From the NCBI GenBank assembly GCA_021014325.1, contig CM037461.1:5919501-5983500 (forward strand): DNA of 64,000 bases, given 5' to 3'. The notes under the pieces were generated by a model that did not search any database, had not been told where the DNA came from, and saw nothing but the letters and a program-made list of their open reading frames with translations. The DNA is from Plazaster borealis. Lineage: Eukaryota; Echinodermata; Asteroidea; Forcipulatida; Labidiasteridae. The position numbers and the translations under genes were made by a program. Below are positions 1 to 64,000 of this stretch, piece after piece (the stretch's first letter is position 1; the number at the start of each line of letters is the position of its first letter).

Positions 1-1465
1 ATTAAATTTCAACACCCGGTTTAAACCATAAGTCGAGGTCAAATGAGGTCACAATGTGTATCGCAAGTTAAGTCCTTGGAGCCCTTTCGGATGACGCATA
101 CATGATAACAATCCAAAGTGTGGTTCAGGAGTTATGATTTTTTTCAAATACCAAATTTCATCTTCCGGTTTGAACCGGAAGTAAAGGTCAAATAGGGTCA
201 CATTGTGTGCATCGTTTCTTAAGTTGTTACATCCTTTCGCAATGATGCATAGATTGTAAAAATCCATTTTGTGGTTCAGGAATTATGAATTTTGAAACAT
301 TAATTTTCAACTTCCGCTTTGAACCGAAAGTCAAGGTCAAACGGGGTCACAATTAGTGTACCGTATGTTAGGTTTTATAAAGACCTTTCAGATGATGTAT
401 TGATTGTACAAATCCAATGTGTGGTTCAGGAGTTACGAATTTTTCAAGTATTAGATGGATTATCTTTATGCCGGGGTGCGCAATATACAAGGTAACAGCG
501 ATGCTAAATGTATTCCTACATGTAGTTGATGTAAACTCAACTACACGTACAATGTATATGTATCTGTACACGTGTTGTTACACTATCTCGCGTTATCAAG
601 TGGGTCAACACAGACGTGCGCTTTAATGCCGGTGGTTATAAGACAAGATGTAAATGTCAAAATGTTGTTATTTCTGTGCAAAAGTTTGAGCAGGCTCAAC
701 GTTCTACAACTTGATGAAAAATTATGCTGAAGTGATAAGTAGTTTTTGAGATACGAATTTTGTGAAATTTTCAACTTCCGGTTTGAACCGGACGTCAAGG
801 TAAAATGGGGTCATACTTTGTGTAGCGTTTGTTGAACTCTTGATGACCTATCCGATGATGTATAGATTGTAAAAATCCAATATGTGGTTCAAGAGTTATG
901 ATTTGTTTTCAAATATTAAACTTTGATTCATTGTAATTCAATATCTGATGACGTCATCATGACATCATCAAGTTTGTGTCGTCTTGATATTTAGGTTCAA
1001 ATGTCTGATGAGTTTCAATGTAAAATTCAATTTCAATCTTGAGTTATGCTGCAAATAAGCCCGAAAATGATGTTTTTCAAGAAAAAAAAACAAAGGCAAA
1101 CTTTGACCTAGGAGCATGACCGGGAAAAAAAAGTCATACGATTTTGACGTTAACTTTTGAAATGTTGCCCCAGTCTTGTTCTATCACATGCCCAAATATG
1201 AACATCATTGCTTTCATAGTCAATGAGATACAGCAAATACCAAATGGTCATTTTTCAACATTAAAAACCTTGTAATTTGACACCTGATGACGTCAGCATG
1301 ACGTCATCAATTTTGTGCCGTCCTCATATTGAGGTTCAATTGTCTGATGAGTTTCAATGTTTAGTTCAGTTTCAATCTTGAGTTATGCTGTAGAGAAGAG
1401 TTCCAGGGAAGAAGAAGAAGAAGAAGAAGATGGAGAAGAAGAAAAAAAACAGAACAAAAACAAAG
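1..1465. repeat. Hairpin-bounded repeat body, truncated by window start
   Basis: Non-coding repeat block matching 54,7xx-56,190 and 62,0xx-63,400. It contains successive ~149-bp sub-units, each with a TTCCGG...CCGGAA inverted repeat followed by AAGGTCAAA and GGGGTCAC (near 14, 163 and 312). Farther right are TGACGTCA palindromes (near 950 and 1,288) and a purine-rich GAAGAAGAAG tract just before the hairpin cluster at 1,466. Short ORFs here are not supported as genes. The left end lies outside the window. Confidence 0.8.
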
Positions 1466-1616
1466 AGGTGTTCGTGCTCATATTGCACGAACACCTAAAA
1501 CACAAAGAGGTGTTCGCACGAACACCTAATAAAAAAAAACGAACAAAAACAAAGAGTTGTTCGGGCTTAATGCCCGAACACCTAACTAGACTTATAGAGT
1601 TTGTAAAAACAAACTC
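1466..1616. repeat. Hairpin cluster: three right-end hairpins plus one left-end hairpin
   Basis: Hairpin 1 (1,466-1,496) pairs AGGTGTTCGTGC with GCACGAACACCT around a 7-base loop. Hairpin 2 (1,508-1,527) pairs AGGTGTTCG with CGAACACCT. Hairpin 3 (1,559-1,579) pairs GTTCGGGC with GCCCGAAC. Immediately after CCTAACTAGAC comes a different hairpin (1,597-1,616), GAGTTTGT/ACAAACTC, followed by AAGGTGTTCGG, which opens the next block. Stem sequences differ but pairing is kept. Confidence 0.85.
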
Positions 1617-2603
1617 AAGGTGTTCGGCTATCGTTGGGGTCAGTGTTTTATTAATGGGTGAACTATTCCTTTGAACCGATGAAGAGATAATAGTGATAAT
1701 AGCTTTGGAAATGTCAAAGAAAGTAAAATGTAAGTCTTTAACGTTTATACCTAGTTCACACGGGAAACAAGAGCTTAAGTTACTACTTAAGACTGAGTTG
1801 AGCTCTACATGGAACGTGTATTATTTAAACAACTTTCACGTTTTTCAGGGCTTAGGAACCCATGGTTTAATTGCACAAGGTGTGCAATTTTGTTTGACTT
1901 TATTTCGTTGTTCACAAAGAATGTTATTGAAGTATTCAAAAGGATCTAAAAGTTGGATTCTCGTAAAAACTGCTGTTGATAAGAGTCAAACTAATGTTGA
2001 TCTCTTGGCGATTGCATTATCTCAGTTATCAAAAGTCATACAATCAACAAAAACAGGCCAGCAAAATACACTCTTTTAGTCGCTATTTACCGCCATTTAT
2101 TGGACTACCGTGGAACGAGTCGGCATTTGTTGCGGAGCCAATATTTGTTGAATGATCACTAATTTGATATAGCGCCATCATGGATGTGACAGGGACTTTA
2201 CGTTTCAGGTTAAATATTGGTTATACACAGTCTTCTTGGACTTCGAACCTTTGGAACAATGGAGTGGAACAGCCGGCTGCGTGCGAATTATTACTAATGG
2301 AATGTTTAACTTATATTTTGAACCGGAATTTGTCTTGACCTATCATATGCCCAAATATGAATATCATAGCTGTAATATTCAGCGACATACAGGCATTCGC
2401 ATATGGTCACTTTCTTTACCTTAAATGGCTTGTAATTTGACACCCGACGACGTAATCGTGACGTCACAACTTACTCAGCTTCTGCTAGTTATGTTCTAAC
2501 TGCACATGAAGTTTCAAGTTGATCAAATAATTGCAAGTATGCGTTTGCTTGCGGACAAAGCCCACTGAGAAGTAAAACAAAGAAGAAGAAGAAACTAGAG
2601 ATT
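1617..2603. repeat. Repeat block opening with AAGGTGTTCGG
   Basis: Begins AAGGTGTTCGG then TTGGGGTCAGTG, and is homologous at its start to the blocks at 2,628 and 9,236. It ends with a TTGCGGACAAA-type segment and a GAAGAAGAAG purine tract before the hairpin at 2,604. No coding feature is supported. Confidence 0.7.
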
Positions 2604-2627
2604 TAGTGTTTGTTTAAACAAACACTA
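2604..2627. repeat. Left-end hairpin (perfect 24-bp palindrome)
   Basis: A perfect 24-bp palindrome with half TAGTGTTTGTTT, preceded by ACTAGAG and followed by GGTGTTCGG. It has the same position and flanks as the hairpins at 1,597, 9,212, 51,439, 54,497, 59,273 and 61,712. Confidence 0.85.
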
Positions 2628-2799
2628 GGTGTTCGGATTTCATTGGGGTCAGTGTTGTGTCAATGTGTGAAATATTTTATTGAGTCGATGAAAAAATTGC
2701 TGATAGCTTTTAAAATTTCAAAGTGTAAGTCAATTACGTGTATACATTTAGTTTACACGGGAAATAAATGCTAACGTTCCTACTTAAGACTGCATTGAG

Positions 2800-5640
2800 C
2801 TCTAGAACGTGTATTAATTGAATATCTGTGACAATTTTCATGTAAATATTCATAAACTGTACTGTATACAAGACTTTTACTGACAATTCAAAAAAGGGCC
2901 TCTTAATGTATATTTGTTTTACTTCCGGTTGGACAGGAAGCCAGGTCAAATCATGTCATTATCAATTATACAGAACTTTCATACATAAAACATTCACAAC
3001 AAATGCAAAGCTTAAAATCATAGTAGATATATTTCTCAAGATATGAACACGTTTGGAAATTGTCAAAGACCAGTGTTCTCACTTGGTATATCCCAACATT
3101 ATGCATAAAAAATACAAGCCTGTGAAAATTTGGGCTCAATTGGTCACCGAAGTTGCAAGAAAATGCTGAAAGAAAAAACACCCTTGTTGTACAAATTTGT
3201 GTGCTTTCAGATAGGAATAAAAACTTCTTCCAAGAAGTTTTTATTATTTTAGTGAGAAATTACCTCAGTCTCAAAAGCTACGTTGCTTCAGAGGGAGTCG
3301 TTTCCTACAATGTTTTATACTATCAAAAGCTCCAGTTGCTTGTTACCAAGTAAGTTTTAACGCTAATATTATTTGTTTTAAGTCATTACCAAACGTGCAC
3401 GATACCTTTAATGTGACTTCATAATTATATGACGATTGATGACGTCATTTGAACAGGATCTTAAATTTTGGATGTTACAAATCCCGGCTTGAATACATGC
3501 AAGGTTAAAACGTATTGTCAGCAAAATAGTACATTATTTAATGTATTTAAAAGGGCAGAGGGTCAATATTGTCCTTTCATAGAGAGCAACATTATTTTTT
3601 CGAATTCCCTTTAATTTTGGTTGCATATCTTTAAACGAGCCTTTGAATTACTCACAAGTACAACTATCTTGTATGCCACTCACTGAAGTTTATTTCTTTT
3701 TTAATGGATATTGATTCTTTATTGATTAATAAATCCGACTATGCAAATCATGTTGACATTATTAAGTTACAATTCTTAGAAGTTTTAACAGGTTTTCATA
3801 TACTGTGATTTGGCTTCTCATTATGTATCGGTGCATGATACTTTGATTGTTCAATACCTATGCACTGATGATGATGTCGTTAAATAAAGTCGAGAATGGT
3901 ATGAGCTATATTGGTTGCATTTTTTAAAATAGCTTGCTTGTTTTTTACACAGTAGTCTTCATACAGAACGGTTTGTTAAATTTTTAACATTGAAAGAAAA
4001 GACACTTGTTTTTAATAATTATGCAAGAAAAGGCAAGTCATGAAGACGGCAAGTTTAAGCCTCTCGTGAATTTTAACTAATAATGAGTTAATAACTATTT
4101 CTACATGTATGGTGCATCATACACTCAACAAGGAATTAGGGAATGGAACACAACAACGAGTACGAAATCTTTCACTGGAGACCATTCGGGTACTGGATGT
4201 GTTGTATATTCTGAAAAAGATAAAATCAATTATAAACAAAGTATGACTCAAAGCAGATTAAGTCAAGCTGAAACTGCTCAAATCAATAAAATTCAAGACT
4301 TAATACAACATTTCATGATTATATAATAATAATAATTGATTGAATTTTTATTGCGCTCTCTCCAGGACCAACCTGTTCGAGTGCGCATAACAATACAACA
4401 TATCAGAGTAAGGAAATTACGCAATAATTTTTTTTGTGGAAGGTCCACATCCTGTTTTTGATGTGAACACTTTATAAATGAAACCTTATTAGGGGAAACT
4501 TCATCGAAGGGTTTTCAAATAATTATTTCATAATACAAAGTTGACGGAAAATATTCATCAGTCTGACCATTTTCTGACTATAGTGACACAGCCAACAATC
4601 ATACCAATCCCCCATTGCCCCATTCTATCTCTTCGACGTTCATACTCAACGTTCCTTATATTTAAAAACATTTCACCAACGTCAACACTTGATGATACAG
4701 GATAAACTTCATAACGTAATTGTGCATTAAATAAAAGAATCATTTTGAAAAGCAATGATGTTCACACAAAAACTTACCGTTTTAGTCCCGTGTAGCAACA
4801 ATAAACACATGCCGTGAGGAGGGTCTGAAACACCCTTCACGATCCGATGACACGTCCTTCCTTTTCTCTGTGTGTGATCAAAACATAACCAATGTCTGTC
4901 TTTTTCTGCTTGCATTTTCTCACATAATTAAAAGCCATAGGAATCACTGAAGCAGGTGGTCATCTCAGTGAAACTTCGTCTTCAATTCCATATTGATCAT
5001 AAAGCCATGAGAAGGGCGAATAGGGGAACAATTAGGCGCCGAATCTGAGCGGAATTCATGATAATGCTAGTACGCAGTACTAGTAGTAAGTACGCCATTG
5101 ATAAGATTGCACTACGTTGTAAGTACGATGACCTTTGGCGTCGTGTCAAAACATGAATGGAAAATCACGCCAGGCGCACATGGCACTGATTGTAAAAAAC
5201 AAGCGTCTTGACTGGCTAGCTACCCACCGTTGACAGTCGCGAGGGGGTATGCCATGCTGCGTTAGGCAATGGATTAAGATTAAAGGCCAATTTCTCTAAT
5301 AGATCTATGAAAATTTGTTCCAATGTACAAAACAATAAGTATTCATTACCCTTTGTTTTCAAGAAATAACAACGAATTTATCGTTCGTAGTTTACGAGTT
5401 CTGCATGGTTGTTAAACCAAAAACTCAAAATTTGATTAAATTAATTACATTACCCAATAATTCATTGGGTGACGTCATTATGTTGTCGAAATTTCTGTTT
5501 TATCTAATCATGAGGTGTAATACTGTTGCCAAGTTTCAGTTATCAAAAGTTATTCAAATCACCAAAACAGGTCAGCAAAATCGGTCGTTTAGTTGATATT
5601 TACCACCAAACCAACAGAAGCCTTGGCTATCAAGAACTTT
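2800..5640. repeat. Large direct duplication, copy 1
   Basis: Collinear with 6,720-9,130. Shared landmarks are the TACTTCCGGTTGGACAGGAAG segment (2,921 and 6,850), the segment starting GACCATTTTCTGAC (4,563 and 8,118), a segment beginning CCAATGT (near 4,890 and 8,450), and the region around 5,405 and 8,980. The offset drifts from ~3.9 kb to ~3.56 kb through indels. No gene recognised. Confidence 0.75.
3055..3400. repeat. Dispersed repeat with internal palindrome AAAACTTCTT...
   Basis: A repeat containing a near-palindrome of AAAACTTCTT and AAGAAGTTTT around 3,221-3,242, flanked by a segment reading GTGAGAAATTACCTC. An inverted copy lies at 36,130-36,490 and a partial inverted copy at 53,210-53,390. 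It probably represents an inserted non-autonomous element within copy 1 of the large duplication, because the second copy (around 6,960-7,030) lacks it. Confidence 0.65.
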
Positions 5641-6719
5641 CTGCACTCAGCTTTTCATTGGACTACCGTCGAACGTCGCATATTTCCGAGTCTGTTTCAC
5701 TTATCACAGAGCCAATAATGTTCACAGAGCGCAGTAAACAAACGACCATTAACTTGGTATAGCGCTACCATGGATATGACATCGACTGTACATTTCACAC
5801 AACATGTGGGCCAGCTAGCTACAGTCTTCTTGGACTTTGAACCGTTAAGGTCAATGGCCCTTTTGTACCACACGCTGGCTGCGTGGTCAACAGTAAGGGA
5901 ACCGGGAAAGCGCCCATACCTTATGCGTGTATGAGATAGCCAGTGTGTGGTACGAACAAAAAGTGTATGTAACGTGTAGGCCTATATATTATTGTGCGTT
6001 ATCATAAAATGTGGCAACAGACACGTGCACTTTGACGTCCAGTTTTGACCCGATGCAAAGGTTAAAAAGTTATCATCTCTGTGCAAAAGTTTGAGCAGGA
6101 TCACTCATCTATAACGTGATGCAAAATTTATGTTGAACTATTGCGTAGTTTTTGAGATCAGAATTTGTGAAATTGTTCAACTTCCGGTTTGAACCGGAAG
6201 TCAAGGTCAAATGGGGTCACTTTGTGTTTAGCGCTTGTTTATTTTTTATCGAACTGTCCGATGATATGTAGATTGTCAAAATCCACCATGTGGTTCAGAA
6301 GTTATGATTTCTTAAAAATATTTAACTTTGATTCGTTGTCATTCAATACCTGATGACGTCATCATGACATCATTAGGTTTGTGTCGTCTTGATACTAAGG
6401 TTCAATTGTCTGATGAGTTTCAAAGTTCAATTCAATTTCAATCTTGAGTTATGTTATAGAAAAGCCCGAAAATGATGTTTTTCAAGAAAAAAAAAACAAA
6501 GGCAAACTTTGACCTCGGGTAACGACCGGGAAGAGAAGGTCACACGATTTTGACGTTAACTTTTTAAATGTAGCCCTAGTCTTGAACTATCTGATGCCCA
6601 ACTATGAACATCATAGCTTTCAAATTCAATGCGATACAGCTAATACCAAATGGTCCTTTTTTCAACTTTAAAAACCTCGGGTTATCGATAAAAATTAATC
6701 GATAAAAATTAAGGCTAAC
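5641..6719. repeat. Repeat junction with an internal fragment of the palindrome-rich body
   Basis: 6,170-6,690 is homologous to 770-1,270. It carries a clear CTTCCGGTTTGAACCGGAAG at 6,181-6,200 followed by TCAAGGTCAA and GGGGTCAC, and TGATGACGTCATCATGAC near 6,351. No coding feature. Confidence 0.65.
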
Positions 6720-9130
6720 GTTCCTACTTAAGAGCTCTAGAACGTGTATTAATTGAACATCTGTGACAATTTTCATGTAAATATTCATAAACTGCACTGA
6801 TAGTTAGTATACAAGACTTTTATTGACAGCCTCTTAATATATATTTCTTTTACTTCCGGTTGGACAGGAAGCCAGGTCAAATCATGTCATTATCAATTAT
6901 ACAGAACTTTCATACATACAACATGCACAAAAAATGCAAAGCTTAAAATCATAATAGATTTTTTATTTTTTTATTTTTTTATTTCGAAATAATAAACTTT
7001 AGATAGATCAAGTTAAACTGCACCTTTAAGGTGACTTCATAATTATATGACAATTGATGACGTCATTTGAACAGGATCTCAAATTTTGGACGTTACAAAT
7101 CCCGGATTGAAGACATGCAAGGTTTTAGCATTAATCACGCATTTTTGCCGTAAATATAAATCTGCCGTAAATATACAACTATTAATATCATGTATTCCAT
7201 TCAATAAAGTTTATTTATTTTTTGATGGTTATCGATTCTTTGTTGATTAAAAAAAACCACACTAAATGCCATTCATGTTTATGTTATTAGGTTACAATTC
7301 AGAAAAGTTTTTAACAGGGTTTCAAATCCAGTGAGGTGGATACTCGGTTCAGGAAACATTGATTGTTCAATACAAAAACACTGATGATGATGTCGCTAAA
7401 ATAAGTCAAGCAAGGTGCGATTTGGAAGTTGTATTTTATAAAAAGCTTGCTTGATTTTTAGATACTGATTTTCCTACAGAACAATTTGTTAATTTTTAGA
7501 CTATTGAAAAAGTCATTTGTTTTTAAGTCATAATGCAAAACGAAGGCAAATCATGAGGACGTCAAATCTAAGTCTATCGTGAATTTTGACTTAGGCCTAT
7601 AACATGACTAATTTCGACTAATAACATAATGATTTAAGTTCTATTTCTACCTGTATGGTGCATCATACAGGAAATAAGGAATGCAGCAGAAGTGGAAAAT
7701 ATGTCACTGGATCCAAGACCATTCTGGTGAATGTGCTGTATGCTGAAGAAGAAAAAAACAATATTAAAAATGAGCAAAGTTATGACTCAATGAAAGTTAA
7801 GTCAAGCTGAAACTGTTAAAATAAACAACAATCAAGACTTAAAACGTTTCATAATTATACAATAATATTAATAATTTATTGAATTTAAATTGCGCTCTTT
7901 TCAGGACCAGCCTGTTCAAAGGGGTGGGGGTCAAAACTATATAACAAAATTCAAATTGAGGAAATTGCACAAGAACAAGTTAGTGGAAGGTGCCCATATT
8001 GTTTTTGAAGTGAATAACTTATAAACAAAACCTACTTAACACAAGCTTAAAAAAGTTTTTTGGGGGATAATTATGCACGTCATAATACAAAGTTGCGGAA
8101 AAAACGTTCATCAATCGGACCATTTTCTGACTTTAGTGACACAGCCAGCAATCATACCAATCCCCCATTGCCCAATTATACCTCTTCGACGATCATACTA
8201 AACGTTCCTTAGTTTTAAAAACATCACCAACGCCACCACTTGATGATTAAGGATAAACCTTATAACATAATTGTGCATTAATACTCATTTTGAAAAGCAA
8301 TGATTTTCACACAAAGCTTACTGTTTTATCACCGTGTAGCACCGATATAGCATCTACAACCTTTGCCGTAGACGCCGTCCGAAACACCCTTCATGAGCTG
8401 ATGATGTCAGGTGTCTGGTCTCGGTGTTTGATCAAAACATAACCAATGTTTGTCTTTTTCTGCTTGCATTTTCTCACATAATTAAAAGCCATAGGAATCA
8501 CTGAAGCAGGTGGTCATCTCAGTGAAACTTCGTCTTTAATTCCATATTGATCATAAAACCATTAGAAGGGCGAATAGGGGAACAATTAGACGCTGAATAT
8601 GAGGAGAATTCAGATCTATAATGTTAGTACGCCATTGAAGATTGCACTACGTTGTAAGTACGATGACCTTTGGCGTGTCAAAACATGAATGGAAAATCAC
8701 GCCAGGCGCACATGGCACCGATTGTAAACAACTACGGTTGCACCACGTTGGTCTGTAACAAGCGCCTTGACTGGCTAGCTACCCACCGTTGCCAGTCGCG
8801 CCGGGGTAAGCCATGCTGCGTTAGGCAATGGATTTAAGATTTGAACATTATTAAAGGCCAATTTCTTTTAGAAATCTATGAAAAACTTAATTTGTTCCAA
8901 TGTATAAAACGATAAGTATTCAATACCCTTTGTTTTCAGGAAATAACAACGAATTTATCGTTCTAAGTTTGCGAGTTCTGGTTGTTAAACCAAAACCTCA
9001 AAATTTGATTAAATTAATTACATTTAATTACCCAATAAATCATTGGGTGACGTCATTATATTGTCGAAATTTCTGTTTCATCTATTCATCAGGTGCAATA
9101 TTGTTGCCAAGTTGCATGACCGTGCGAGTT
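6720..9130. repeat. Large direct duplication, copy 2
   Basis: Second copy of the block at 2,800-5,640, with many small indels and substitutions. It lacks the ~350-bp repeat found at 3,055-3,400. ORFs at 8,900-9,290 are short and lie in repeated sequence. Confidence 0.75.
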
Positions 9131-9211
9131 TGGGAAAGATGTCAAAGTCTGCGGACAACGATGCGTGTATTTTTGAGGTGGGCGAACAAACTCAAAAATC
9201 CACTAGAGATT

Positions 9212-9235
9212 TAGTGTTTGTTGAAACAAACACTA
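9212..9235. repeat. Left-end hairpin
   Basis: 11-bp stem TAGTGTTTGTT/AACAAACACTA around a 2-base loop, preceded by ACTAGAG and followed by GGTGTTCGG. It is a near copy of 2,604-2,627. Confidence 0.85.
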
Positions 9236-10860
9236 GGTGTTCGGATTTCATTGGGGTCAGTGTTGTGTCAATGTGTGAAATATTTTATTGAGTCGATGAA
9301 AAAATTGCTGATAGCTTTTGAAATGTCAATGTGTAAATCAATTACGTGTATACATTTAGTTTACACGGGAAATAAATGCTAACGTTCCTACCTAAGACTG
9401 CATTGAGCTCTAGAACGTGTATTTATTGAACATTCTGTTTCAAGGTTCATGTAAATATTCATAAACTGTACTGTATACAAGACTTTTACTGACAATTCAA
9501 AAAAGAGCCTCTTAATATATATTTATTTTACTTCCGGTTCGACAGGAAGCCAGGTCAAATCATGTCATTATCAATTATACAGAACTTAAACACGTAAAAA
9601 CATTCACAAAAAATGCAAAGCTTAAAATCATAATAGATATATTTCTCAAGATATGATTTTTCGAAATAATAAACTTTAAATAGATCAAGTTTAACTGCAC
9701 CTTTAAGGTGACTTCATAATTATATGACAATTGATGACGTCACTTAAACAGGATCTTAAATTTTGGATGTTACAAATCCCGGCTTGAACACATGCAAGGT
9801 TATAGCTTTAATCGCGCATTTTTGCCGTAAACATACATCTATGAAAAGTGCACCTTTAAGCCGACTCACGTAAAGCTTGATGACGTCATCGTAATGCGAC
9901 ATTAAATTCTAGATGTAACATATCCCAACTTGAATACATGCAAGGTTTCAGCTCGATTGCACATTTTTTCTGCATTTATCAATCTTGTATTTCTGCATCT
10001 TGTATTTCACGCGATCCACGGCGATATTAAATTTCGATGACGTCAATCTTCTACAAAGCTCACAGAGCAAGTTGTAGAGCCGACCGTCAACATTCCACTT
10101 TGCTCCAATGACCTATTCTTCGGGTTTTACTCTAAACATATGGGGTGAAAACCTGGGCCTATTACTTGCACACATTAAATGTGTTAACAACTGCGCATGA
10201 CAGACTGTTCTATATGTGTGCATAACTAATTAGATCACGTTACTCGCATGTATGCAACATGTGATAACACCCGGAACGATCTCAACACTATAGCGCGTTG
10301 TATGTGTTTTCAGTGGAATTCTTTTCACACGCAATTTCATTTAAGAGTCATTCGATACCGGATTTCAACCGGAAGTTAAGGTCAAATAGGTAACATGTTT
10401 GTGGAAAAGTTTGAGAGGACTTAAGGACATACAACCTGATGTTAAAATTGTGAGTAAGGTGTTTGTGAAATGTATGAATATTTCTTAAAGTATGAATTGT
10501 GAACTTTTCAACTTCCGGTTTAAACACGAAGCTGAGGTCCAATGGGGTCACACTCTGTGTGGCGTTTGCTACATTTTGCCAGACCTATCCGATGATTTAT
10601 AGATTGTTTAAATAGCTTCTAAAATTCTTGAGTTATGATTTTTTGAAATAATCAACTTTGATTTATATTTTTTTTCAAAAACTGATGATGTCACCATGAC
10701 GTAACAACTTTTAGAATCATCTACAAGTTATGGTCTACCTACATGTAAAGTTTCAAGTTAATATAAATTTTGCAACTATGCGTTTGCTTGCGGACAAACG
10801 AGATTCCGAAAAATAATAAAAACTTTTTTAAAAAAAATTTAAAAAACGAACAAAAACAAT
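9236..10860. repeat. Hairpin-bounded non-coding body (~1.65 kb)
   Basis: Runs from GGTGTTCGG to the first CGAACACCT at 10,887. Inside are a TTCCGGTTCGACAGGAAG-type segment (9,533), TGATGACGTCA copies (9,735 and 9,880), and at the right end a TTGCGGACAAACGA segment followed by A-rich sequence. No gene. Confidence 0.65.
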
Positions 10861-11198
10861 AGGTATTCGGCTATTGCCCGAACACCTAAAAAAACAAAAA
10901 AACGAACAAAAACAATAGGTGTTCGGCTGTTGCCCGAACACCTAAAAAAACGAACAAAAACAAAGAGTTGTTCGGGCTTAATGCCCGAACACCTAAAAAC
11001 CGAACAAAAACAAAGAGTTGTTCGGGCTTAATGCCCGAACACCTAAAAACCGAACAAAAACAAAGAGTTGTTCGGGCTTAATGCCCGAACACCTAAAAAA
11101 ACGAACAATAACAAAGAGTTGTTCGGGCGGAAGGCCCGAACACCTAAACAAAACAAAAAGAACAAAAACAAAGAGTTGTTCAGGCTTAATGCCCGAAC
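10861..11198. repeat. Tandem array of seven hairpins (~50-56 bp period)
   Basis: Seven units at 10,861-10,887, 10,917-10,943, 10,970-10,990, 11,020-11,040, 11,070-11,090, 11,121-11,141 and 11,178-11,198. Units 3-5 repeat at exactly 50 bp. Each has a spacer CGAACAAAAACAAAGAG, a stem such as GTTCGGGC/GCCCGAAC and the end ACACCTAA. Loops vary (TTAAT, GGAAG, TGTT). The spacer is conserved and the stem variable in part, which is unlike CRISPR. Confidence 0.9.
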
Positions 11199-11204
11199 AC
11201 CTAA

Positions 11205-11395
11205 TTATCCCTAGAAAATTTATTTCATTCCCTCAAAAAAACTATTACGTCCCCTCGAAATAATATTTATAGGAAAGAAAATGATTTAGAGGGAACAAAA
11301 TAGCATTTGGAGGTAACACAATGATTTCGAGGGAACGTAATAATGTTTCTAGGGGACGAAATAACATTTCGAGGGAACGGAATAATATTAATTGT
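11205..11395. repeat. Minisatellite of ~21-bp units (TTTCGAGGGAACG)
   Basis: Degenerate units of the form ATTTCGAGGGAACGNAATAA repeat on the plus strand from about 11,260. The left flank (11,222-11,262) carries the same motif inverted (TTACGTCCCCTCGAAAT), so the array is a foldback. Confidence 0.75.
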
Positions 11396-11459
11396 TTTTT
11401 ACCGTTTTAGTTTATGTACACATCTATATATTTTTGCCTGTCCCTTTAGGGCTCCGTAC

Positions 11460-11755
11460 ATAAAGACTCCAACATAAATGTGTTTTGGTTTTTGTGCAAA
11501 TAATTAAAGTGCTGAAAGGTTAACCAGCCACATTGCATAATAGGTTAATGTAAGCTGACCCAATTGCTAATAATTGGTTTGGAATTTTGCTATCCGGGAG
11601 GGTAGCAGGAGTCAAGAAACAAGGGAAAACATTAGAAGATACTGACAAGTTGGGAAAAGGCATTTGTGGCTTTGCCACTCACGTGTGGTCTCTGGTTCCA
11701 GTTGCTTTTCGGCTACACTGCTGCCTAAACAACGAAAACCTCGACGAAAGGCTAA
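11460..11755. mobile_element. Partial Mutator-like MITE (right half)
   Basis: Homologous to the right half of the foldback element at 19,704-20,159, with the central TTTTGCTATCCGGGAGGGTAGCA hairpin region and the right terminal arm ending in CGACGAAAGGCTAA. The left arm is missing. The same sequence continues into the CUB exon copy, so the MITE was carried along in the segmental duplication. Confidence 0.7.
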
Positions 11756-11835
11756 TGCGTATCTAGATTTCATCGCTATGAAAAATGTAGTTTTCTAGAC
11801 ATACAATGATGTTCATTTATATTATTTAGTCTTAC

Positions 11836-12204
11836 CAACTGTGTCATATGTAGATGCAACGACGACCAAATTTCTAAGGAATGACCAATCTCGTATACGT
11901 TGTACTACGATTGTTAGTCTGCTTTCAATGGAGAACAGAATAATTGGAATAGCTGTGCCTGAACTCGAATTCTTTTCAAGGAGTGGAATTCCGTTTGCTA
12001 TGTCAAGCCCATTAATCACCCTCATAACATAGTCAGATCCGATAAACTCCAAAATGTTTAACTTTATTCCCGTTCCGTTTGGTTTCCTCAACGTCCAGAT
12101 GCAGCCAGAGCCAGCTGTTATTGGCAAGTAGTGAGTCTGGTAACCTGTGGTTATATTGAAAACTTCACTTCGACTCAACGAAACGTCGGCCTTACCGCAG
12201 ATGT
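11836..12204 (-). CDS. CUB-domain exon (copy 2), CUB/LDLa gene
   Basis: Internal exon of 369 bp with an acceptor at TAATACAG and a donor G|GTAAGA, phase 1 at both ends. The 123 encoded residues begin DICGKADVSLSR and show a CUB fold pattern: an early CG, a second Cys in GSGCIWTL about 30 residues on, alternating hydrophobic strands and LTIVVQ near the end. Only the first CUB disulfide pair is present. CUB domains act in extracellular protein or ligand binding. It is a near copy of the exon at 20,240-20,608, with flanking intron duplicated too. It lies in the same phase as the LDLa exons upstream on the minus strand, so the copies can be spliced together without shifting frame. Further 3' exons would lie past the window start or in the repeat-rich region. 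Confidence 0.8.
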
Positions 12205-12259
12205 CTGTATTATTAAAAGAAGAAGAAAAAAAAATATATATATATATATACATATATTT

Positions 12260-12370
12260 AACTAGTAGGGGAGATGGCCAAACCGGACCTTTGTCAGAGG
12301 CTTAAACAAGCACGAACACAAACACATCCATTTATAGCAAAATGAGGAGCAAGGGATTATGGGGTGGTAA
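12260..12370 (-). mobile_element. Inverted fragment of the Penelope-like element 3' end
   Basis: On the minus strand this matches the tail at 15,640-15,735 (ATAAATGGAT, then GCCTCTGACAAAGGTCCGG, then CCATCTCCCC). It lacks about 13 bases containing the CGAAAGC present in the 15.7 kb copy. Inverted or permuted end fragments flanking the element are typical of Penelope-like elements. Confidence 0.65.
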
Positions 12371-12403
12371 TATATATATATATATATAATATAAAATAAG
12401 ATC

Positions 12404-13960
12404 ATTACATTGAATGTGCCACTGATCCCACTCAACCTTTCTCCCAAGATATCAGCGACACCCTGGTTAGAATTTATAATGCCAATGGTATCGAGAAAGA
12501 TACACTTAACTATCTCCTCCCACGTGACCCCCGTACAGCAAGGTTCTACCTTCTACGCAAGATACACAAGCCCAATAACCCGGGTAGACCAATTGTATCT
12601 GGAATGGTAGCCCCACAGAGCGCATTTCTGAGTTTGTTGATAGCTTTCTCAAACCCTTAGTCTGCCGTATTCCTTCCTTCATCAAGGATACCAAAGACTT
12701 TCTCCACAAACTTTTGATGTTTCATCATTGTATACTAACATACCCCATCATGAAGGCATGAGTGCATGTGTCTCTGCCCTCAATGCTAGTAAACAATCCC
12801 GCCCCTCAGTGAGACATATTAAGAAACTCATCAGCCACATTCTCATGAAGAATAATTTTTCATTTTCTCACAGGCATTTTCTACAGGTACAGGGTACTGC
12901 CATGGGTACCAAAATGGCACCCTCACATGCTAACTTATTCATGTCTCAGTTGGAGGACAGCCTCCTGTCCTCTGCCCCCAAACGCCCACTAGTTTGGTGG
13001 AGACTTATTGATGATATTTTCTCCATCTGGTGTGGTGGCAAGGACAGCTTGGATGAGTTTATTGACCATATAAACTCATTTCACCCCACCATAAAGTTCA
13101 CTACCGAATACTCTCTCACAAGTGTGAATTTTCTAGATGTTACCATAACCAAATCCCCTAATGGCAATGTCACGGATGTAAAACAGTAAACCCACCGACA
13201 CCCACCAGTACCTTCTCTCCAACAGCTGCCACCCTAGTCACTGTAAGAAGGCAATTGCTTACAGTCAGGCCTTACGTATCAGACATATCTGTTCAACAGA
13301 TACCCTGTACAAGAGGCGCTCATCAGAAACACCTTGTATCTAGGGGCCACAGCGAACGCAGGGTCCAACTTGCAATCAACAGGGCTCTCATCGTACCTCG
13401 TCATACTCTGTTGACCAACACGGGAGCTAAAAAAGCTCCTACCAATAGAGTCGCCTTGGTCACCACCTTCCACCCCAAACTACCTAAACTTTCCTCAATC
13501 CTCAATAATAACATGAATATCCTTCACTCCTCCAACAGGTTACACTCAGCAATCCCTGAGGTCCCCATGGTTGCATTCCTCCGTCCTAAGAACCTGGGTG
13601 ACATCCTAGTCAGGGCCAAACTTCCCCAGGCACAGTCCGAACAGAACCCTCAACAAAAATACTGGGCTGTCACAAATGTACCCGTTCCAAATGTAGAACG
13701 TGTCTGTACATCAAGCCCTCACTTAAGGTGAAGAGTCATATCACTGGCTCTTCATACAACATTAAGACCGACTCCCAATGTAGCACACCTAATGTAGTCT
13801 ATGTCATATCATGTAAGAGATGTGGGCTACAATATGTGGGAGAGACTAAGACCAAACTCAGTCTTCGCTTTGCGAATCATGTCTCTTCCATAAAGACCAA
13901 GAAACCGTACCCAGTCTCTATCCACTTCAACAGCCCCAATCATAGTGTCAAGGATGCACT
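12404..13960 (+). pseudogene. Broken Penelope-like reverse transcriptase with GIY-YIG endonuclease
   Basis: Retroelement coding region in several reading frames. Recognisable in order: an N-terminal RT segment FYLLRKIHKPNNPGRPIVSG (about 12,542-12,601), MYTNIPHHEG at 12,728, GTAMGTKMAPSHANLFM near 12,895, the catalytic WRLIDDIFSIW near 13,000, and a GIY-YIG module reading VVYVISCKRCGLQYVGETK near 13,795. Penelope-like elements pair an RT related to telomerase RT with a GIY-YIG nuclease. The frame changes several times and stops occur, so no functional protein is made. The C-terminal end of the nuclease domain continues at 15,069 after an inserted transposon. Confidence 0.85.
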
Positions 13961-15068
13961 GTAAATATGAAGGGCAAAGAAGTTGATGGGTAATCTGAAA
14001 ATGGGCAAACTAGGTAATAATTCGTGAGTTTGTTGGTTAATACTTTTTCCAACATGTGTGGCATTTTCCCTGTTGGTTAACTGAAACAAAAACACTAAAC
14101 AAATGGTAAATATACTACATCAGTTGGGTATTATTTATCAGGTTTACCCATTATATAGCTAGACATTATTCTTCTGCCTCATCGTTGGGCATCTTTCCTT
14201 AACAGTTGGGTAAAGTTAAACCACATGTGGTGCAAAAGCATAAAAACGATCATTTCCAACATGGCGAGTGGAGGAGTGGCTGTGGCCGTGTCCCCTCTCT
14301 TAAACGAGCGGCGTTGCCCAGCGGTTATACGACTTTTTGAAGGTTAGTTTTTAACTAAATATAAAGTGTTGTTTCCTATTTAGTTGTACAAAGTCGTGAA
14401 AGTGGCAGAGCAAGCAACACAGTGCTACTGCCATTGAATTATTTTCAGTTTTATCATGCCATTCGTGTACATGTATTGTGTTAAAACATTATGTGTATGT
14501 AAAACAACACCACACGAATGGCACTATTACTGCATTGCTTGCACTGCAACTGTCACGACTATGTACAACTAAACAGAAAACAAACGTTATTTAGTTAAAA
14601 ACTAACCTTCAAAAGCATCTACAAACCACTGGGCAACCCCACGTTTTTGAGAGAGACGCCAAGGGCACAGCTCGCCACCACTCGCCATTGTGGAAAAAAA
14701 ACGTTTCGATGCATGGACGTACGACACATCGCAGGAACTGTGAATCAAATGGTTAATTATATTCACCATTTGTTGGATAACACAATAAATATTGACCAAT
14801 GAAGTAATGATTGCCCAACTGCTACACAAAACCTTTCTACCAAATATTGGTAAAAAAAATCATCGCCCAATAAATGGGTAATTGATAATTTATCATATAC
14901 CCAGAAAAAGGGTAAACATTTGATGAGGAAATATTACCCAATTATTTGGCAATCAGAGTGCCCAACTGAGATGGGGAAAAAGTACCTAAAAGATGGGCAT
15001 GTTGATAGTTTAAGCAACGTTGGGTAAAAAATTGGGTAAATTTTTGCCCACTATTTTTGTTGAACTTC
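13961..15068. mobile_element. Foldback DNA element inserted in the Penelope-like GIY-YIG region
   Basis: About 1.1 kb with a long imperfect palindrome centred near 14,490 (left arm about 14,258-14,470, right arm about 14,505-14,692). Outer flanks are rich in TTGGGTAA/TTGCCCAA motifs in both orientations. Each inner arm has a short ATG-started reading frame beginning MASGG and ending FEG just before GTTAGT. These face each other (plus at 14,262, minus at about 14,690) and are divergent copies. No transposase is present, and no target duplication longer than CTG is visible. Confidence 0.65.
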
Positions 15069-15760
15069 TGGTGATTGAAGCTTGCAATGGTGATGACACA
15101 CCGCAAGCATAGAGAATCACACTGGATTCACCAACTCAAGACACTCCAACCCTTTGGACTAAACATAAACACTGGTGTTAAATAACTTCCGATTACCCTC
15201 CACTTCACTCCTGCCTGATAATTAATGTGTTTTATATATTCTGTAAATAAAGTGTAAATAAACACATTTTTTCTGTCAATAAGTTGTTTTTATAAATTTG
15301 TTACTGTAACTATCTCATGTAGTAACCCTTTTTTCCACAGGTCCCTCACAACTATTTTTAATATCATTCTACCTTTGATCTTGCTATTCTTTAATTGACC
15401 ATTGTTAGTTGCATCATGATGCAACTTGCTCTCCAATCCTACCCTTTCATGTTTCCTTGCAATGTTATCGAACAATGCATTTTCCACTTTTATGGTCCAA
15501 TAATCCATCCTTTCATACTATACATCCTTTGTCCTCACCACTTTACTCATATTGGTTCATAGCCACCAATTGTTTCTGAAATAGAAACTTTGATGGCTAT
15601 AATTTTCCCGCTTCTTTCTGGATCCTTCCCTTAATCCCTTTCCCCTCTCTTGTTTCTATAAATGGATATGTATTTGTTTGTACTTGTTTTATGCCTCTGA
15701 AGAAGGTCCGGTCTGGATCGAAAGCTAAGGCCATCTACCTTACTTATTATAATATAAAAT
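15069..15760 (+). mobile_element. 3' remainder of the Penelope-like element
   Basis: Resumes the coding sequence after the insertion. Translation near 15,105-15,170 reads RESHWIHQLKTLQPFGLN, the usual tail after GIY-YIG in Penelope-like elements. It is followed by a non-coding tail with AATAAA-like signals near 15,247 and a possible hammerhead core at 15,697. Confidence 0.75.
15697..15723 (+). ncRNA. Possible hammerhead ribozyme core in the Penelope-like tail
   Basis: CTGAAGA is followed after one base by GGTCC, a GGTCT loop, GGATC and then GAAA. That fits CUGANGA, stem II (5 pairs including one G-U) and GAAA in order. Hammerhead motifs are known in Penelope-like elements. The extra A before stem II and an unclear NUH cleavage site and stem I make activity doubtful. 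Confidence 0.4.
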
Positions 15761-15779
15761 AATGTAATAAAAATAATAA

Positions 15780-16860
15780 ACACCCATTGCAAGCACTGTC
15801 TAAATTATCTACCAAATCAGGGTCTCGGGCACCAATATTGATACTTCTTCAACATCCAACACAAACACATAAAGTGAAGTAAGCACGTAAGCCTATTGAC
15901 AAATTTCTATACAACCGGGCTCCCCGATTGAGAAGTCATCACCAGTTCTGGGTTAACATTCAAGAGTAGTATATTTCAAGTTCAAAGCACCAAGTTTAAG
16001 TCCACTTTAGGAGAACTAGTTGAAAACACTCTGCATTTTGCAATTTTGAAAGATAGTGGTGTTTTAAAAAGGTCTCAATTTTAGATGCAGTTTTCTTCAT
16101 TGCTAGTTTTTACTAATCTGGTAAATTTGTGTCAGTTCGTGGCGTCGGTGAGGTTATGTCGTTATCAAAAACGGCTGAATAATTAATTTAATATTTGCAT
16201 TTTTCAAGTTTATACATTATATTTACTTTGTTTAGTAAATTTTGTAAAACAAAACAAGATTTACCATTCAAAACGTTCGGTTTGAAGGTAGGGCCTAGGG
16301 TCATACTTTGGTAATAACACCTAAGCAAAATTGTTTATTCCACAGAAATAGTTTTGTCTGAAGTGCCTCCATTGATTAGAAACCAATAAAAGTAAATCGA
16401 CAAGTTTGAAACACCAAAGATAACCTCAAGGCGGTGTTTTGAGATTCAAATTTCCGTGGTGTTCTCTTGTGAAAGTCGCGGTTAGAAATGTGGTTGGTGA
16501 CCGCAGTCACCTCACTAAACGTGGATAGATTCGACGTTCTGGATGCACATATCGTGAATGTTGTTTTGCTGCTTTCTCAACAAGTACATACTGTATTCAG
16601 CTGAACCTTTCACAGTTTTTATTTTGCTGTATCTTTAATTTTTACTTTTTGTCATAAAAACCAATCCGCGACCCTACCTTTAATTCTGTGCCTTTTTCAT
16701 AGAGCTGCGAAAAAGACAAGAGTGATTTTAAATAATTTCCTGATAAGCAACAGCAACCAAGAAAGCAATCAAAACTGCTACATTAGATGTTTTTTTTCAG
16801 CTGGTAACCTTATTATTTGGAAGTTAAACTGTTTTGTGCCTAGTTATTTTTCGTGCTTTA
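15780..16860. other. Intronic stretch without recognised features
   Basis: AT-rich sequence between the Penelope-like and LINE elements. I see no coding exon with splice sites, RNA gene or clear repeat structure. Confidence 0.5.
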
Positions 16861-16862
16861 GC

Positions 16863-18680
16863 ATTTCAATTCAATTCACATTTATTTCCATACTGTCAAA
16901 AACACAGCATTACAGAATGCATATACATGTACAATGTAATGGCGAACAGAGAAGTTTAATGTTTAGACAGTCAAAGAAAATGAGCAGTATGGAGGCCGAT
17001 TTGATAAGCCGAGACTTGTAGTTATCAGCCTGTGGACAGACATAGACAAGACAAACGGACAAACAGAGGACGTACGAATAGGAACAAAAAAAACAAGTTA
17101 CAAACAACAACAACGCTTATTTAACTTAAGAAAATATGATGTATATATGAAAAAACAAGACAGTGATGATAAACCTGGCAAAGCAGTCAATGGAAAGAAA
17201 GCTATGTTACATACTGAGAGATAATGACTCTTTTGAAGGAGGCTTTAAAACGGTCCACTGACGGTTGGCTTTTGATTACCTCGTCAATGGAATTCCACAA
17301 GCGAGGACCATAGAAACGAATGGTGTTCGTGGAATAGGTGGTTCGAGTGAAAGGAACCAGGAGATTATGACAGGATCTGGTTTGATAGGTATGCAAGTCT
17401 TGGACAGAAGAAAAATAAGCAAAGAAAGTACTAGGAAGAAGATTTCTGGAATACTTGTACATAAATATCCCAGTATGGAGTTTATTTATGTCAGGAAGTG
17501 TAAGGGTGTTGAGCTGTACAAAAAGTGGTGCAGTGTGTGCACGAGGATGTGAAGAAGTACAAACGCGGATAGCGCGTTTTTGAGTGATAATGAGGGAGTG
17601 CAGTTTGTTATTGCTTGACCGAGCCCAGACAATATTACAATAGTTTAAGTAGGGCAGAATAAGAGTATTGTATAGTAAGACCATAGAAAAGGGTGGAAGA
17701 AAATAACGCAGTTTAGACAAAACACCGGTATTACGAGAAGTGATTTTTGTAAGAAAAGAGATGTGATCAGACCAGGAAAGTTTGTGGTCAATAATGACAC
17801 CAAGAAATTTGGTAGAGTAGACCCTGGTAATAGGAATATTGTTTATAGTAACAGGGGGAAGATCAAGGTTCATTGAAATATTAGATTTGGAAAAAAGAAT
17901 AAAGCTGGTTTTGGAATGATTTAAAGACAATTTATTTGCCTTTAGCCACATGGAAACGAGAGTAAGTTCTGAATTCAGTGTGTTGATCAGAGTAGTAGAG
18001 TTGGTACTGGAATGGAAAATGGTTGTGTCATCAGCAAACAGTGTGAAAGATTGCAAGGAAGAAGAAAGATACAAATCGTTGATGTAAAGAAGAAATAAAA
18101 GAGGACCAAGAATGGAGCCTTGGGGCACACCATGAGAAGTATTAAGGCGGCAAGAGTCGGATTTATTAAAAGTAGTAAATTGCTGCCTGTTGTTAAGATA
18201 GTCGGCGAACCATTGAATAGCGACTCCTCTGATCCCATAGTGCTCCAGTTTAGAGAGAAGAATAGTATGGTCGATAGTGTCAAAGGCTTTGGAGAGATCC
18301 AGGAAAACGCCAATAGCGAAAAGTTTGTTAGTAAGAGCAGTAGTAACTTTGTCAATGAAATCGATGAGAACCATATCGGTGGAGTGTTTACTGCGAAAGC
18401 CATATTGGTGATCACATAAAAGATTAAATTTAGAGATGAAAGTGTAGAGACGATTATAAACAAGTCTCTCCAGAAGTTTAGAAAAACAAGGAAGAATGGA
18501 AATAGGTCTATAGTTGCCGACTTGTTTATTGTCCCCACTTTTAAAAATAGGAACAACTTTAGCGACCTTAAGATTCAGAGGAACAGATCCATTGAGAAAA
18601 GAAAGATTGAAAATGTAAGCCAGAGGTTCAGCAATAAGAGAAATAATAGACTTAACATGACTAAAATGAATTAGTCGGAA
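16863..18680 (-). mobile_element. 5'-truncated non-LTR retrotransposon (LINE)
   Basis: On the minus strand the reverse transcriptase is followed by a ~330-bp 3' UTR and the tail AATAAATGTGAATTGAATTGAA at the low-coordinate end. The endonuclease domain is absent, and homology starts abruptly about 18,680, typical of 5' truncation on insertion. It lies in an intron of the CUB/LDLa gene in the same orientation. Confidence 0.85.
17202..18680 (-). CDS. LINE reverse transcriptase (open, lacks endonuclease)
   Basis: One uninterrupted frame of about 490 codons from the truncation point to the stop (the open frame extends upstream to 18,782 as non-element sequence). RT motifs in order: KVVPIFKSGD, NYRPISILPCFSKLLERLV, YGFRSKHST, the catalytic LDLSKAFDTIDH, HGVPQGSILGPLLFLLYINDL, then FADD near residue 250 of the open frame, followed by the thumb and a C-terminal domain. 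The style resembles the CR1/L2/Jockey group, though I cannot fix the clade. Retention of the frame suggests a fairly recent insertion. There is no promoter or true start codon, so expression would need host read-through. Confidence 0.85.
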   Translation of the reverse strand, partial: FRLIHFSHVKSIISLIAEPLAYIFNLSFLNGSVPLNLKVAKVVPIFKSGDNKQVGNYRPISILPCFSKLLERLVYNRLYTFISKFNLLCDHQYGFRSKHSTDMVLIDFIDKVTTALTNKLFAIGVFLDLSKAFDTIDHTILLSKLEHYGIRGVAIQWFADYLNNRQQFTTFNKSDSCRLNTSHGVPQGSILGPLLFLLYINDLYLSSSLQSFTLFADDTTIFHSSTNSTTLINTLNSELTLVSMWLKANKLSLNHSKTSFILFSKSNISMNLDLPPVTINNIPITRVYSTKFLGVIIDHKLSWSDHISFLTKITSRNTGVLSKLRYFLPPFSMVLLYNTLILPYLNYCNIVWARSSNNKLHSLIITQKRAIRVCTSSHPRAHTAPLFVQLNTLTLPDINKLHTGIFMYKYSRNLLPSTFFAYFSSVQDLHTYQTRSCHNLLVPFTRTTYSTNTIRFYGPRLWNSIDEVIKSQPSVDRFKASFKRVIISQYVT

Positions 18681-18922
18681 TAAACAAAGTATATAAATGC
18701 AACATGAAAATGTCACGCTTAAACGAGCAAAAAAAAATGGAGTTATGAAAGGCACAAAAGTGGAACAAGCAGGAAGTAACAATCAATATTTAGTTATCAC
18801 ACAAGCGCGAGTGGAATACGGGGGGAAATGCAGCGCCCCATTAAAAATGAAATTTGTCCCGAGAGTTTTTCGATGACAAATTTGACATCCACCGAAGTGG
18901 CGTAGTCAATGTTATTCCTTAC

Positions 18923-19033
18923 CACAGCCGAGTTCGTCTGTAAAGTCGTCGCAGTCAAAGTGACCATCGCATATTTTCTCAAACAAAATGCATTTATTCG
19001 AATCGCACTGAAATTTCAGAAGATCACAGGTAC
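18923..19033 (-). CDS. LDL-receptor class A exon
   Basis: 111-bp exon (37 codons), phase 1-1, acceptor ATAG and donor G|GTAAGG. It encodes TCDLLKFQC, DSNKC, ILFEKIC, DGHFDC, DDFTDELGC in order: six cysteines with the C-terminal CDGxxDCxDxxDE calcium-cage signature (D and E residues present). LDLa modules bind ligands in extracellular proteins. It is the third LDLa exon in gene order and sits directly 3' of the one at 19,444. The LINE occupies the following intron. Confidence 0.85.
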
Positions 19034-19443
19034 CTATTTAAAAAAGAATGGGAGAATAAAGGTGAATAGTTTGAATAATTAAGATTACTCTTATGCAATA
19101 ATTTTTGCTTGCACGCTTTCTTGATAGCTTGCGTGTTGGCTGGATGGATGCCTTACATAAAGTTTCAACCTTATTTGTTGTTATTTAAAAAAAAGAATAA
19201 TTAAGCCACTTTTTTGAAATGGTAGAATAATTCTGCTGAAGATGCAATTACAAACTTTCGGATACGCTAGGTGGGAACAGAGGTGAATCTGTTGTTCTCA
19301 GAAATGTGCACTTGCTCGTAACATCCTATATACTGGAGATCTCATCTATAATGTCTGCTGCAATATGGACTTCAACATTTTTCACTGGTGTGATGAACTG
19401 TGTGAATGTGATACTATTAAACGCCTGTTATAAATTGACTTAC

Positions 19444-19557
19444 CGCATCCCAACTCGTCCTCATAAAAAGTGCAGTTTCTAACCCCATCGCAAACCTGAG
19501 ACCTGTTCTCCAAGCACTCTTTACCAGAGTCACAGGCGTACTCGCCCTCGCTGCATT
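19444..19557 (-). CDS. LDL-receptor class A exon
   Basis: 114-bp exon (38 codons), phase 1-1, acceptor CTACAG and donor G|GTAAGT. Encodes ECSEGEYAC, DSGKEC, LENRSQVC, DGVRNC, TFYEDELGC. All six LDLa cysteines and the terminal acidic EDE cluster are present, although the fifth-cysteine context is RNC rather than the usual FDC. It lies between the CUB exon at 20,240 and the LDLa at 18,923. Confidence 0.85.
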
Positions 19558-19703
19558 CTGTAGTTTGATATATTTCAAAAAAGTTCCTGCTAAATAAAGT
19601 TACCTACTTATAATAACAGTAATAATAATAACAATAATAGTAAAATAACTGGAAAAATTTAATACAAAACACATACAAAAAGATGTGCATTGATTATGTG
19701 TAT

Positions 19704-20159
19704 TTAGACTCTCGTGAAGGCCTTCGTGGCTTTAAACAAACATTGTGCCACAAAGCGTCGAAAAGTGGAGACCACATGCGTGCGCTCTAGTGGCGAAACC
19801 ACGAGGCTTTTCCCAGCTTGATATTTTTTTGTGTTTGGGGGATTTTGTTTTGTTTTTTAATTCATAAAGACTCAAAAATCAAATATTTATAATTTGTATG
19901 GAAAGAAGTAAAGTGCTTAAAGTTTAACCAGTCACAATGCATAATAGGTTAATGTAAGCTGACCCCATCGCTTACGAGTGGTTTGGAATTTTGCTATCCC
20001 GGGAGGGTAGCAGGAATCAAGAAACAAGGGAAAACATTAGAAGATACTGACAAGTTGGAAAAGGCTCATGTGGCTTTGCCACTCACGTGTGGTCTCCGGT
20101 TCCAGTTGCTTCTTGGCTACACTGCTGCCTAAACAACGAAGACCTCGACGAAAGGCTAA
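19704..20159. mobile_element. Foldback MITE, Mutator-like family
   Basis: About 456 bp with long imperfect terminal inverted repeats (left TTAGACTCTCGTGAAGGCC, right end complement TTAGCCTTTCGTCGAGGTC) and a central TTTTGCTATCCCGGGAGGG region. The flanks read ATGTGTAT and TGCGTATCT, a possible degraded target duplication. Same family as 43,758-44,123. No coding capacity. Confidence 0.7.
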
Positions 20160-20239
20160 TGCGTATCTAGATTTCATCGCTATGAAAAATGTAGTTTTCT
20201 AGACATACAATGATGTTCATTTATATTATTTAGTCTTAC

Positions 20240-20608
20240 CGACTGTGTCATATGTAGATGCAAAGACGACCAAGTTACTAAGGAATGAGTAATCTCGTAT
20301 ACTCTGTACTACGATTGTTAGTCTGCTTTCAATGGAGAACAGAATAATTGGAATAGCTGTGCCTGAACTCGAATTATTTTCAAGGAGTGGAATTCCGTTT
20401 GCTATGTCAAGCCCATTTGTCACTCTCATAACATAGTAAGATCCGATAAACTCCGAAATGTTCAACTTTATTCCCGTTCCGTTTGGTTTCCTCAACGTCC
20501 AGATGCAGCCAGAACCAGCTGCTCTTGGCAAGTAGTGAGTCTGGTAACCTGTGGTTATATTGAAAACTTCACTTCGACTCAACGAAACGTCGGCCTTACC
20601 GCAGATGT
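20240..20608 (-). CDS. CUB-domain exon (copy 1), CUB/LDLa gene
   Basis: 369-bp exon, phase 1-1, acceptor TAATACAG and donor G|GTAAGA. The 123 residues match the exon at 11,836-12,204 at almost every position, with scattered substitutions. It has CUB-like strand pattern, two cysteines (DICGKAD and GSGCIWTL), and NGTG and NSSSG glycosylation sites. It lies between LDLa exons, giving the order LDLa, CUB, LDLa, LDLa and later CUB. Adjacent intron sequence and a MITE are shared with the downstream copy, so it probably gave rise to, or came from, that copy by segmental duplication. Confidence 0.85.
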
Positions 20609-20659
20609 CTGTATTATTAAAAGAAGAAGAACAAATATATATATATGTACATAATGAAG

Positions 20660-21135
20660 CCATCAGGTACTTTTCAGGTGTCCGTTTTTAATTAAAAAGT
20701 AATTAGTCAGCCATTTTTTATTTTTTTTCTCTAAATATTTTCAGGTTCCTCAACTACACCTAGCCAAATAGCATGCCAATCGTCTTTTAACCATCGGGGT
20801 GGTTTTCACACCCAAAAAAATCCACCAATGACCAGTTCTCCCAATATTCCCTTGGGAAATGTAAGAAATGTACGAAATTATGATGTTTTTGCTGACTCAG
20901 CAAAAACGAGGGTTTCATTCAAACAAATGGTTTAGAGACTCATGTGGGCTGATCTCAAAGGAAATTTTGCTTGAATTAGTTTTATTTAGTCACAAGGGTC
21001 TATATCTAATAGTTTGGGCGATTTAAAAGTGATTGTGTTCTCATAAAACATGTATTACACGAAAAATTTAAAACGGGCACTTAAAAAGGGCCTGATAGCG
21101 TAAGTATGTGATTTTTTTGTATGGTGTCACGCAGT
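20660..21135. other. Intron without recognised features
   Basis: AT-rich intronic DNA. No exon, RNA gene or repeat recognised. Confidence 0.5.
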
Positions 21136-21136
21136 G

Positions 21137-21205
21137 TTAACTAGTAGGGGAGATGGCCAAACCGGACCTTCGTCAGAGGCATAAACAAGCACGAATTAAC
21201 TAGTA
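21137..21205 (-). mobile_element. 49-bp Penelope-like end fragment with 10-bp target duplication
   Basis: TTAACTAGTA at 21,137-21,146 and 21,196-21,205 flank a 49-bp insert. On the minus strand the insert reads GCCTCTGACGAAGGTCCGG...CCATCTCCCC, matching the Penelope-like tail at 15.7 kb and the fragment at 12,260. An extremely short insertion with a clean duplication. Confidence 0.75.
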
Positions 21206-21539
21206 ATTGAAAGCCTGGGTCTTGAAGATATTCCAAACATTTACCAAACATATCACAAACGTTAACAACGCGCCGCACAATCTGTTGAAGTTTTATCACA
21301 GATACCATGACAGTAATTGTGTCGGGAGAAATGCATTGACTTTACTTGGGCAAAGCCTCTAACTATTCCATTAACACCTCCGTTTTTATTTATCTGTATT
21401 TCTCTTAATATCCCCTAAACGCTTCCGTAGTTCGCGCGGTGTGTGAGAAATCTGTCAGTTGTATAGCCCCACAAGAGGGCGCTACTACATGTTCTCTGTT
21501 TTGTATCCTGCCATCGTAAGGACCACTGATAAGCGAAGC

Positions 21540-21565
21540 AGTGAATGAATGAATGAATGAATGAA
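21540..21565. repeat. (GAAT)n microsatellite
   Basis: Short run of GAATGAATGAAT units. Confidence 0.8.
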
Positions 21566-21847
21566 AAGTCCAATTGTCGGAACGATGCTGGCGTGGGAGA
21601 TTTTTTATCTTTCGATCTCAGGAACTACAGTCTTAACACAAACGAAAGCCTGTGCTCTAACTTAGATCCAGCAGTTTGATCAGTTGTTTGTTATTCCTTT
21701 CTTGAAGATATTACAATTTTTAAAACACCCGTAAATGTATTTTGAAAAAAGCACGATCGCCATTTCTTTGTGCAATGCCCGTAAAACACACTGTACATTA
21801 TAATATGGTCATTTCAATATGTGGGTTTCGGCCCTCCTTGGTAAGAC

Positions 21848-21896
21848 TGCAGGACTTGCAATCACAAGGTTGTGGGTTCGAATCCTACCAAGCTAA
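21848..21896 (+). repeat. tRNA-like SINE head
   Basis: TTGGTAAGACTGCAGG resembles an A box and GGTTCGAATCC is an exact B box, with TACCAAG complementary to the 5' CTTGGTA. The anticodon arm does not fold cleanly, so this is a tRNA-derived repeat or pseudogene and not a working tRNA. Confidence 0.5.
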
Positions 21897-22107
21897 GCGT
21901 TGATTTCACAATGGACTAGAATAAGTATTGTACTCTAGTTATACTGAATCACAATTTCTTGATTTGTGCAATTCTTAATCATAGACGATAAACCAATGTT
22001 TGTATGAGAGATATTGGCTGTTGCCAGCTTGGCGTTTATATCCCCTTGTGGGAGTTTGCCGAGTTTCCTTGACAGGAAGATCATCTATACAAAATAAACA
22101 AACTTAC

Positions 22108-22221
22108 CGCAACCAATTTCGTCGAAGTAATTTGAGCAGTCAAATATGCCATCGCAAGCAGCATCTGGTGACAAGCACTTCAAATCAGGCAAACACAATA
22201 TCTGATTTCCATCGCACTCCG
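22108..22221 (-). CDS. LDL-receptor class A exon
   Basis: 114-bp exon (38 codons), phase 1-1, acceptor GATACAG and donor G|GTAAGT. Encodes ECDGNQILC, LPDLKC, LSPDAAC, DGIFDC, SNYFDEIGC: six cysteines with CDGIFDC and FDE as in canonical LDLa repeats. First LDLa exon in gene order, between the CUB exon at 23,342 and that at 20,240. Confidence 0.85.
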
Positions 22222-22239
22222 CTGTATCAAATCAAGTGA

Positions 22240-23320
22240 TAATGTACGGTGGCACTAATGAAATTAAATGTTATAGTGTCAATTTGTATCCTTATTATTA
22301 TTATACTTGTTTTAATATAATGTACATAAATATATCATCATAAAAACAAACTTAGATGCATTCTTCTTCATTCGTCAAAAAAAAGGGAAGATTGTGGTTT
22401 ATAACTTTAACCCCATTTTAAAAACAATCCTGCTTCGGCCTCGGTATAGACTCCGTCCACCTGCTTTAAGCTCCATACCTTAGAGCAATTAATGCGTCTC
22501 AAGAAATAAACACTTTATTGAGTGTCTTGTAGAGTGCAATTATCACGTTATACATTTTATTTTAAAAGCTACTTTGTTGCTTATGGCCATCGTTACTGGT
22601 ATATTCAAATGGTGCATCGTTGAAGCCGCCTTATAAGACAGGTTTGAGATCAATTTAAAGATCAACTTAAACAAAGTCAGTAAAACAAGATTGACTGCTC
22701 ATAGTTATTTTGTTATTATGTGTTTAGTGAGTATTTGGTCTAAAGTTTGAAGTTTTCTGCCGTGCAATTATGCTGAAAATTGATCGAAAAAACTAGCCCC
22801 TTTTTCAATTTTTGAAATAGTTTTTTTCTTTTATTTTTTGCCGGATGCGGCGCCCTTGCATGTTTGGAACCATCACATTACCTCACAATGCGGACTGGTG
22901 AAGAGTGTCTGTAAGCATTGACCATCTGTCTTAATTGGATCGTTCCCTTTGTTTGTTTAAGTTTAAGCAAATGCGCTGTGGATGGATTCCAAACAAATTC
23001 CAGAGATAAGTTTTTCTTTCATTTTCCGAGGAATCCGGCGATGTTTTTTTAACAATAGTTGGGAGGATTTCAAATAGTCAAAATGGTTCTGAATGGTTTA
23101 TATCAAGGATAACCCAAAAAGTTAATTTATAAAAGCTTTACTTTTAAGTAGTTCAAATATCTTTTTTTCAAAATCATTTCATTCTCACACAAACATGTTT
23201 GTGCGCTTGAAATAAATTATTGCGAGAGCTCAATATAAATTATTGCAAAAACTCGAGAAAATAATGTTAATTTTGTTCAAGTTTATTTTTAATATATTAT
23301 TGTAGTTTTGTGCAAACAGA
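22240..23320. other. Intron without recognised features
   Basis: About 1.1 kb of AT-rich sequence on both strands. I see no exon with splice sites, no RNA gene and no clear repeat family. Confidence 0.5.
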
Positions 23321-23341
23321 GCTATGGTCTTTGTATCATAC

Positions 23342-23650
23342 CATCCACAAAAAAGCGAGATGAGAATTTAATCCAAAGTTCATTTGCCCTAACAAAAATT
23401 AATGTCACGTGATGATGCTGATTAACTTCATCTACCAATGACAATGAATCTGAACTGTTATGCCCCTTTCCAATTGAGATTTGTTGATCATATTCCAAAC
23501 GCGCCTGAGTCAAGTTAACTGTTGTTATAAGTCCTGGACTACTGGTAATCAGCCATACACATGTGAATATGTGTGACCCAGGACTTGAAATAATTAATTC
23601 TATCACGAAGTCATCGGTTAAGTTTGTATACGGCGAGCCGCACAGCATTT
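23342..23650 (-). CDS. Divergent CUB-domain exon with a suspect acceptor
   Basis: Encodes LCGSPYTNL, SPGSHIFTCVWLI, LEYDQQISIGKG and FVRANELWIKFSSRF, a good CUB pattern. The donor G|GTATGA is phase 1. By analogy with the other CUB exons the start should lie 2 nt before ATGCTGTGCGG at 23,648. That gives 309 bp (103 codons, phase 1-1) after the pyrimidine tract CTTTTTTCTTC, but the expected AG reads AA (23,652-23,651). The next upstream AG (at 23,685) gives an incompatible phase: in phase 1 it hits a stop, and only phase 0 stays open. Either the splice site is mutated, the exon is skipped, or the assembly has a base error. Confidence 0.65.
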
Positions 23651-23729
23651 TTGAAGAAAAAAGATTAAACATCAAGATTTCATACTGAAATTACATTTAA
23701 TATTCAATAATGTTAATTTTGGTCGTAAA

Positions 23730-24221
23730 CTACGAAAGCCGGATAGTGCCAAGAGAAAAGAGGTGAAATATGTTTTTCATTAGCGCGAGAATATTTTTTT
23801 TGTACCATTTTTCTGGCGGCCGCCACTTATTATCCGGCGGCCGCCACATAATTATCCGGCGGCCGTCACATAATTATCTGGCGGCCGCCACATATTGTCT
23901 GGCGGCCGCCTCTTAATTTAGTGGTGGCCGCCACCTATTATTCGGCGGCCGCCACTTATTATCCGGGGGCCGCCACATAATTGATCCTTGTACCTCTCCT
24001 CTAACCCCCCCCCCCCAGAATCCTATGACCTGTCCTCTTAAAAACCGCAAAATAAAGAATGTGTTGTGCAGATAATTAAGTAGCGGCCGCCGGATAATTA
24101 AGTGGCGGCCGCCGGATAATTAAGTGGCGGCCGCCGGATAAATGGTACAAAAAAATATTCTTGCGTTAATGAAAAACATATTTCACCTCAATTATCTCCT
24201 GGCACTATCCGGCTTCCGTAG
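23730..24221. mobile_element. 492-bp foldback MITE with GGCGGCCGCC minisatellite
   Basis: Terminal inverted repeats start CTACGAAAGCCGGATAGTGCC on the left; the right end complement is CTACGGAAGCCGGATAGTGCC. Both arms carry a matching AGGTGAAATATGTTTTTCATT segment and are flanked by TAAA (23,726-23,729 and 24,222-24,225). Inside, ~21-23 bp units centred on GGCGGCCGCCAC alternate with AT-rich TAATTATCC, in opposite orientation in the two arms. No coding capacity. Confidence 0.8.
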
Positions 24222-24379
24222 TAAACACTATAAGAACTCTCTATACAATGTTGTGTTTTAACATCTTATTTGAACCGGAAGAGGAATTAAATAAGGTCAT
24301 GAATATGTCAGATTGGTAATAATTTACTTCAAAATGACACAAAGAAAATGAGTTTATCCTTCGTAAAAAATTGAACTTA

Positions 24380-24600
24380 AGCCGTGTTCCCATTGGACTT
24401 ATTTTTGCTAAAGTACCGCGACTTTTCTGTAGAATGACAAAATTAAATCCAATGGGAACGCATGTTAAACTGACCTCCCTGTCAACTTACCGCGACCGTG
24501 ATGTAAAACTAACAGGCCGAACGAGGTCGCGGAAGACTTCCGCTCAGCCATGGTAAGTTATCAGGGCCGATAAAAAGTCCAATGGGAACGCTCCGCGCTG
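24380..24600. promoter_or_regulatory. Harbinger left end: TIR plus subterminal repeats
   Basis: The TIR carries GTTCCCATTGGA, and the inverse TCCAATGGGAAC occurs at 24,448 and 24,578. These spaced, oppositely oriented copies are candidates for binding by the Myb-like protein or transposase. A matching but diverged site lies at 30,440. Confidence 0.55.
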
Positions 24601-24745
24601 TAAACCTACCGCTACCACGGTGTAAAACGCTATGCAAACAACACCACTTCCTGTGTAAACACAGAGGGCGCGCGAAAATGGAAGTATGGTTCCCTGTCTC
24701 GTTTGCACTGACCATCATACCGTATGCAGCGTGTGTACATGTACC

Positions 24746-26574
24746 ATGCAAGACAAAAACAACGCTATTTTCAATCTCGTCCAGTTGCTGCAGTTTCACT
24801 ACTACAATTTGGTAAGAAATATGACAGAATTGATCGATTTTGTGAAGCGTTTAATTGGGCTAGACGAATGTGAAAATGCTGATGAAGGAGCAGGGGAAAT
24901 GATGGTGGATATTCAGTCAGTGCAAATGAGAAGAAGACGTATGCACCGTTTTCGAACGTTGGTGGAGTATCACAACAAAAGACGATCGGAGGCCACCTTG
25001 AATTTCGCCATATTATTGACTGGATTACGTGAGTTTCTTTTTCATTGTGGTATTGCCTAGTGGTTGTTATTGTCGTATATCATTTGATTTCCGTCAGATT
25101 CGATTCAAACATTTGTATATATATAATAGCCTTGTTCAACGACTGTTTTGTGCCGTGCTGGGTACGGTAGTTCAAAGAATTGTATGAACGATTTTGTTTG
25201 CCCAATTAATTTGTGTATGTTTTAATAGTTCTAGTTGAACATGTGAAAAATGAAGGTAATAATGTTGCATCCTGACGCCACTTTTTTTGTTCATCAATTA
25301 TACATGCAATTTGTCAATGTAGGTCAGGCATTGCAAAAATAAAATAATTATTTTTGAATCTGGGACTGACTAATTTAACTTGAGCTATGATTTTTTAGGT
25401 AATCAATGTAAATGTGATTACATTGATGATCGACCTACCCCACGGGAATCTCTTTAAGTTTTAATAACAAGATCTTTTCATGTTCTCATTTTCCTCAGTC
25501 GCTTCCATGTATCCGACAGTGACAGTTTGGAGTCGACAACGAAGTAACCAATGGTGGGATTCAGATGTCATGGTTCAGTTCACAGATGATCAGTGGTCAG
25601 AGAATTTTCGGATGTCAAGAGCTGCATTCCATCTACTTTGTAACCAACTACGCCCTCATCTTGTGCGACAGGTTACAAATCTGAGACAGCCTATAAGCGT
25701 TATGAAGCTGGTAGGCCTCACCCTGTATAGGCTAGGAACAGGCGAATCTTTTCGTACAATTAGTAATTTATTTGGAGTGGGTCGATCAACAGCATGCAAA
25801 GGGTTTTGGCAAGTTTGTCGATGCATTTGTAGGGTGCTGATGTCAAAATATGTAAAGCGCCCGCAAGGAGAGGAGGTATTCCGAATGCTGGAACTATTTG
25901 AGTTGAAGTATGGATTTCCCATGTGTGGCGGGGCTATCGACGGAACACATATACCCATTATTGCCCCAAGGCAATTTCACACTGACTATTTCAACAGGAA
26001 AGGGTGGCACAGCATCCTTTTGCAAGGACTTGTAAATCATGATGGTAAATTTATTGATTTTGATGTTGGCCAACCAGGAAAATGCCATGATGCGTTTGTT
26101 TTTGAGTCATCCAGACTATACAAGAAGCTAACAGAAGGAACATTTTATCCAAATTATAAACGCAGGATTGAGGGACAAGACATCCCAATAGTGATCCTAG
26201 GTGACTCTGCATATGGTCTGACAAATTACCTCATGAAACCATACCCTGAGGGTATTGCAAATAATGCACAAATTAAGTTTAACGCGAGGCTGAGTCGAGC
26301 ACGTATAATTGTTGAACATGCTTTTGGTCGGCTAAAGGGACGATGGAGATGCATTATGAAAAGAAATGACTCTTGTTCTTCAAGCATCCACATTGTGGTG
26401 GCCACATGTGTCATCCTTCACAACATGTGTGAAACCTGGCAAGTTAATGATGATCAAGTAGCAGAGGATGTCCAGGAGCAAATGGAGCAGCCTGATCATG
26501 ATGGCATTGCAGACAACCATGAACATGGTGAAGAGATTCGTCATGCACTAACTCGGCATTTTGCAAACAATTAA
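24746..26574 (+). CDS. Harbinger DDE transposase (2 exons)
   Basis: Predicted exons are 24,746-25,028 and 25,499-26,574. The donor is C|GTGAGT, the acceptor TTCCTCAG, and splicing is in frame, giving about 452 residues. Exon 1 encodes a basic helix-rich N-terminus (MRRRRMHRFRTLVEYHNKRR). Exon 2 has an HTH-like segment FRTISNLFGVGRSTA (about 179-193) and a DDE_Tnp_4 catalytic core: D in GGAIDGTHIPI (~242), D in ILGDSAYGL (~330), E in RIIVEHAFGRLKGRWR (~367). All three are present and no stop interrupts the frame. It catalyses cut-and-paste transposition and, in this superfamily, needs the partner Myb-like protein. It faces that gene tail to tail. The start at 24,746 is the likeliest; an in-frame ATG near 24,821 is the alternative. 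Confidence 0.9.
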
Positions 26575-27885
26575 GGTTGATTCCATCTGTGTACTTTTCA
26601 TGGAATTGCATTCTATATAGTAAATTTTAAGCTGTTTTGGAAGTTAAATTAAAATATAGGAAAGAGTTCCATACACGAACAACATTTGACAGGCTTTGCA
26701 CAAACCCTATGAGACTGCTCTAAAAAATTCAAGTGTTTTCTAAAAGAACATGGTTTAATTTATCACTGTTAAATTCATACAGGAATGTACATGTTTGTAC
26801 ATTGAATCAAATGGCAACTTTATAATTACATGTTCCATACTCGTCGACAAACAAACCCGTTTTTGATAAGGAAAAAATACACATTTAATATTACACATTA
26901 TTTACTTAAAATTTAGTACGAGTTGCAACTTGGGTTTCATACATGTATTATAATGAGCACACAGTCATTTGCTCCCTTTATGAAATGTATGCACCAGTAG
27001 AAATTGTATTCATGTATGCAAGGATACTGCATCCAAAAGTTGTGTTCTTTAAAACAAGTTTAATGGCTTATAAATATATTGCATAGGGTTTTCTTTAAAC
27101 TTTGATATTTCTCTTAACTACCTGACAAGTTCTTAATGGCATTTATAATAGGCAATATAAAAGCAAATAATGTAAGTACAAGAATAAATAGTAAACAAGT
27201 ACAGTGCTTTACATATACATGGCGAAACAAATCTGTTATAAAAGTGTAAGAACAAAATAAAATATAATGCTGTGTGAACCCTGACAAAAACCACATTAAA
27301 CCTAAAAGCATGGTTTCAATGTTATGTAATTAGTTCAAATTTAAATACTGTACGAGTCCATACAATATAATACAAGCTTTGACAAAGAATAAGCCCCCCC
27401 CCTCCCCGAAAAACCCACAAACAATTTCCTTTTTTATGGCCTTGGCACAAAAACAGAAATGTGTTTTCCATGTAAATGGTTGTCTATAAACTTGGATCTT
27501 TGTATAAACTACCTGACAAGTACTTAATGGCTTATATAATTGGCAATATAACAGCACACTTATGGATATGAAGGACAAATAATAAATATTAAAAAAGAAC
27601 AGTGCTTTACATATACATGGCTAAAACTAATATGAAAGTGCATGAAAAAACCCATTAAACCTCATGGTGTCAATGTTATGTAATTAGTTTAAATTTAAAT
27701 ACTGTACGAGAACATACAATATAATCCAAGCTTTAAAAAAATAGCCCCCCCCCTAAAAACCCACAAACAATTTCCTTTTTATGGCCATGCACTAAAACTG
27801 ATATTTTGTGTTTTCATGTAAAGGCTTTGAAATAAGCGTTTGAAAAATAAATAGTTCCTAATGCCCTGGTGGGAAAGGACCAAGT
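26575..27885. other. Harbinger intergenic spacer with internal duplication
   Basis: Spacer between the convergent genes. Sequence from 27,117 (ACCTGACAAGTTCTTAATGG) to about 27,430 is repeated from 27,509 to about 27,790 (shared landmarks: CAGTGCTTTACATATACATGG, TACTGTACGAG, poly-C then AAAACCCACAAACAATTTCC). The offset is about 355-390 bp. Probably carries the 3' UTRs. Confidence 0.7.
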
Positions 27886-30216
27886 TTAAAGGGCCTGGAA
27901 AGAATCATGGTTGTAGTATGGGGGAATGAAACTGCTCGGGTTCTGCTGGGGGTTCTGTCGAGGGATCTGTTGGGGGTTCTGTCGGGGGATCTGTTGGGGG
28001 TTCTGCTGGTAGCTCGGTTGTTGTTGCTTATTGCCAAACATGGTGGCCAGTTGGAGGATCAGGTCATTGGACGCCTTCATTTTTCTCTCCTCGAGATCAA
28101 ATCGTTCCCGTCTCCAACGCTCTTCCCTCTCTTCGCGTTTGTTTTGCTGCTCCTTTTCCCATAGGAATCGCTCCTGTTCCATCTTGAGAAGTGAACTGAC
28201 ACTGTCATCTTGTTCCTTTTGTTTGAAATCTATTAGTTTCCCTACGGCCTTGTCAAGGGCGTCCTCCACCTGCGTTTTCCGGCCTCTTCGTTTTCTGATT
28301 TGTAACCCTGTTGAAAAATGATTAAACAAATCTGAATAATGTGCACAAATTATTAAGAAATTTATGGAGCTGGTATGACTCTCAGTTTAGTGTCAAACTT
28401 TTTTCCAGCTAAAAAGGTGATTATTTCTTTTGAGTAATTTCAAATGTGCATGAAGGCAATTCTCGTTAATAATGTGCAACATTTATGTCAAACAGAATCC
28501 ATCAGTTCTTGACATTTTTATATGATTCTTCAAAATGTTCAGTCTGGTTTTAAAGTCGGCAAATTTGTTACAAACAATGATTTGTCAATTTAAGGAATCA
28601 GCATATTTTTTACCTGATGTACCCGGCTTATTAGAATCTTTGGTTGTCTGATCCTTCTCCTTTACCACGCTGTCCAGAGATGCTCCACTGGTGTTGGCAG
28701 CATCGTCCTCTGCATCAACCATGTCAACATCAGAGTCATCTTAAGGTTATGATACAAAAAGCAATTGTAAAATACATCTTAACAAAATTTTCTTGATGCA
28801 TTATCTCAGGCTATAAAAACAAATGTAAATGCCAAACCAAATGTTAATGACGAAACAAATTTGTAAAAGGGTTGCGCAAATCTCTTTCCCCATTTGAAAG
28901 CCCAAAATATGATGATTGCATGACTCTCTGAAATGACCGTGCATCTTGATAGTAGTCGAATCTCTTTAAGAGTTCATTGGGACTTTTTATTAACCTTGTT
29001 ACAACATCAGGAGCCTTTTGTAGTATCGGGTTATGAAAATGGGGAAAAATGAATTGGGACCCGCAATTTTTTCTTGCAGGTAGAATTTTGTATTCACGGT
29101 ATTCTTATTATCGAAGTCCAGCGTTAATAATCAGTCCCTGGTCTAAAGCTTGCATTGTTAAGTTGCCAAACCATTTGTGTGCACACACAAACGAAAACAA
29201 AATCATGTATGGAGGAAACCCAACTTACCTTCCTGACCGAGTTCAGTTGATGGGGATTGAGGTGACAAGGGCTCAGTAGGATGTTCAGTCCATGCCTCTA
29301 GCCCATCAGCATCATCTCCAGAACCGGCATCCATATGGTGATGCGACTTGCAATTATTCATTGGACGTTTTCCTGGAGAGAACAAAATTAATATCTCCTT
29401 TAGATAGAAAACAAATCAGTCACATGTCTTAAAAAAGTAAACCACCCAACTGTGAACACCCCCCAACTGTGAACCCCCCCCCTTGAAAAAGAGGACGACT
29501 CATTTAAAACAAAACAATAAATTACTTTCCTTGATTTGAACCTGCCCCACACAAAAAATAATCACAGGGGGTAGGGGGCCTAATCATATTATTATAATAA
29601 AATAACAAAATGAAATAATTTTGGGACAGACATTGAGACAATACAATGTACACAAATTAGGCAATTTTGTTCAGTACATGAAATCAAAGAGAAAAGTGAA
29701 AGAAGCCGGCATGGCACTAAAATAAATGGATAACAAAGCAATTAAAAATATTGCATTTACAAGGATGTCAACGAATTTCCATGTCAACGATGTTTAAATT
29801 CAACACACGGTCTCGAAGCTAGATCAGAACTTACCGATGATCTGGTTGATCTCCTCGTAGTAGGGCGACGTTAATCGGCCTCGCCCAGAGGTGTTGTTAA
29901 CTTTTTTGGCTTCTCTATATTTTCTACGGAGGTAGTCCATTCGGTCCTTTAAGGACTCCCATGTTGTGTACAGGGAGTCCGGGAACTTGGCCGAAAACTG
30001 GGCCAGAATTGATGCCCACACACGCGAGTTGTAAATCATTCCCTCGAATCCGGCTTGGTGTTCCTCTGACCCCCAGATCGCAATCAAACCTACAGTCTCA
30101 GCATGACCCCAATTCTTTTTCCTTTTTCCCTCACTAGACCCACTAGCTGTCTTAGATTTTCTCTTTCTCGGGGCTTTCGTTGACGGCGGAGCATTTGGGG
30201 CAGAACAAGAAGCCAT
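27886..30216 (-). CDS. Harbinger Myb/SANT-like DNA-binding protein (4 exons)
   Basis: Predicted exons in coding order are 30,216-29,835, 29,372-29,229, 28,739-28,614 and 28,307-27,886. All junctions are phase 1 with GT-AG (donors GTAAGT, GTAAGT, GTAAAA), giving about 357 residues. The N-terminus is basic (PRKRKSK). Residues ~34-125 form a trihelix/Myb-SANT-like domain (NWGHAETVGLIAIWGSEEH, VWASILAQF, TWESLKDRMDYLRRKYREAK, SPYYEEINQIIG). Exons 2-3 are acidic linkers. Exon 4 has a charged coiled coil (KREEREERWRRERFDLEERK) and a Q/N/P-rich repeat tail. In this superfamily the protein binds element ends and helps bring the transposase to the nucleus. All exons are open, so the element could be autonomous. 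Confidence 0.85.
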
Positions 30217-30535
30217 TTTCAAGTTGATGTTGTTGTAGGAATGTGTACAATTAATACTACTGACTAGCGTGTGTAAAAATAATATAGCGTCGCGTCGTGT
30301 CGTCAATATAGCGCGCGAAAACTACGTCAGAGACACGTCGTATCCTGCTAAGGTCAAAGGTGACTGTGCACAGCGCCCCCGATGTGTGACATTTGCCAGT
30401 CTTGGAGAGCGAGTTAACTGTTCCGTCGCGGAATTTAAGTCCAGGTGGGAACGCACGGTAGAACTACACCTAATCCAGTCACGGTAACTTTCCGTGTGGC
30501 CGCGGAAGAAAAAGTCCAATGGGAACACGGCTTTA

Positions 30536-31928
30536 GCCATTTTAAAATCCGTCGCTAGGGGCGCTCTTACACACAATGACTTAATCAAACATACATTCTG
30601 GAAGAGTAGGCCTACACCATACTTATGATTACATACACAGAAACCACATGTAAATTCCGAATCATACTCTAAACCTCTGACAGTGTTTTGTCATTTCAAC
30701 TTCCTGTTTGGACCAGAAGGAAATATCAAAATTGTGTCATGTTGGTAAAAGAATATGTATACATTTATGTTATACGTTAATCACATTGGGATAAATATTA
30801 CAAGTTGCTCCAGCTTTAAATCACAATTAGTTAAAACATTATTAAGGTCCCCATGATGTTATTATATACACAGTTATATACTTTGTGTCATTTTGAAGTA
30901 AATTATATAAACACAAAGCTACGATCCACAAAACAGTACAAAGATTTATAAATTCATGTCATGTGGTTCAGGAGATATGCATTTTTGTATAAAAATGTAT
31001 AATTTCGTGTGAGGAGTTGTTCTTTTATTGGAGCATTAGTTATTGTTATTGTTGTTGTTACTATCTGTATTGTACTAAAGTTATTCTCTCTCAACTAAGC
31101 ATGCATGGTGGAGCCCTTTGAAGTTTAGTGACCCCCCCCCCCCTACGCTCCTCACCGCCTCCACAATCTTCATCAGGTGAGGATGCGAAAATTGTTATGG
31201 TGCAGTATCAGAACTGTCTTGGTGTGTTAAATGGGGAGACCCCTTTTATAAGTCAGTTTGATTAAGGTGCAATTTGTTGAATTTTTGGTGAACAATCCAT
31301 TCACAAAGTAGTCTATACATATAGATAGAGGGCCTCTAGAACCCAGGAAACACCTTCAAAAAATTCACCGTTATGTGGTGGTACTGCTTTGTACAGTACG
31401 TTTGAATAGCGTGCAATAAACCTTAAAAGCCCTTGTACCAGTCAACATAAACATTACATTATATTTGTATGGCCAATTCACAGCATGGACAACTGTGGAC
31501 CATGCAGCTGGCTTGACAGGATGATTGATTGCCTCACAAGTCCTTGTGAGAGGGCCTCACTAAATCACATTAAGAAAAACATTGTTGGTATGTTAAGCTC
31601 ACTTGGGGAATAAACAGCTCAATGCACCAGCTTTGAAATTCTGCCGGGTAAAACATTTAGGTTTATAATAATTAATACAATAACACAAAGGAACCTAATA
31701 TTTTAAGGGAGCCCCACGTGACAAATATGTCACATTTAGAAAAATTACAAACAAATATAAAAATGTGGAAAAAATAAGTCTAACGCCCAATAGACCTTTT
31801 TTGTTGATAAACAAACCGCGCTGGTTGGCATGGACGGCCGAATCTTAGCAAAACATTCAATCGTGTTAACAAATGTTGTGTCCAAATTCAACATTTCTGT
31901 AAACTTTCAATCAACCGAAAATACATAC
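30536..31928. other. Intron of the CUB/LDLa gene, repeats only
   Basis: AT-rich. It holds a degenerate copy of the cross-genome repeat (CTTCCTGTTTGGACCAGAAGG near 30,701) and a segment CAGGATGATTGATTGCCT (31,518) that recurs at 34,576. No exon seen. Confidence 0.45.
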
Positions 31929-32159
31929 CATGATTGGTTGCTTTGTTTCCAACAAATTCAACTCTATTTTTGAATATTTGTGTAACATTATTACAAACTG
32001 TGGCTATCTGATTATGCTTTGCATTTATGGCTTTCCATAGTTTTCCAACCTCGGTTGGCAAAAACTCGGGCTGTGACGTTGCAAAAGAAAGGTCTATAAG
32101 CCCTACTGTTACGTCCATGTAACATAAATAGCGACCTCTGTCGCCATACCGCTTCACCT
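31929..32159 (-). CDS. Possible exon of unknown function
   Basis: An open segment of 231 bp (77 codons) with a good donor G|GTATGT and a weak acceptor GTAATAG, phase 1-1 like the other exons. The predicted peptide includes RGRYLCYMDVTVGLIDLSF and KLWKAINAKHNQIATVC. I recognise no domain. Its position between the signal-peptide exon and the CUB exon and its matching phase are the only reasons to include it. It could be chance or an old repeat. Confidence 0.35.
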
Positions 32160-33024
32160 CTATTACAACAATCACCCCCATTATTTTATAGTAAAAAAAC
32201 CTTGGGCTCCCCAGGGGTTTACTTAATCGCAAATACATTTGAAAGAATGAACAAACTAGGCCGAGGTCATTATTGCTTTTATCTCAGACGTTTTGGACAT
32301 TATCAGTTGTTCAACCACAATCACATTTCCATATTGTTTCAGCCTCGTCCACGAACTGTTTCGAGCAAAAAGGGTCAAGGACAACGAGTTTCTTGTCTTC
32401 CGTAGCACAGTGGCTGTTTGGGGATCTCGCTCGTCAGATATTTCGATTTGCTGTGTAACTGCCTCTAAATCATTGTGAAGTCATTGTAATCCAGTTTTAG
32501 TTCTTTGTTAAATCTGATAATATTAAAACTTTTTGGTAATTTGTATTCGTAAATAGTTTGGACAGGTTTTTTTCTGTAACATGCACTTTTCAGTGTGTAA
32601 TAGTTCTTGAACATAGAGGAAGACAAAAAAAATTGTAAGATTAACTCGAATTCTGATTTATTCTGCCTGTCAACTATCTCTAGATTCCGATACATCAGCG
32701 CCATGTTTACGACCTCGACCAAACTCTGGAGGGCGCTATATCATTTAAAAATGCAAATATGACTATTCTCCTGGTTATCTCACAGTGTGACTTTGATTGT
32801 GATTGGGAGAATAGCCCTTTGTCTCAGCCAATACCAATTCAATTTGTAGTTCTGGTGTCAATTCCAAATGTTCCAGTTCTACTTCCTGTTCCATTTCCAG
32901 TTCTTTTTCCTGCAGTTTAAAATTTAGCTGCAGTTACATTGTTCGTCTTGTTACAGTCTTAGTTTGCTGTTCTTTTTTTTCTCTCAACCTCTCCCCCCTC
33001 TCTCTCTATATGTCTCCCCTTCTC

Positions 33025-33062
33025 TCATCTTCTTCTTATTCTTATTCTTATTCTTATTCTCT
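33025..33062. repeat. (TTCTTA)n microsatellite
   Basis: TTCTTCTTATTCTTATTCTTA run of 6-bp units in an intron. Confidence 0.8.
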
Positions 33063-33209
33063 GTTCTGTATTTGCTTCATTAATGTCACGTATTAATTTA
33101 GTGAAAATGCAAGTGGCTTCTTTTGTTCTAAAATAAGGCTTCAAGGGGAACAAGCAAAACATTGATATGCATTTCAAGAGGAAAGTGTAAATTTGAAACA
33201 ATAACTTAC

Positions 33210-33279
33210 GTGAGTTGGCCAGATGAGAAGTAGCGCCCCATACTAGAAGAATGCAAATAAAAGACGCCGCTCCGTCCAT
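33210..33279 (-). CDS. Signal-peptide first exon of the CUB/LDLa gene
   Basis: ATG at 33,279 (minus) encodes a short N-terminus with a hydrophobic core ASFICILLVWGA followed by TSHLANS, a good secretory signal peptide. A strong donor CTCAC|GTAAGT leaves phase 1, compatible with the downstream exons. It points the gene product to the secretory pathway. Linkage to the CUB/LDLa exons is inferred from strand, phase and secretory character. Confidence 0.6.
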
Positions 33280-34032
33280 GCTGTCCAACGTCACTCAGTA
33301 ATAACACATTTGTGAAAAGGTACGCTGGGCTGTAACATAGAACAGTTAATCTCATTGGACACACGCAACATGAATTGGTGAAGTGTTCCCGTGGTCAATC
33401 TTGCTGGTTTAAAATCGTTGCAGGGTAAGAGGGGATGGACACAATCCCAAAAAATCGTATACTTAGTGCAGATTCAAGGTTCAGATTCAAGATAGGCCGT
33501 GTCCGAATTGATGACTTCGACAGCACGGCTATGGCCGGAAAATAAGGAAAATTCTGCAGCATGCACCATCTTACCCCCCCCCGATTGTCAAACGCATTTG
33601 ACTGAACGGTTTATTTAAATTTTTATTAAAGAAGCACTATGGAAGTCAAACACTACTTACAGTTAGGACGATCATTAATGTTTGAATGGCGATATATGAT
33701 TTCTATGAAGTAATTTGCAGCCAAAGGCTGAATTGCGGACAAATTACAAAGAGTTTTAAAAAAACAATCAGAAATCAACCTAATTACAACCAAATTAAAA
33801 CCTCATTGCAGATCACAAGAATTAATCACAACTACAACCAAAACCATAATATTAACACAATTTAAAACTGAAAAGAATTCGAAAATTGGCTGTGTAGTTC
33901 TTGAGATATGGTCCCACTTCCAGTTGACCCGGAATAAAGGTCAACATTGAGTCACGGTAGCCCAAGTTCAATCTTCAATGCTTAACTCTGCGCTGCAGTA
34001 TCAAGGTCATACTAACGTGGTCCCCTCATGGT

Positions 34033-34450
34033 GCAGTCGCTGACTGCACCGTTACGCATTCGTGTAAGTTTTTTTTTTAGCTCCTCACAAACTCTTCTAA
34101 AATGGTTACAATAGACTCAGAAAGGTTCACTGAATCCCAAGAACCCCTCAAAAAAGGCAAACAAAAATTCCATGTGTGGATTGCAGTCGAAATCCCCAAA
34201 AAAACAATGTTACCAAAATCCAACTTTTTGGTTATACGCGCAGTCGCTGACTGCACCATTAGACGTTCGTGTATAGTTTTTTTTTAGCTCCTCACAAAAT
34301 CTTCTAAAATGGTTTCAATAGACTCAGAAAGGTTCACTGAATCCCCAGAACCCCTCAAAAAGGGCCAAAAAAAATTCCATGTGTGGATTGCAGTCGAAAA
34401 ACCAACAAAAAAAAATGTTACCCAAATCCAACTTTGTTTCCTTTTTTTTT
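34033..34450. repeat. 207-bp tandem duplication
   Basis: Two successive ~207-bp units, each beginning with the hairpin GTGCAGTC-GCT-GACTGCAC (34,032 and about 34,240) and followed by poly-T, then TTCTAAAATGGTT and ATTCCATGTGTGGATTGCAG. The short ORFs in each copy are parallel shadows. Confidence 0.75.
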
Positions 34451-35219
34451 GCACTGCTTACCAGTCTACTGAAAAACAAGGTATCTTATTAATTTGACCC
34501 ACCCTGGCCATTTTATAATAAACATCTGGTCCTCTTGTGTCGGCCTGAGGTCTCCAACCACAGAGCCAGAGTGACAGGATGATTGATTGCCTGATAGTAG
34601 AGGCACAAGATCAATGACCTTGTAGGGTGTATCGTATGTCAATGTGTATACAATTCCCATGGGATTTTATGGGACTTCGCAGTTAAAGGTGACTGTATAG
34701 GTTGATGACTCACCCCAAGCTAAACAGGCTTTTACAGTGTTGTAGATGGGGGGGGAGTCGAGGATTATGAAAAATTTCAAATTTTTTGACCGCACCGTTA
34801 ATGACTTAACACAATTTGTTTACGACGGTACAGTCAAATACTGCGCGATGCTGCAGCGCAGGGTTAAAGGGTCTGTAACTGACAAGAAATTGCAAATCGG
34901 GTGTGTACTTCTTGAGATCTGGTCCCACTTCCGGTTGACCCGGAAGTATCGGTCAACAAGGGGTCACGGTAACCGAAGTTCAATCTTTATCGCTCAAAGG
35001 ATCTATAACTGAAAAGAAATTTAACATCGGCTGTGTAGGCCTACTTCTTGAAATATGGTCCCACTTCCGGTTGACCCGGGACTAAAGGTCAACATGGTGT
35101 CACGGTAACCCAAGGCTAATCTCAAATGCCCAAGGAGTCTATAACTTAAACAAGTTTGAAAATCGGCTGTGTACTTCTTGAGATATGGTGCAGCAAATAT
35201 TAACTAATTAAAGCTTTAA

Positions 35220-35480
35220 ATTACCGTAATTTGACACCTGATGACGTCACAGTAACAAAAATATGTTTTTCATACTAATAAATTTGATAAGGTACACGAT
35301 GGTATGTAACTTATCCCAATCCAATGCCTTTTAACGAAAACCCTATTAAAACGTACGTATATCCTCTCTCGGTCAGGATTCCAATATCAGGGCAGTCTTT
35401 GACGCCTAGCCGTGATTGCGCAATCACGGCACAATTTGCCAGCTAGCCATGGGGTCTGATTTGTCACTTTATTGTTAATT
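35220..35480. repeat. Direct repeat with 22-bp perfect palindrome, copy 1
   Basis: Matches 36,505-36,770 (offset ~1.29 kb). It contains a perfect 22-bp palindrome with half GCCGTGATTGC at 35,409-35,430 and a CCTGATGACGTCACAGTAAC segment. Confidence 0.75.
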
Positions 35481-36129
35481 ATCTTGGAATTACATTGTAC
35501 CTTGATTAGTTTTAATGGTCTGGAATAACTCTTAGTGAAAGCATACGTGTATTTAAAAAAAAATATTTCTTTTAGGTAACTAAAACTTAACTTATTTGGA
35601 AAAAATTGAGTGTTTGACCAACTAAACACTTACACTTTTCAGAGCCATCCTCAATGCTCAACAGGCTTAAAACTGAAAAGAATTCTAAAATTGGCTGTGT
35701 AGTTCTTGAGATATGGTCCCACTTCCAGTTGACCCGGAAGTAAAAGTTAACATTGGGTCACGGTAACCCAAGTTCAATTTCAATGCTCAAAGGGTCTATA
35801 ACTGGAAAGAAATTGAAAAACGGGTGTGTACTTCTTGAGATATGGTCCCACTTCCGGTTGACCCAGAAGTAAAGGTCATCAAGGGGTCACGGTAACCGAA
35901 GTTCAATTTTTGATGCTCAAAGGATCTATAACTGAAAAGAAATTGAATATCGGTTGGGTAGTTCTTGAGTTATGGTCCCACTTCCGGTTGACCCGAAACT
36001 AAAAGTCAACATGGGGTCACGGTAACCCAAGGATAATCTCCTATGCCCAAGGAGTCTATAACTGAAAAAAGGTTTGAAAATCGGCTGTGTACTTCTTGAG
36101 ATCTGGTGCTGCAAAGATTAACTAAGTAA

Positions 36130-36490
36130 AGGTATCGTACACGTTTGGTAATGATTCAAAACAAATATTAGCATAAAAAATTACTCGGTAACAAGTAACG
36201 GAGAGCTGTTGATAGTATAAATCATTGCAGGAAACGACTCACTCTGAAGTAACGTAGTTTTTGAGAAAGAGGTAATTTCTCACAAAAATAATAAAAACTT
36301 CTTGCAAGAAGTTTTTATAATTCTATCTGAAAGCACATAAATTTGTACAAGGGTTTTTTTTCTTTCATCATTTTCTTGCAACTTCGATGACCAATTGAGC
36401 CCAAATTTTCACAGGCTTGTTATTTTATGCTTATGTTGGGATACACCAAGTGAGAACACTGGTCTTTGACAATTACCAAACGTGTAGGAT
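36130..36490. repeat. Dispersed repeat, inverted relative to 3,055-3,400
   Basis: Reverse-complement match to the repeat at 3,055-3,400, including the AAAACTTCTTGCAAGAAGT palindrome near 36,295. Confidence 0.7.
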
Positions 36491-36504
36491 GCCTTTAAAG
36501 CTTT

Positions 36505-36770
36505 GAATTACCGTAATTTGACACCTGATGACGTCACAGTAACAAAAATTTGTTTTTCATACTAATAAATTTGATAAGGTACACGATGGTATGTAACTTA
36601 TCCCAGTGCAATGCCTTTTAACGAAAACCCTGTTAGAACATACGTATATACTCCCTCGGTTAGGATTCCAATATCACGGCAGTCTTTGACGCCTAGCCGT
36701 GATTGCGCAATCACGGCACAATTTGCCAGCTAGCCATGGGGTCCGATTTGTCACTTCATCGTTATCTTGG
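36505..36770. repeat. Direct repeat with 22-bp perfect palindrome, copy 2
   Basis: Second copy of 35,220-35,480. The palindrome (half GCCGTGATTGC) lies at 36,696-36,717, unchanged. Confidence 0.75.
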
Positions 36771-37499
36771 AAATACATTGTACCTTGATTAGTTTTAATG
36801 GTCTGGAATAACTCTTAGTGAAAGCATTCGTGTTTTAAAAAAAGATTTCTTTCTTTTAGGTAACTCAATTTTAGCTTAATTGAAAATTATGTTTCTGGAA
36901 GTCGGATTTGTTTTCACTTTCTCCTATGTGTTTTGTACACTGGTGATAACGCGCAATAAATGGCGTCCTGATGACGTCGTTCGGCATTTTAGGCCGGTAT
37001 ACACATAAACAGTATCCCAGAAGTCAAAAACTGAAACAAGTTTGACGATCGGGGATATACTTTTTGAGATATGGTGCTAGCAAGGTTTGCTAATTAAATA
37101 TTCATATTGCTTAAACATAGCTAAATAATTTTAAAAAGTAATATTTTTACATTTTAAAATCTAAGTCAAAGCTGAAGCTTGCATATGGTAAAAAAAAAAC
37201 ACTGGGGTGTCCAATTGAGAAATATGAGTATTCGCGTAAAAAAAAAAATGTGTTATGACAATGGGTTTTGACGGATACAAATCTCGACGAAACAGCTAAT
37301 AAATATTTAAAGGCTTAATACAAAAAAAATACAAAACAAATAGACATTAGGTTTTGTGTAAACAAGCACAAAGCTGGAAACACTCTTCAAGTGCAGTTCT
37401 TATTCTTGTTTCAAAGCTACCCTTTATGTCATAATATGGTTCGATGACAAAGGAACTGAATTAGTACTCTTAAAAATATATATATATATACATATATAT

Positions 37500-37880
37500 G
37501 ATTTTGGGTTGAACAAAGAAAAATTGACTAGAGTGGGATTTGAACCAACGACCTCCGGTTTAACGTGCCGGCGCTCTACCAACTGAGCTATCTAGCCCTA
37601 TGTTGGCGGTCTCCCTATTTTGTCAATATCTTTGTTCGGGGGGTGCCAGTCAGAAAGCCATTCAACCGCAAACTGCCGTGTAGCCAGGGATCACACCCAT
37701 ACGATACAACCTGGGAAGCGGCAGCCGGGGATCACCTTAAGGGGATGCGACTTTTTTTATATATCATATATCAAGTAATGGACCACAAGGGAAACTGACT
37801 GGGTAAATATTAAATGATTTTGGGTTGAACAAAGAAAAATTGACTAGAGTGGGATTTGAACCAACGACCTCCGGTCTACC
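37500..37880 (-). repeat. tRNA-derived SINE with duplicated end
   Basis: On the minus strand, TAGCTCAGTTGGTAGAGCG (A box, D arm) and GGTTCAAATCCCAC (B box) lie at about 37,595-37,530, with the tail CTAGTCAATTTTTCTTTGTT. The 3' tRNA half and tail recur at 37,814-37,878. The anticodon loop lacks a proper U33 arrangement, so it is a SINE or tRNA pseudogene. It was probably mobilised by LINEs. Confidence 0.65.
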
Positions 37881-38284
37881 ATATATATATATATTTGGGC
37901 TTCAAAGTCTTTCAAAACTGTAGACTATAGACGGGAAAATACATCTATTATTTATACGTTACCAAAAGAGATGTACTTTTAAAAGTTTATAATAAAATTA
38001 AAAAACTCTTTGCATTTCTAAGGACCATATTTGTATGTTGTTTTCAATTATTGGTTATTATTTGACCTTGATTGACCTTTGACCTTACTATTAAAAATAT
38101 TTGGTTACTTGACAAAAGTGACAACTGACAACGCTTACTAAATGAAAGGAAGTGACATAAGGAATATTTTAAGCATAAATAGTTGGCATCTATACCCAGA
38201 TACTACTGCCTGTTTCAAAATGCATCATTTATTCCACTTGTCTAGATATCATAACACAATAGATGTGAAAAGACGAGTAACCAC

Positions 38285-39118
38285 AATCTAATTAATTAAA
38301 CAAACAAGTATTCCTGTGGTTCGCGCAATAACTGTCGGCGGCGTCCGCCATCTTAGATAATCATCCAGGACGATTTCCGCAATTGAAGTTATGCAAAACC
38401 ATCGAATTAGCATCTTCTGCTGCAACTCAATATTAATAATTTATTGGCATTATTTCTGGCACATAATTCTGCGATTGGTCGTAACTGTTCTCTTTGTCGT
38501 GAGTGTTACGTTTTGTCGTCTTCAAATTGCTTTTGGCCATTATCAAAGAAACACTGTTACTGAGTTGTAAACTATAAATAAAAAAAATTGTTAAGTCTAA
38601 CAAACGATGGTCCATCTCCTCATACATTTGTGAAGTGCATGTAATATTGTCTCCTCTCCCGTTTGGGATAATATATTTTCAATCCAATTTAAAGTGGGCC
38701 ACAGATTTGAATTCGGAGTCAAAAGGAGCTAGTTTGACAGAAATTTGAGTTTCCCTGGTTGTTTGTCAGCCAATTAACAGCCGACAGTTGACAGCAGAGT
38801 ACTGATTGACTTGAAGGCTATCCCTCTGTTTGTTTGTTTCTTGTCACGGTCAGTAAGGGATAAAAAATGATGGTCAATAAACTAAGGTGGGCACAGATTT
38901 GATTTTGGAGGCAGACGGAGCTATGTTTGACCGAAATGTGTGTTCCATTACTTTGGTTGTTTGTCATGTTTGGCAGATTATTGATTTATTTGCATACACT
39001 TGTTTTGTTTTAGAAGGGGCGCAATGCAGACAAGTTATATTGCCTAGAACGCTTGTGAATCCTTGTGCAGTAAAGCTGCCAGTAAACAATTTTAATGTTT
39101 CATTGGAAGTCTGATTCT
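38285..39118 (+). mobile_element. Dispersed ~0.83-kb non-coding element
   Basis: Matches 49,737-50,590 in inverted orientation, and in part 41,436-41,950 and 45,040-45,300. It has no coding capacity. Internal landmarks are a CpG-rich GGCGGCGTCCGCCATCTTAG near one end, and the two-fold internal repeat GGAGCTAG/GGAGCTATGTTTGAC. Ends resemble GAGTA...TACTC. Confidence 0.65.
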
Positions 39119-39189
39119 ACTCTACTCACAACCTTTTGCTTAGCCTTGCTCAAGGCAGTCGCATTTTTCACTCCGAGAAAGACGCCGTA

Positions 39190-39290
39190 AACCCACCCGT
39201 ATAGACTGTGCGTAATGTGTGTATCACATCGCACGACCCACCCGTATGTGTGTGTGCGTAATGTGTGTATCACATCGCACGACGCCCGTA
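39190..39290. repeat. Short direct duplication
   Basis: GCGTAATGTGTGTATCACAT followed by CGCACGAC occurs twice, about 50 bp apart. Confidence 0.7.
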
Positions 39291-39299
39291 CAACTACTG

Positions 39300-39910
39300 T
39301 GCGCAGGCTAGGTCATCCGCACTCGTACCACTCTCCGCATGCGGAGGCCGTAAGGCCGACAGCCTTGTCGGGTCTGTAACTTCCGGGTTTAATGTGTTTC
39401 TTGATATTTTCGTCCAATAATGGACGAAAATGGGGGGGGGGCTCTCGGATATGCTAGTATGCAGCTCTTGAATATTTAAATCTTTCGTCAGACCTATTGC
39501 AGACAACACAGGATGGGAAACAAATGAATGATTCATTTTGACGTCCAATCACGAGCTTCCCTCATTATGACCTTTGTACCCTATCATGCTTGCTGTTGCG
39601 TGTGATGCGATGTGAGTGGTTACCGACAAAACCTGGACAAAATGGCGTTTGTGTGTAGCTTGTGTCGCAGCCATTAGGACCGGTAATCTGCCGCGATTGT
39701 CGCCCAGGCTGGTCAGCTACAAGTGCTCGCTTAACTCCGCGGCCCCTGGAGCTTGATTTCCCTCATTGGACTACCCTGATCATTCGCCATTCTTTTGGTT
39801 ATTGATTCTGAAGTTGATGTAGTTACTGCATTTGTGTTTTCCTGACATGTCCTTTCGAGGTCCGACTTTTTACTCTGTGCAGCCACACCGTCTTCATACT
39901 TTTGAATTGT
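39300..39910. other. Intergenic stretch without recognised features
   Basis: Higher GC than the surroundings. No conserved coding sequence, splice-bounded exon or RNA gene recognised. Confidence 0.4.
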
Positions 39911-39917
39911 TCTCAGG

Positions 39918-40065
39918 CAGGGTCTTAAGAATTTACTGCTAAGCAAAAATTGACAGGACACAGTCACACATGATACATGTGAAATACAGTTTTAGATACT
40001 AAACTTAGTATACTTAGGAAATTTGGTGCTTATTAAATAGGCAGCTCTGAAATTGGGCACCTCTT
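39918..40065. repeat. Small dispersed repeat (TGCTAAGCAAAAA...AAATTGGGC)
   Basis: Shares its start (CTGCTAAGCAAAAATTGACAGG) and end (GCAGCTCTGAAATTGGGCACC) with 45,720-45,875. Probably a small non-autonomous transposon. Confidence 0.55.
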
Positions 40066-41020
40066 TGGGCGGCCCGCAAGATATAAAAAGTGCAATAAGC
40101 TATGCCTCCATGATGAAACAATTAACAATGGTAGTTTATTGCGGACTTTGTTTTGTATATTCTACCTCCAATGAATGCACCAACAATGATTAAATCACTG
40201 TTAAAATGGTGCAAGATGGAGACAGGAGATAGTCAAACGGGCCTTACGCCATTAAAAAAAACTACATCAAAAAAGCGTCTTCATGATGGAAAACGGTGTA
40301 TGATCCAATTGATCCACTCAACCTCATTTGTTTAATTCCTGCCCTCATTGTCTCGCTCAGCTGACAATTTGAGGAAAGTACGCAACATTTCAGAAAGATG
40401 TATTCCCAAATTCAAACCAGCGCGCTAGTGCACTAGCCACATCTGGATACTGCATGCATATGCATAAGAATAAGTAAACAAGTATTCCGCCACTGACCAA
40501 TGGGGTCTCGTCTTTCGCGCGCATTATAGTAATGACCTCATTGGCTTCAACAGAGAACCGTCAATGCGTTGATTCGGTGAGTACACGTATAAAGCTCACA
40601 CAAGCACGCGCACACAACGTACTGCACAGACACACACACACACACGTTTGTAAATCCCGCTTACCGAGGACTTCTCTTTGTTCTCCCATTGTTTGGACAT
40701 AAGGTTTTTTTTAGCGACGTCCCCATTGGGTTTGTACACGAAAACGAAGCGATGACGTCCTCGCTCTGTCAAACACCCGGATCCCTTTTGTTAAAGTCAT
40801 CGGTTTCAATGGATAGACACGCTCACACACACACAGCTCGGGCGGGTTGGTAGCTCGGGTGGGTAGCGCGGCGCAAATAAAATAAAATGAAAATGAAAAC
40901 AATGACATAAAAATGAAAAAAACCGCCAACGCCTTGATCAAGGCTACCTTTTGCTTCGTATCGGTCTTTTTTATTATGTAAACACATTTTCAAGTTCCGT
41001 GTTTTTAAAGACAAAGTAAC
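40066..41020. other. Intergenic stretch with low-complexity pieces
   Basis: Contains short CA-rich runs (CACACACACACACG near 40,630) and little else I can identify. Confidence 0.4.
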
Positions 41021-41330
41021 AGTAGCAGCAGCAGCAGCAGTAGCAGCAGTAGCAGTATCAATTGTAGTAGAAGTAGCGGCAGCAGCAGGAGTTGCAGTAG
41101 TAGAAGCTAGAAGCAGCAGTAGCAATAGCAACAGCAGTAGCAGTAGCAGTCGCAGCAGCAGTTGCAGAAGCAGTAGCAGTCAGTAGTTGCAGAAGCAGTA
41201 GCAGTCAGTAGTTTTTGCAGCTGCAGCGGTAGCAGCAATATCTAGTAGCAACAGGTAGCAGTATCAACTGTAGTAGTAGTAGCGGCAATAACAGCAGCAG
41301 TAGCAGCAGCATGCAGCAGCAGTAGGACCT
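41020..41330. repeat. CAG/TAG trinucleotide microsatellite
   Basis: AGCAGCAGCAGTAGCAGCAG-type run over ~300 bp with interruptions. The minus-strand reading gives a poly-Ala/Thr/Leu ORF, which is an artefact of the repeat. Confidence 0.85.
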
Positions 41331-41435
41331 TTGATAACAGTGAGGTTTCAGATTGAAACGAACAATCTGTGTTTACGTTAATAACCATATGTCTTTAAAA
41401 ACACGGAACTTCAAAAAAAGACCGATACGAAGCAT

Positions 41436-41950
41436 CAGACTTCCAATGAAGAATTAAAATTGTTTACTGGCAACTTTACTGCACGATTCACAAGCGTTCT
41501 ATGCAAAATGTACTGCGTCTCGTCATTATTTCCAATAACTAAAACAAAACAAGTGTATGCAAATAAATCAGTACTCTGACAAATACGACAAAAAACCAAA
41601 GTAATGGAACAAAAATTTACGTCAAATATAGATCCGTCTGACTCCAAAATCAAATAAATGCCCACTTTAGTTTATTGATCATAATTATTTATCCCTTACT
41701 GACCATGACAAGAAACAAACAAAGAGACAGCCTACAGGTCAATCAGTACTCTGCTGTCACCTGTTGGCTGTTAACTGGCTGACAAACAACCAGAGTAGAG
41801 GAAAATCAAATGTATGTCAAACATAGCTCCGTTTGACTCCGAAATCAAATCTTTAATAATTATCCTGACCGGAAGAGGAGACAATATTACATGCACTTCA
41901 CAAATTGTTGAGAAGTTGGACCATCGTTTGTTTGACTTTGTAAAAAAAAA
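41436..41950 (-). mobile_element. Partial copy of the ~0.83-kb dispersed element
   Basis: Inverted relative to 38,285-39,118, covering its right two-thirds (TTCCAATGAAGAATTAAAATTGTTTACTGG onward). Confidence 0.6.
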
Positions 41951-43120
41951 CATAGTTAAAGAGGGGCTCCAGGATGTTTGGAAATATTTAGCTTTCACAT
42001 TTTTCCAATAGATGGAGTCCCCAAGAAATATAAAAAAATATTATGAGTCCCATACCTCACGCTAAAACAGGGTAAAAATGTCTTTTCCTCGAAACACTCC
42101 CAGCCTGAAATCTGAAAACGCGAGGTCAAATGAACCCCGCGACGAGGAACTCATGACGCCACCGGCGCCTAGTTAGTTTTGACCTGCCTATATGAATGCA
42201 CTGAGCTAACGCAAATACACCGCAAAAACTTCACCATTTGCAATCAATACGGCCGTAAATGTGACTTTTTATAGGACGATCCAACAGGCAAATAATCAGC
42301 AAGCCAATTACAACGGATTTATGATTTGGGGGTTTTCGTTCTTTGAGAGGCGAGGCGATTCCGCAGCTCGGCTTGATTTTCAGTACATCGCTCTACACGT
42401 CAAATTCAACCCTAACATACATGTGTACATGTACATGTACACACAAAGCACGGCGAGTCCTGCAAAACAGCAACAACGCAGACCGCGGCATTATCACGGG
42501 GAGACCAGGGGGGCGAAAGGGGTATTGCGCAAGAAATTGCAATCGCGGTTTGGGTACACTCCATTTTAAAAAGAGGTGAAAACCATTAAACAAGAAAAAG
42601 AAAACCTTGTATACCGTTAAAATTTTCTCTTTAACAGCACTGCAAACATAACAGTATATATTGTAAGAGCATTTTCAATTGTTAAGGTGGTTATTTTTAT
42701 GTAAAATGCGTAAAAATATTACTGAAAATTTCCCCTTGGTTTATTGCAGCAGCTAACGTGTATGAATGGGTCCAGGTGGGATTTTCATTACAAAACGTCT
42801 CCCCTAAAATGGCTTTAAATATCTACAAAATGTAAATATTCGTATCGTTCATCCTCTGATTTTTTTTCGCTGAACGTAATATTTAAGGATAGATCTTTCA
42901 TTTCTGAAAGTTTAAACAAAATCCCTCGGTACATCCTCTAGATATTTCACGATTTTTAGAATGTTTTTATGAGAAAATGGTTTCTGCTATACTTGGTTTG
43001 CGTGCAAACGATCGTCCGTCAAACGGATGTCAACGGACGGGAACATTTGCCGTAGGTAATATTAATTATGAGGCAAAGTACACATCTTAAACAGATATGT
43101 AATACACGTCGTTTACGTTA
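41951..43120. other. Intergenic stretch without recognised features
   Basis: No exon, RNA or clear repeat. A GTACATGTACATGTAC run is at 42,425. Confidence 0.4.
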
Positions 43121-43129
43121 AATGTATGC

Positions 43130-43500
43130 AGAGCGTGGGTTCGAATCCCAGTCGTGACACATGTGTCCTTAAGCAAGACACTTAACCACATGCTTCGTCC
43201 TTCGGATGGGACGTTAAGCCGTAGGTCCCGTGTGTTGTGTAATGCACGTAAAAGAACCCAGTGCACTTATATTAAAGAGAAGGGGTTCGCCCCGGTGTTC
43301 CTGGTTTGATTGGCTGCATATTGCGCCACAGCACCTTGTAAACCATTACATGATGCTATGCAAAGGAATAGGTCTCATACTTCAACACGTAACTCCACTT
43401 ACCTTGTAGGAAAAATACTGAGCGCTTTGAGACACCCTTCGGGAGTATAAAGCGCTATATAAGAACTGCTTTTTTATTATTATTATTATTATTATTATTG
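43130..43500 (+). repeat. tRNA-derived SINE with conserved core and (ATT)n tail
   Basis: Starts within the tRNA head at the B box (GGGTTCGAATCCCAG), followed by a core with CTTAAGCAAGACACTTAACC and CTTCGGATGGGACGTTAAGC. The 3' part has GAGCGCTTTGAGACACCC and AAAGCGCTATATAAGAAC, then (ATT)n. This layout is a typical metazoan core-domain SINE with a LINE-like tail. It is 5' truncated. Confidence 0.75.
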
Positions 43501-43757
43501 TTTATTAAATTAATTACGCAAAGAAAAATCATTTACGAATGTTTTCTAGTGTACAAATTTGGTGAATTTACAAGATTTGAAGATAACAATACCCTCTGAT
43601 AAAATGGACTCGCCCAAGCATTTTTAACGGCACGCGTGTAATTCAAATCTTGTACGATAGGCTACCTGTACACGGACACACATAGGGAATGTGTATACCC
43701 TGTGTATGTACGTGTACTAGGCCGTGTTTTGTTGTGGAGCTTCGACCAGTCCATGCA

Positions 43758-44123
43758 TAGCCTTTTGTCAAGGCCTTCGTGGCTTGGACAGCTTCTTAAA
43801 CAGCGGAGCGACTGGAACGTAGAGACCACGCGCGCGAGTCGAGTGGCGCAGCCACGAGGGCTTTTTCCAACTTGTTTGCGGTTTTTGTAATGAATTATTC
43901 ATGAAGTATGAAACGTGCGTTGTGCACTTCTGATTGGTTTGGACTTTTGCTACCGTTTCGGGTAGCAAAAGTCGAGATAATAAAGAAACACATAAGAAAC
44001 CGCAAACAAGTTGGAAAAGGCCCTCGTGGCTGCGCCACTCGTGCGCGTGGTCTCCCCTTCGTGTCGCTTGGGATCGTGGCTTTAAGTAGCTGTCCAAGCC
44101 ACAAAGGCCTCGACAAAAGGCTA
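43758..44123. mobile_element. Mutator-like foldback MITE with 9-bp TSD
   Basis: GTCCATGCA flanks both ends (43,749-43,757 and 44,124-44,132). Arms of ~130 bp start TAGCCTTTTGTC and are inverted repeats, with a central hairpin TTTGCTACCGTTTCGGGTAGC. A 9-bp duplication with long TIRs fits the Mutator superfamily. No coding capacity. Confidence 0.8.
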
Positions 44124-44192
44124 GTCCATGCACGTCGCGAGAGTCGAATGAGATTATTGTCAACGTAGGTGGCGCGTTGGTGGCGCTACCCC

Positions 44193-44392
44193 CAGAGCTG
44201 TGTATTGAGAGAGTTGCGACATGGAGGGACCAGCTTTCTCCGGTCACGTGGTTGCTGGACGTCATTTTGCTCCAAATGCAGCACAACCCAATGGGCAGAC
44301 TAGTCTGGCACCTTGTATTCGCCAATGCATTTTTTGGAGACAAAATGGCTTCTAATCGCAAGTTGTCGCAACTCTCTCAATATACGGCTCTG
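44193..44392. mobile_element. hAT-type MITE (200 bp) with 8-bp TSD
   Basis: TIRs begin CAGAGCTGTGTATTGAGAGA on the left and CAGAGCCGTATATTGAGAGA as the complement of the right end. GCTACCCC is duplicated at 44,185-44,192 and 44,393-44,400. The 8-bp duplication and CAGAG ends fit hAT. Confidence 0.85.
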
Positions 44393-44639
44393 GCTACCCC
44401 TTCCGCCCCCCCCCGGGGGAGACCCTATAATACACATCGCACAATCAAGCAGTCGCGTGTTTATAGACTTAACGTTTCAGCGCATGCTCGGGAAAACGGT
44501 TATTCCCATGGACCGTTATTCCCATTGCAATAATCATCGCTGGTGTGCACACGTTCAAACCGTATACAGCACTGGTCCACACGCTCATGGTCTGCGGAGC
44601 TTTAAAAGTTCCGTGGAAATGTAGCTTGTTTATAGCGTA

Positions 44640-45039
44640 AAAATACCCAACGTGTAGGCTTCATTTTACAATTACACAATTTAGGATACTCTGGATGGAC
44701 AGAAAGAGTATTTTACTGTATGATATAAGTTTGGTTTCTTCTTGAGTTTGTTTTGTTTTCCAAGCAAAGAGCCATTTATGTGTGTGTTTATAATGCTAAC
44801 CGTGAGTTTTTAGCCGCCAACGACGTCAAGGGGTCAATGCATATCATTATCATAGATAAACAGTTTTTGACTTGCGGCTGAAAAAGCCGCGCGCAGAGGT
44901 GCATTTTTGACTTGAATTCTGTATAACCAAATGCACATTTTAAGTGTAAAATGGTTATTAACCGGTATCTACGATGTCTATTCGACTATAAAAAGGTAAT
45001 AACTCAAATATTGAGAGCATCCTAGAGCCGCTCTTTAAC
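44640..45039. other. Intergenic stretch without recognised features
   Basis: Nothing identifiable apart from AT-rich sequence. Confidence 0.4.
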
Positions 45040-45300
45040 AACCCAGTAACCGTGTTTCTTTGATAATGGCAAACAAAACAATTTGAAGACGACAAAACGT
45101 AGTAACACTCAAGACAAAGGGGACATTTACGACCAATAGCAGAATTATGTGCCAGAAATAATACCAAAAAAAGCAGCAGCAGAATATGCTAATTCGATGG
45201 TTTTGCATTACTTCACATGCGGAAATCGTCCTTGATGATTATCTAAGATGGCGGACGCCGCCCAGAGTTATCGCGCGAACCGCAGGAATACTCATCCTCA
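45040..45300 (-). mobile_element. Partial copy of the ~0.83-kb dispersed element
   Basis: Matches the left end of 38,285-39,118 in inverted orientation, including CTAAGATGGCGGACGCCGCC at 45,242. The ATG in this sequence starts a 75-codon ORF that I do not regard as a gene. Confidence 0.6.
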
Positions 45301-45719
45301 GACGAAGACTTTCCGTAAATCACCATTATCTTCTTCAACAGATCTTGACTGTACCGGTAATATAAATAAACTCCAAGCTCGAGTTAATTTAGAACAACCA
45401 TGTCACCCAAGTGTAAAATATAAAGTCAGAGGGGTTACTTTTACAATCAATGAGCTTTCTTATTCAAACGAATAACTTTGGTTTTCGGCAGTGACAACTC
45501 ATTAACTTTGTATTAATAAAAACCTCGGAGAAACTATGCACTCTTGGTCGAAGACTGGTCATGTGGGGTGTATTAACTTGTGATATAAAGACCGGATCTT
45601 TGAACTATGGTAGCGAATAAATGGCCATAATCAAGCATATTGTTGTGTGAAAGGTCTGTATTACACTGTGCTTGCTGTGCGTGAACTATCAAATCAAAGG
45701 TGTTCTTTGTGCGTATAGG

Positions 45720-45875
45720 CCTTTTTGCTAAGCAAAAACAGGCAAGATACCAGTCACAGATTGTTCATATGACATGTTATTTTGGTTTATAGTAACCTGG
45801 TAAGCTCAATTTTGTCGTGCTTAGCCAGTTTTTGTGCTTAAGCAGCCATTTGAAATTGGGCCCTGGTGGTGCCGC
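45720..45875. repeat. Small dispersed repeat, second copy
   Basis: Related to 39,918-40,065 (TTGCTAAGCAAAAACAGGC...AAATTGGGCCC). Confidence 0.55.
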
Positions 45876-46109
45876 GTTGTGCACGCGCATACCAAGCGCG
45901 TGGAAAAATTAATCAATATATTTCTTGCATATGACGTCACAAGACCTAAATAGTGCCCTCACTGAGGTCAATGAAGACCTATCCTTAGCTGAGGGGTGCA
46001 CCCCACTAAATAGGGAGAAAACAGAGCGTCGGCCTCATTGATATTTTGTAGGCCCTCAAAGTATAAACATACATGATATACATGTACATTTACATGCTAG
46101 TGTGACTAG

Positions 46110-46225
46110 TGTCACATATCCACCCGCCAACAGAGGGCGGTGTTATTCAATATGGCTGATTAAAGAGTTGCAACAGCTCAGAAGTCTCCTCGTTCCTCAA
46201 TCCTTATTTAGGCCACATGCCAACA
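46110..46225 (+). repeat. 5' LTR (116 bp)
   Basis: Begins TGTCACATATCC and ends GCCAACA (TG...CA). It differs from the 3' LTR at three positions. Confidence 0.92.
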
Positions 46226-46335
46226 TGGTGGCAGCGGTAAACTACTATACATGAAAATATATAGTACAGACAGTACTTTCATACACTTTCTGGCGAAATT
46301 CTCCGTCAGGAAATTGAAGTTTCGACATCGTTTTT

Positions 46336-46872
46336 ATGCACCAAAGCATACGGAGCCAACACAGCGTTTTGTGTACATCACTACACAAAGACATTGACTT
46401 CATCTGGTCTCCTTCACATCAGAGGGCTTTCGAGAAAGTCAAAGACCTCATCTGTGCTGAGACGATCCTCACTTACTTTGACCCCTCCAAAAAGACGACC
46501 ATCCAAGTAGATGCATCTATGAAAGGCCTGGGTGCAGCTCTAACCCAAGACGGCAAACCGGTCGCCTTTGCTTCAAAATCCCTCAGTCCGGTAGAACAAC
46601 GGTATGCCAACATAGAACGTGAACTCCTTGCAGTTGTCTTTGGATGTGAACGTTTTCACACATACATATATGGCGATCATTTCACTGTAGAAAGTGACCA
46701 CAAGCCCCTGGAGATGATTCAGCGCAAATCACTAAAAGCCGCTCCTCCGAGACTGCAGCGAATGCTTCTCCGTCTCCAACCCTACGATGTCCCAGTAACC
46801 TACAGACCAGGGAAAAAATGCTCCTGCCTGATGGCTTATCTCGTCTCCCTGTACCAAATGCCAATCACATAG
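46336..46872 (+). pseudogene. Ty3/gypsy RNase H fragment
   Basis: One open frame with RT-connection residues FIWSPSHQRAFEKVKDLIC then RNase H motifs IQVDASMKGLGAAL, RYANIERELLAVVFGCERF and VESDHKPLEMIQRK. Catalytic D, E and D positions appear present. The RT palm upstream is deleted. The following coding sequence continues in another frame, so a frameshift lies near 46,815. Confidence 0.85.
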
Positions 46873-48171
46873 ACCTTGACCTGCATGTGACCTTTGTCCA
46901 GTTCACACAACCACGCATCCGCTCTCTCCAACATGAAACAGCCTTGGATACAACCCTCATGACACTCGAGATATATTCATCAAAGGATGGCCAGAGCGAC
47001 GCCATGATGTCCCCAAAGCTCTCCATCAGTACTGGCAATTTCGTGACGAGCTTGCAGTCGAAGACGGACTTATTGTCAATGGTGAGTGCATTATCATCCC
47101 CGCTTCACAGCAACAACATGTCCTCCTCCAGCTCCATGAAGGCCACCAGGGTAGCGAAACAACCAAGCTGAGAGCCAAAGAGTGTGTTTTTTGGGTAGGC
47201 ATAACCAAAGACATCGACACACTTGTGAAAAATTGCCCAACTTGTCAGCGGTTCCAGACAGCACAACCACGAGAAACTCTTCTTCAACACACCGTCCCCA
47301 CTCGCCATGGCAAGTTGTCGGTACTGACCTGTTCTTCTTCGAAGGTGATAACTTCCTCATTGTGGCTGACTACTACTCGAAGTTTCCATTCATCCGGAAG
47401 CTACCAGTGCCATGCACAAGCCTAGCAGTAGTAAACGCCACCAAACAAATCTTCGCCGAACAAGGTATCCCTGAGAGAGTTGTCAGTGACAATGCCAGAC
47501 ACTACGACTCAAAACAGAACAAAGATTTCTCCGTCTCATGGTGTTTTAACCATATCACTTCTTTACCCCACTACCCCAGATCCAATGGATTCACCGAGCG
47601 CACAATTCAAACAGTTAAGAAAACCATACGAAAGGCTCGATCCAGTGACAGTGATGTACATATGGCACTCCTCTGTCTTCGAACGACCCCTGTTGACCAT
47701 ACTATTCCCAGCCCTGCTCAACTCCTCTACAACAGGAAAATCAAAGGCAATTTACCTGCGAAAATCCGCAACTCCCTCGCAGCTCGTGACAAGATCCAAG
47801 AGCGTTTGTATGAGCGTCAGAGTACCCCAAAACAATACCATGACAGACAAGCAAGAGATCTCCCTTCTCTACGATCAGGTCAAACCATCTCCATTCGTGA
47901 CCCCAACAGTGGCCGTTGGACACCAGCCACTGTAGCAGAGAAATGTCATGAACCGAGGTCATACATAGTCCGCACCCCCAATGGAAGTATTCTCCGTCGC
48001 AACCGCAGACACATTCGTGACTTGGAACCAGTCAAAAAGCGAGTGACCTTTGACATTGACCCTCAGACACCCTCACAGTCATCGCTCCTACCTCCAGTCA
48101 CCACTCCCCCACGTGTCAACACACCAACCCCACCACCTCTCCATCAATTAACGGTTCAACTTTCATTGTGA
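46818..48171 (+). pseudogene. Ty3/gypsy integrase, frameshifted
   Basis: The coding sequence uses three successive frames. The first (from 46,818) has the linker MLLPDGLSRLPVPN. The second carries a zinc-binding HHCC region ending VKNCPTCQRFQ near 47,240. The third (to 48,171) has the catalytic core VVGTDLFFF, VVSDNARHYD and PRSNGFTERTIQTVKK, so the D, D and E residues are all there, and then a C-terminal domain with RSGQTISIRD. At least two frameshifts lie between RNase H and the core, so no complete polyprotein can be read. Confidence 0.88.
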
Positions 48172-48572
48172 ACATTGAACATTGAACATTCCATCTTGAT
48201 GATGCCAACCATGATATACCCGCACTTTTACTAAAAATTGTTTTTCTTGGGAAAATTTGATACTCAGTTTCTTACAAAAGTTTTTTTAATTTAAACCAAA
48301 CCAGACTCCTTTAACAACCAAAGTCCAAAATGCCTCAAACCTTTGAGTTCATTTCACAGAAAACTTTTCATTATATTTCTAAACCTTATGTGATAGACTG
48401 GAAAAAACCTCCAGTGTAATCCTAAAATAAAGGATCATTGACCAACCATTTTTCTACAGATGAATGCAGTTGATTCATTTTTATTTGATCAAAGAGCACA
48501 AAAACCTGTGTTCCACATTGTAATTTTGTTTGTATTTAAAATCTGTGATTTTACACTGTTCCTTGATTCAAA

Positions 48573-48591
48573 GCTTTTTTTTAAAGGGGGA
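48573..48591 (+). promoter_or_regulatory. Polypurine tract
   Basis: AAAGGGGGA directly before the 3' LTR, the expected plus-strand primer site for reverse transcription. Confidence 0.7.
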
Positions 48592-48707
48592 TGTCACATA
48601 TCCACCCGCCAACGAAGGGCGGTGTTATTCAATATGGCTGATTAAACAGTTGCAACAGCTCAGAAGTCTCCTCGTTCCTCAATCCTTATTTAGGCCACAT
48701 GCCAACA
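48592..48707 (+). repeat. 3' LTR (116 bp)
   Basis: Copy of 46,110-46,225 with three substitutions (AGAG/GAAG region and one G/C), then the ACTAG target duplication. Confidence 0.92.
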
Positions 48708-48829
48708 ACTAGTATTACTATTTCCATGATACAAAGTGAAACCAGCTGCTGAGTGACAATGTAACTGTGAGTTGTTTGAGTACAAAATACTTATTTGTTG
48801 AATTATCAATCATGGCGGGTAGGGTTTGC

Positions 48830-49335
48830 AATAACTGTGTTCAACTTGGATTTTGTTCCAGTCAAATTGTTTGCCCTTTCTTAATGTGTATGTTGTTATT
48901 TTTAAGCATCAACAAACCAAGTCCTAGTCAATATAAATTGAAACTATGGATTGAGTGGCTGTGCTAGAAAGAGAAGTGCGTGACACTTCTCTTCTTTTTA
49001 GTCCAAACCCCAACCCTAACCCTAGTCCTAACCAATCCTAACCCTAGCCCAAACCCTAACCCTACTTTAGCCCCGTACCCTAATTCTGGCACTCAATGAG
49101 TCAAAGAGCCATGACATGTTTCTAGGTGGGCACATATAGTTTTTGTGGAAACTACTCCCATCTCCGCTGAAAGCCTCCATCTCTTTGTTCGAGAATCATG
49201 TCAACATTATTTTTCCTCTGGAGTTTGTTTGATCTTCAGATTAGGGTGGGGTGCAGAATGTGTTGGCATGTGTAAGGGGTTGGTAGCTGGGATACTGGTC
49301 GTTCAATCAGGTCAATTATGTGACCAACTAGATCC
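48830..49335. repeat. Duplicated repeat with telomere-like tract, copy 1
   Basis: Matches 50,590-51,190. It has GTGGCTGTGCTAGAAAGAGAAG then degenerate CCCTAA repeats (49,009-49,080), then CTACTCCCATCTC and TTAGGGTGGGGTGCAGAATGTG. Confidence 0.7.
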
Positions 49336-49337
49336 TC

Positions 49338-49500
49338 ATTGAACCTTGAAATCTTATGCAACTTGCTCCCTTTCATCAAGTCATCATGCAATCCTTAGAA
49401 CCCCTGCCCCTCCCCCAAACTAATTATACAAACCCCAGGGGTAAAATCGCAGGGCAATAAACTTACATTGTTCTTAGAAGAACACTTAGGCACTGTAGGG
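49338..49500. repeat. Dispersed repeat shared with 57,268-57,440
   Basis: GAACCTTGAAATCT followed by CAACTTGCTCCCTTTCATC and CCCCAGGGGTAAAATCGCAGG, with C-rich tracts. Nearly identical at 57,268. Confidence 0.7.
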
Positions 49501-49736
49501 TCGTTTACAGACCAACATTTTGACCACTGCAATGAAAAGACCCCTCTATGGTAATTTTTTGTTTGCCCGTTGCCCCCCAACCCCCCCCCCCCCCTTTACT
49601 ATCACCAGGGACCCTCCCTATACAATATTCCTAATGTCCAGTCAAACTGTAAAAACTGTAAAAAAAAATATATTAATATTTGGTATGTTTTCTAAACCAC
49701 AGATTGAAACAACCCGACACAAAGTATAGGGTTTCG

Positions 49737-50590
49737 TGTAGAGTAGAATCAGACCAATGAAGAATGAAAATTGTTTACTGGCAACTTTACTGCACAACGA
49801 TTCACTAGCGTTCTAGGCAAGATAACCTGTATGTATTGCGTCTCGTCATTTTTCCCATTAACTAAAACAAAACAAGTGTATACAAATAAATCAGTACTCT
49901 GCCAAACATGACAAACAACCAAAGTAATGGAACACAAATCTAAGTCAGGCAAAGCTCCGTCTGACTCCAAAATCAAATCTGTGCCCACTTTAGTTTATTG
50001 ATCACAAGTAATTATCCATTACTGACCGTGACAAGAAACAAACAAACAAAGTAGGCTACTCTGCTGTCAATTGTCGGCTGTTAAATGGCTGACAAACAAC
50101 CAAAGTAGTGGAAACTCAAATTTATGTCAAACATAGCTCCGTTTGACTCCGAAATCAAATCTCTGACCCATTTTAAATGGATTGCAAATTTATTATCCTG
50201 ACCGGGAGAGGAGACAATATTACATGCACTTCACAAATGTTTGAGGAAATGAACCGTCGTTTGTTAGACTTTGTAAAAATAAATCATAGTTTACAACTCA
50301 GTAACCGTGTTTCTTTGATAATGGCCAAAAGCAATTTGAAGACGACAAAACGTTACACTCACGACAAAGAGGACAGTTACGACCAATAGCAGAATTATGT
50401 GCCATAAATAATACCTACAACTTATTATGATTTAGTTGCATCAGAAGCAGCAGCAGAAGATGCTAAATCGATGGTTTTGCATTACTTCACTTGCGGAAAT
50501 CGTCCTGGATAGGATGGCGGAGGCCGCCCAGAGTTATTGCGCGTACAGCAGGAATACTTGTTTGTTTAATTAATTAGATTGTTGTTACTC
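49737..50590 (-). mobile_element. Inverted copy of the ~0.83-kb dispersed element
   Basis: Reverse-complement match to 38,285-39,118 over nearly full length, from GTAGAGTAGAATCAGACC to GATTGTTGTTACTC. Confidence 0.65.
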
Positions 50591-51190
50591 ATTTTTCAGC
50601 ATCAACAAGCCTAGTCCTAGGCAATATAATTTGAAGCAATGGATTACCTGGCTGTGCTAGGAAGAGAAGTAAATGACCCGTCTCTTATTAACCCTAAGTC
50701 TAATTTTAGCCCAAACCCTAACCCTAACCCTAATCCTAACCAACCCTAACCATAGCCCATATTCTGGCCCTAACCCGTACTGCTGTAGGTCACCGAAATG
50801 GGTCAAAGACCCATGACAAGTTTCTAGGTGGGCTGATATAATTATATATTTTTAGGGGAAAGTACTCCCATCTCTGCTGAAAGCCTCCAACTCTTTGTTC
50901 GAGATAGTACGCAATCATGTCAACAATTTTGTTTATCTGGAGTTTGGTTGATCCTCATTTTAGGGTGGGGTGCAGAATGTGCTGGCATATGTATGGGGGG
51001 GACTGCTCTATATTCCGACACCCCTATGTTCCGACAACCCCCTCATGATTTACGTAAGGTTAGGGTTAGGGTTAGGGTTAGGGTTAAGGTTAGGAATAGG
51101 AAAATACACCAGGGTTGTCGGAACATAGGGGTGTCGGAACATAGGGGTGTAACCGTATGGGGTTGGTAGCTGGGGTAATGATTATTCAAT
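50590..51190. repeat. Duplicated repeat with telomere-like tract, copy 2
   Basis: Second copy of 48,830-49,335, with an AACCCTAACCCTAACCC tract near 50,715 and the small foldback element at 51,011 as an insertion. Confidence 0.7.
51011..51150. mobile_element. Foldback element around TTAGGG repeats
   Basis: The left arm ends with TGTTCCGACAACCC at 51,040. The right arm from 51,112 (GGGTTGTCGGAACATAGG...) is its complement and carries an additional copy of the GTGTCGGAACATAGGG unit. Between them is a (TTAGGG) run of about five units (51,058-51,094). No coding. Confidence 0.75.
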
Positions 51191-51438
51191 CTAGTAAATT
51201 TTGTGGCCAACTAGAGCCAATAGACACAATCGGCGACCGGCGTCACGTGACTCATAGTGGGTATACAATGTATTAAAACAAACAGCGCGGTGTGTATGGA
51301 AAAACTTGGCAGCATCCGAGTGCCACTGCTGTAAGGGGTCATGATTCATGTTGCATTTGTTGGTTGCAAGTTGCAACACGATTTTAACTTTTCTAAATCC
51401 ATCTGAAGTAATATAATATTAATAATAACTAGACTTAA

Positions 51439-51458
51439 CTTTTTGTTGTAACAAAAAG
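51439..51458. repeat. Left-end hairpin
   Basis: CTTTTTGTT/AACAAAAAG stem (9 bp), loop GT, preceded by AACTAGAC and followed by AAGGTGTTCGG. Confidence 0.85.
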
Positions 51459-51987
51459 AAGGTGTTCGGTAGACTTGTCCAATTAGCGAAAACTCACGGG
51501 GATATGAAGAAAAAGAAGTATTACAAAAAACAGCAGTGAATGGTCACAGGGATCACAATTTGTGTAAGATTTTAAAAATACTCCAGGGTCCTTTACACGG
51601 TCCAAAGATCTTGTGTTTAGCAATTATGGCTCTCCAGATATGATTTTTCGAAATATTAAACATTGATTTAATGTTATAACATCATCGATGACGTCACCAT
51701 CCCGAAAACCTATATGTGAAGTTTGTAGAGTTTCAAGTTTATATGTGCTTGGGAAGTGTGCTTTTGTTAGCGGAAAAGCGACGGGGAGAAGAAGAAAAAT
51801 AAGTATTAAGAAAAAAAGAAAACTAAATTAAATGTAAAAGTTCATCTTTCGGTTTGAACCGGAAGTCCAGTTCAAATGGGGCCACACTCTGTGTAGCGCT
51901 TGTGAAGTTGTAAAAACTCATTACCCAAGGATTTTATGCCTGAACAAAGTTTGAAAATCGGTTGTGTAGTTCTTGAGATATGGTGTC

Positions 51988-52507
51988 ACTTCCGGTTGAC
52001 CCGGAAGTAAAGGTCAACATGGGGTCACGGCTACCCAAAGCTAATCTCTAATGCCCAAGGAGTCTAAAACTGAAAACAGTTTGAAAATCGGTTGTGTAGT
52101 TCTTGAGATATGATCTCACTTCTGGTTGACCTGGAAGTAAAGGTCAACATGGGGTCACGGTTACCCAAGGCTAATCTCCAATGCCCAAGGAGTCTATAAC
52201 TGAAACAAATTTGAAAATCGGTTTAGTAGTTCTTGAGATATGTTGTTACTTCCGGTTGACCCGGAAGTAAAGGTCAACATGGGGTCACGGTTACCCAAAG
52301 CTAATCTCCAATGCCCAAGGAGTCTATCACTGCAAACAGTTTGAAAATCGGTTGTGTAGTTCTTGAGATATGGTCCCACTTCCGGTTGACCCGGAAGTAA
52401 AAGTTAACATGGGATCACGGTTACCCAAGGCTAATCTCCAATGCCCAAGGAGTTTATAACTGAAAAAAGTTTGAAAATCGGTTGTGTAGTTCTTGAATTA
52501 TGATTTT
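51988..52507. repeat. 130-bp tandem repeat array (4 units)
   Basis: ACTTCCGGTTGACCCGGAAG-type unit starts at 51,988, 52,118, 52,248 and 52,378, spaced exactly 130 bp. Each unit also has GGGGTCACGG, TACCCAA, AATGCCCAAGGAGTCTA and GAAAATCGGTTGTGTAGTTC. The 61-residue ORF inside is a by-product of the repeat. Confidence 0.9.
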
Positions 52508-54496
52508 TTTTTAAATCTGACATTTAATTGTAAGCGAGGTTTGCACGGACGGCTGTTTTAGAGACTAACAAAGCGTAATGTCAAAATCTCTGTGGAAAAG
52601 TTTGAGAAGGCTTAAAAATCTACAACATGATGTAAAAATTGTGAGTAATGTGTATGTAAAAAGTACAAGTATTCCTTAAAGTTTGAATTGTGAAGTTTTC
52701 AACTTCCGGTTTGAACAGGAAGACAAGGTCAAACGGTATAAGACTCTGTTAATAGTATTTGCTACATTTGTCAAGACCTCTCCGATGATGTATAGATTGT
52801 TAAAATAGCATATGTACTTCTTGCGTTATGAATTTTTAAATGATTAAACTTTGTTTTTCTGTATTTAAACACTTGATAACGTCATCATGACGTCACAACT
52901 ACTTGATTGAGGTTTTATCAAGTTCCTTACACGGTGTAAATTTGAAGTTGATCTGATACACAGAAGTTAATGTTTTTGCCGGGAAAGTGTTTTTTTGAAT
53001 AATTACACCAAGGCAAACTTTGACCTTCCGGTACGACCGGAAGTTAAGGTCATACGATTTTGACATTAACTTTTTAAATGTTGCCCGTGTCTTGATCTAT
53101 CATATGCCCAAATATGAATACCATAGCTGTAATATTCAGAGACATACGGGCATTGGCATATGGTCACTTTTTCCCCTTAAATGGCTTGTAACTTGATACC
53201 TTATTCCTAATCTGAAAGCATACAAATTTGAACAATAAGGGTGTTTTTTCTTTCATCATTTTCTTGCAACTTCGATGACCAATTGAGCCCAAATTTGCAC
53301 AGGCTTGTTATGTTATGCATATGTTGGGATACACCGAATGAGATCACTGGTCTTTGACAATTACCAAACGTGTACAGTGCCTTTAAATGAAGAATCATTT
53401 TGAAAGGCAATGACGCTTACCGTTTTATTCACCGTGTCGCACTGATAGACACCGCCGTCAAATGACGGTCTGAAACGCCCTTTTACGAGCCGATGTCATG
53501 CCCCGTTTCTCGGTGTCTGATAAAAACATAACCAATGTTTGTTATTGTCTGCTTGCAATTTCTCACATAATTAAAAGTCATACGAATCACTTAAGCAGGT
53601 GGCCATCTCAGTAAAACTTCGTCTTCGATTCCATGTTCACCATTGAGCCATCGGGAACAACTTGACGCTGAACATGGCACAGGTTGAGCGGAATTTAATT
53701 CTGCAGTGTTTTTACGCCATTGATAAGCTACCGCTATAAGTGCGTTGAACTGCGACACGTCAAAACTTGCACGGAAATCATGCCACTACATCCAGCCTTC
53801 AGTGAAGGCGCACATCCGAGGGCTACTAACGAAATGTTCAACTTACATTTTGAGTCGGAGGTCAAGGTCAAACGGGGTCACTCTTTGTGTAGCGTTTGTT
53901 GAGTTTTGAAAGATCTGTCCGATGATGCATAGATTGTTGAAATCCATTACATCGTTATCGAGTTATGATTTTTTGAAATATTAAACTTTGATTTACTGTA
54001 ATTCGACACCTGATGACGTAATCATTACGTCACAACAAGTTGATGGAGGTTTCATCATGTTTCTAATATGGTGTAAATTTGAAGTTGATCAGATAAACAG
54101 AAGTTAAGAATTTTGCCAGGAAATGATTTTTTGTTAAGAATTGCAGAAAGGCAAACTTTGACCTTCCGGTACGACCGGAAGTAAAGGTCAAGTGAATTTA
54201 ACGTTAACTTTTTAAATGTTGCCCATGTCTTGATCTATCATATGCCTAAATATGAATACCATAGCTGTAATATTCAGAGACATACATGCATTGGCCTGAG
54301 GGCACTTTTTGAACTAAAATGGCTTGTAATTTGACACCCGATGACGTCATCATGACGTCATTGCTCACACACCTTCTGCTTGTTATGTTCTAACGTCACA
54401 TTAAGTTTCAAGTTGATCAAAGGTTTGCAAGTATGGTTTTTTTTGCGGACAAACGCCAAACAGAAGAAAAAGAAGAACTAAAAAACTAGACTTTCA
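52508..54496. repeat. Composite repeat between array and hairpin
   Basis: 52,600-53,170 matches 58,500-59,090 and 60,960-61,550. 53,210-53,390 is a partial inverted copy of 3,055-3,400. 53,850-54,480 is a further related block with TGACGTCA at 54,342 and 54,353. Confidence 0.7.
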
Positions 54497-54518
54497 GTTT
54501 TTGTCATGTGACAAAAAC
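54497..54518. repeat. Left-end hairpin
   Basis: 10-bp stem GTTTTTGTCA/TGACAAAAAC with a TG loop, preceded by AACTAGACTTTCA and followed by AAGGTGTTCGTGG. Identical at 61,712-61,733. Confidence 0.9.
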
Positions 54519-56192
54519 AAGGTGTTCGTGGGGAGTGATTGAATGAATAAACATTCTACCTTATCAATCCAATGCCTGGTCCAGGAGTTATGAATTTTTC
54601 TAAAAATTTAACATCAACTTCCGGTTTGGACCGGAAGTCAAGGTCAAATAGGGGTCATATTATGTGTTGCGCATTTAGTTTATGAAGACGTTTTAGATGA
54701 TGTATGGATTGTAAACCTCAAACGATTTCTTGAAACATTAACCTTTACTTTCCGGTTCGAACCGGAAGTCAAGGTCAAATGAGGTCACAGTGTGTAGCGT
54801 TTCTTAAATCTTTGGAGCCCTTTCTGATGAGGTATAGATGATAAAAATCCAATGTGTGGTTCAGGAGTTCTGATTTTTTCAAATATTAAATTTCATCTTC
54901 CGGTTTGAACAGGAAGTAAAGGTCACTTGGGGTCACATTCTGTATATCGTTTGTTAAGTTGTTACATACTTGTCCGATGGTGTATAGATTGTAAAAATCC
55001 ATCGTGTGGTTCAGGAATTATGAATTTTGAAACATTAAATTTCAACTTCCGCTTTGAACCGGAAGTCAGGGTCAAACGGGGTCACAATAAGTGTAGCGTA
55101 TGTTAGGTTTTACAAAGACCTTTCAGATGATGTATAGATTGTAAAAATCCAATGTGTGGTTCAGGAGTTACGAATTTTTCAAGTATTACATGGATTATCT
55201 TCATGCCGGGGTGCGCAATATACAAGGTAACAGCGATGCTATTTAATGTATTCCTACATGTAGTTGATGTAAACTGAACTACACGCACAATGTACGTGTA
55301 TCTGTACACGTGTTATTACACCATCTTGCGTTATCAAATTGGGTCAACACAAACGTGCGCTTTAATGCCGGTGGTCATAAGACAAGATGTAAATGTCAAA
55401 ATGTTGTTAGTTCTGTGCAAAAGTTTGAGCTGGCTCAACGTTCTACAACCTGATGCAGAAATTATGCTGAAAAGATAAGTAGTTTTTGAGATACGAAATT
55501 TATATAATTTTAAATTTCCGGGTTGAACCGGAAGTCAAGGTAAAATGGGGTCACTTTCTGTGTAGCGTTTGTTGGACCTTTAACGAACTTTCCGATGATG
55601 TATAGATTGTAAAAATCCAACATGTCGTTCATGAGTTATGATTTTTTTCAAATATTAAACTTTGATTGAATGTAATTCAATACCTGATGACGTCATCATG
55701 ACATCATCAAGTTTGTGTCGTCTTGATATTTAGGTTCAAATGTCTGATGAGTTTCAATGTAAAATTCAATTTCAATCTTGAGTTATGTCGTAGATAAGCC
55801 CGAAAATGATGTTTTTCAAGAAAAAAACCAAAGGCAAACTTTGACCTAGGGCATGATCTTGAAGAAAAGGTCATACGATTTTGACGTTAACTTTTGAAAT
55901 GTAGCCCCAGTCTTGATCTATCACATGCCCAATTATGAACATCATAGCTTTCATATTCAATGAGATACAGCAAATACCAAATGGTAATTTTTCAACTTTA
56001 AAAACGTTGTAATTCGACACCTGATGAAGTCATCATGACGTCATGACAATTGTGCCGTCCTCATATTGAGGTTCAATTGTCTGATGAGTTTCAAGGTTCA
56101 ATTCAGTTTCAATGTTGAGTTATGCTGTAGAGAAGAGTTCTAGGGAAGAAGAAGATGGAGAATAAAAAAAAAAAAAAACGGAACAATAACAA
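54519..56192. repeat. Hairpin-bounded non-coding body
   Basis: Begins AAGGTGTTCG; CGAACACCT closes it at 56,223 (about 1,705 bp). It has palindromes TTCCGG...CCGGAA at 54,619, 54,750 (perfect, TTCCGGTTCGAACCGGAA), 54,898 and 55,047, then TGACGTCA elements, then a GAAGAAGAAGATGG purine tract. Collinear with 61,734-63,403. Confidence 0.8.
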
Positions 56193-56327
56193 GAGGTGTT
56201 CGTGCTCATATTGCACGAACACCTAAAAAATCCGAACAATAACAAAGAGTTGTTCGGGCTGAATGCCCGAACACCTAAAAACTGAACAAAAATAAGAGGT
56301 GTTCGGAGCAAAGCTCTCCGAACACCT
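56193..56327. repeat. Three right-end hairpins
   Basis: Stems AGGTGTTCGTGC/GCACGAACACCT (56,193-56,223), GTTCGGGC/GCCCGAAC (56,251-56,271) and AGGTGTTCGGAG/CTCCGAACACCT (56,297-56,327). The third uses GGAG/CTCC where others use GTGC/GCAC or GGGC/GCCC. Confidence 0.9.
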
Positions 56328-57260
56328 AATAATAACGTAAACTTATATAGCGCCAAAATCCGCCAAAAAAGACGGAAGGGTGGCCAGTTTTGCAATTTTC
56401 AAACGTTGTCGAAATGGTTTGGTAAAGCTAAAAAAAACAGTGGCACACAAACAATCCTGTGGAAGTTTTGTTTATAAAGGGAAGAGCGAAATCATTCATG
56501 TAGCCGTGTTCAAGCAAATCAGAGGATGGGATCATCATGTAACCACAAATTTTTGTTTATGATATTCGATAAAGGCATCATATTTTATGAGGGATTTTTA
56601 CAGGACATGCAAAGAAAATAGTTAGTCAAGACCGGTTTATACGCACTCAAGGTGTTCAAAAGGCTTATAATTTGTTACGGTTTATATGAAGATTCTCCCC
56701 GTAACGAGTGAGAATCATAATGAAGTGCAAGCTTTAAGAAACAAAAAGTTTGATGCGACAAGTATAGTTCTTTTAGAAAGGGGCGGGGGGAGAAGAGAAC
56801 AAACAGAGGAAGGGGCAAAGAAAAACCGCGGGAGGGCCGGGAAGGGCGGACGGAAAGGACAGACGGACCGAGGCAGAAGCCAGAGGAGTGCCCAAGCACC
56901 GGCTCCGCCCAGACAGTCTGCAGACAATTAATGATGTGTTGATGGGAGTGCGGGACTAAATATAACTATTTACGGCGGCAGCCAATGAGAGAAAGCAATC
57001 GGTATAGTGAATCGTTGTGTACTGTAACTTTTGTCCCACGGCTCCGGTGGGGTCTCTGAAAATAACCAAGTTCGTGTATTGTTCAAGTTGGTAGGTTAAA
57101 AAGTCAGTAGGTGATGGTTAAAACAGAGCTTTTCTTCGATGTTTTCAAGCAACCTGCCGGAAAACTACGAAAATCCCATTGAGCTCCCCGTGCTTAAACA
57201 CTGCGCGCGAGGGTTGTTATGATTCTGTACCCACTGTACGTCACGTGACCACCGATTGTG
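56328..57260. other. Non-coding segment duplicated at 63,472-64,000
   Basis: Follows the hairpins. Includes a G-rich stretch (GGGGCGGGGGGAGAAGAG near 56,781). Small ORFs (56,380-56,562 and 56,686-56,931) recur in the other copy but show no domain, so I do not call them genes. Confidence 0.5.
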
Positions 57261-57267
57261 TCTATTG

Positions 57268-57440
57268 AACCTTGAAATCTAATGAAACTTGCTCCCTTTC
57301 ATCAAGTCATCATGCAAGCCTTAGAAGCCCCGCCCCTCTCCCAAACCCAATGGTAGCAACCCCAGGGGTAAAATCGCAGGGCAACAAACTTACATTGTTC
57401 TTAGAAGAACATGTAGGTACTGTAGGGGTCTTTTATATAC
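57268..57440. repeat. Dispersed repeat, second copy
   Basis: Copy of 49,338-49,500. Confidence 0.7.
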
Positions 57441-58080
57441 CAAACTGTTTACCACTGCAATGAACATACCCCTCTACAGTAATGCTGTTTGTTTGCCCGT
57501 TCCCCACCCCCCCCCCTCACCAGGGACCCGCCCTATATAGAGGGTTAAATGGAAAGAAAGAAAAAATTGTATGTAGATATGCGGGCACTGCTCATTCATT
57601 TGAAAATGTACACAAAAAACCAAGGGCGGTTTGTTTGTTTAAAGCTGCGGATTAATCCCGGATTATCCTGACAACAGTCCTAATGTCCTGATTGTTGTCT
57701 CCAGTCAAACTGTAAAAAATAACTTCCTATATAAGGGTGCACCCCCTAAATAGGGATTAAGCAGAGCGTCGGCCTCATTAATATAGAATATTTTGTAGGC
57801 ACTCGAAATATCCTATATTAGACAAATTTGAGAGCCAAATAAAAGGGGTACAGTGTACAAAATTTGCCCAATTGCGACCAGGGGGTTGTTGACTTCCAAC
57901 TTGAGTTATTTTGGATGACATAGGCCCTGAAATAAATGGTCCTATTTGCCGAGAGGTGTAGGGAAATTTCAAGATTGATGCTCGGACTTTTGGAAATTCC
58001 ACCGGTGTAGGGGCTGTTTATATTTTGAGGGAGAATAATTCGACGGGCCTTGGGTCTTTCCCCTTTACTGTAAAAAGCTG
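57441..58080. other. Intergenic stretch without recognised gene
   Basis: Poly-C tract near 57,506. GGGTGCACCCCCTAAATAGG at 57,736 recurs near 45,994, next to the LTR element. No gene. Confidence 0.45.
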
Positions 58081-59272
58081 TGAGAAGTAAAGGTCAACAT
58101 GGGGTCACGGTTACCCAAGGCTAATCTCCAATGCCCAAGGATTTTATAACTGAACAAAGTTTGAAAATCGGTTGTGTAGTTCTTGAATTATGAATTTTTT
58201 AAAAATCTGACATTTGATTGTTAGCGAGGTTTGCACGGACGGCTGTTTCAGAGACAAACAAAGCGTAATGTCAAGTTCAGGTGCCTGAACCTTGAAAAGA
58301 GACTAGACTACAAGCATGTTTGAAGGACTTTGAACCTTGCGGTTTGATTCAATGGAGCAAGCAGCCGCTCACCGTCTAACTGGTTTATATCGCGTATTGT
58401 GTGTGTTTTCAATGCAGTTTATTCCCGCGGTTTGACAGCGGGTCAATGTATACCCGATTTCAACCATAAGTGAAGGTCAAAAAGGTAACATCTCTGTGGA
58501 AAAGTTTGAGAAGGTTAAAAAATCTACAACATGATGTAAATATTGTGAGTAATGTGTATGTAAAAAGTACGAGTATTTCTTAAAGTATGAATTGTGAAGT
58601 TTTCAACTTCCGGTTTGAACAGGAAGACAAGGTCAAACGGTATAAGACTCTGTGTAGTATTTGCTACATTTGTCAAGACCTCTCCGATAATGTATAGATT
58701 GTTATGATCGCTTATGTACTTCTTGAGTTATGAATTTTTAAATGATTAAACTTCGATTTACTGTATTTTAACACTTGATGACGTCATCATGACGTCACAA
58801 CTACTTGATTGAGGTTTTATCAAGTTCCTTACATGGTGTAAATTTGAAGTTGATTTGATAAACGGAAGTTAATGTTTTTGCCGGGAAAGTGTTTTTTTGA
58901 AGAATTACACCAAGGCAAACTTTGACCTTTCGTTACGACCAGAAGTAAAGGTCATGTGAATTTGGCGTTTTCTTTTCAAATGTTGCCCGTGTCTTGATCT
59001 ATCATATGTCCAAATATAAATACTGTAGCTGTAATATTCGAGGACATACAGGCTTTCGCATACGGTCAATTTTTTACCTTAAATGGCTTGTAATTTGATA
59101 TCTGATGACGTCATCATGACGTAACTAAAGCGGTTTCATCTCCTAATAAATATCTAACTATATGTGAAGTTTCAAGTTCATGTGATGTTGGGAAAGGTGT
59201 CTTAGTTACCGGACAAGGGACGGAGAGAATCAGAAGAAAAAAATAAATAAAACGAACAATAACTAGAGATGA
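58081..59272. repeat. Repeat unit with partial 130-bp repeat and palindromes
   Basis: Starts within a 130-bp unit. 58,280-59,260 matches 60,740-61,700 (offset ~2,455). Contains TTCCGGTTTGAACAGGAAG and TGATGACGTCATCATGACG near 58,780. Confidence 0.75.
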
Positions 59273-59295
59273 GTTTTTTGTCATGTGACAAAAAC
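59273..59295. repeat. Left-end hairpin
   Basis: GTTTTTTGTCA/TGACAAAAAC with one unpaired T, preceded by AACTAGAG and followed by AAGGTGTTCG. Confidence 0.85.
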
Positions 59296-59871
59296 AAGGT
59301 GTTCGCGGGGAGTGATTGAATGAATAAACATTCTACCTTATCAATCCAATGCCTGGTCCAGGAGTTATGAATTTTTCTAAAAATTTAACATCAACTTCCG
59401 GTTTGGACCGGAAGTCAAGGTCAAATAGGGGTCACATTTTGTGTAGCGCGTTTAGTTTATGAAGATGATTTAGATGATGTATGGATTGTAAACCTCCACC
59501 AATTTGTTGAAACATTAACTTTCACTTTCCGGTTTGAACCGGAAGTCAAGGTCAAATGAGGTCACAGTGTGTAGCGTTTCTTAAATCTTTGGAGCCCTTT
59601 CTGTTGATGTATAGATGATAAAAATCCAATGTGCGGTTCAGGAGTTCTGATTTTTTCAAATATTAAATTTCATCTTCCGGTTTGAACAGGAAGTAAAGGT
59701 CAATTGGGGTCACATTCTGTAAATCATTTGTTAAGTTGTTACATACTTGTCCAATGATGTATAGATTGTAAAAATCCATTGTGTGGTTCAGGAATTATGA
59801 ATTTTGAAACATTAAATTTCAGTTAATTTTCAGTTTGAAAATCGGGCGAGTAGTTCTTGAGATATGGTGTC

Positions 59872-60650
59872 ACTTCCGTTTGACCCGGAAGTAAAGGTCA
59901 ACATGGGGTCACGGTACCCAAGGCTAATCTCCAATGCCCAAGGAGTCTATAACTGTAAAAAATTTGAAAATCGGTTGAGTAGTACTTGAGATATGGTGTC
60001 ACTTCCGGTTGACCCGGAAGTAAAGGTCAACATGGGGTCACGGTTACCCAAAGCTAATCTCTAATGCCCAAGGAGTCTATAACTGAAAACAGTTTGAAAA
60101 TCGGTTGTGTAGTTCTTGAGATATGGTGTCACTTCCGGTTGACCCGGAAGTAAAGGTCAACATGGGGTCACGGCTACCCAAAGCTAATCTCTAATGCCCA
60201 AGGAGTCTATAACTGAAAACAGTTTGAAAATCGGTTGTGTAGTTCTTGAGATATGATCTCACTTCCGGTTGACCTCGAAGTAAAGGTCAACATGGGGTCA
60301 CGGTTACCCAAGGCTAATCTCCAATGCCCAAGGAGTCTATAACTGAAACAAATTTGAAAATCGGTTTAGTAGTTCTTGAGATATGTTGTTACTTCCGGTT
60401 GACCCGGAAGTAAAGGTCAACATGGGGTCACGGTTACCCAAAGCTAATCTCCAATGCTCAAGGAGTCTATCACTGAAAACAGTTTGAAAATCGGTTGTGT
60501 AGTTCTTGAGATATGGTCCCACTTCCGGTTGACCCGGAAGTAAAGGTCAACTTGGGATCACGGTTACCCAAGGCTAATCTCCAATGCCCAAGGAGTTTAT
60601 AACTGAACAAAGTTTGAAAATCGGTTGTGTAGTTCTTGAATTATGATTTT
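59872..60650. repeat. 130-bp tandem repeat array (6 units)
   Basis: Unit starts at 59,872, 60,001, 60,131, 60,261, 60,391 and 60,521 (129 then 130 bp steps). Same unit as 51,988-52,507. The last units match that array in order, so the arrays are duplicates with different unit number. Confidence 0.92.
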
Positions 60651-61711
60651 TTTAAAAATCTGACATTTAATTGTTAGCGAGGTTTGCACGGACGGCTGTT
60701 TTAGAGACTAACAAAGCGAAATGTCAAAATCAGGTTGCGCGAACCTTGAAAAGAGACTAGACTACAAGCATGTTTGAAGGACTTTGAACCTTGCGGTTTG
60801 ATTCAATGGAGCAAGCAGCCGCTCACCGTCTAACTGGTTTAGATCGCGTATTGTGTGTGTTTTCAATGCAGTTTATTCCCGCGGTTTGACAGCGGGTCAA
60901 TGTATACCCAATTACAACCATAAGTGAAGGTCAAAAAGGTAACATCTCTGTGGAAAAGTTTGAGAAGGCTTAAAAATCTACAACATGATGTAAAAATTGT
61001 GAGTAATGTGTATGTAAAAAGTACAAGTATTCCTTAAAGTTTGAATTGTGAAGTTTTCAACTTCCGGTTTGAACAGGAAGACAAGGTCAAACAGTATAAG
61101 ACTCTGTTTAGTATTTGCTACATTTGTCAAGACCTCTCCGATGATGTATAGATTGTTAAAATAGCATATGTACTTCTTGCGTTATGAATTTTTAAATGAT
61201 TAAACTTTGATTTACTGTATTTCAACACTTGATGACGTAATCATGACGTCACAACTACTTGATTGAGGTTTTATCAAGTTCCTTACACGGTGTAAATTTG
61301 AAGTTGATCTGATACACAGAAGTTAATGTTTTTGCCGGGAAAGTGTTTTTTTGAAGAATTACACCAAGGCAAACTTTGACCTTCCGGTACGACCGGAAGT
61401 TAAGGTCATACGATTTTGACATTAACTTTTTAAATGTTGCCCGTGTCTTGATCTATCATATGCCCAAATATGAATACCATAGCTGTAATATTCAGAGACA
61501 TACGGGCATTGGCATAGGGTCACTTTTTCCCCTTAAATGGCTTGTAACTTGATACCTAATGACGTCACCATGACGTAACTAAAGCGGTTTCATCTCCTAA
61601 TGAATATCTAATCATATGTGAAGTTTCAAGTTCATGTGATGTTGGGAAAGGTGTCTTAGTTACCGGACAAGGGACGAAGAGAAGTAGAAGAAGTAAAAAA
61701 CTAGACTTTCA
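60651..61711. repeat. Repeat block between array and hairpin
   Basis: Second copy of 58,200-59,270. Palindromic TTCCGGTTTGAACAGGAAG near 61,062 and TGATGACGTAATCATGACG near 61,231. Confidence 0.75.
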
Positions 61712-61733
61712 GTTTTTGTCATGTGACAAAAAC
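61712..61733. repeat. Left-end hairpin
   Basis: Same 10-bp stem as 54,497-54,518, preceded by AACTAGACTTTCA and followed by AAGGTGTTCGTGG. Confidence 0.9.
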
Positions 61734-63403
61734 AAGGTGTTCGTGGGGAGTGATTGAATGAATAAACATTCTACCTTATCAATCCAATGCCTGGTCCAGG
61801 AGTTATGAATTTTTCTAAAAATTTAACATCAACTTCCGGTTTGGACCGGAAGTCAAGGTCAAATAGGGGTCACATTATGTGTAGCGCATTTAGTTTATGA
61901 AGACGTTTTAGATGATGTATGGATTGTAAACCTCAAACGATTTGTTGAAACATTAACGTTTACTTTCCGGTTCGAACCGGAAGTCAAGGTCAAATGAGGT
62001 CACAGTGTGTAGCGTTTCGTAAATCTTTGGAGCCCTTTCTGATGATGTATAGATGATAAAAATCCAATGTGTGGTTCAGGAGTTCTGATTTTTTCAAATA
62101 TTAAATTTCATCTTCCGGTTTGAACAGGAAGTAAAGGTCACTTGGGGTCACATTCTGTATATCGTTTGTTAAGTTGTTACATACTTGTCCGATGGTGTAT
62201 AGATTGTAAAAATCCATCGTGTGGTTCAGGAATTATGAATTTTGAAACATTAAATTTCAACTTCCGCTTTGAACCGAAAGTCAGGGTCAAACGGGGTCAC
62301 AATAAGTGTAGCGTATGTTAGGTTTTACAAAGACCTTTCAGATGATGTATAGATTGTAAAAATCCAATGTGTGGTTCAGGAGTTACGAATTTTTCAAGTA
62401 TTACATGGATTATCTTCATGCCGGGGTGCGCAATATACAAGGTAACAGCGATGCTATTTAATGTATTCCTACATGTAGTTGATGTAAACTGAACTACACG
62501 CACAATGTACGTGTATCTGTACACGTGTTATTACACCATCTTGCGTTATCAAATTGGGTCAACACAAACGTGCGCTTTAATGCCGGTGGTCATAAGACAA
62601 GATGTAAATGTCAAAATGTTGTTATTTCTGTGCAAAAGTTTGAGCTGGCTCAACGTTCTACAACCTGATGCAGAAATTATGCTGAAAAGATAAGTAGTTT
62701 TTGAGATACGAAATTTATATAATTTTAAATTTCCGGGTTGAACCGGAAGTCAAGGTCAAATGGGGTCACTTTCTGTGTAGCGTTTGTTGGACCTTTAACG
62801 AACTTTCCGATGATGTATAGATTGTAAAAATCCAACATGTCGTTCATGAGTTATGATTTTTTTTTCAAATATTAAACTTTGATTGAATGTAATTCAATAC
62901 CTGATGACGTCATCATGACATCATCAAATTTGTGTCGTCTTGATATTTAGGTTCAAATGTCTGATGAGTTTCAATGTAAAATTCAATTTCAATCTTGAGT
63001 TATGTCGTAGATAAGCCCGAAAATGATGTTTTTCAAGAACAAAACCAAAGGCAAACTTTGACCTAGGGCATGACCTTGAAGAAAAGGTCATACGATTTTG
63101 ACGTTAACTTTTGAAATGTAGCCCCAGTCTTGATCTATCACATGCCCAATTATGAACATCATAGCTTTCATATTCAATGAGATACAGCAAATACCAAATG
63201 GTCATTTTTCAACTTTAAAAACGTTGTAATTCGACACCTGATGACGTCATCATGACGTCATGACAATTGTGCCGTCCTCATATTGAGGTTCAATTGTCTG
63301 ATGAGTTTCAAGGTTCAATTCAGTTTCAATGTTGAGTTATGCTGTAGAGAAGAGTTCTAGGGAAGAAGAAGATGGAGAAGAAAAAAAACGGAACAATAAC
63401 AAG
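61734..63403. repeat. Hairpin-bounded non-coding body, duplicate copy
   Basis: Near-identical to 54,519-56,192 with an offset of ~7,215 falling to 7,211. It has the perfect palindrome TTCCGGTTCGAACCGGAA at 61,965-61,982. Confidence 0.85.
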
Positions 63404-63471
63404 AGGTGTTCGTGCTCATATTGCACGAACACCTAATAAGAGGTGTTCGGAGCAAAGCTCTCCGAACACCT
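63404..63471. repeat. Two right-end hairpins
   Basis: Hairpins with GTGC/GCAC (63,404-63,434) and GGAG/CTCC (63,441-63,471). Relative to 56,193-56,327 the middle GGGC/GCCC hairpin is cleanly absent. Confidence 0.9.
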
Positions 63472-64000
63472 AATAATAACGTAAACTTATATAGCGCCAA
63501 AATCCGCCAAAAAAGACGGAAGGGTGGCCAGTTTTGCAATTTTCAAACGTTGTCGAAATGGTTTGGTAAAGCTAAAAAAAACAGTGGCACACAAACAATC
63601 CTGTGGAAGTTTTGTTTATAAAGGGAAGAGTGAAATCATTCATGTAGCCGTGTTCAAGCAAATCAGAGGATGGGATCATCATGTAACCACAAATTTTTGT
63701 TTATGATATTCGATAAAGGCATCATATTTTATGAGGGATTTTTACAGGACATGCAAAGAAAATAGTTAGTCAAGACCGGTTTATACGCACTCAAGGTGTT
63801 CAAAAGGCTTATAATTTGTTACGGTTTATATGAAGATTCTCCCCGTAACGAGTGAGAATCATAATGAAGTGCAAGCTTTAAGAAACAAAAAGTTTGATGC
63901 GACAAGTATAGTTCTTTTTAGAAAGGGGCGGGGGGAGAAGAGAACAAACAGAGGAAGGGGCAAAGAAAAACCGCGGGAGGGCCGGGAAGGGCGGACGGAA
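63472..64000. repeat. Duplicate of 56,328-56,850
   Basis: Near-identical copy, offset 7,144, running past the window end. Confidence 0.8.

Follow-up and report, generated by a model that had tools for sequence, protein, structure and literature searches.

What kind of element carries a hairpin at either end, with stems that change in pairs from copy to copy, and how does one of those ends come to have several hairpins in a row? The question is raised by a 64,000-nucleotide stretch of the genome of the sea star Plazaster borealis (C7:5,919,501-5,983,500; 'the window' hereafter). A sequence-only reading had noted in it three bodies of similar length, each preceded by a 'left' hairpin and closed by 'right' hairpins, and had proposed a rolling-circle transposon, Helitron- or Helentron-like, with its enzyme encoded elsewhere, that it could match to no named family. 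We analysed the window and searched the whole 560.6-Mb assembly (717 contigs) for the ends, and we are confident that the elements are non-autonomous rolling-circle transposons of the Helitron2/Helentron type (HINEs) lying on the minus strand; that they nest within one another, the second part of this reading, is partly shown. The rolling-circle proposal is thus supported—the ends recur genome-wide, and the paired changes hold—and there is a named group with such a layout: Helitron2/Helentron, HINE.

Anatomy of the elements

The marked unit reads on the minus strand, where its end anatomy is the published Helitron2/Helentron layout. A plus-strand reading, with the left end as the 5' end, was rejected: our structure scan (anchor CGAACACC, a perfect stem of 8–11 bp, a loop of 2–4, and CTAG 5–8 nt further) found CGAACACC followed by a hairpin and CTAG at seven sites on the minus strand and at none on the plus, and the minus reading fits the published layout. 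The side that had been called right is therefore the 5' end, and the other side the 3' end. At the former, TTAGGTGTTCG folds on itself into a hairpin, the 'right' hairpin of the earlier reading; at the 3' end the order is subterminal inverted repeat (CGAACACCT, the 3'-ATIR), second hairpin (the earlier 'left' hairpin) and CTAG. Element A1 begins, 5' to 3', with TAGGTGTTCG, TGC, a loop, GCA and CGAACACCTC, and continues through a T-rich tract and a TTC-rich stretch into a body with a 150-bp tandem array; then come CGAACACCTT, the hairpin GTTTTTGTC/GACAAAAAC, 7 nt, CTAG and the T of the flank (Table 1).

Table 1. Rolling-circle elements and their ends in the window
Feature	Position	Strand	Basis or remark
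Element A1, non-autonomous Helitron2/Helentron (HINE), 1740 bp	54486..56225	-	5' end at 56225, uncertain by one T; 3' end at 54486
A1 3' hairpin, GTTTTTGTC/GACAAAAAC, 7 nt before CTAG	54497..54518	-	Structure scan and folding
A1 3'-ATIR, CGAACACCT	54520..54528	-	Adjoins 3' hairpin on inner side
A1 internal tandem array, period about 150 bp, 3 copies	54730..55178	-	
A1 innermost 5' hairpin, stem AGGTGTTCGTGC/GCACGAACACCT	56194..56224	-	TT in front; holds 5'-ATIR; folding included
Second 5' hairpin of A1 stack (GGGC/GCCC)	56248..56276	-	Read as outer element's 5' end; join after removal of A1 restores a 5' region
Outermost 5' hairpin of A1 stack (GGAG/CTCC)	56297..56327	-	Folding included
Element A2, second copy of A1, 1735 bp	61701..63435	-	Identity to A1
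A2 3' hairpin	61712..61733	-	Structure scan
Two stacked 5' hairpins at A2	63404..63471	-	TGC type inner, GGAG type outer
Element B, TAGTGTTTGTT 3' hairpin	9203..10888	-	1686 bp up to innermost 5' hairpin
Stack of seven 5' hairpins	10861..11202	-	Steps of 50–57 bp
Stack of three 5' hairpins	1466..1583	-	Elements behind run toward or off left edge of window
Family C 3' end, GAGTTTGT stem	1586..1626	-	Abuts 5' end at 1583
B-family element 3' end	2595..2635	-	Sits in TTC microsatellite
Family D 3' end, CTTTTTGTT stem	51429..51468	-	
A-prime 3' end	59263..59305	-	Downstream flank TATTGTTCG is the spacer normally found after a 5' hairpin

Much of the original description stands. The element ends do coincide with hairpins, but the left hairpin lies inside the element, which runs on to CTAG (54486-56225, 61701-63435 and 9203-10888). 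All seven left hairpins lie beside ACTAGA, as had been said, and are the seven sites of the minus-strand scan; the four left stem types are real in the window, and the right stem types GTGC/GCAC, GGGC/GCCC and GGAG/CTCC all occur among the 15 right hairpins. The bodies are indeed non-coding, the three of them holding no open frame of 150 aa or more. The central repeats and microsatellite of HINEs are present in the window as 150-bp tandem arrays and as a GAA tract (1408-1443) directly inside the 5' hairpin at 1466.

The window contains the word GGTGTTCG 30 times, where 1.18 occurrences would be expected and 6 was the largest number in 100 shuffles. In all 15 sites found through the word CGAACACCT and TT, the 5' terminal hairpin contains the 5'-ATIR, in agreement with the published position 0–2 bp from the end, and at all seven 3' ends the 3'-ATIR lies directly upstream of the 3' hairpin, for which the published layout gives about 20–30 bp from the end; the ATIR word was the anchor of the search, and its constancy is hence not independent evidence. 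TT precedes AGGTGTTCG at 15 of 15 5' ends, and TCTAGT is found at 7 of 7 3' ends, with T as the next base in six. The 5' hairpins stand in four stacks, of three, seven, three (56194-56327) and two, and include two copies of a shorter form and another form that has hardly any loop. In a sample of 7 of the 22 window hairpins, folded as single-stranded DNA, the energies were -12.9 to -14.3 kcal/mol for three 5' hairpins (z -7.7 to -8.2) and -5.7 to -8.0 kcal/mol for four 3' hairpins (z -1.9 to -3.5).

These ends are not peculiar to the window. The 3' end pattern, CGAACACCTN{18,30}TCTAGTT, has 1,705 matches in the assembly (851 + 854) against 8 (2 + 6) for the reversed-pattern control, and the 5' hairpin pattern 1,849 (864 + 985) against none (0 + 0). 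The genomic ends examined individually were the first 100 matches listed for each pattern, all of which are on contig C1.

Other repeats occur in the window. Another tandem repeat, of about 130 bp and containing a near-palindrome, CTTCCGGTTGACCCGGAAG, is found at 34906-36107, 51924-52504 and 59831-60639; its layout is related to that of the 150-bp repeat, and it occurs in family D and beside A-prime. Short arrays of palindromic GGCGGCCGCC units, in both orientations, lie at 23815-24141, and internal telomere-like AACCCT/GGTTAG repeats at 49006-49064, 50710-50751 and 51058-51094. Of a different nature are an open PIF/Harbinger-type transposase (DDE_Tnp_4) and, on the other strand, a Myb/SANT-like protein (25468-26574 and 29824-30321), which possibly belong to a single transposon as its two genes; of the named proteins listed, the closest to the transposase are those of the crinoids Antedon mediterranea (61%) and Anneissia japonica (65% over 62% of the query).

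Boundaries and target sites

Elements A1 and A2 are 98.6% identical, and their identity breaks at the predicted ends. At the 3' end, every 20-base block from 54486 on matches 20 of 20, whereas the blocks ahead of it, some of them slightly longer, match 9–16 of 20; at the 5' end, the block spanning 56225 is down to 12 matches in 25. Outside the elements, the two copies have on their right side a common outer GGAG hairpin and 528 bp of flank that is 99.6% identical (56328-56855 and 63472-64000), compared with 82% for the left flanks. Because of these right flanks, the second and third copies are not fully independent; the right side was recently duplicated or exchanged within the array.

T-rich DNA lies on both sides of the elements. 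Six copies on C1, one of which (C1:11530070) has another 5' hairpin in front, read TTAGG at the 5' end and CTAG|TT at the 3' end, and by eye no target duplication is visible in those six. The 3' search pattern itself required TT, so that the independent look at the target comes from the 5' side. There, the base before TT at the 15 window 5' ends is A in five, T in nine and G in one, and four of the six C1 copies read AATTAGG; the insertion point may therefore be either T|T or A|T, a difference of one T, and an element that starts with TT and inserts between A and T would be one possible reading.

Compensated changes in the 3' stems

The paired stem changes that first drew attention to the locus hold among the 100 genomic 3' ends listed, where they are mostly compensated. 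Neither of the findings that would have told against the first reading, ends away from the hairpins or uncompensated stems, came up in the copies compared. Within the window (6 distinct rows), both partners differ in 3 of the 10 base pairs of the 3' hairpin, and the covariation score is reached by 1 of 500 shuffles. The 100 listed 3' cores from C1 include 62 unique ones, and the 49 of these that carry the inner TTTGT...ACAAA, by which they could be anchored, served as rows. Their outer three stem pairs are Watson-Crick in 126 of 146 cases, leaving 20 that are not, against 92.3 after shuffling (sd 3.9; maximum 105 in 2,000 shuffles), where shuffling re-deals the 3' sides of the stems among the copies and kinship between copies remains.

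A smaller alignment of 30 unique sequences picked for diversity (29 from C1, one from the window) has 22 cells that change on both sides, which none of 500 shuffles reached, against 9.6 after shuffling; two other covariation measures of the same alignment, the counts of pairs and of pair types, are not above the shuffles. A perfect stem of at least 7 is present in 84 of the 100 listed cores, and 14 of the 62 unique cores fall below 7 with no mismatch allowed.

A non-autonomous Helitron2/Helentron

The classification follows from the end anatomy, the recurrence of both ends genome-wide, the compensated stems in the copies listed, the T-rich targets, and the break of identity at the predicted ends. 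Helitron2 elements, as described by Bao and Jurka (2013, PMC3627910), have hairpins at both ends, a 5'-ATIR 0–2 bp from the 5' end within the 5' hairpin, a 3'-ATIR that adjoins the 3' hairpin on its upstream side, a T as the 5' terminal base, and compensatory stem changes; all of these end features are common to the present elements. The difference is that many of ours have stacks of two to nine 5' hairpins, which, as far as we know, that description does not include. HINE/DINE-1 elements, the non-autonomous Helentrons in the account of Thomas et al. (2014, PMC4067079), resemble ours in their subterminal inverted repeats, 3' palindrome, T-rich targets, central repeats and lack of coding capacity, and the same account gives an element with 5' TT and 3' CTAG; HINEs make no target duplication, and none was seen by eye in six of the present copies. 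The present family differs in having an ATIR sequence of its own and a partner that is so far a candidate. Cg_HINE of the Pacific oyster (PMC7492417) is described with the same succession of parts—5' subTIR, complementary inverted repeat, microsatellite, satellite-like tandem repeats, 3' subTIR and palindrome—in a different host and with different sequences; its description mentions tandem whole elements and, as far as we know, no stacked 5' ends. By the published descriptions, then, the anatomical features match, and what we have is a new family of a known kind, the non-autonomous Helitron2/Helentron, with marked self-nesting.

By analogy with these systems, a Rep-helicase made elsewhere would nick at the T before the 5' ATIR hairpin, and one strand would then be peeled off. 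Pairing of the 5'-ATIR with the 3'-ATIR, together with the 3' hairpin before CTAG, would mark the stop, and the strand would be joined into another T-rich site without duplication of the target.

Two other kinds of transposon have some of these properties. A canonical Helitron (Helitron1) lacks a 5' hairpin, has its 3' hairpin just ahead of CTRR, and goes into the target between A and T. CTAG with a hairpin in front of it is compatible with that description, as is A|T insertion, given the ambiguity of one T, and the assembly contains other Rep lineages, presumably of the canonical type; against this, our elements have a strong 5' hairpin, an inverted repeat that connects both ends, and a 5' end that reads TTAGG or TAGG rather than TC, and we consider a canonical Helitron very improbable. 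Slighter still are the chances of a cut-and-paste element, a MITE or foldback, that has terminal inverted repeats and depends on a DDE transposase: the short inverted repeat AGGTGTTCG/CGAACACCT and the presence of a PIF/Harbinger-type transposase gene within the window would suit it, but the repeat is asymmetric, being terminal at one end and separated from the other end by about 33 nt that include a hairpin and CTAG, and six copies are without target duplication by eye.

Stacked 5' hairpins and probable self-nesting

Up to 19.25 Mb on C1, 94 of the 100 listed 5' hairpins (six beyond that point were dropped) fall into 47 groups, 29 of them single and 18 stacks of 2–9, and 31 of the 47 steps within stacks measure 50–65 bp. 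Fifteen of the 29 single groups have a 3' end 1.6–2.6 kb downstream. Hairpin types are mixed in 13 of the 18 stacks and uniform in five; the ATACAA type lies directly outside the ATATGA type seven times, and inside it once.

Of the seven 3' ends in the window, four lie inside what appears to be a relative's 5' region, namely those at 54485, 61700 and 59262 and one, at 2594, that is in a TTC tract; that at 1585 abuts a 5' end, and those at 9202 and 51428 are not in such sites. When A1 was excised in silico, an ordinary 5' region was rejoined that aligns across the junction with the uninterrupted one at 10785-10889. The evidence here is the alignment through the junction and not the score of the join, which was 94.3 for the real join and reached 94.0 for the true left with random right pieces and 82.4 for the true right with random left ones; the high random scores probably come from random pieces that fall in other copies. 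The extra 'right' hairpins are stacked 5' ends. Their best explanation is that elements inserted into the T-rich tract just inside the 5' hairpin of a relative and later moved as units bounded by the outer 5' end and the first 3' end.

Do 5' and 3' ends then accumulate together? Clustering of both kinds of end on C1, with a gap of 8 kb, used the 94 5' hairpins, 100 strict 3' ends and 12 looser ones chosen within 15 kb of a stack from a list that reaches 14.3 Mb. Of the resulting 92 clusters, 25 hold both kinds of end, while 12 consist of 5' ends alone and 55 of 3' ends alone. The end patterns are strict, and some partner ends may be missed in these counts. Among the 25 two-ended clusters, 23 begin with a 5' end and all finish with a 3' end; 12 are balanced (11 of these being simple pairs), 12 have an excess of 5' ends, and one has fewer. 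With a gap of 4 kb, 22 clusters comprise 13 balanced, 8 with more 5' ends and 1 with fewer. Counts of 5' and 3' ends correlate across clusters with rho 0.81 (8-kb gap) and 0.68 (4-kb gap), both values being inflated by cluster size alone; comparison group by group, halting at the next stack, gave rho 0.34.

A strict nested bracket, with one 3' end for each stacked 5' hairpin, was rejected as the whole story on these figures: the 25 clusters include 12 with an excess of 5' ends, and all but one of the 12 balanced clusters are simple pairs, so that nesting alone does not explain the size of the stacks. Might they have arisen solely by local tandem duplication or unequal crossing-over, with no nested insertion? 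Of the seven hairpins at 10861-11202, spaced in steps of 50–57 bp, three have the same sequence and a fourth departs from it at a single base; recombination does occur at the second and third stacks, since their right flanks are 99.6% identical and their left flanks 82%; and the 5' excess in 12 of 25 clusters and the five single-type stacks of the 18 on C1 point the same way. What speaks against duplication as the sole cause is that the other 13 C1 stacks combine hairpin types, that the expected 5'-region sequence is present on both sides of 54485, that 59262 is flanked by such sequence on its visible side at a different position in the tract, and that series of 3' ends, too, lie behind some stacks. 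We judge that explanation, in its exclusive form, rather unlikely; local duplication and recombination nonetheless add to the stacks, and nested insertion is partly shown.

For Fusarium oxysporum, the authors of FoHeli (PMC5148889) describe elements in which a single 3' terminus goes with several 5' termini, each short (<200 bp), and propose that an element inserts into itself and that the stretch between the outer 5' terminus and the first 3' terminus then transposes. Our elements are similar in this combination, and differ in that the stacks reach nine, that several hairpin subfamilies take part, and that the element is non-autonomous. In our reading, which is partly shown, the fungal route applies in the sea star as well: the T-rich tract just inside the 5' hairpin is a favoured target in which relatives nest, nesting piles up 5' hairpins in steps mostly of 50–65 bp, and multi-hairpin elements spread when the stretch from the outermost 5' end up to the first 3' end transposes again. 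Such a route adds 5' ends without 3' ends, and so fits the commoner imbalance inside clusters; the 55 clusters with 3' ends only mean that 5' ends are also lost, or are missed by the strict pattern. We suggest tentatively, as an idea with somewhat less than an even chance, that the element's own 5' T-rich tract is its preferred landing site, and that self-insertion combined with outer-5'-to-first-3' transposition ratchets up the number of 5' hairpins, the elements spreading as nested, multi-origin arrays, possibly with an advantage in nicking or spreading.

Rep-helicase genes in the assembly

The Pfam domain Helitron_like_N accounts for at least 27 rows in the assembly (30 candidates scored). 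At least 16 of these are on C7, the contig of the window, although it makes up 4.4% of the assembly, and they lie at C7:4.5-13 Mb (L009, L012-L017, L021-L024 and L026); a sex chromosome or a region of low recombination might possibly account for this enrichment. Twenty Rep loci that we compared form three lineages. The largest has open frames of up to 2461 aa and, in the two loci tested, a PIF1 helicase and an endonuclease domain, the Helentron arrangement; the others are presumably of the canonical Helitron type.

A Rep-helicase-endonuclease of this assembly is a candidate for the autonomous partner, although none of the ten Rep loci read carries both of the present ends. In one of these ten loci, read for about 10 kb on each side, a 5' hairpin is correctly placed and oriented: at C7:11.72 Mb (L033:3061), TTAGGTGTTCGGGCATATAGCCCGGAACACCTC lies on the Rep strand about 0.7 kb before the first long frame. 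This region (L033/L034, C7:11.716-11.736 Mb) has a twin at C19:19.39-19.42 Mb, to which pieces spread over about 16.8 kb, the Rep-helicase gene included, are 97–100% identical, and which has an additional insertion of about 13.6 kb. The twin shares the hairpin and about 390 bp further out, so that the hairpin is not shown to be the end of the Rep element. Behind the Rep gene, no matching 3' end was found in the ten loci within about 10 kb on each side; in two of them, 3' ends of other copies lie in front of the gene. A search for hairpin and CTAG in the same ten loci, with mismatches allowed in eight, found only ends of other copies, and comparison of the large Rep loci for common ends did not define any.

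Significance

Helentron proteins have been reported in sea urchin (PMC4067079), and the present family would add to the Helentrons of echinoderms; a literature search on crinoid Helitrons and genome assemblies found no such paper among the titles listed. The role of each hairpin is a poorly understood step of Helitron2/Helentron transposition, and for this the sea star offers a large natural data set: more than 1,700 3' ends, with stems that, in the 100 listed, vary around a fixed ATIR and are mostly compensated. The self-nesting is the most interesting part. The idea, put forward for a fungus, that multiple 5' termini arise by self-insertion becomes countable here in the genome of an animal.
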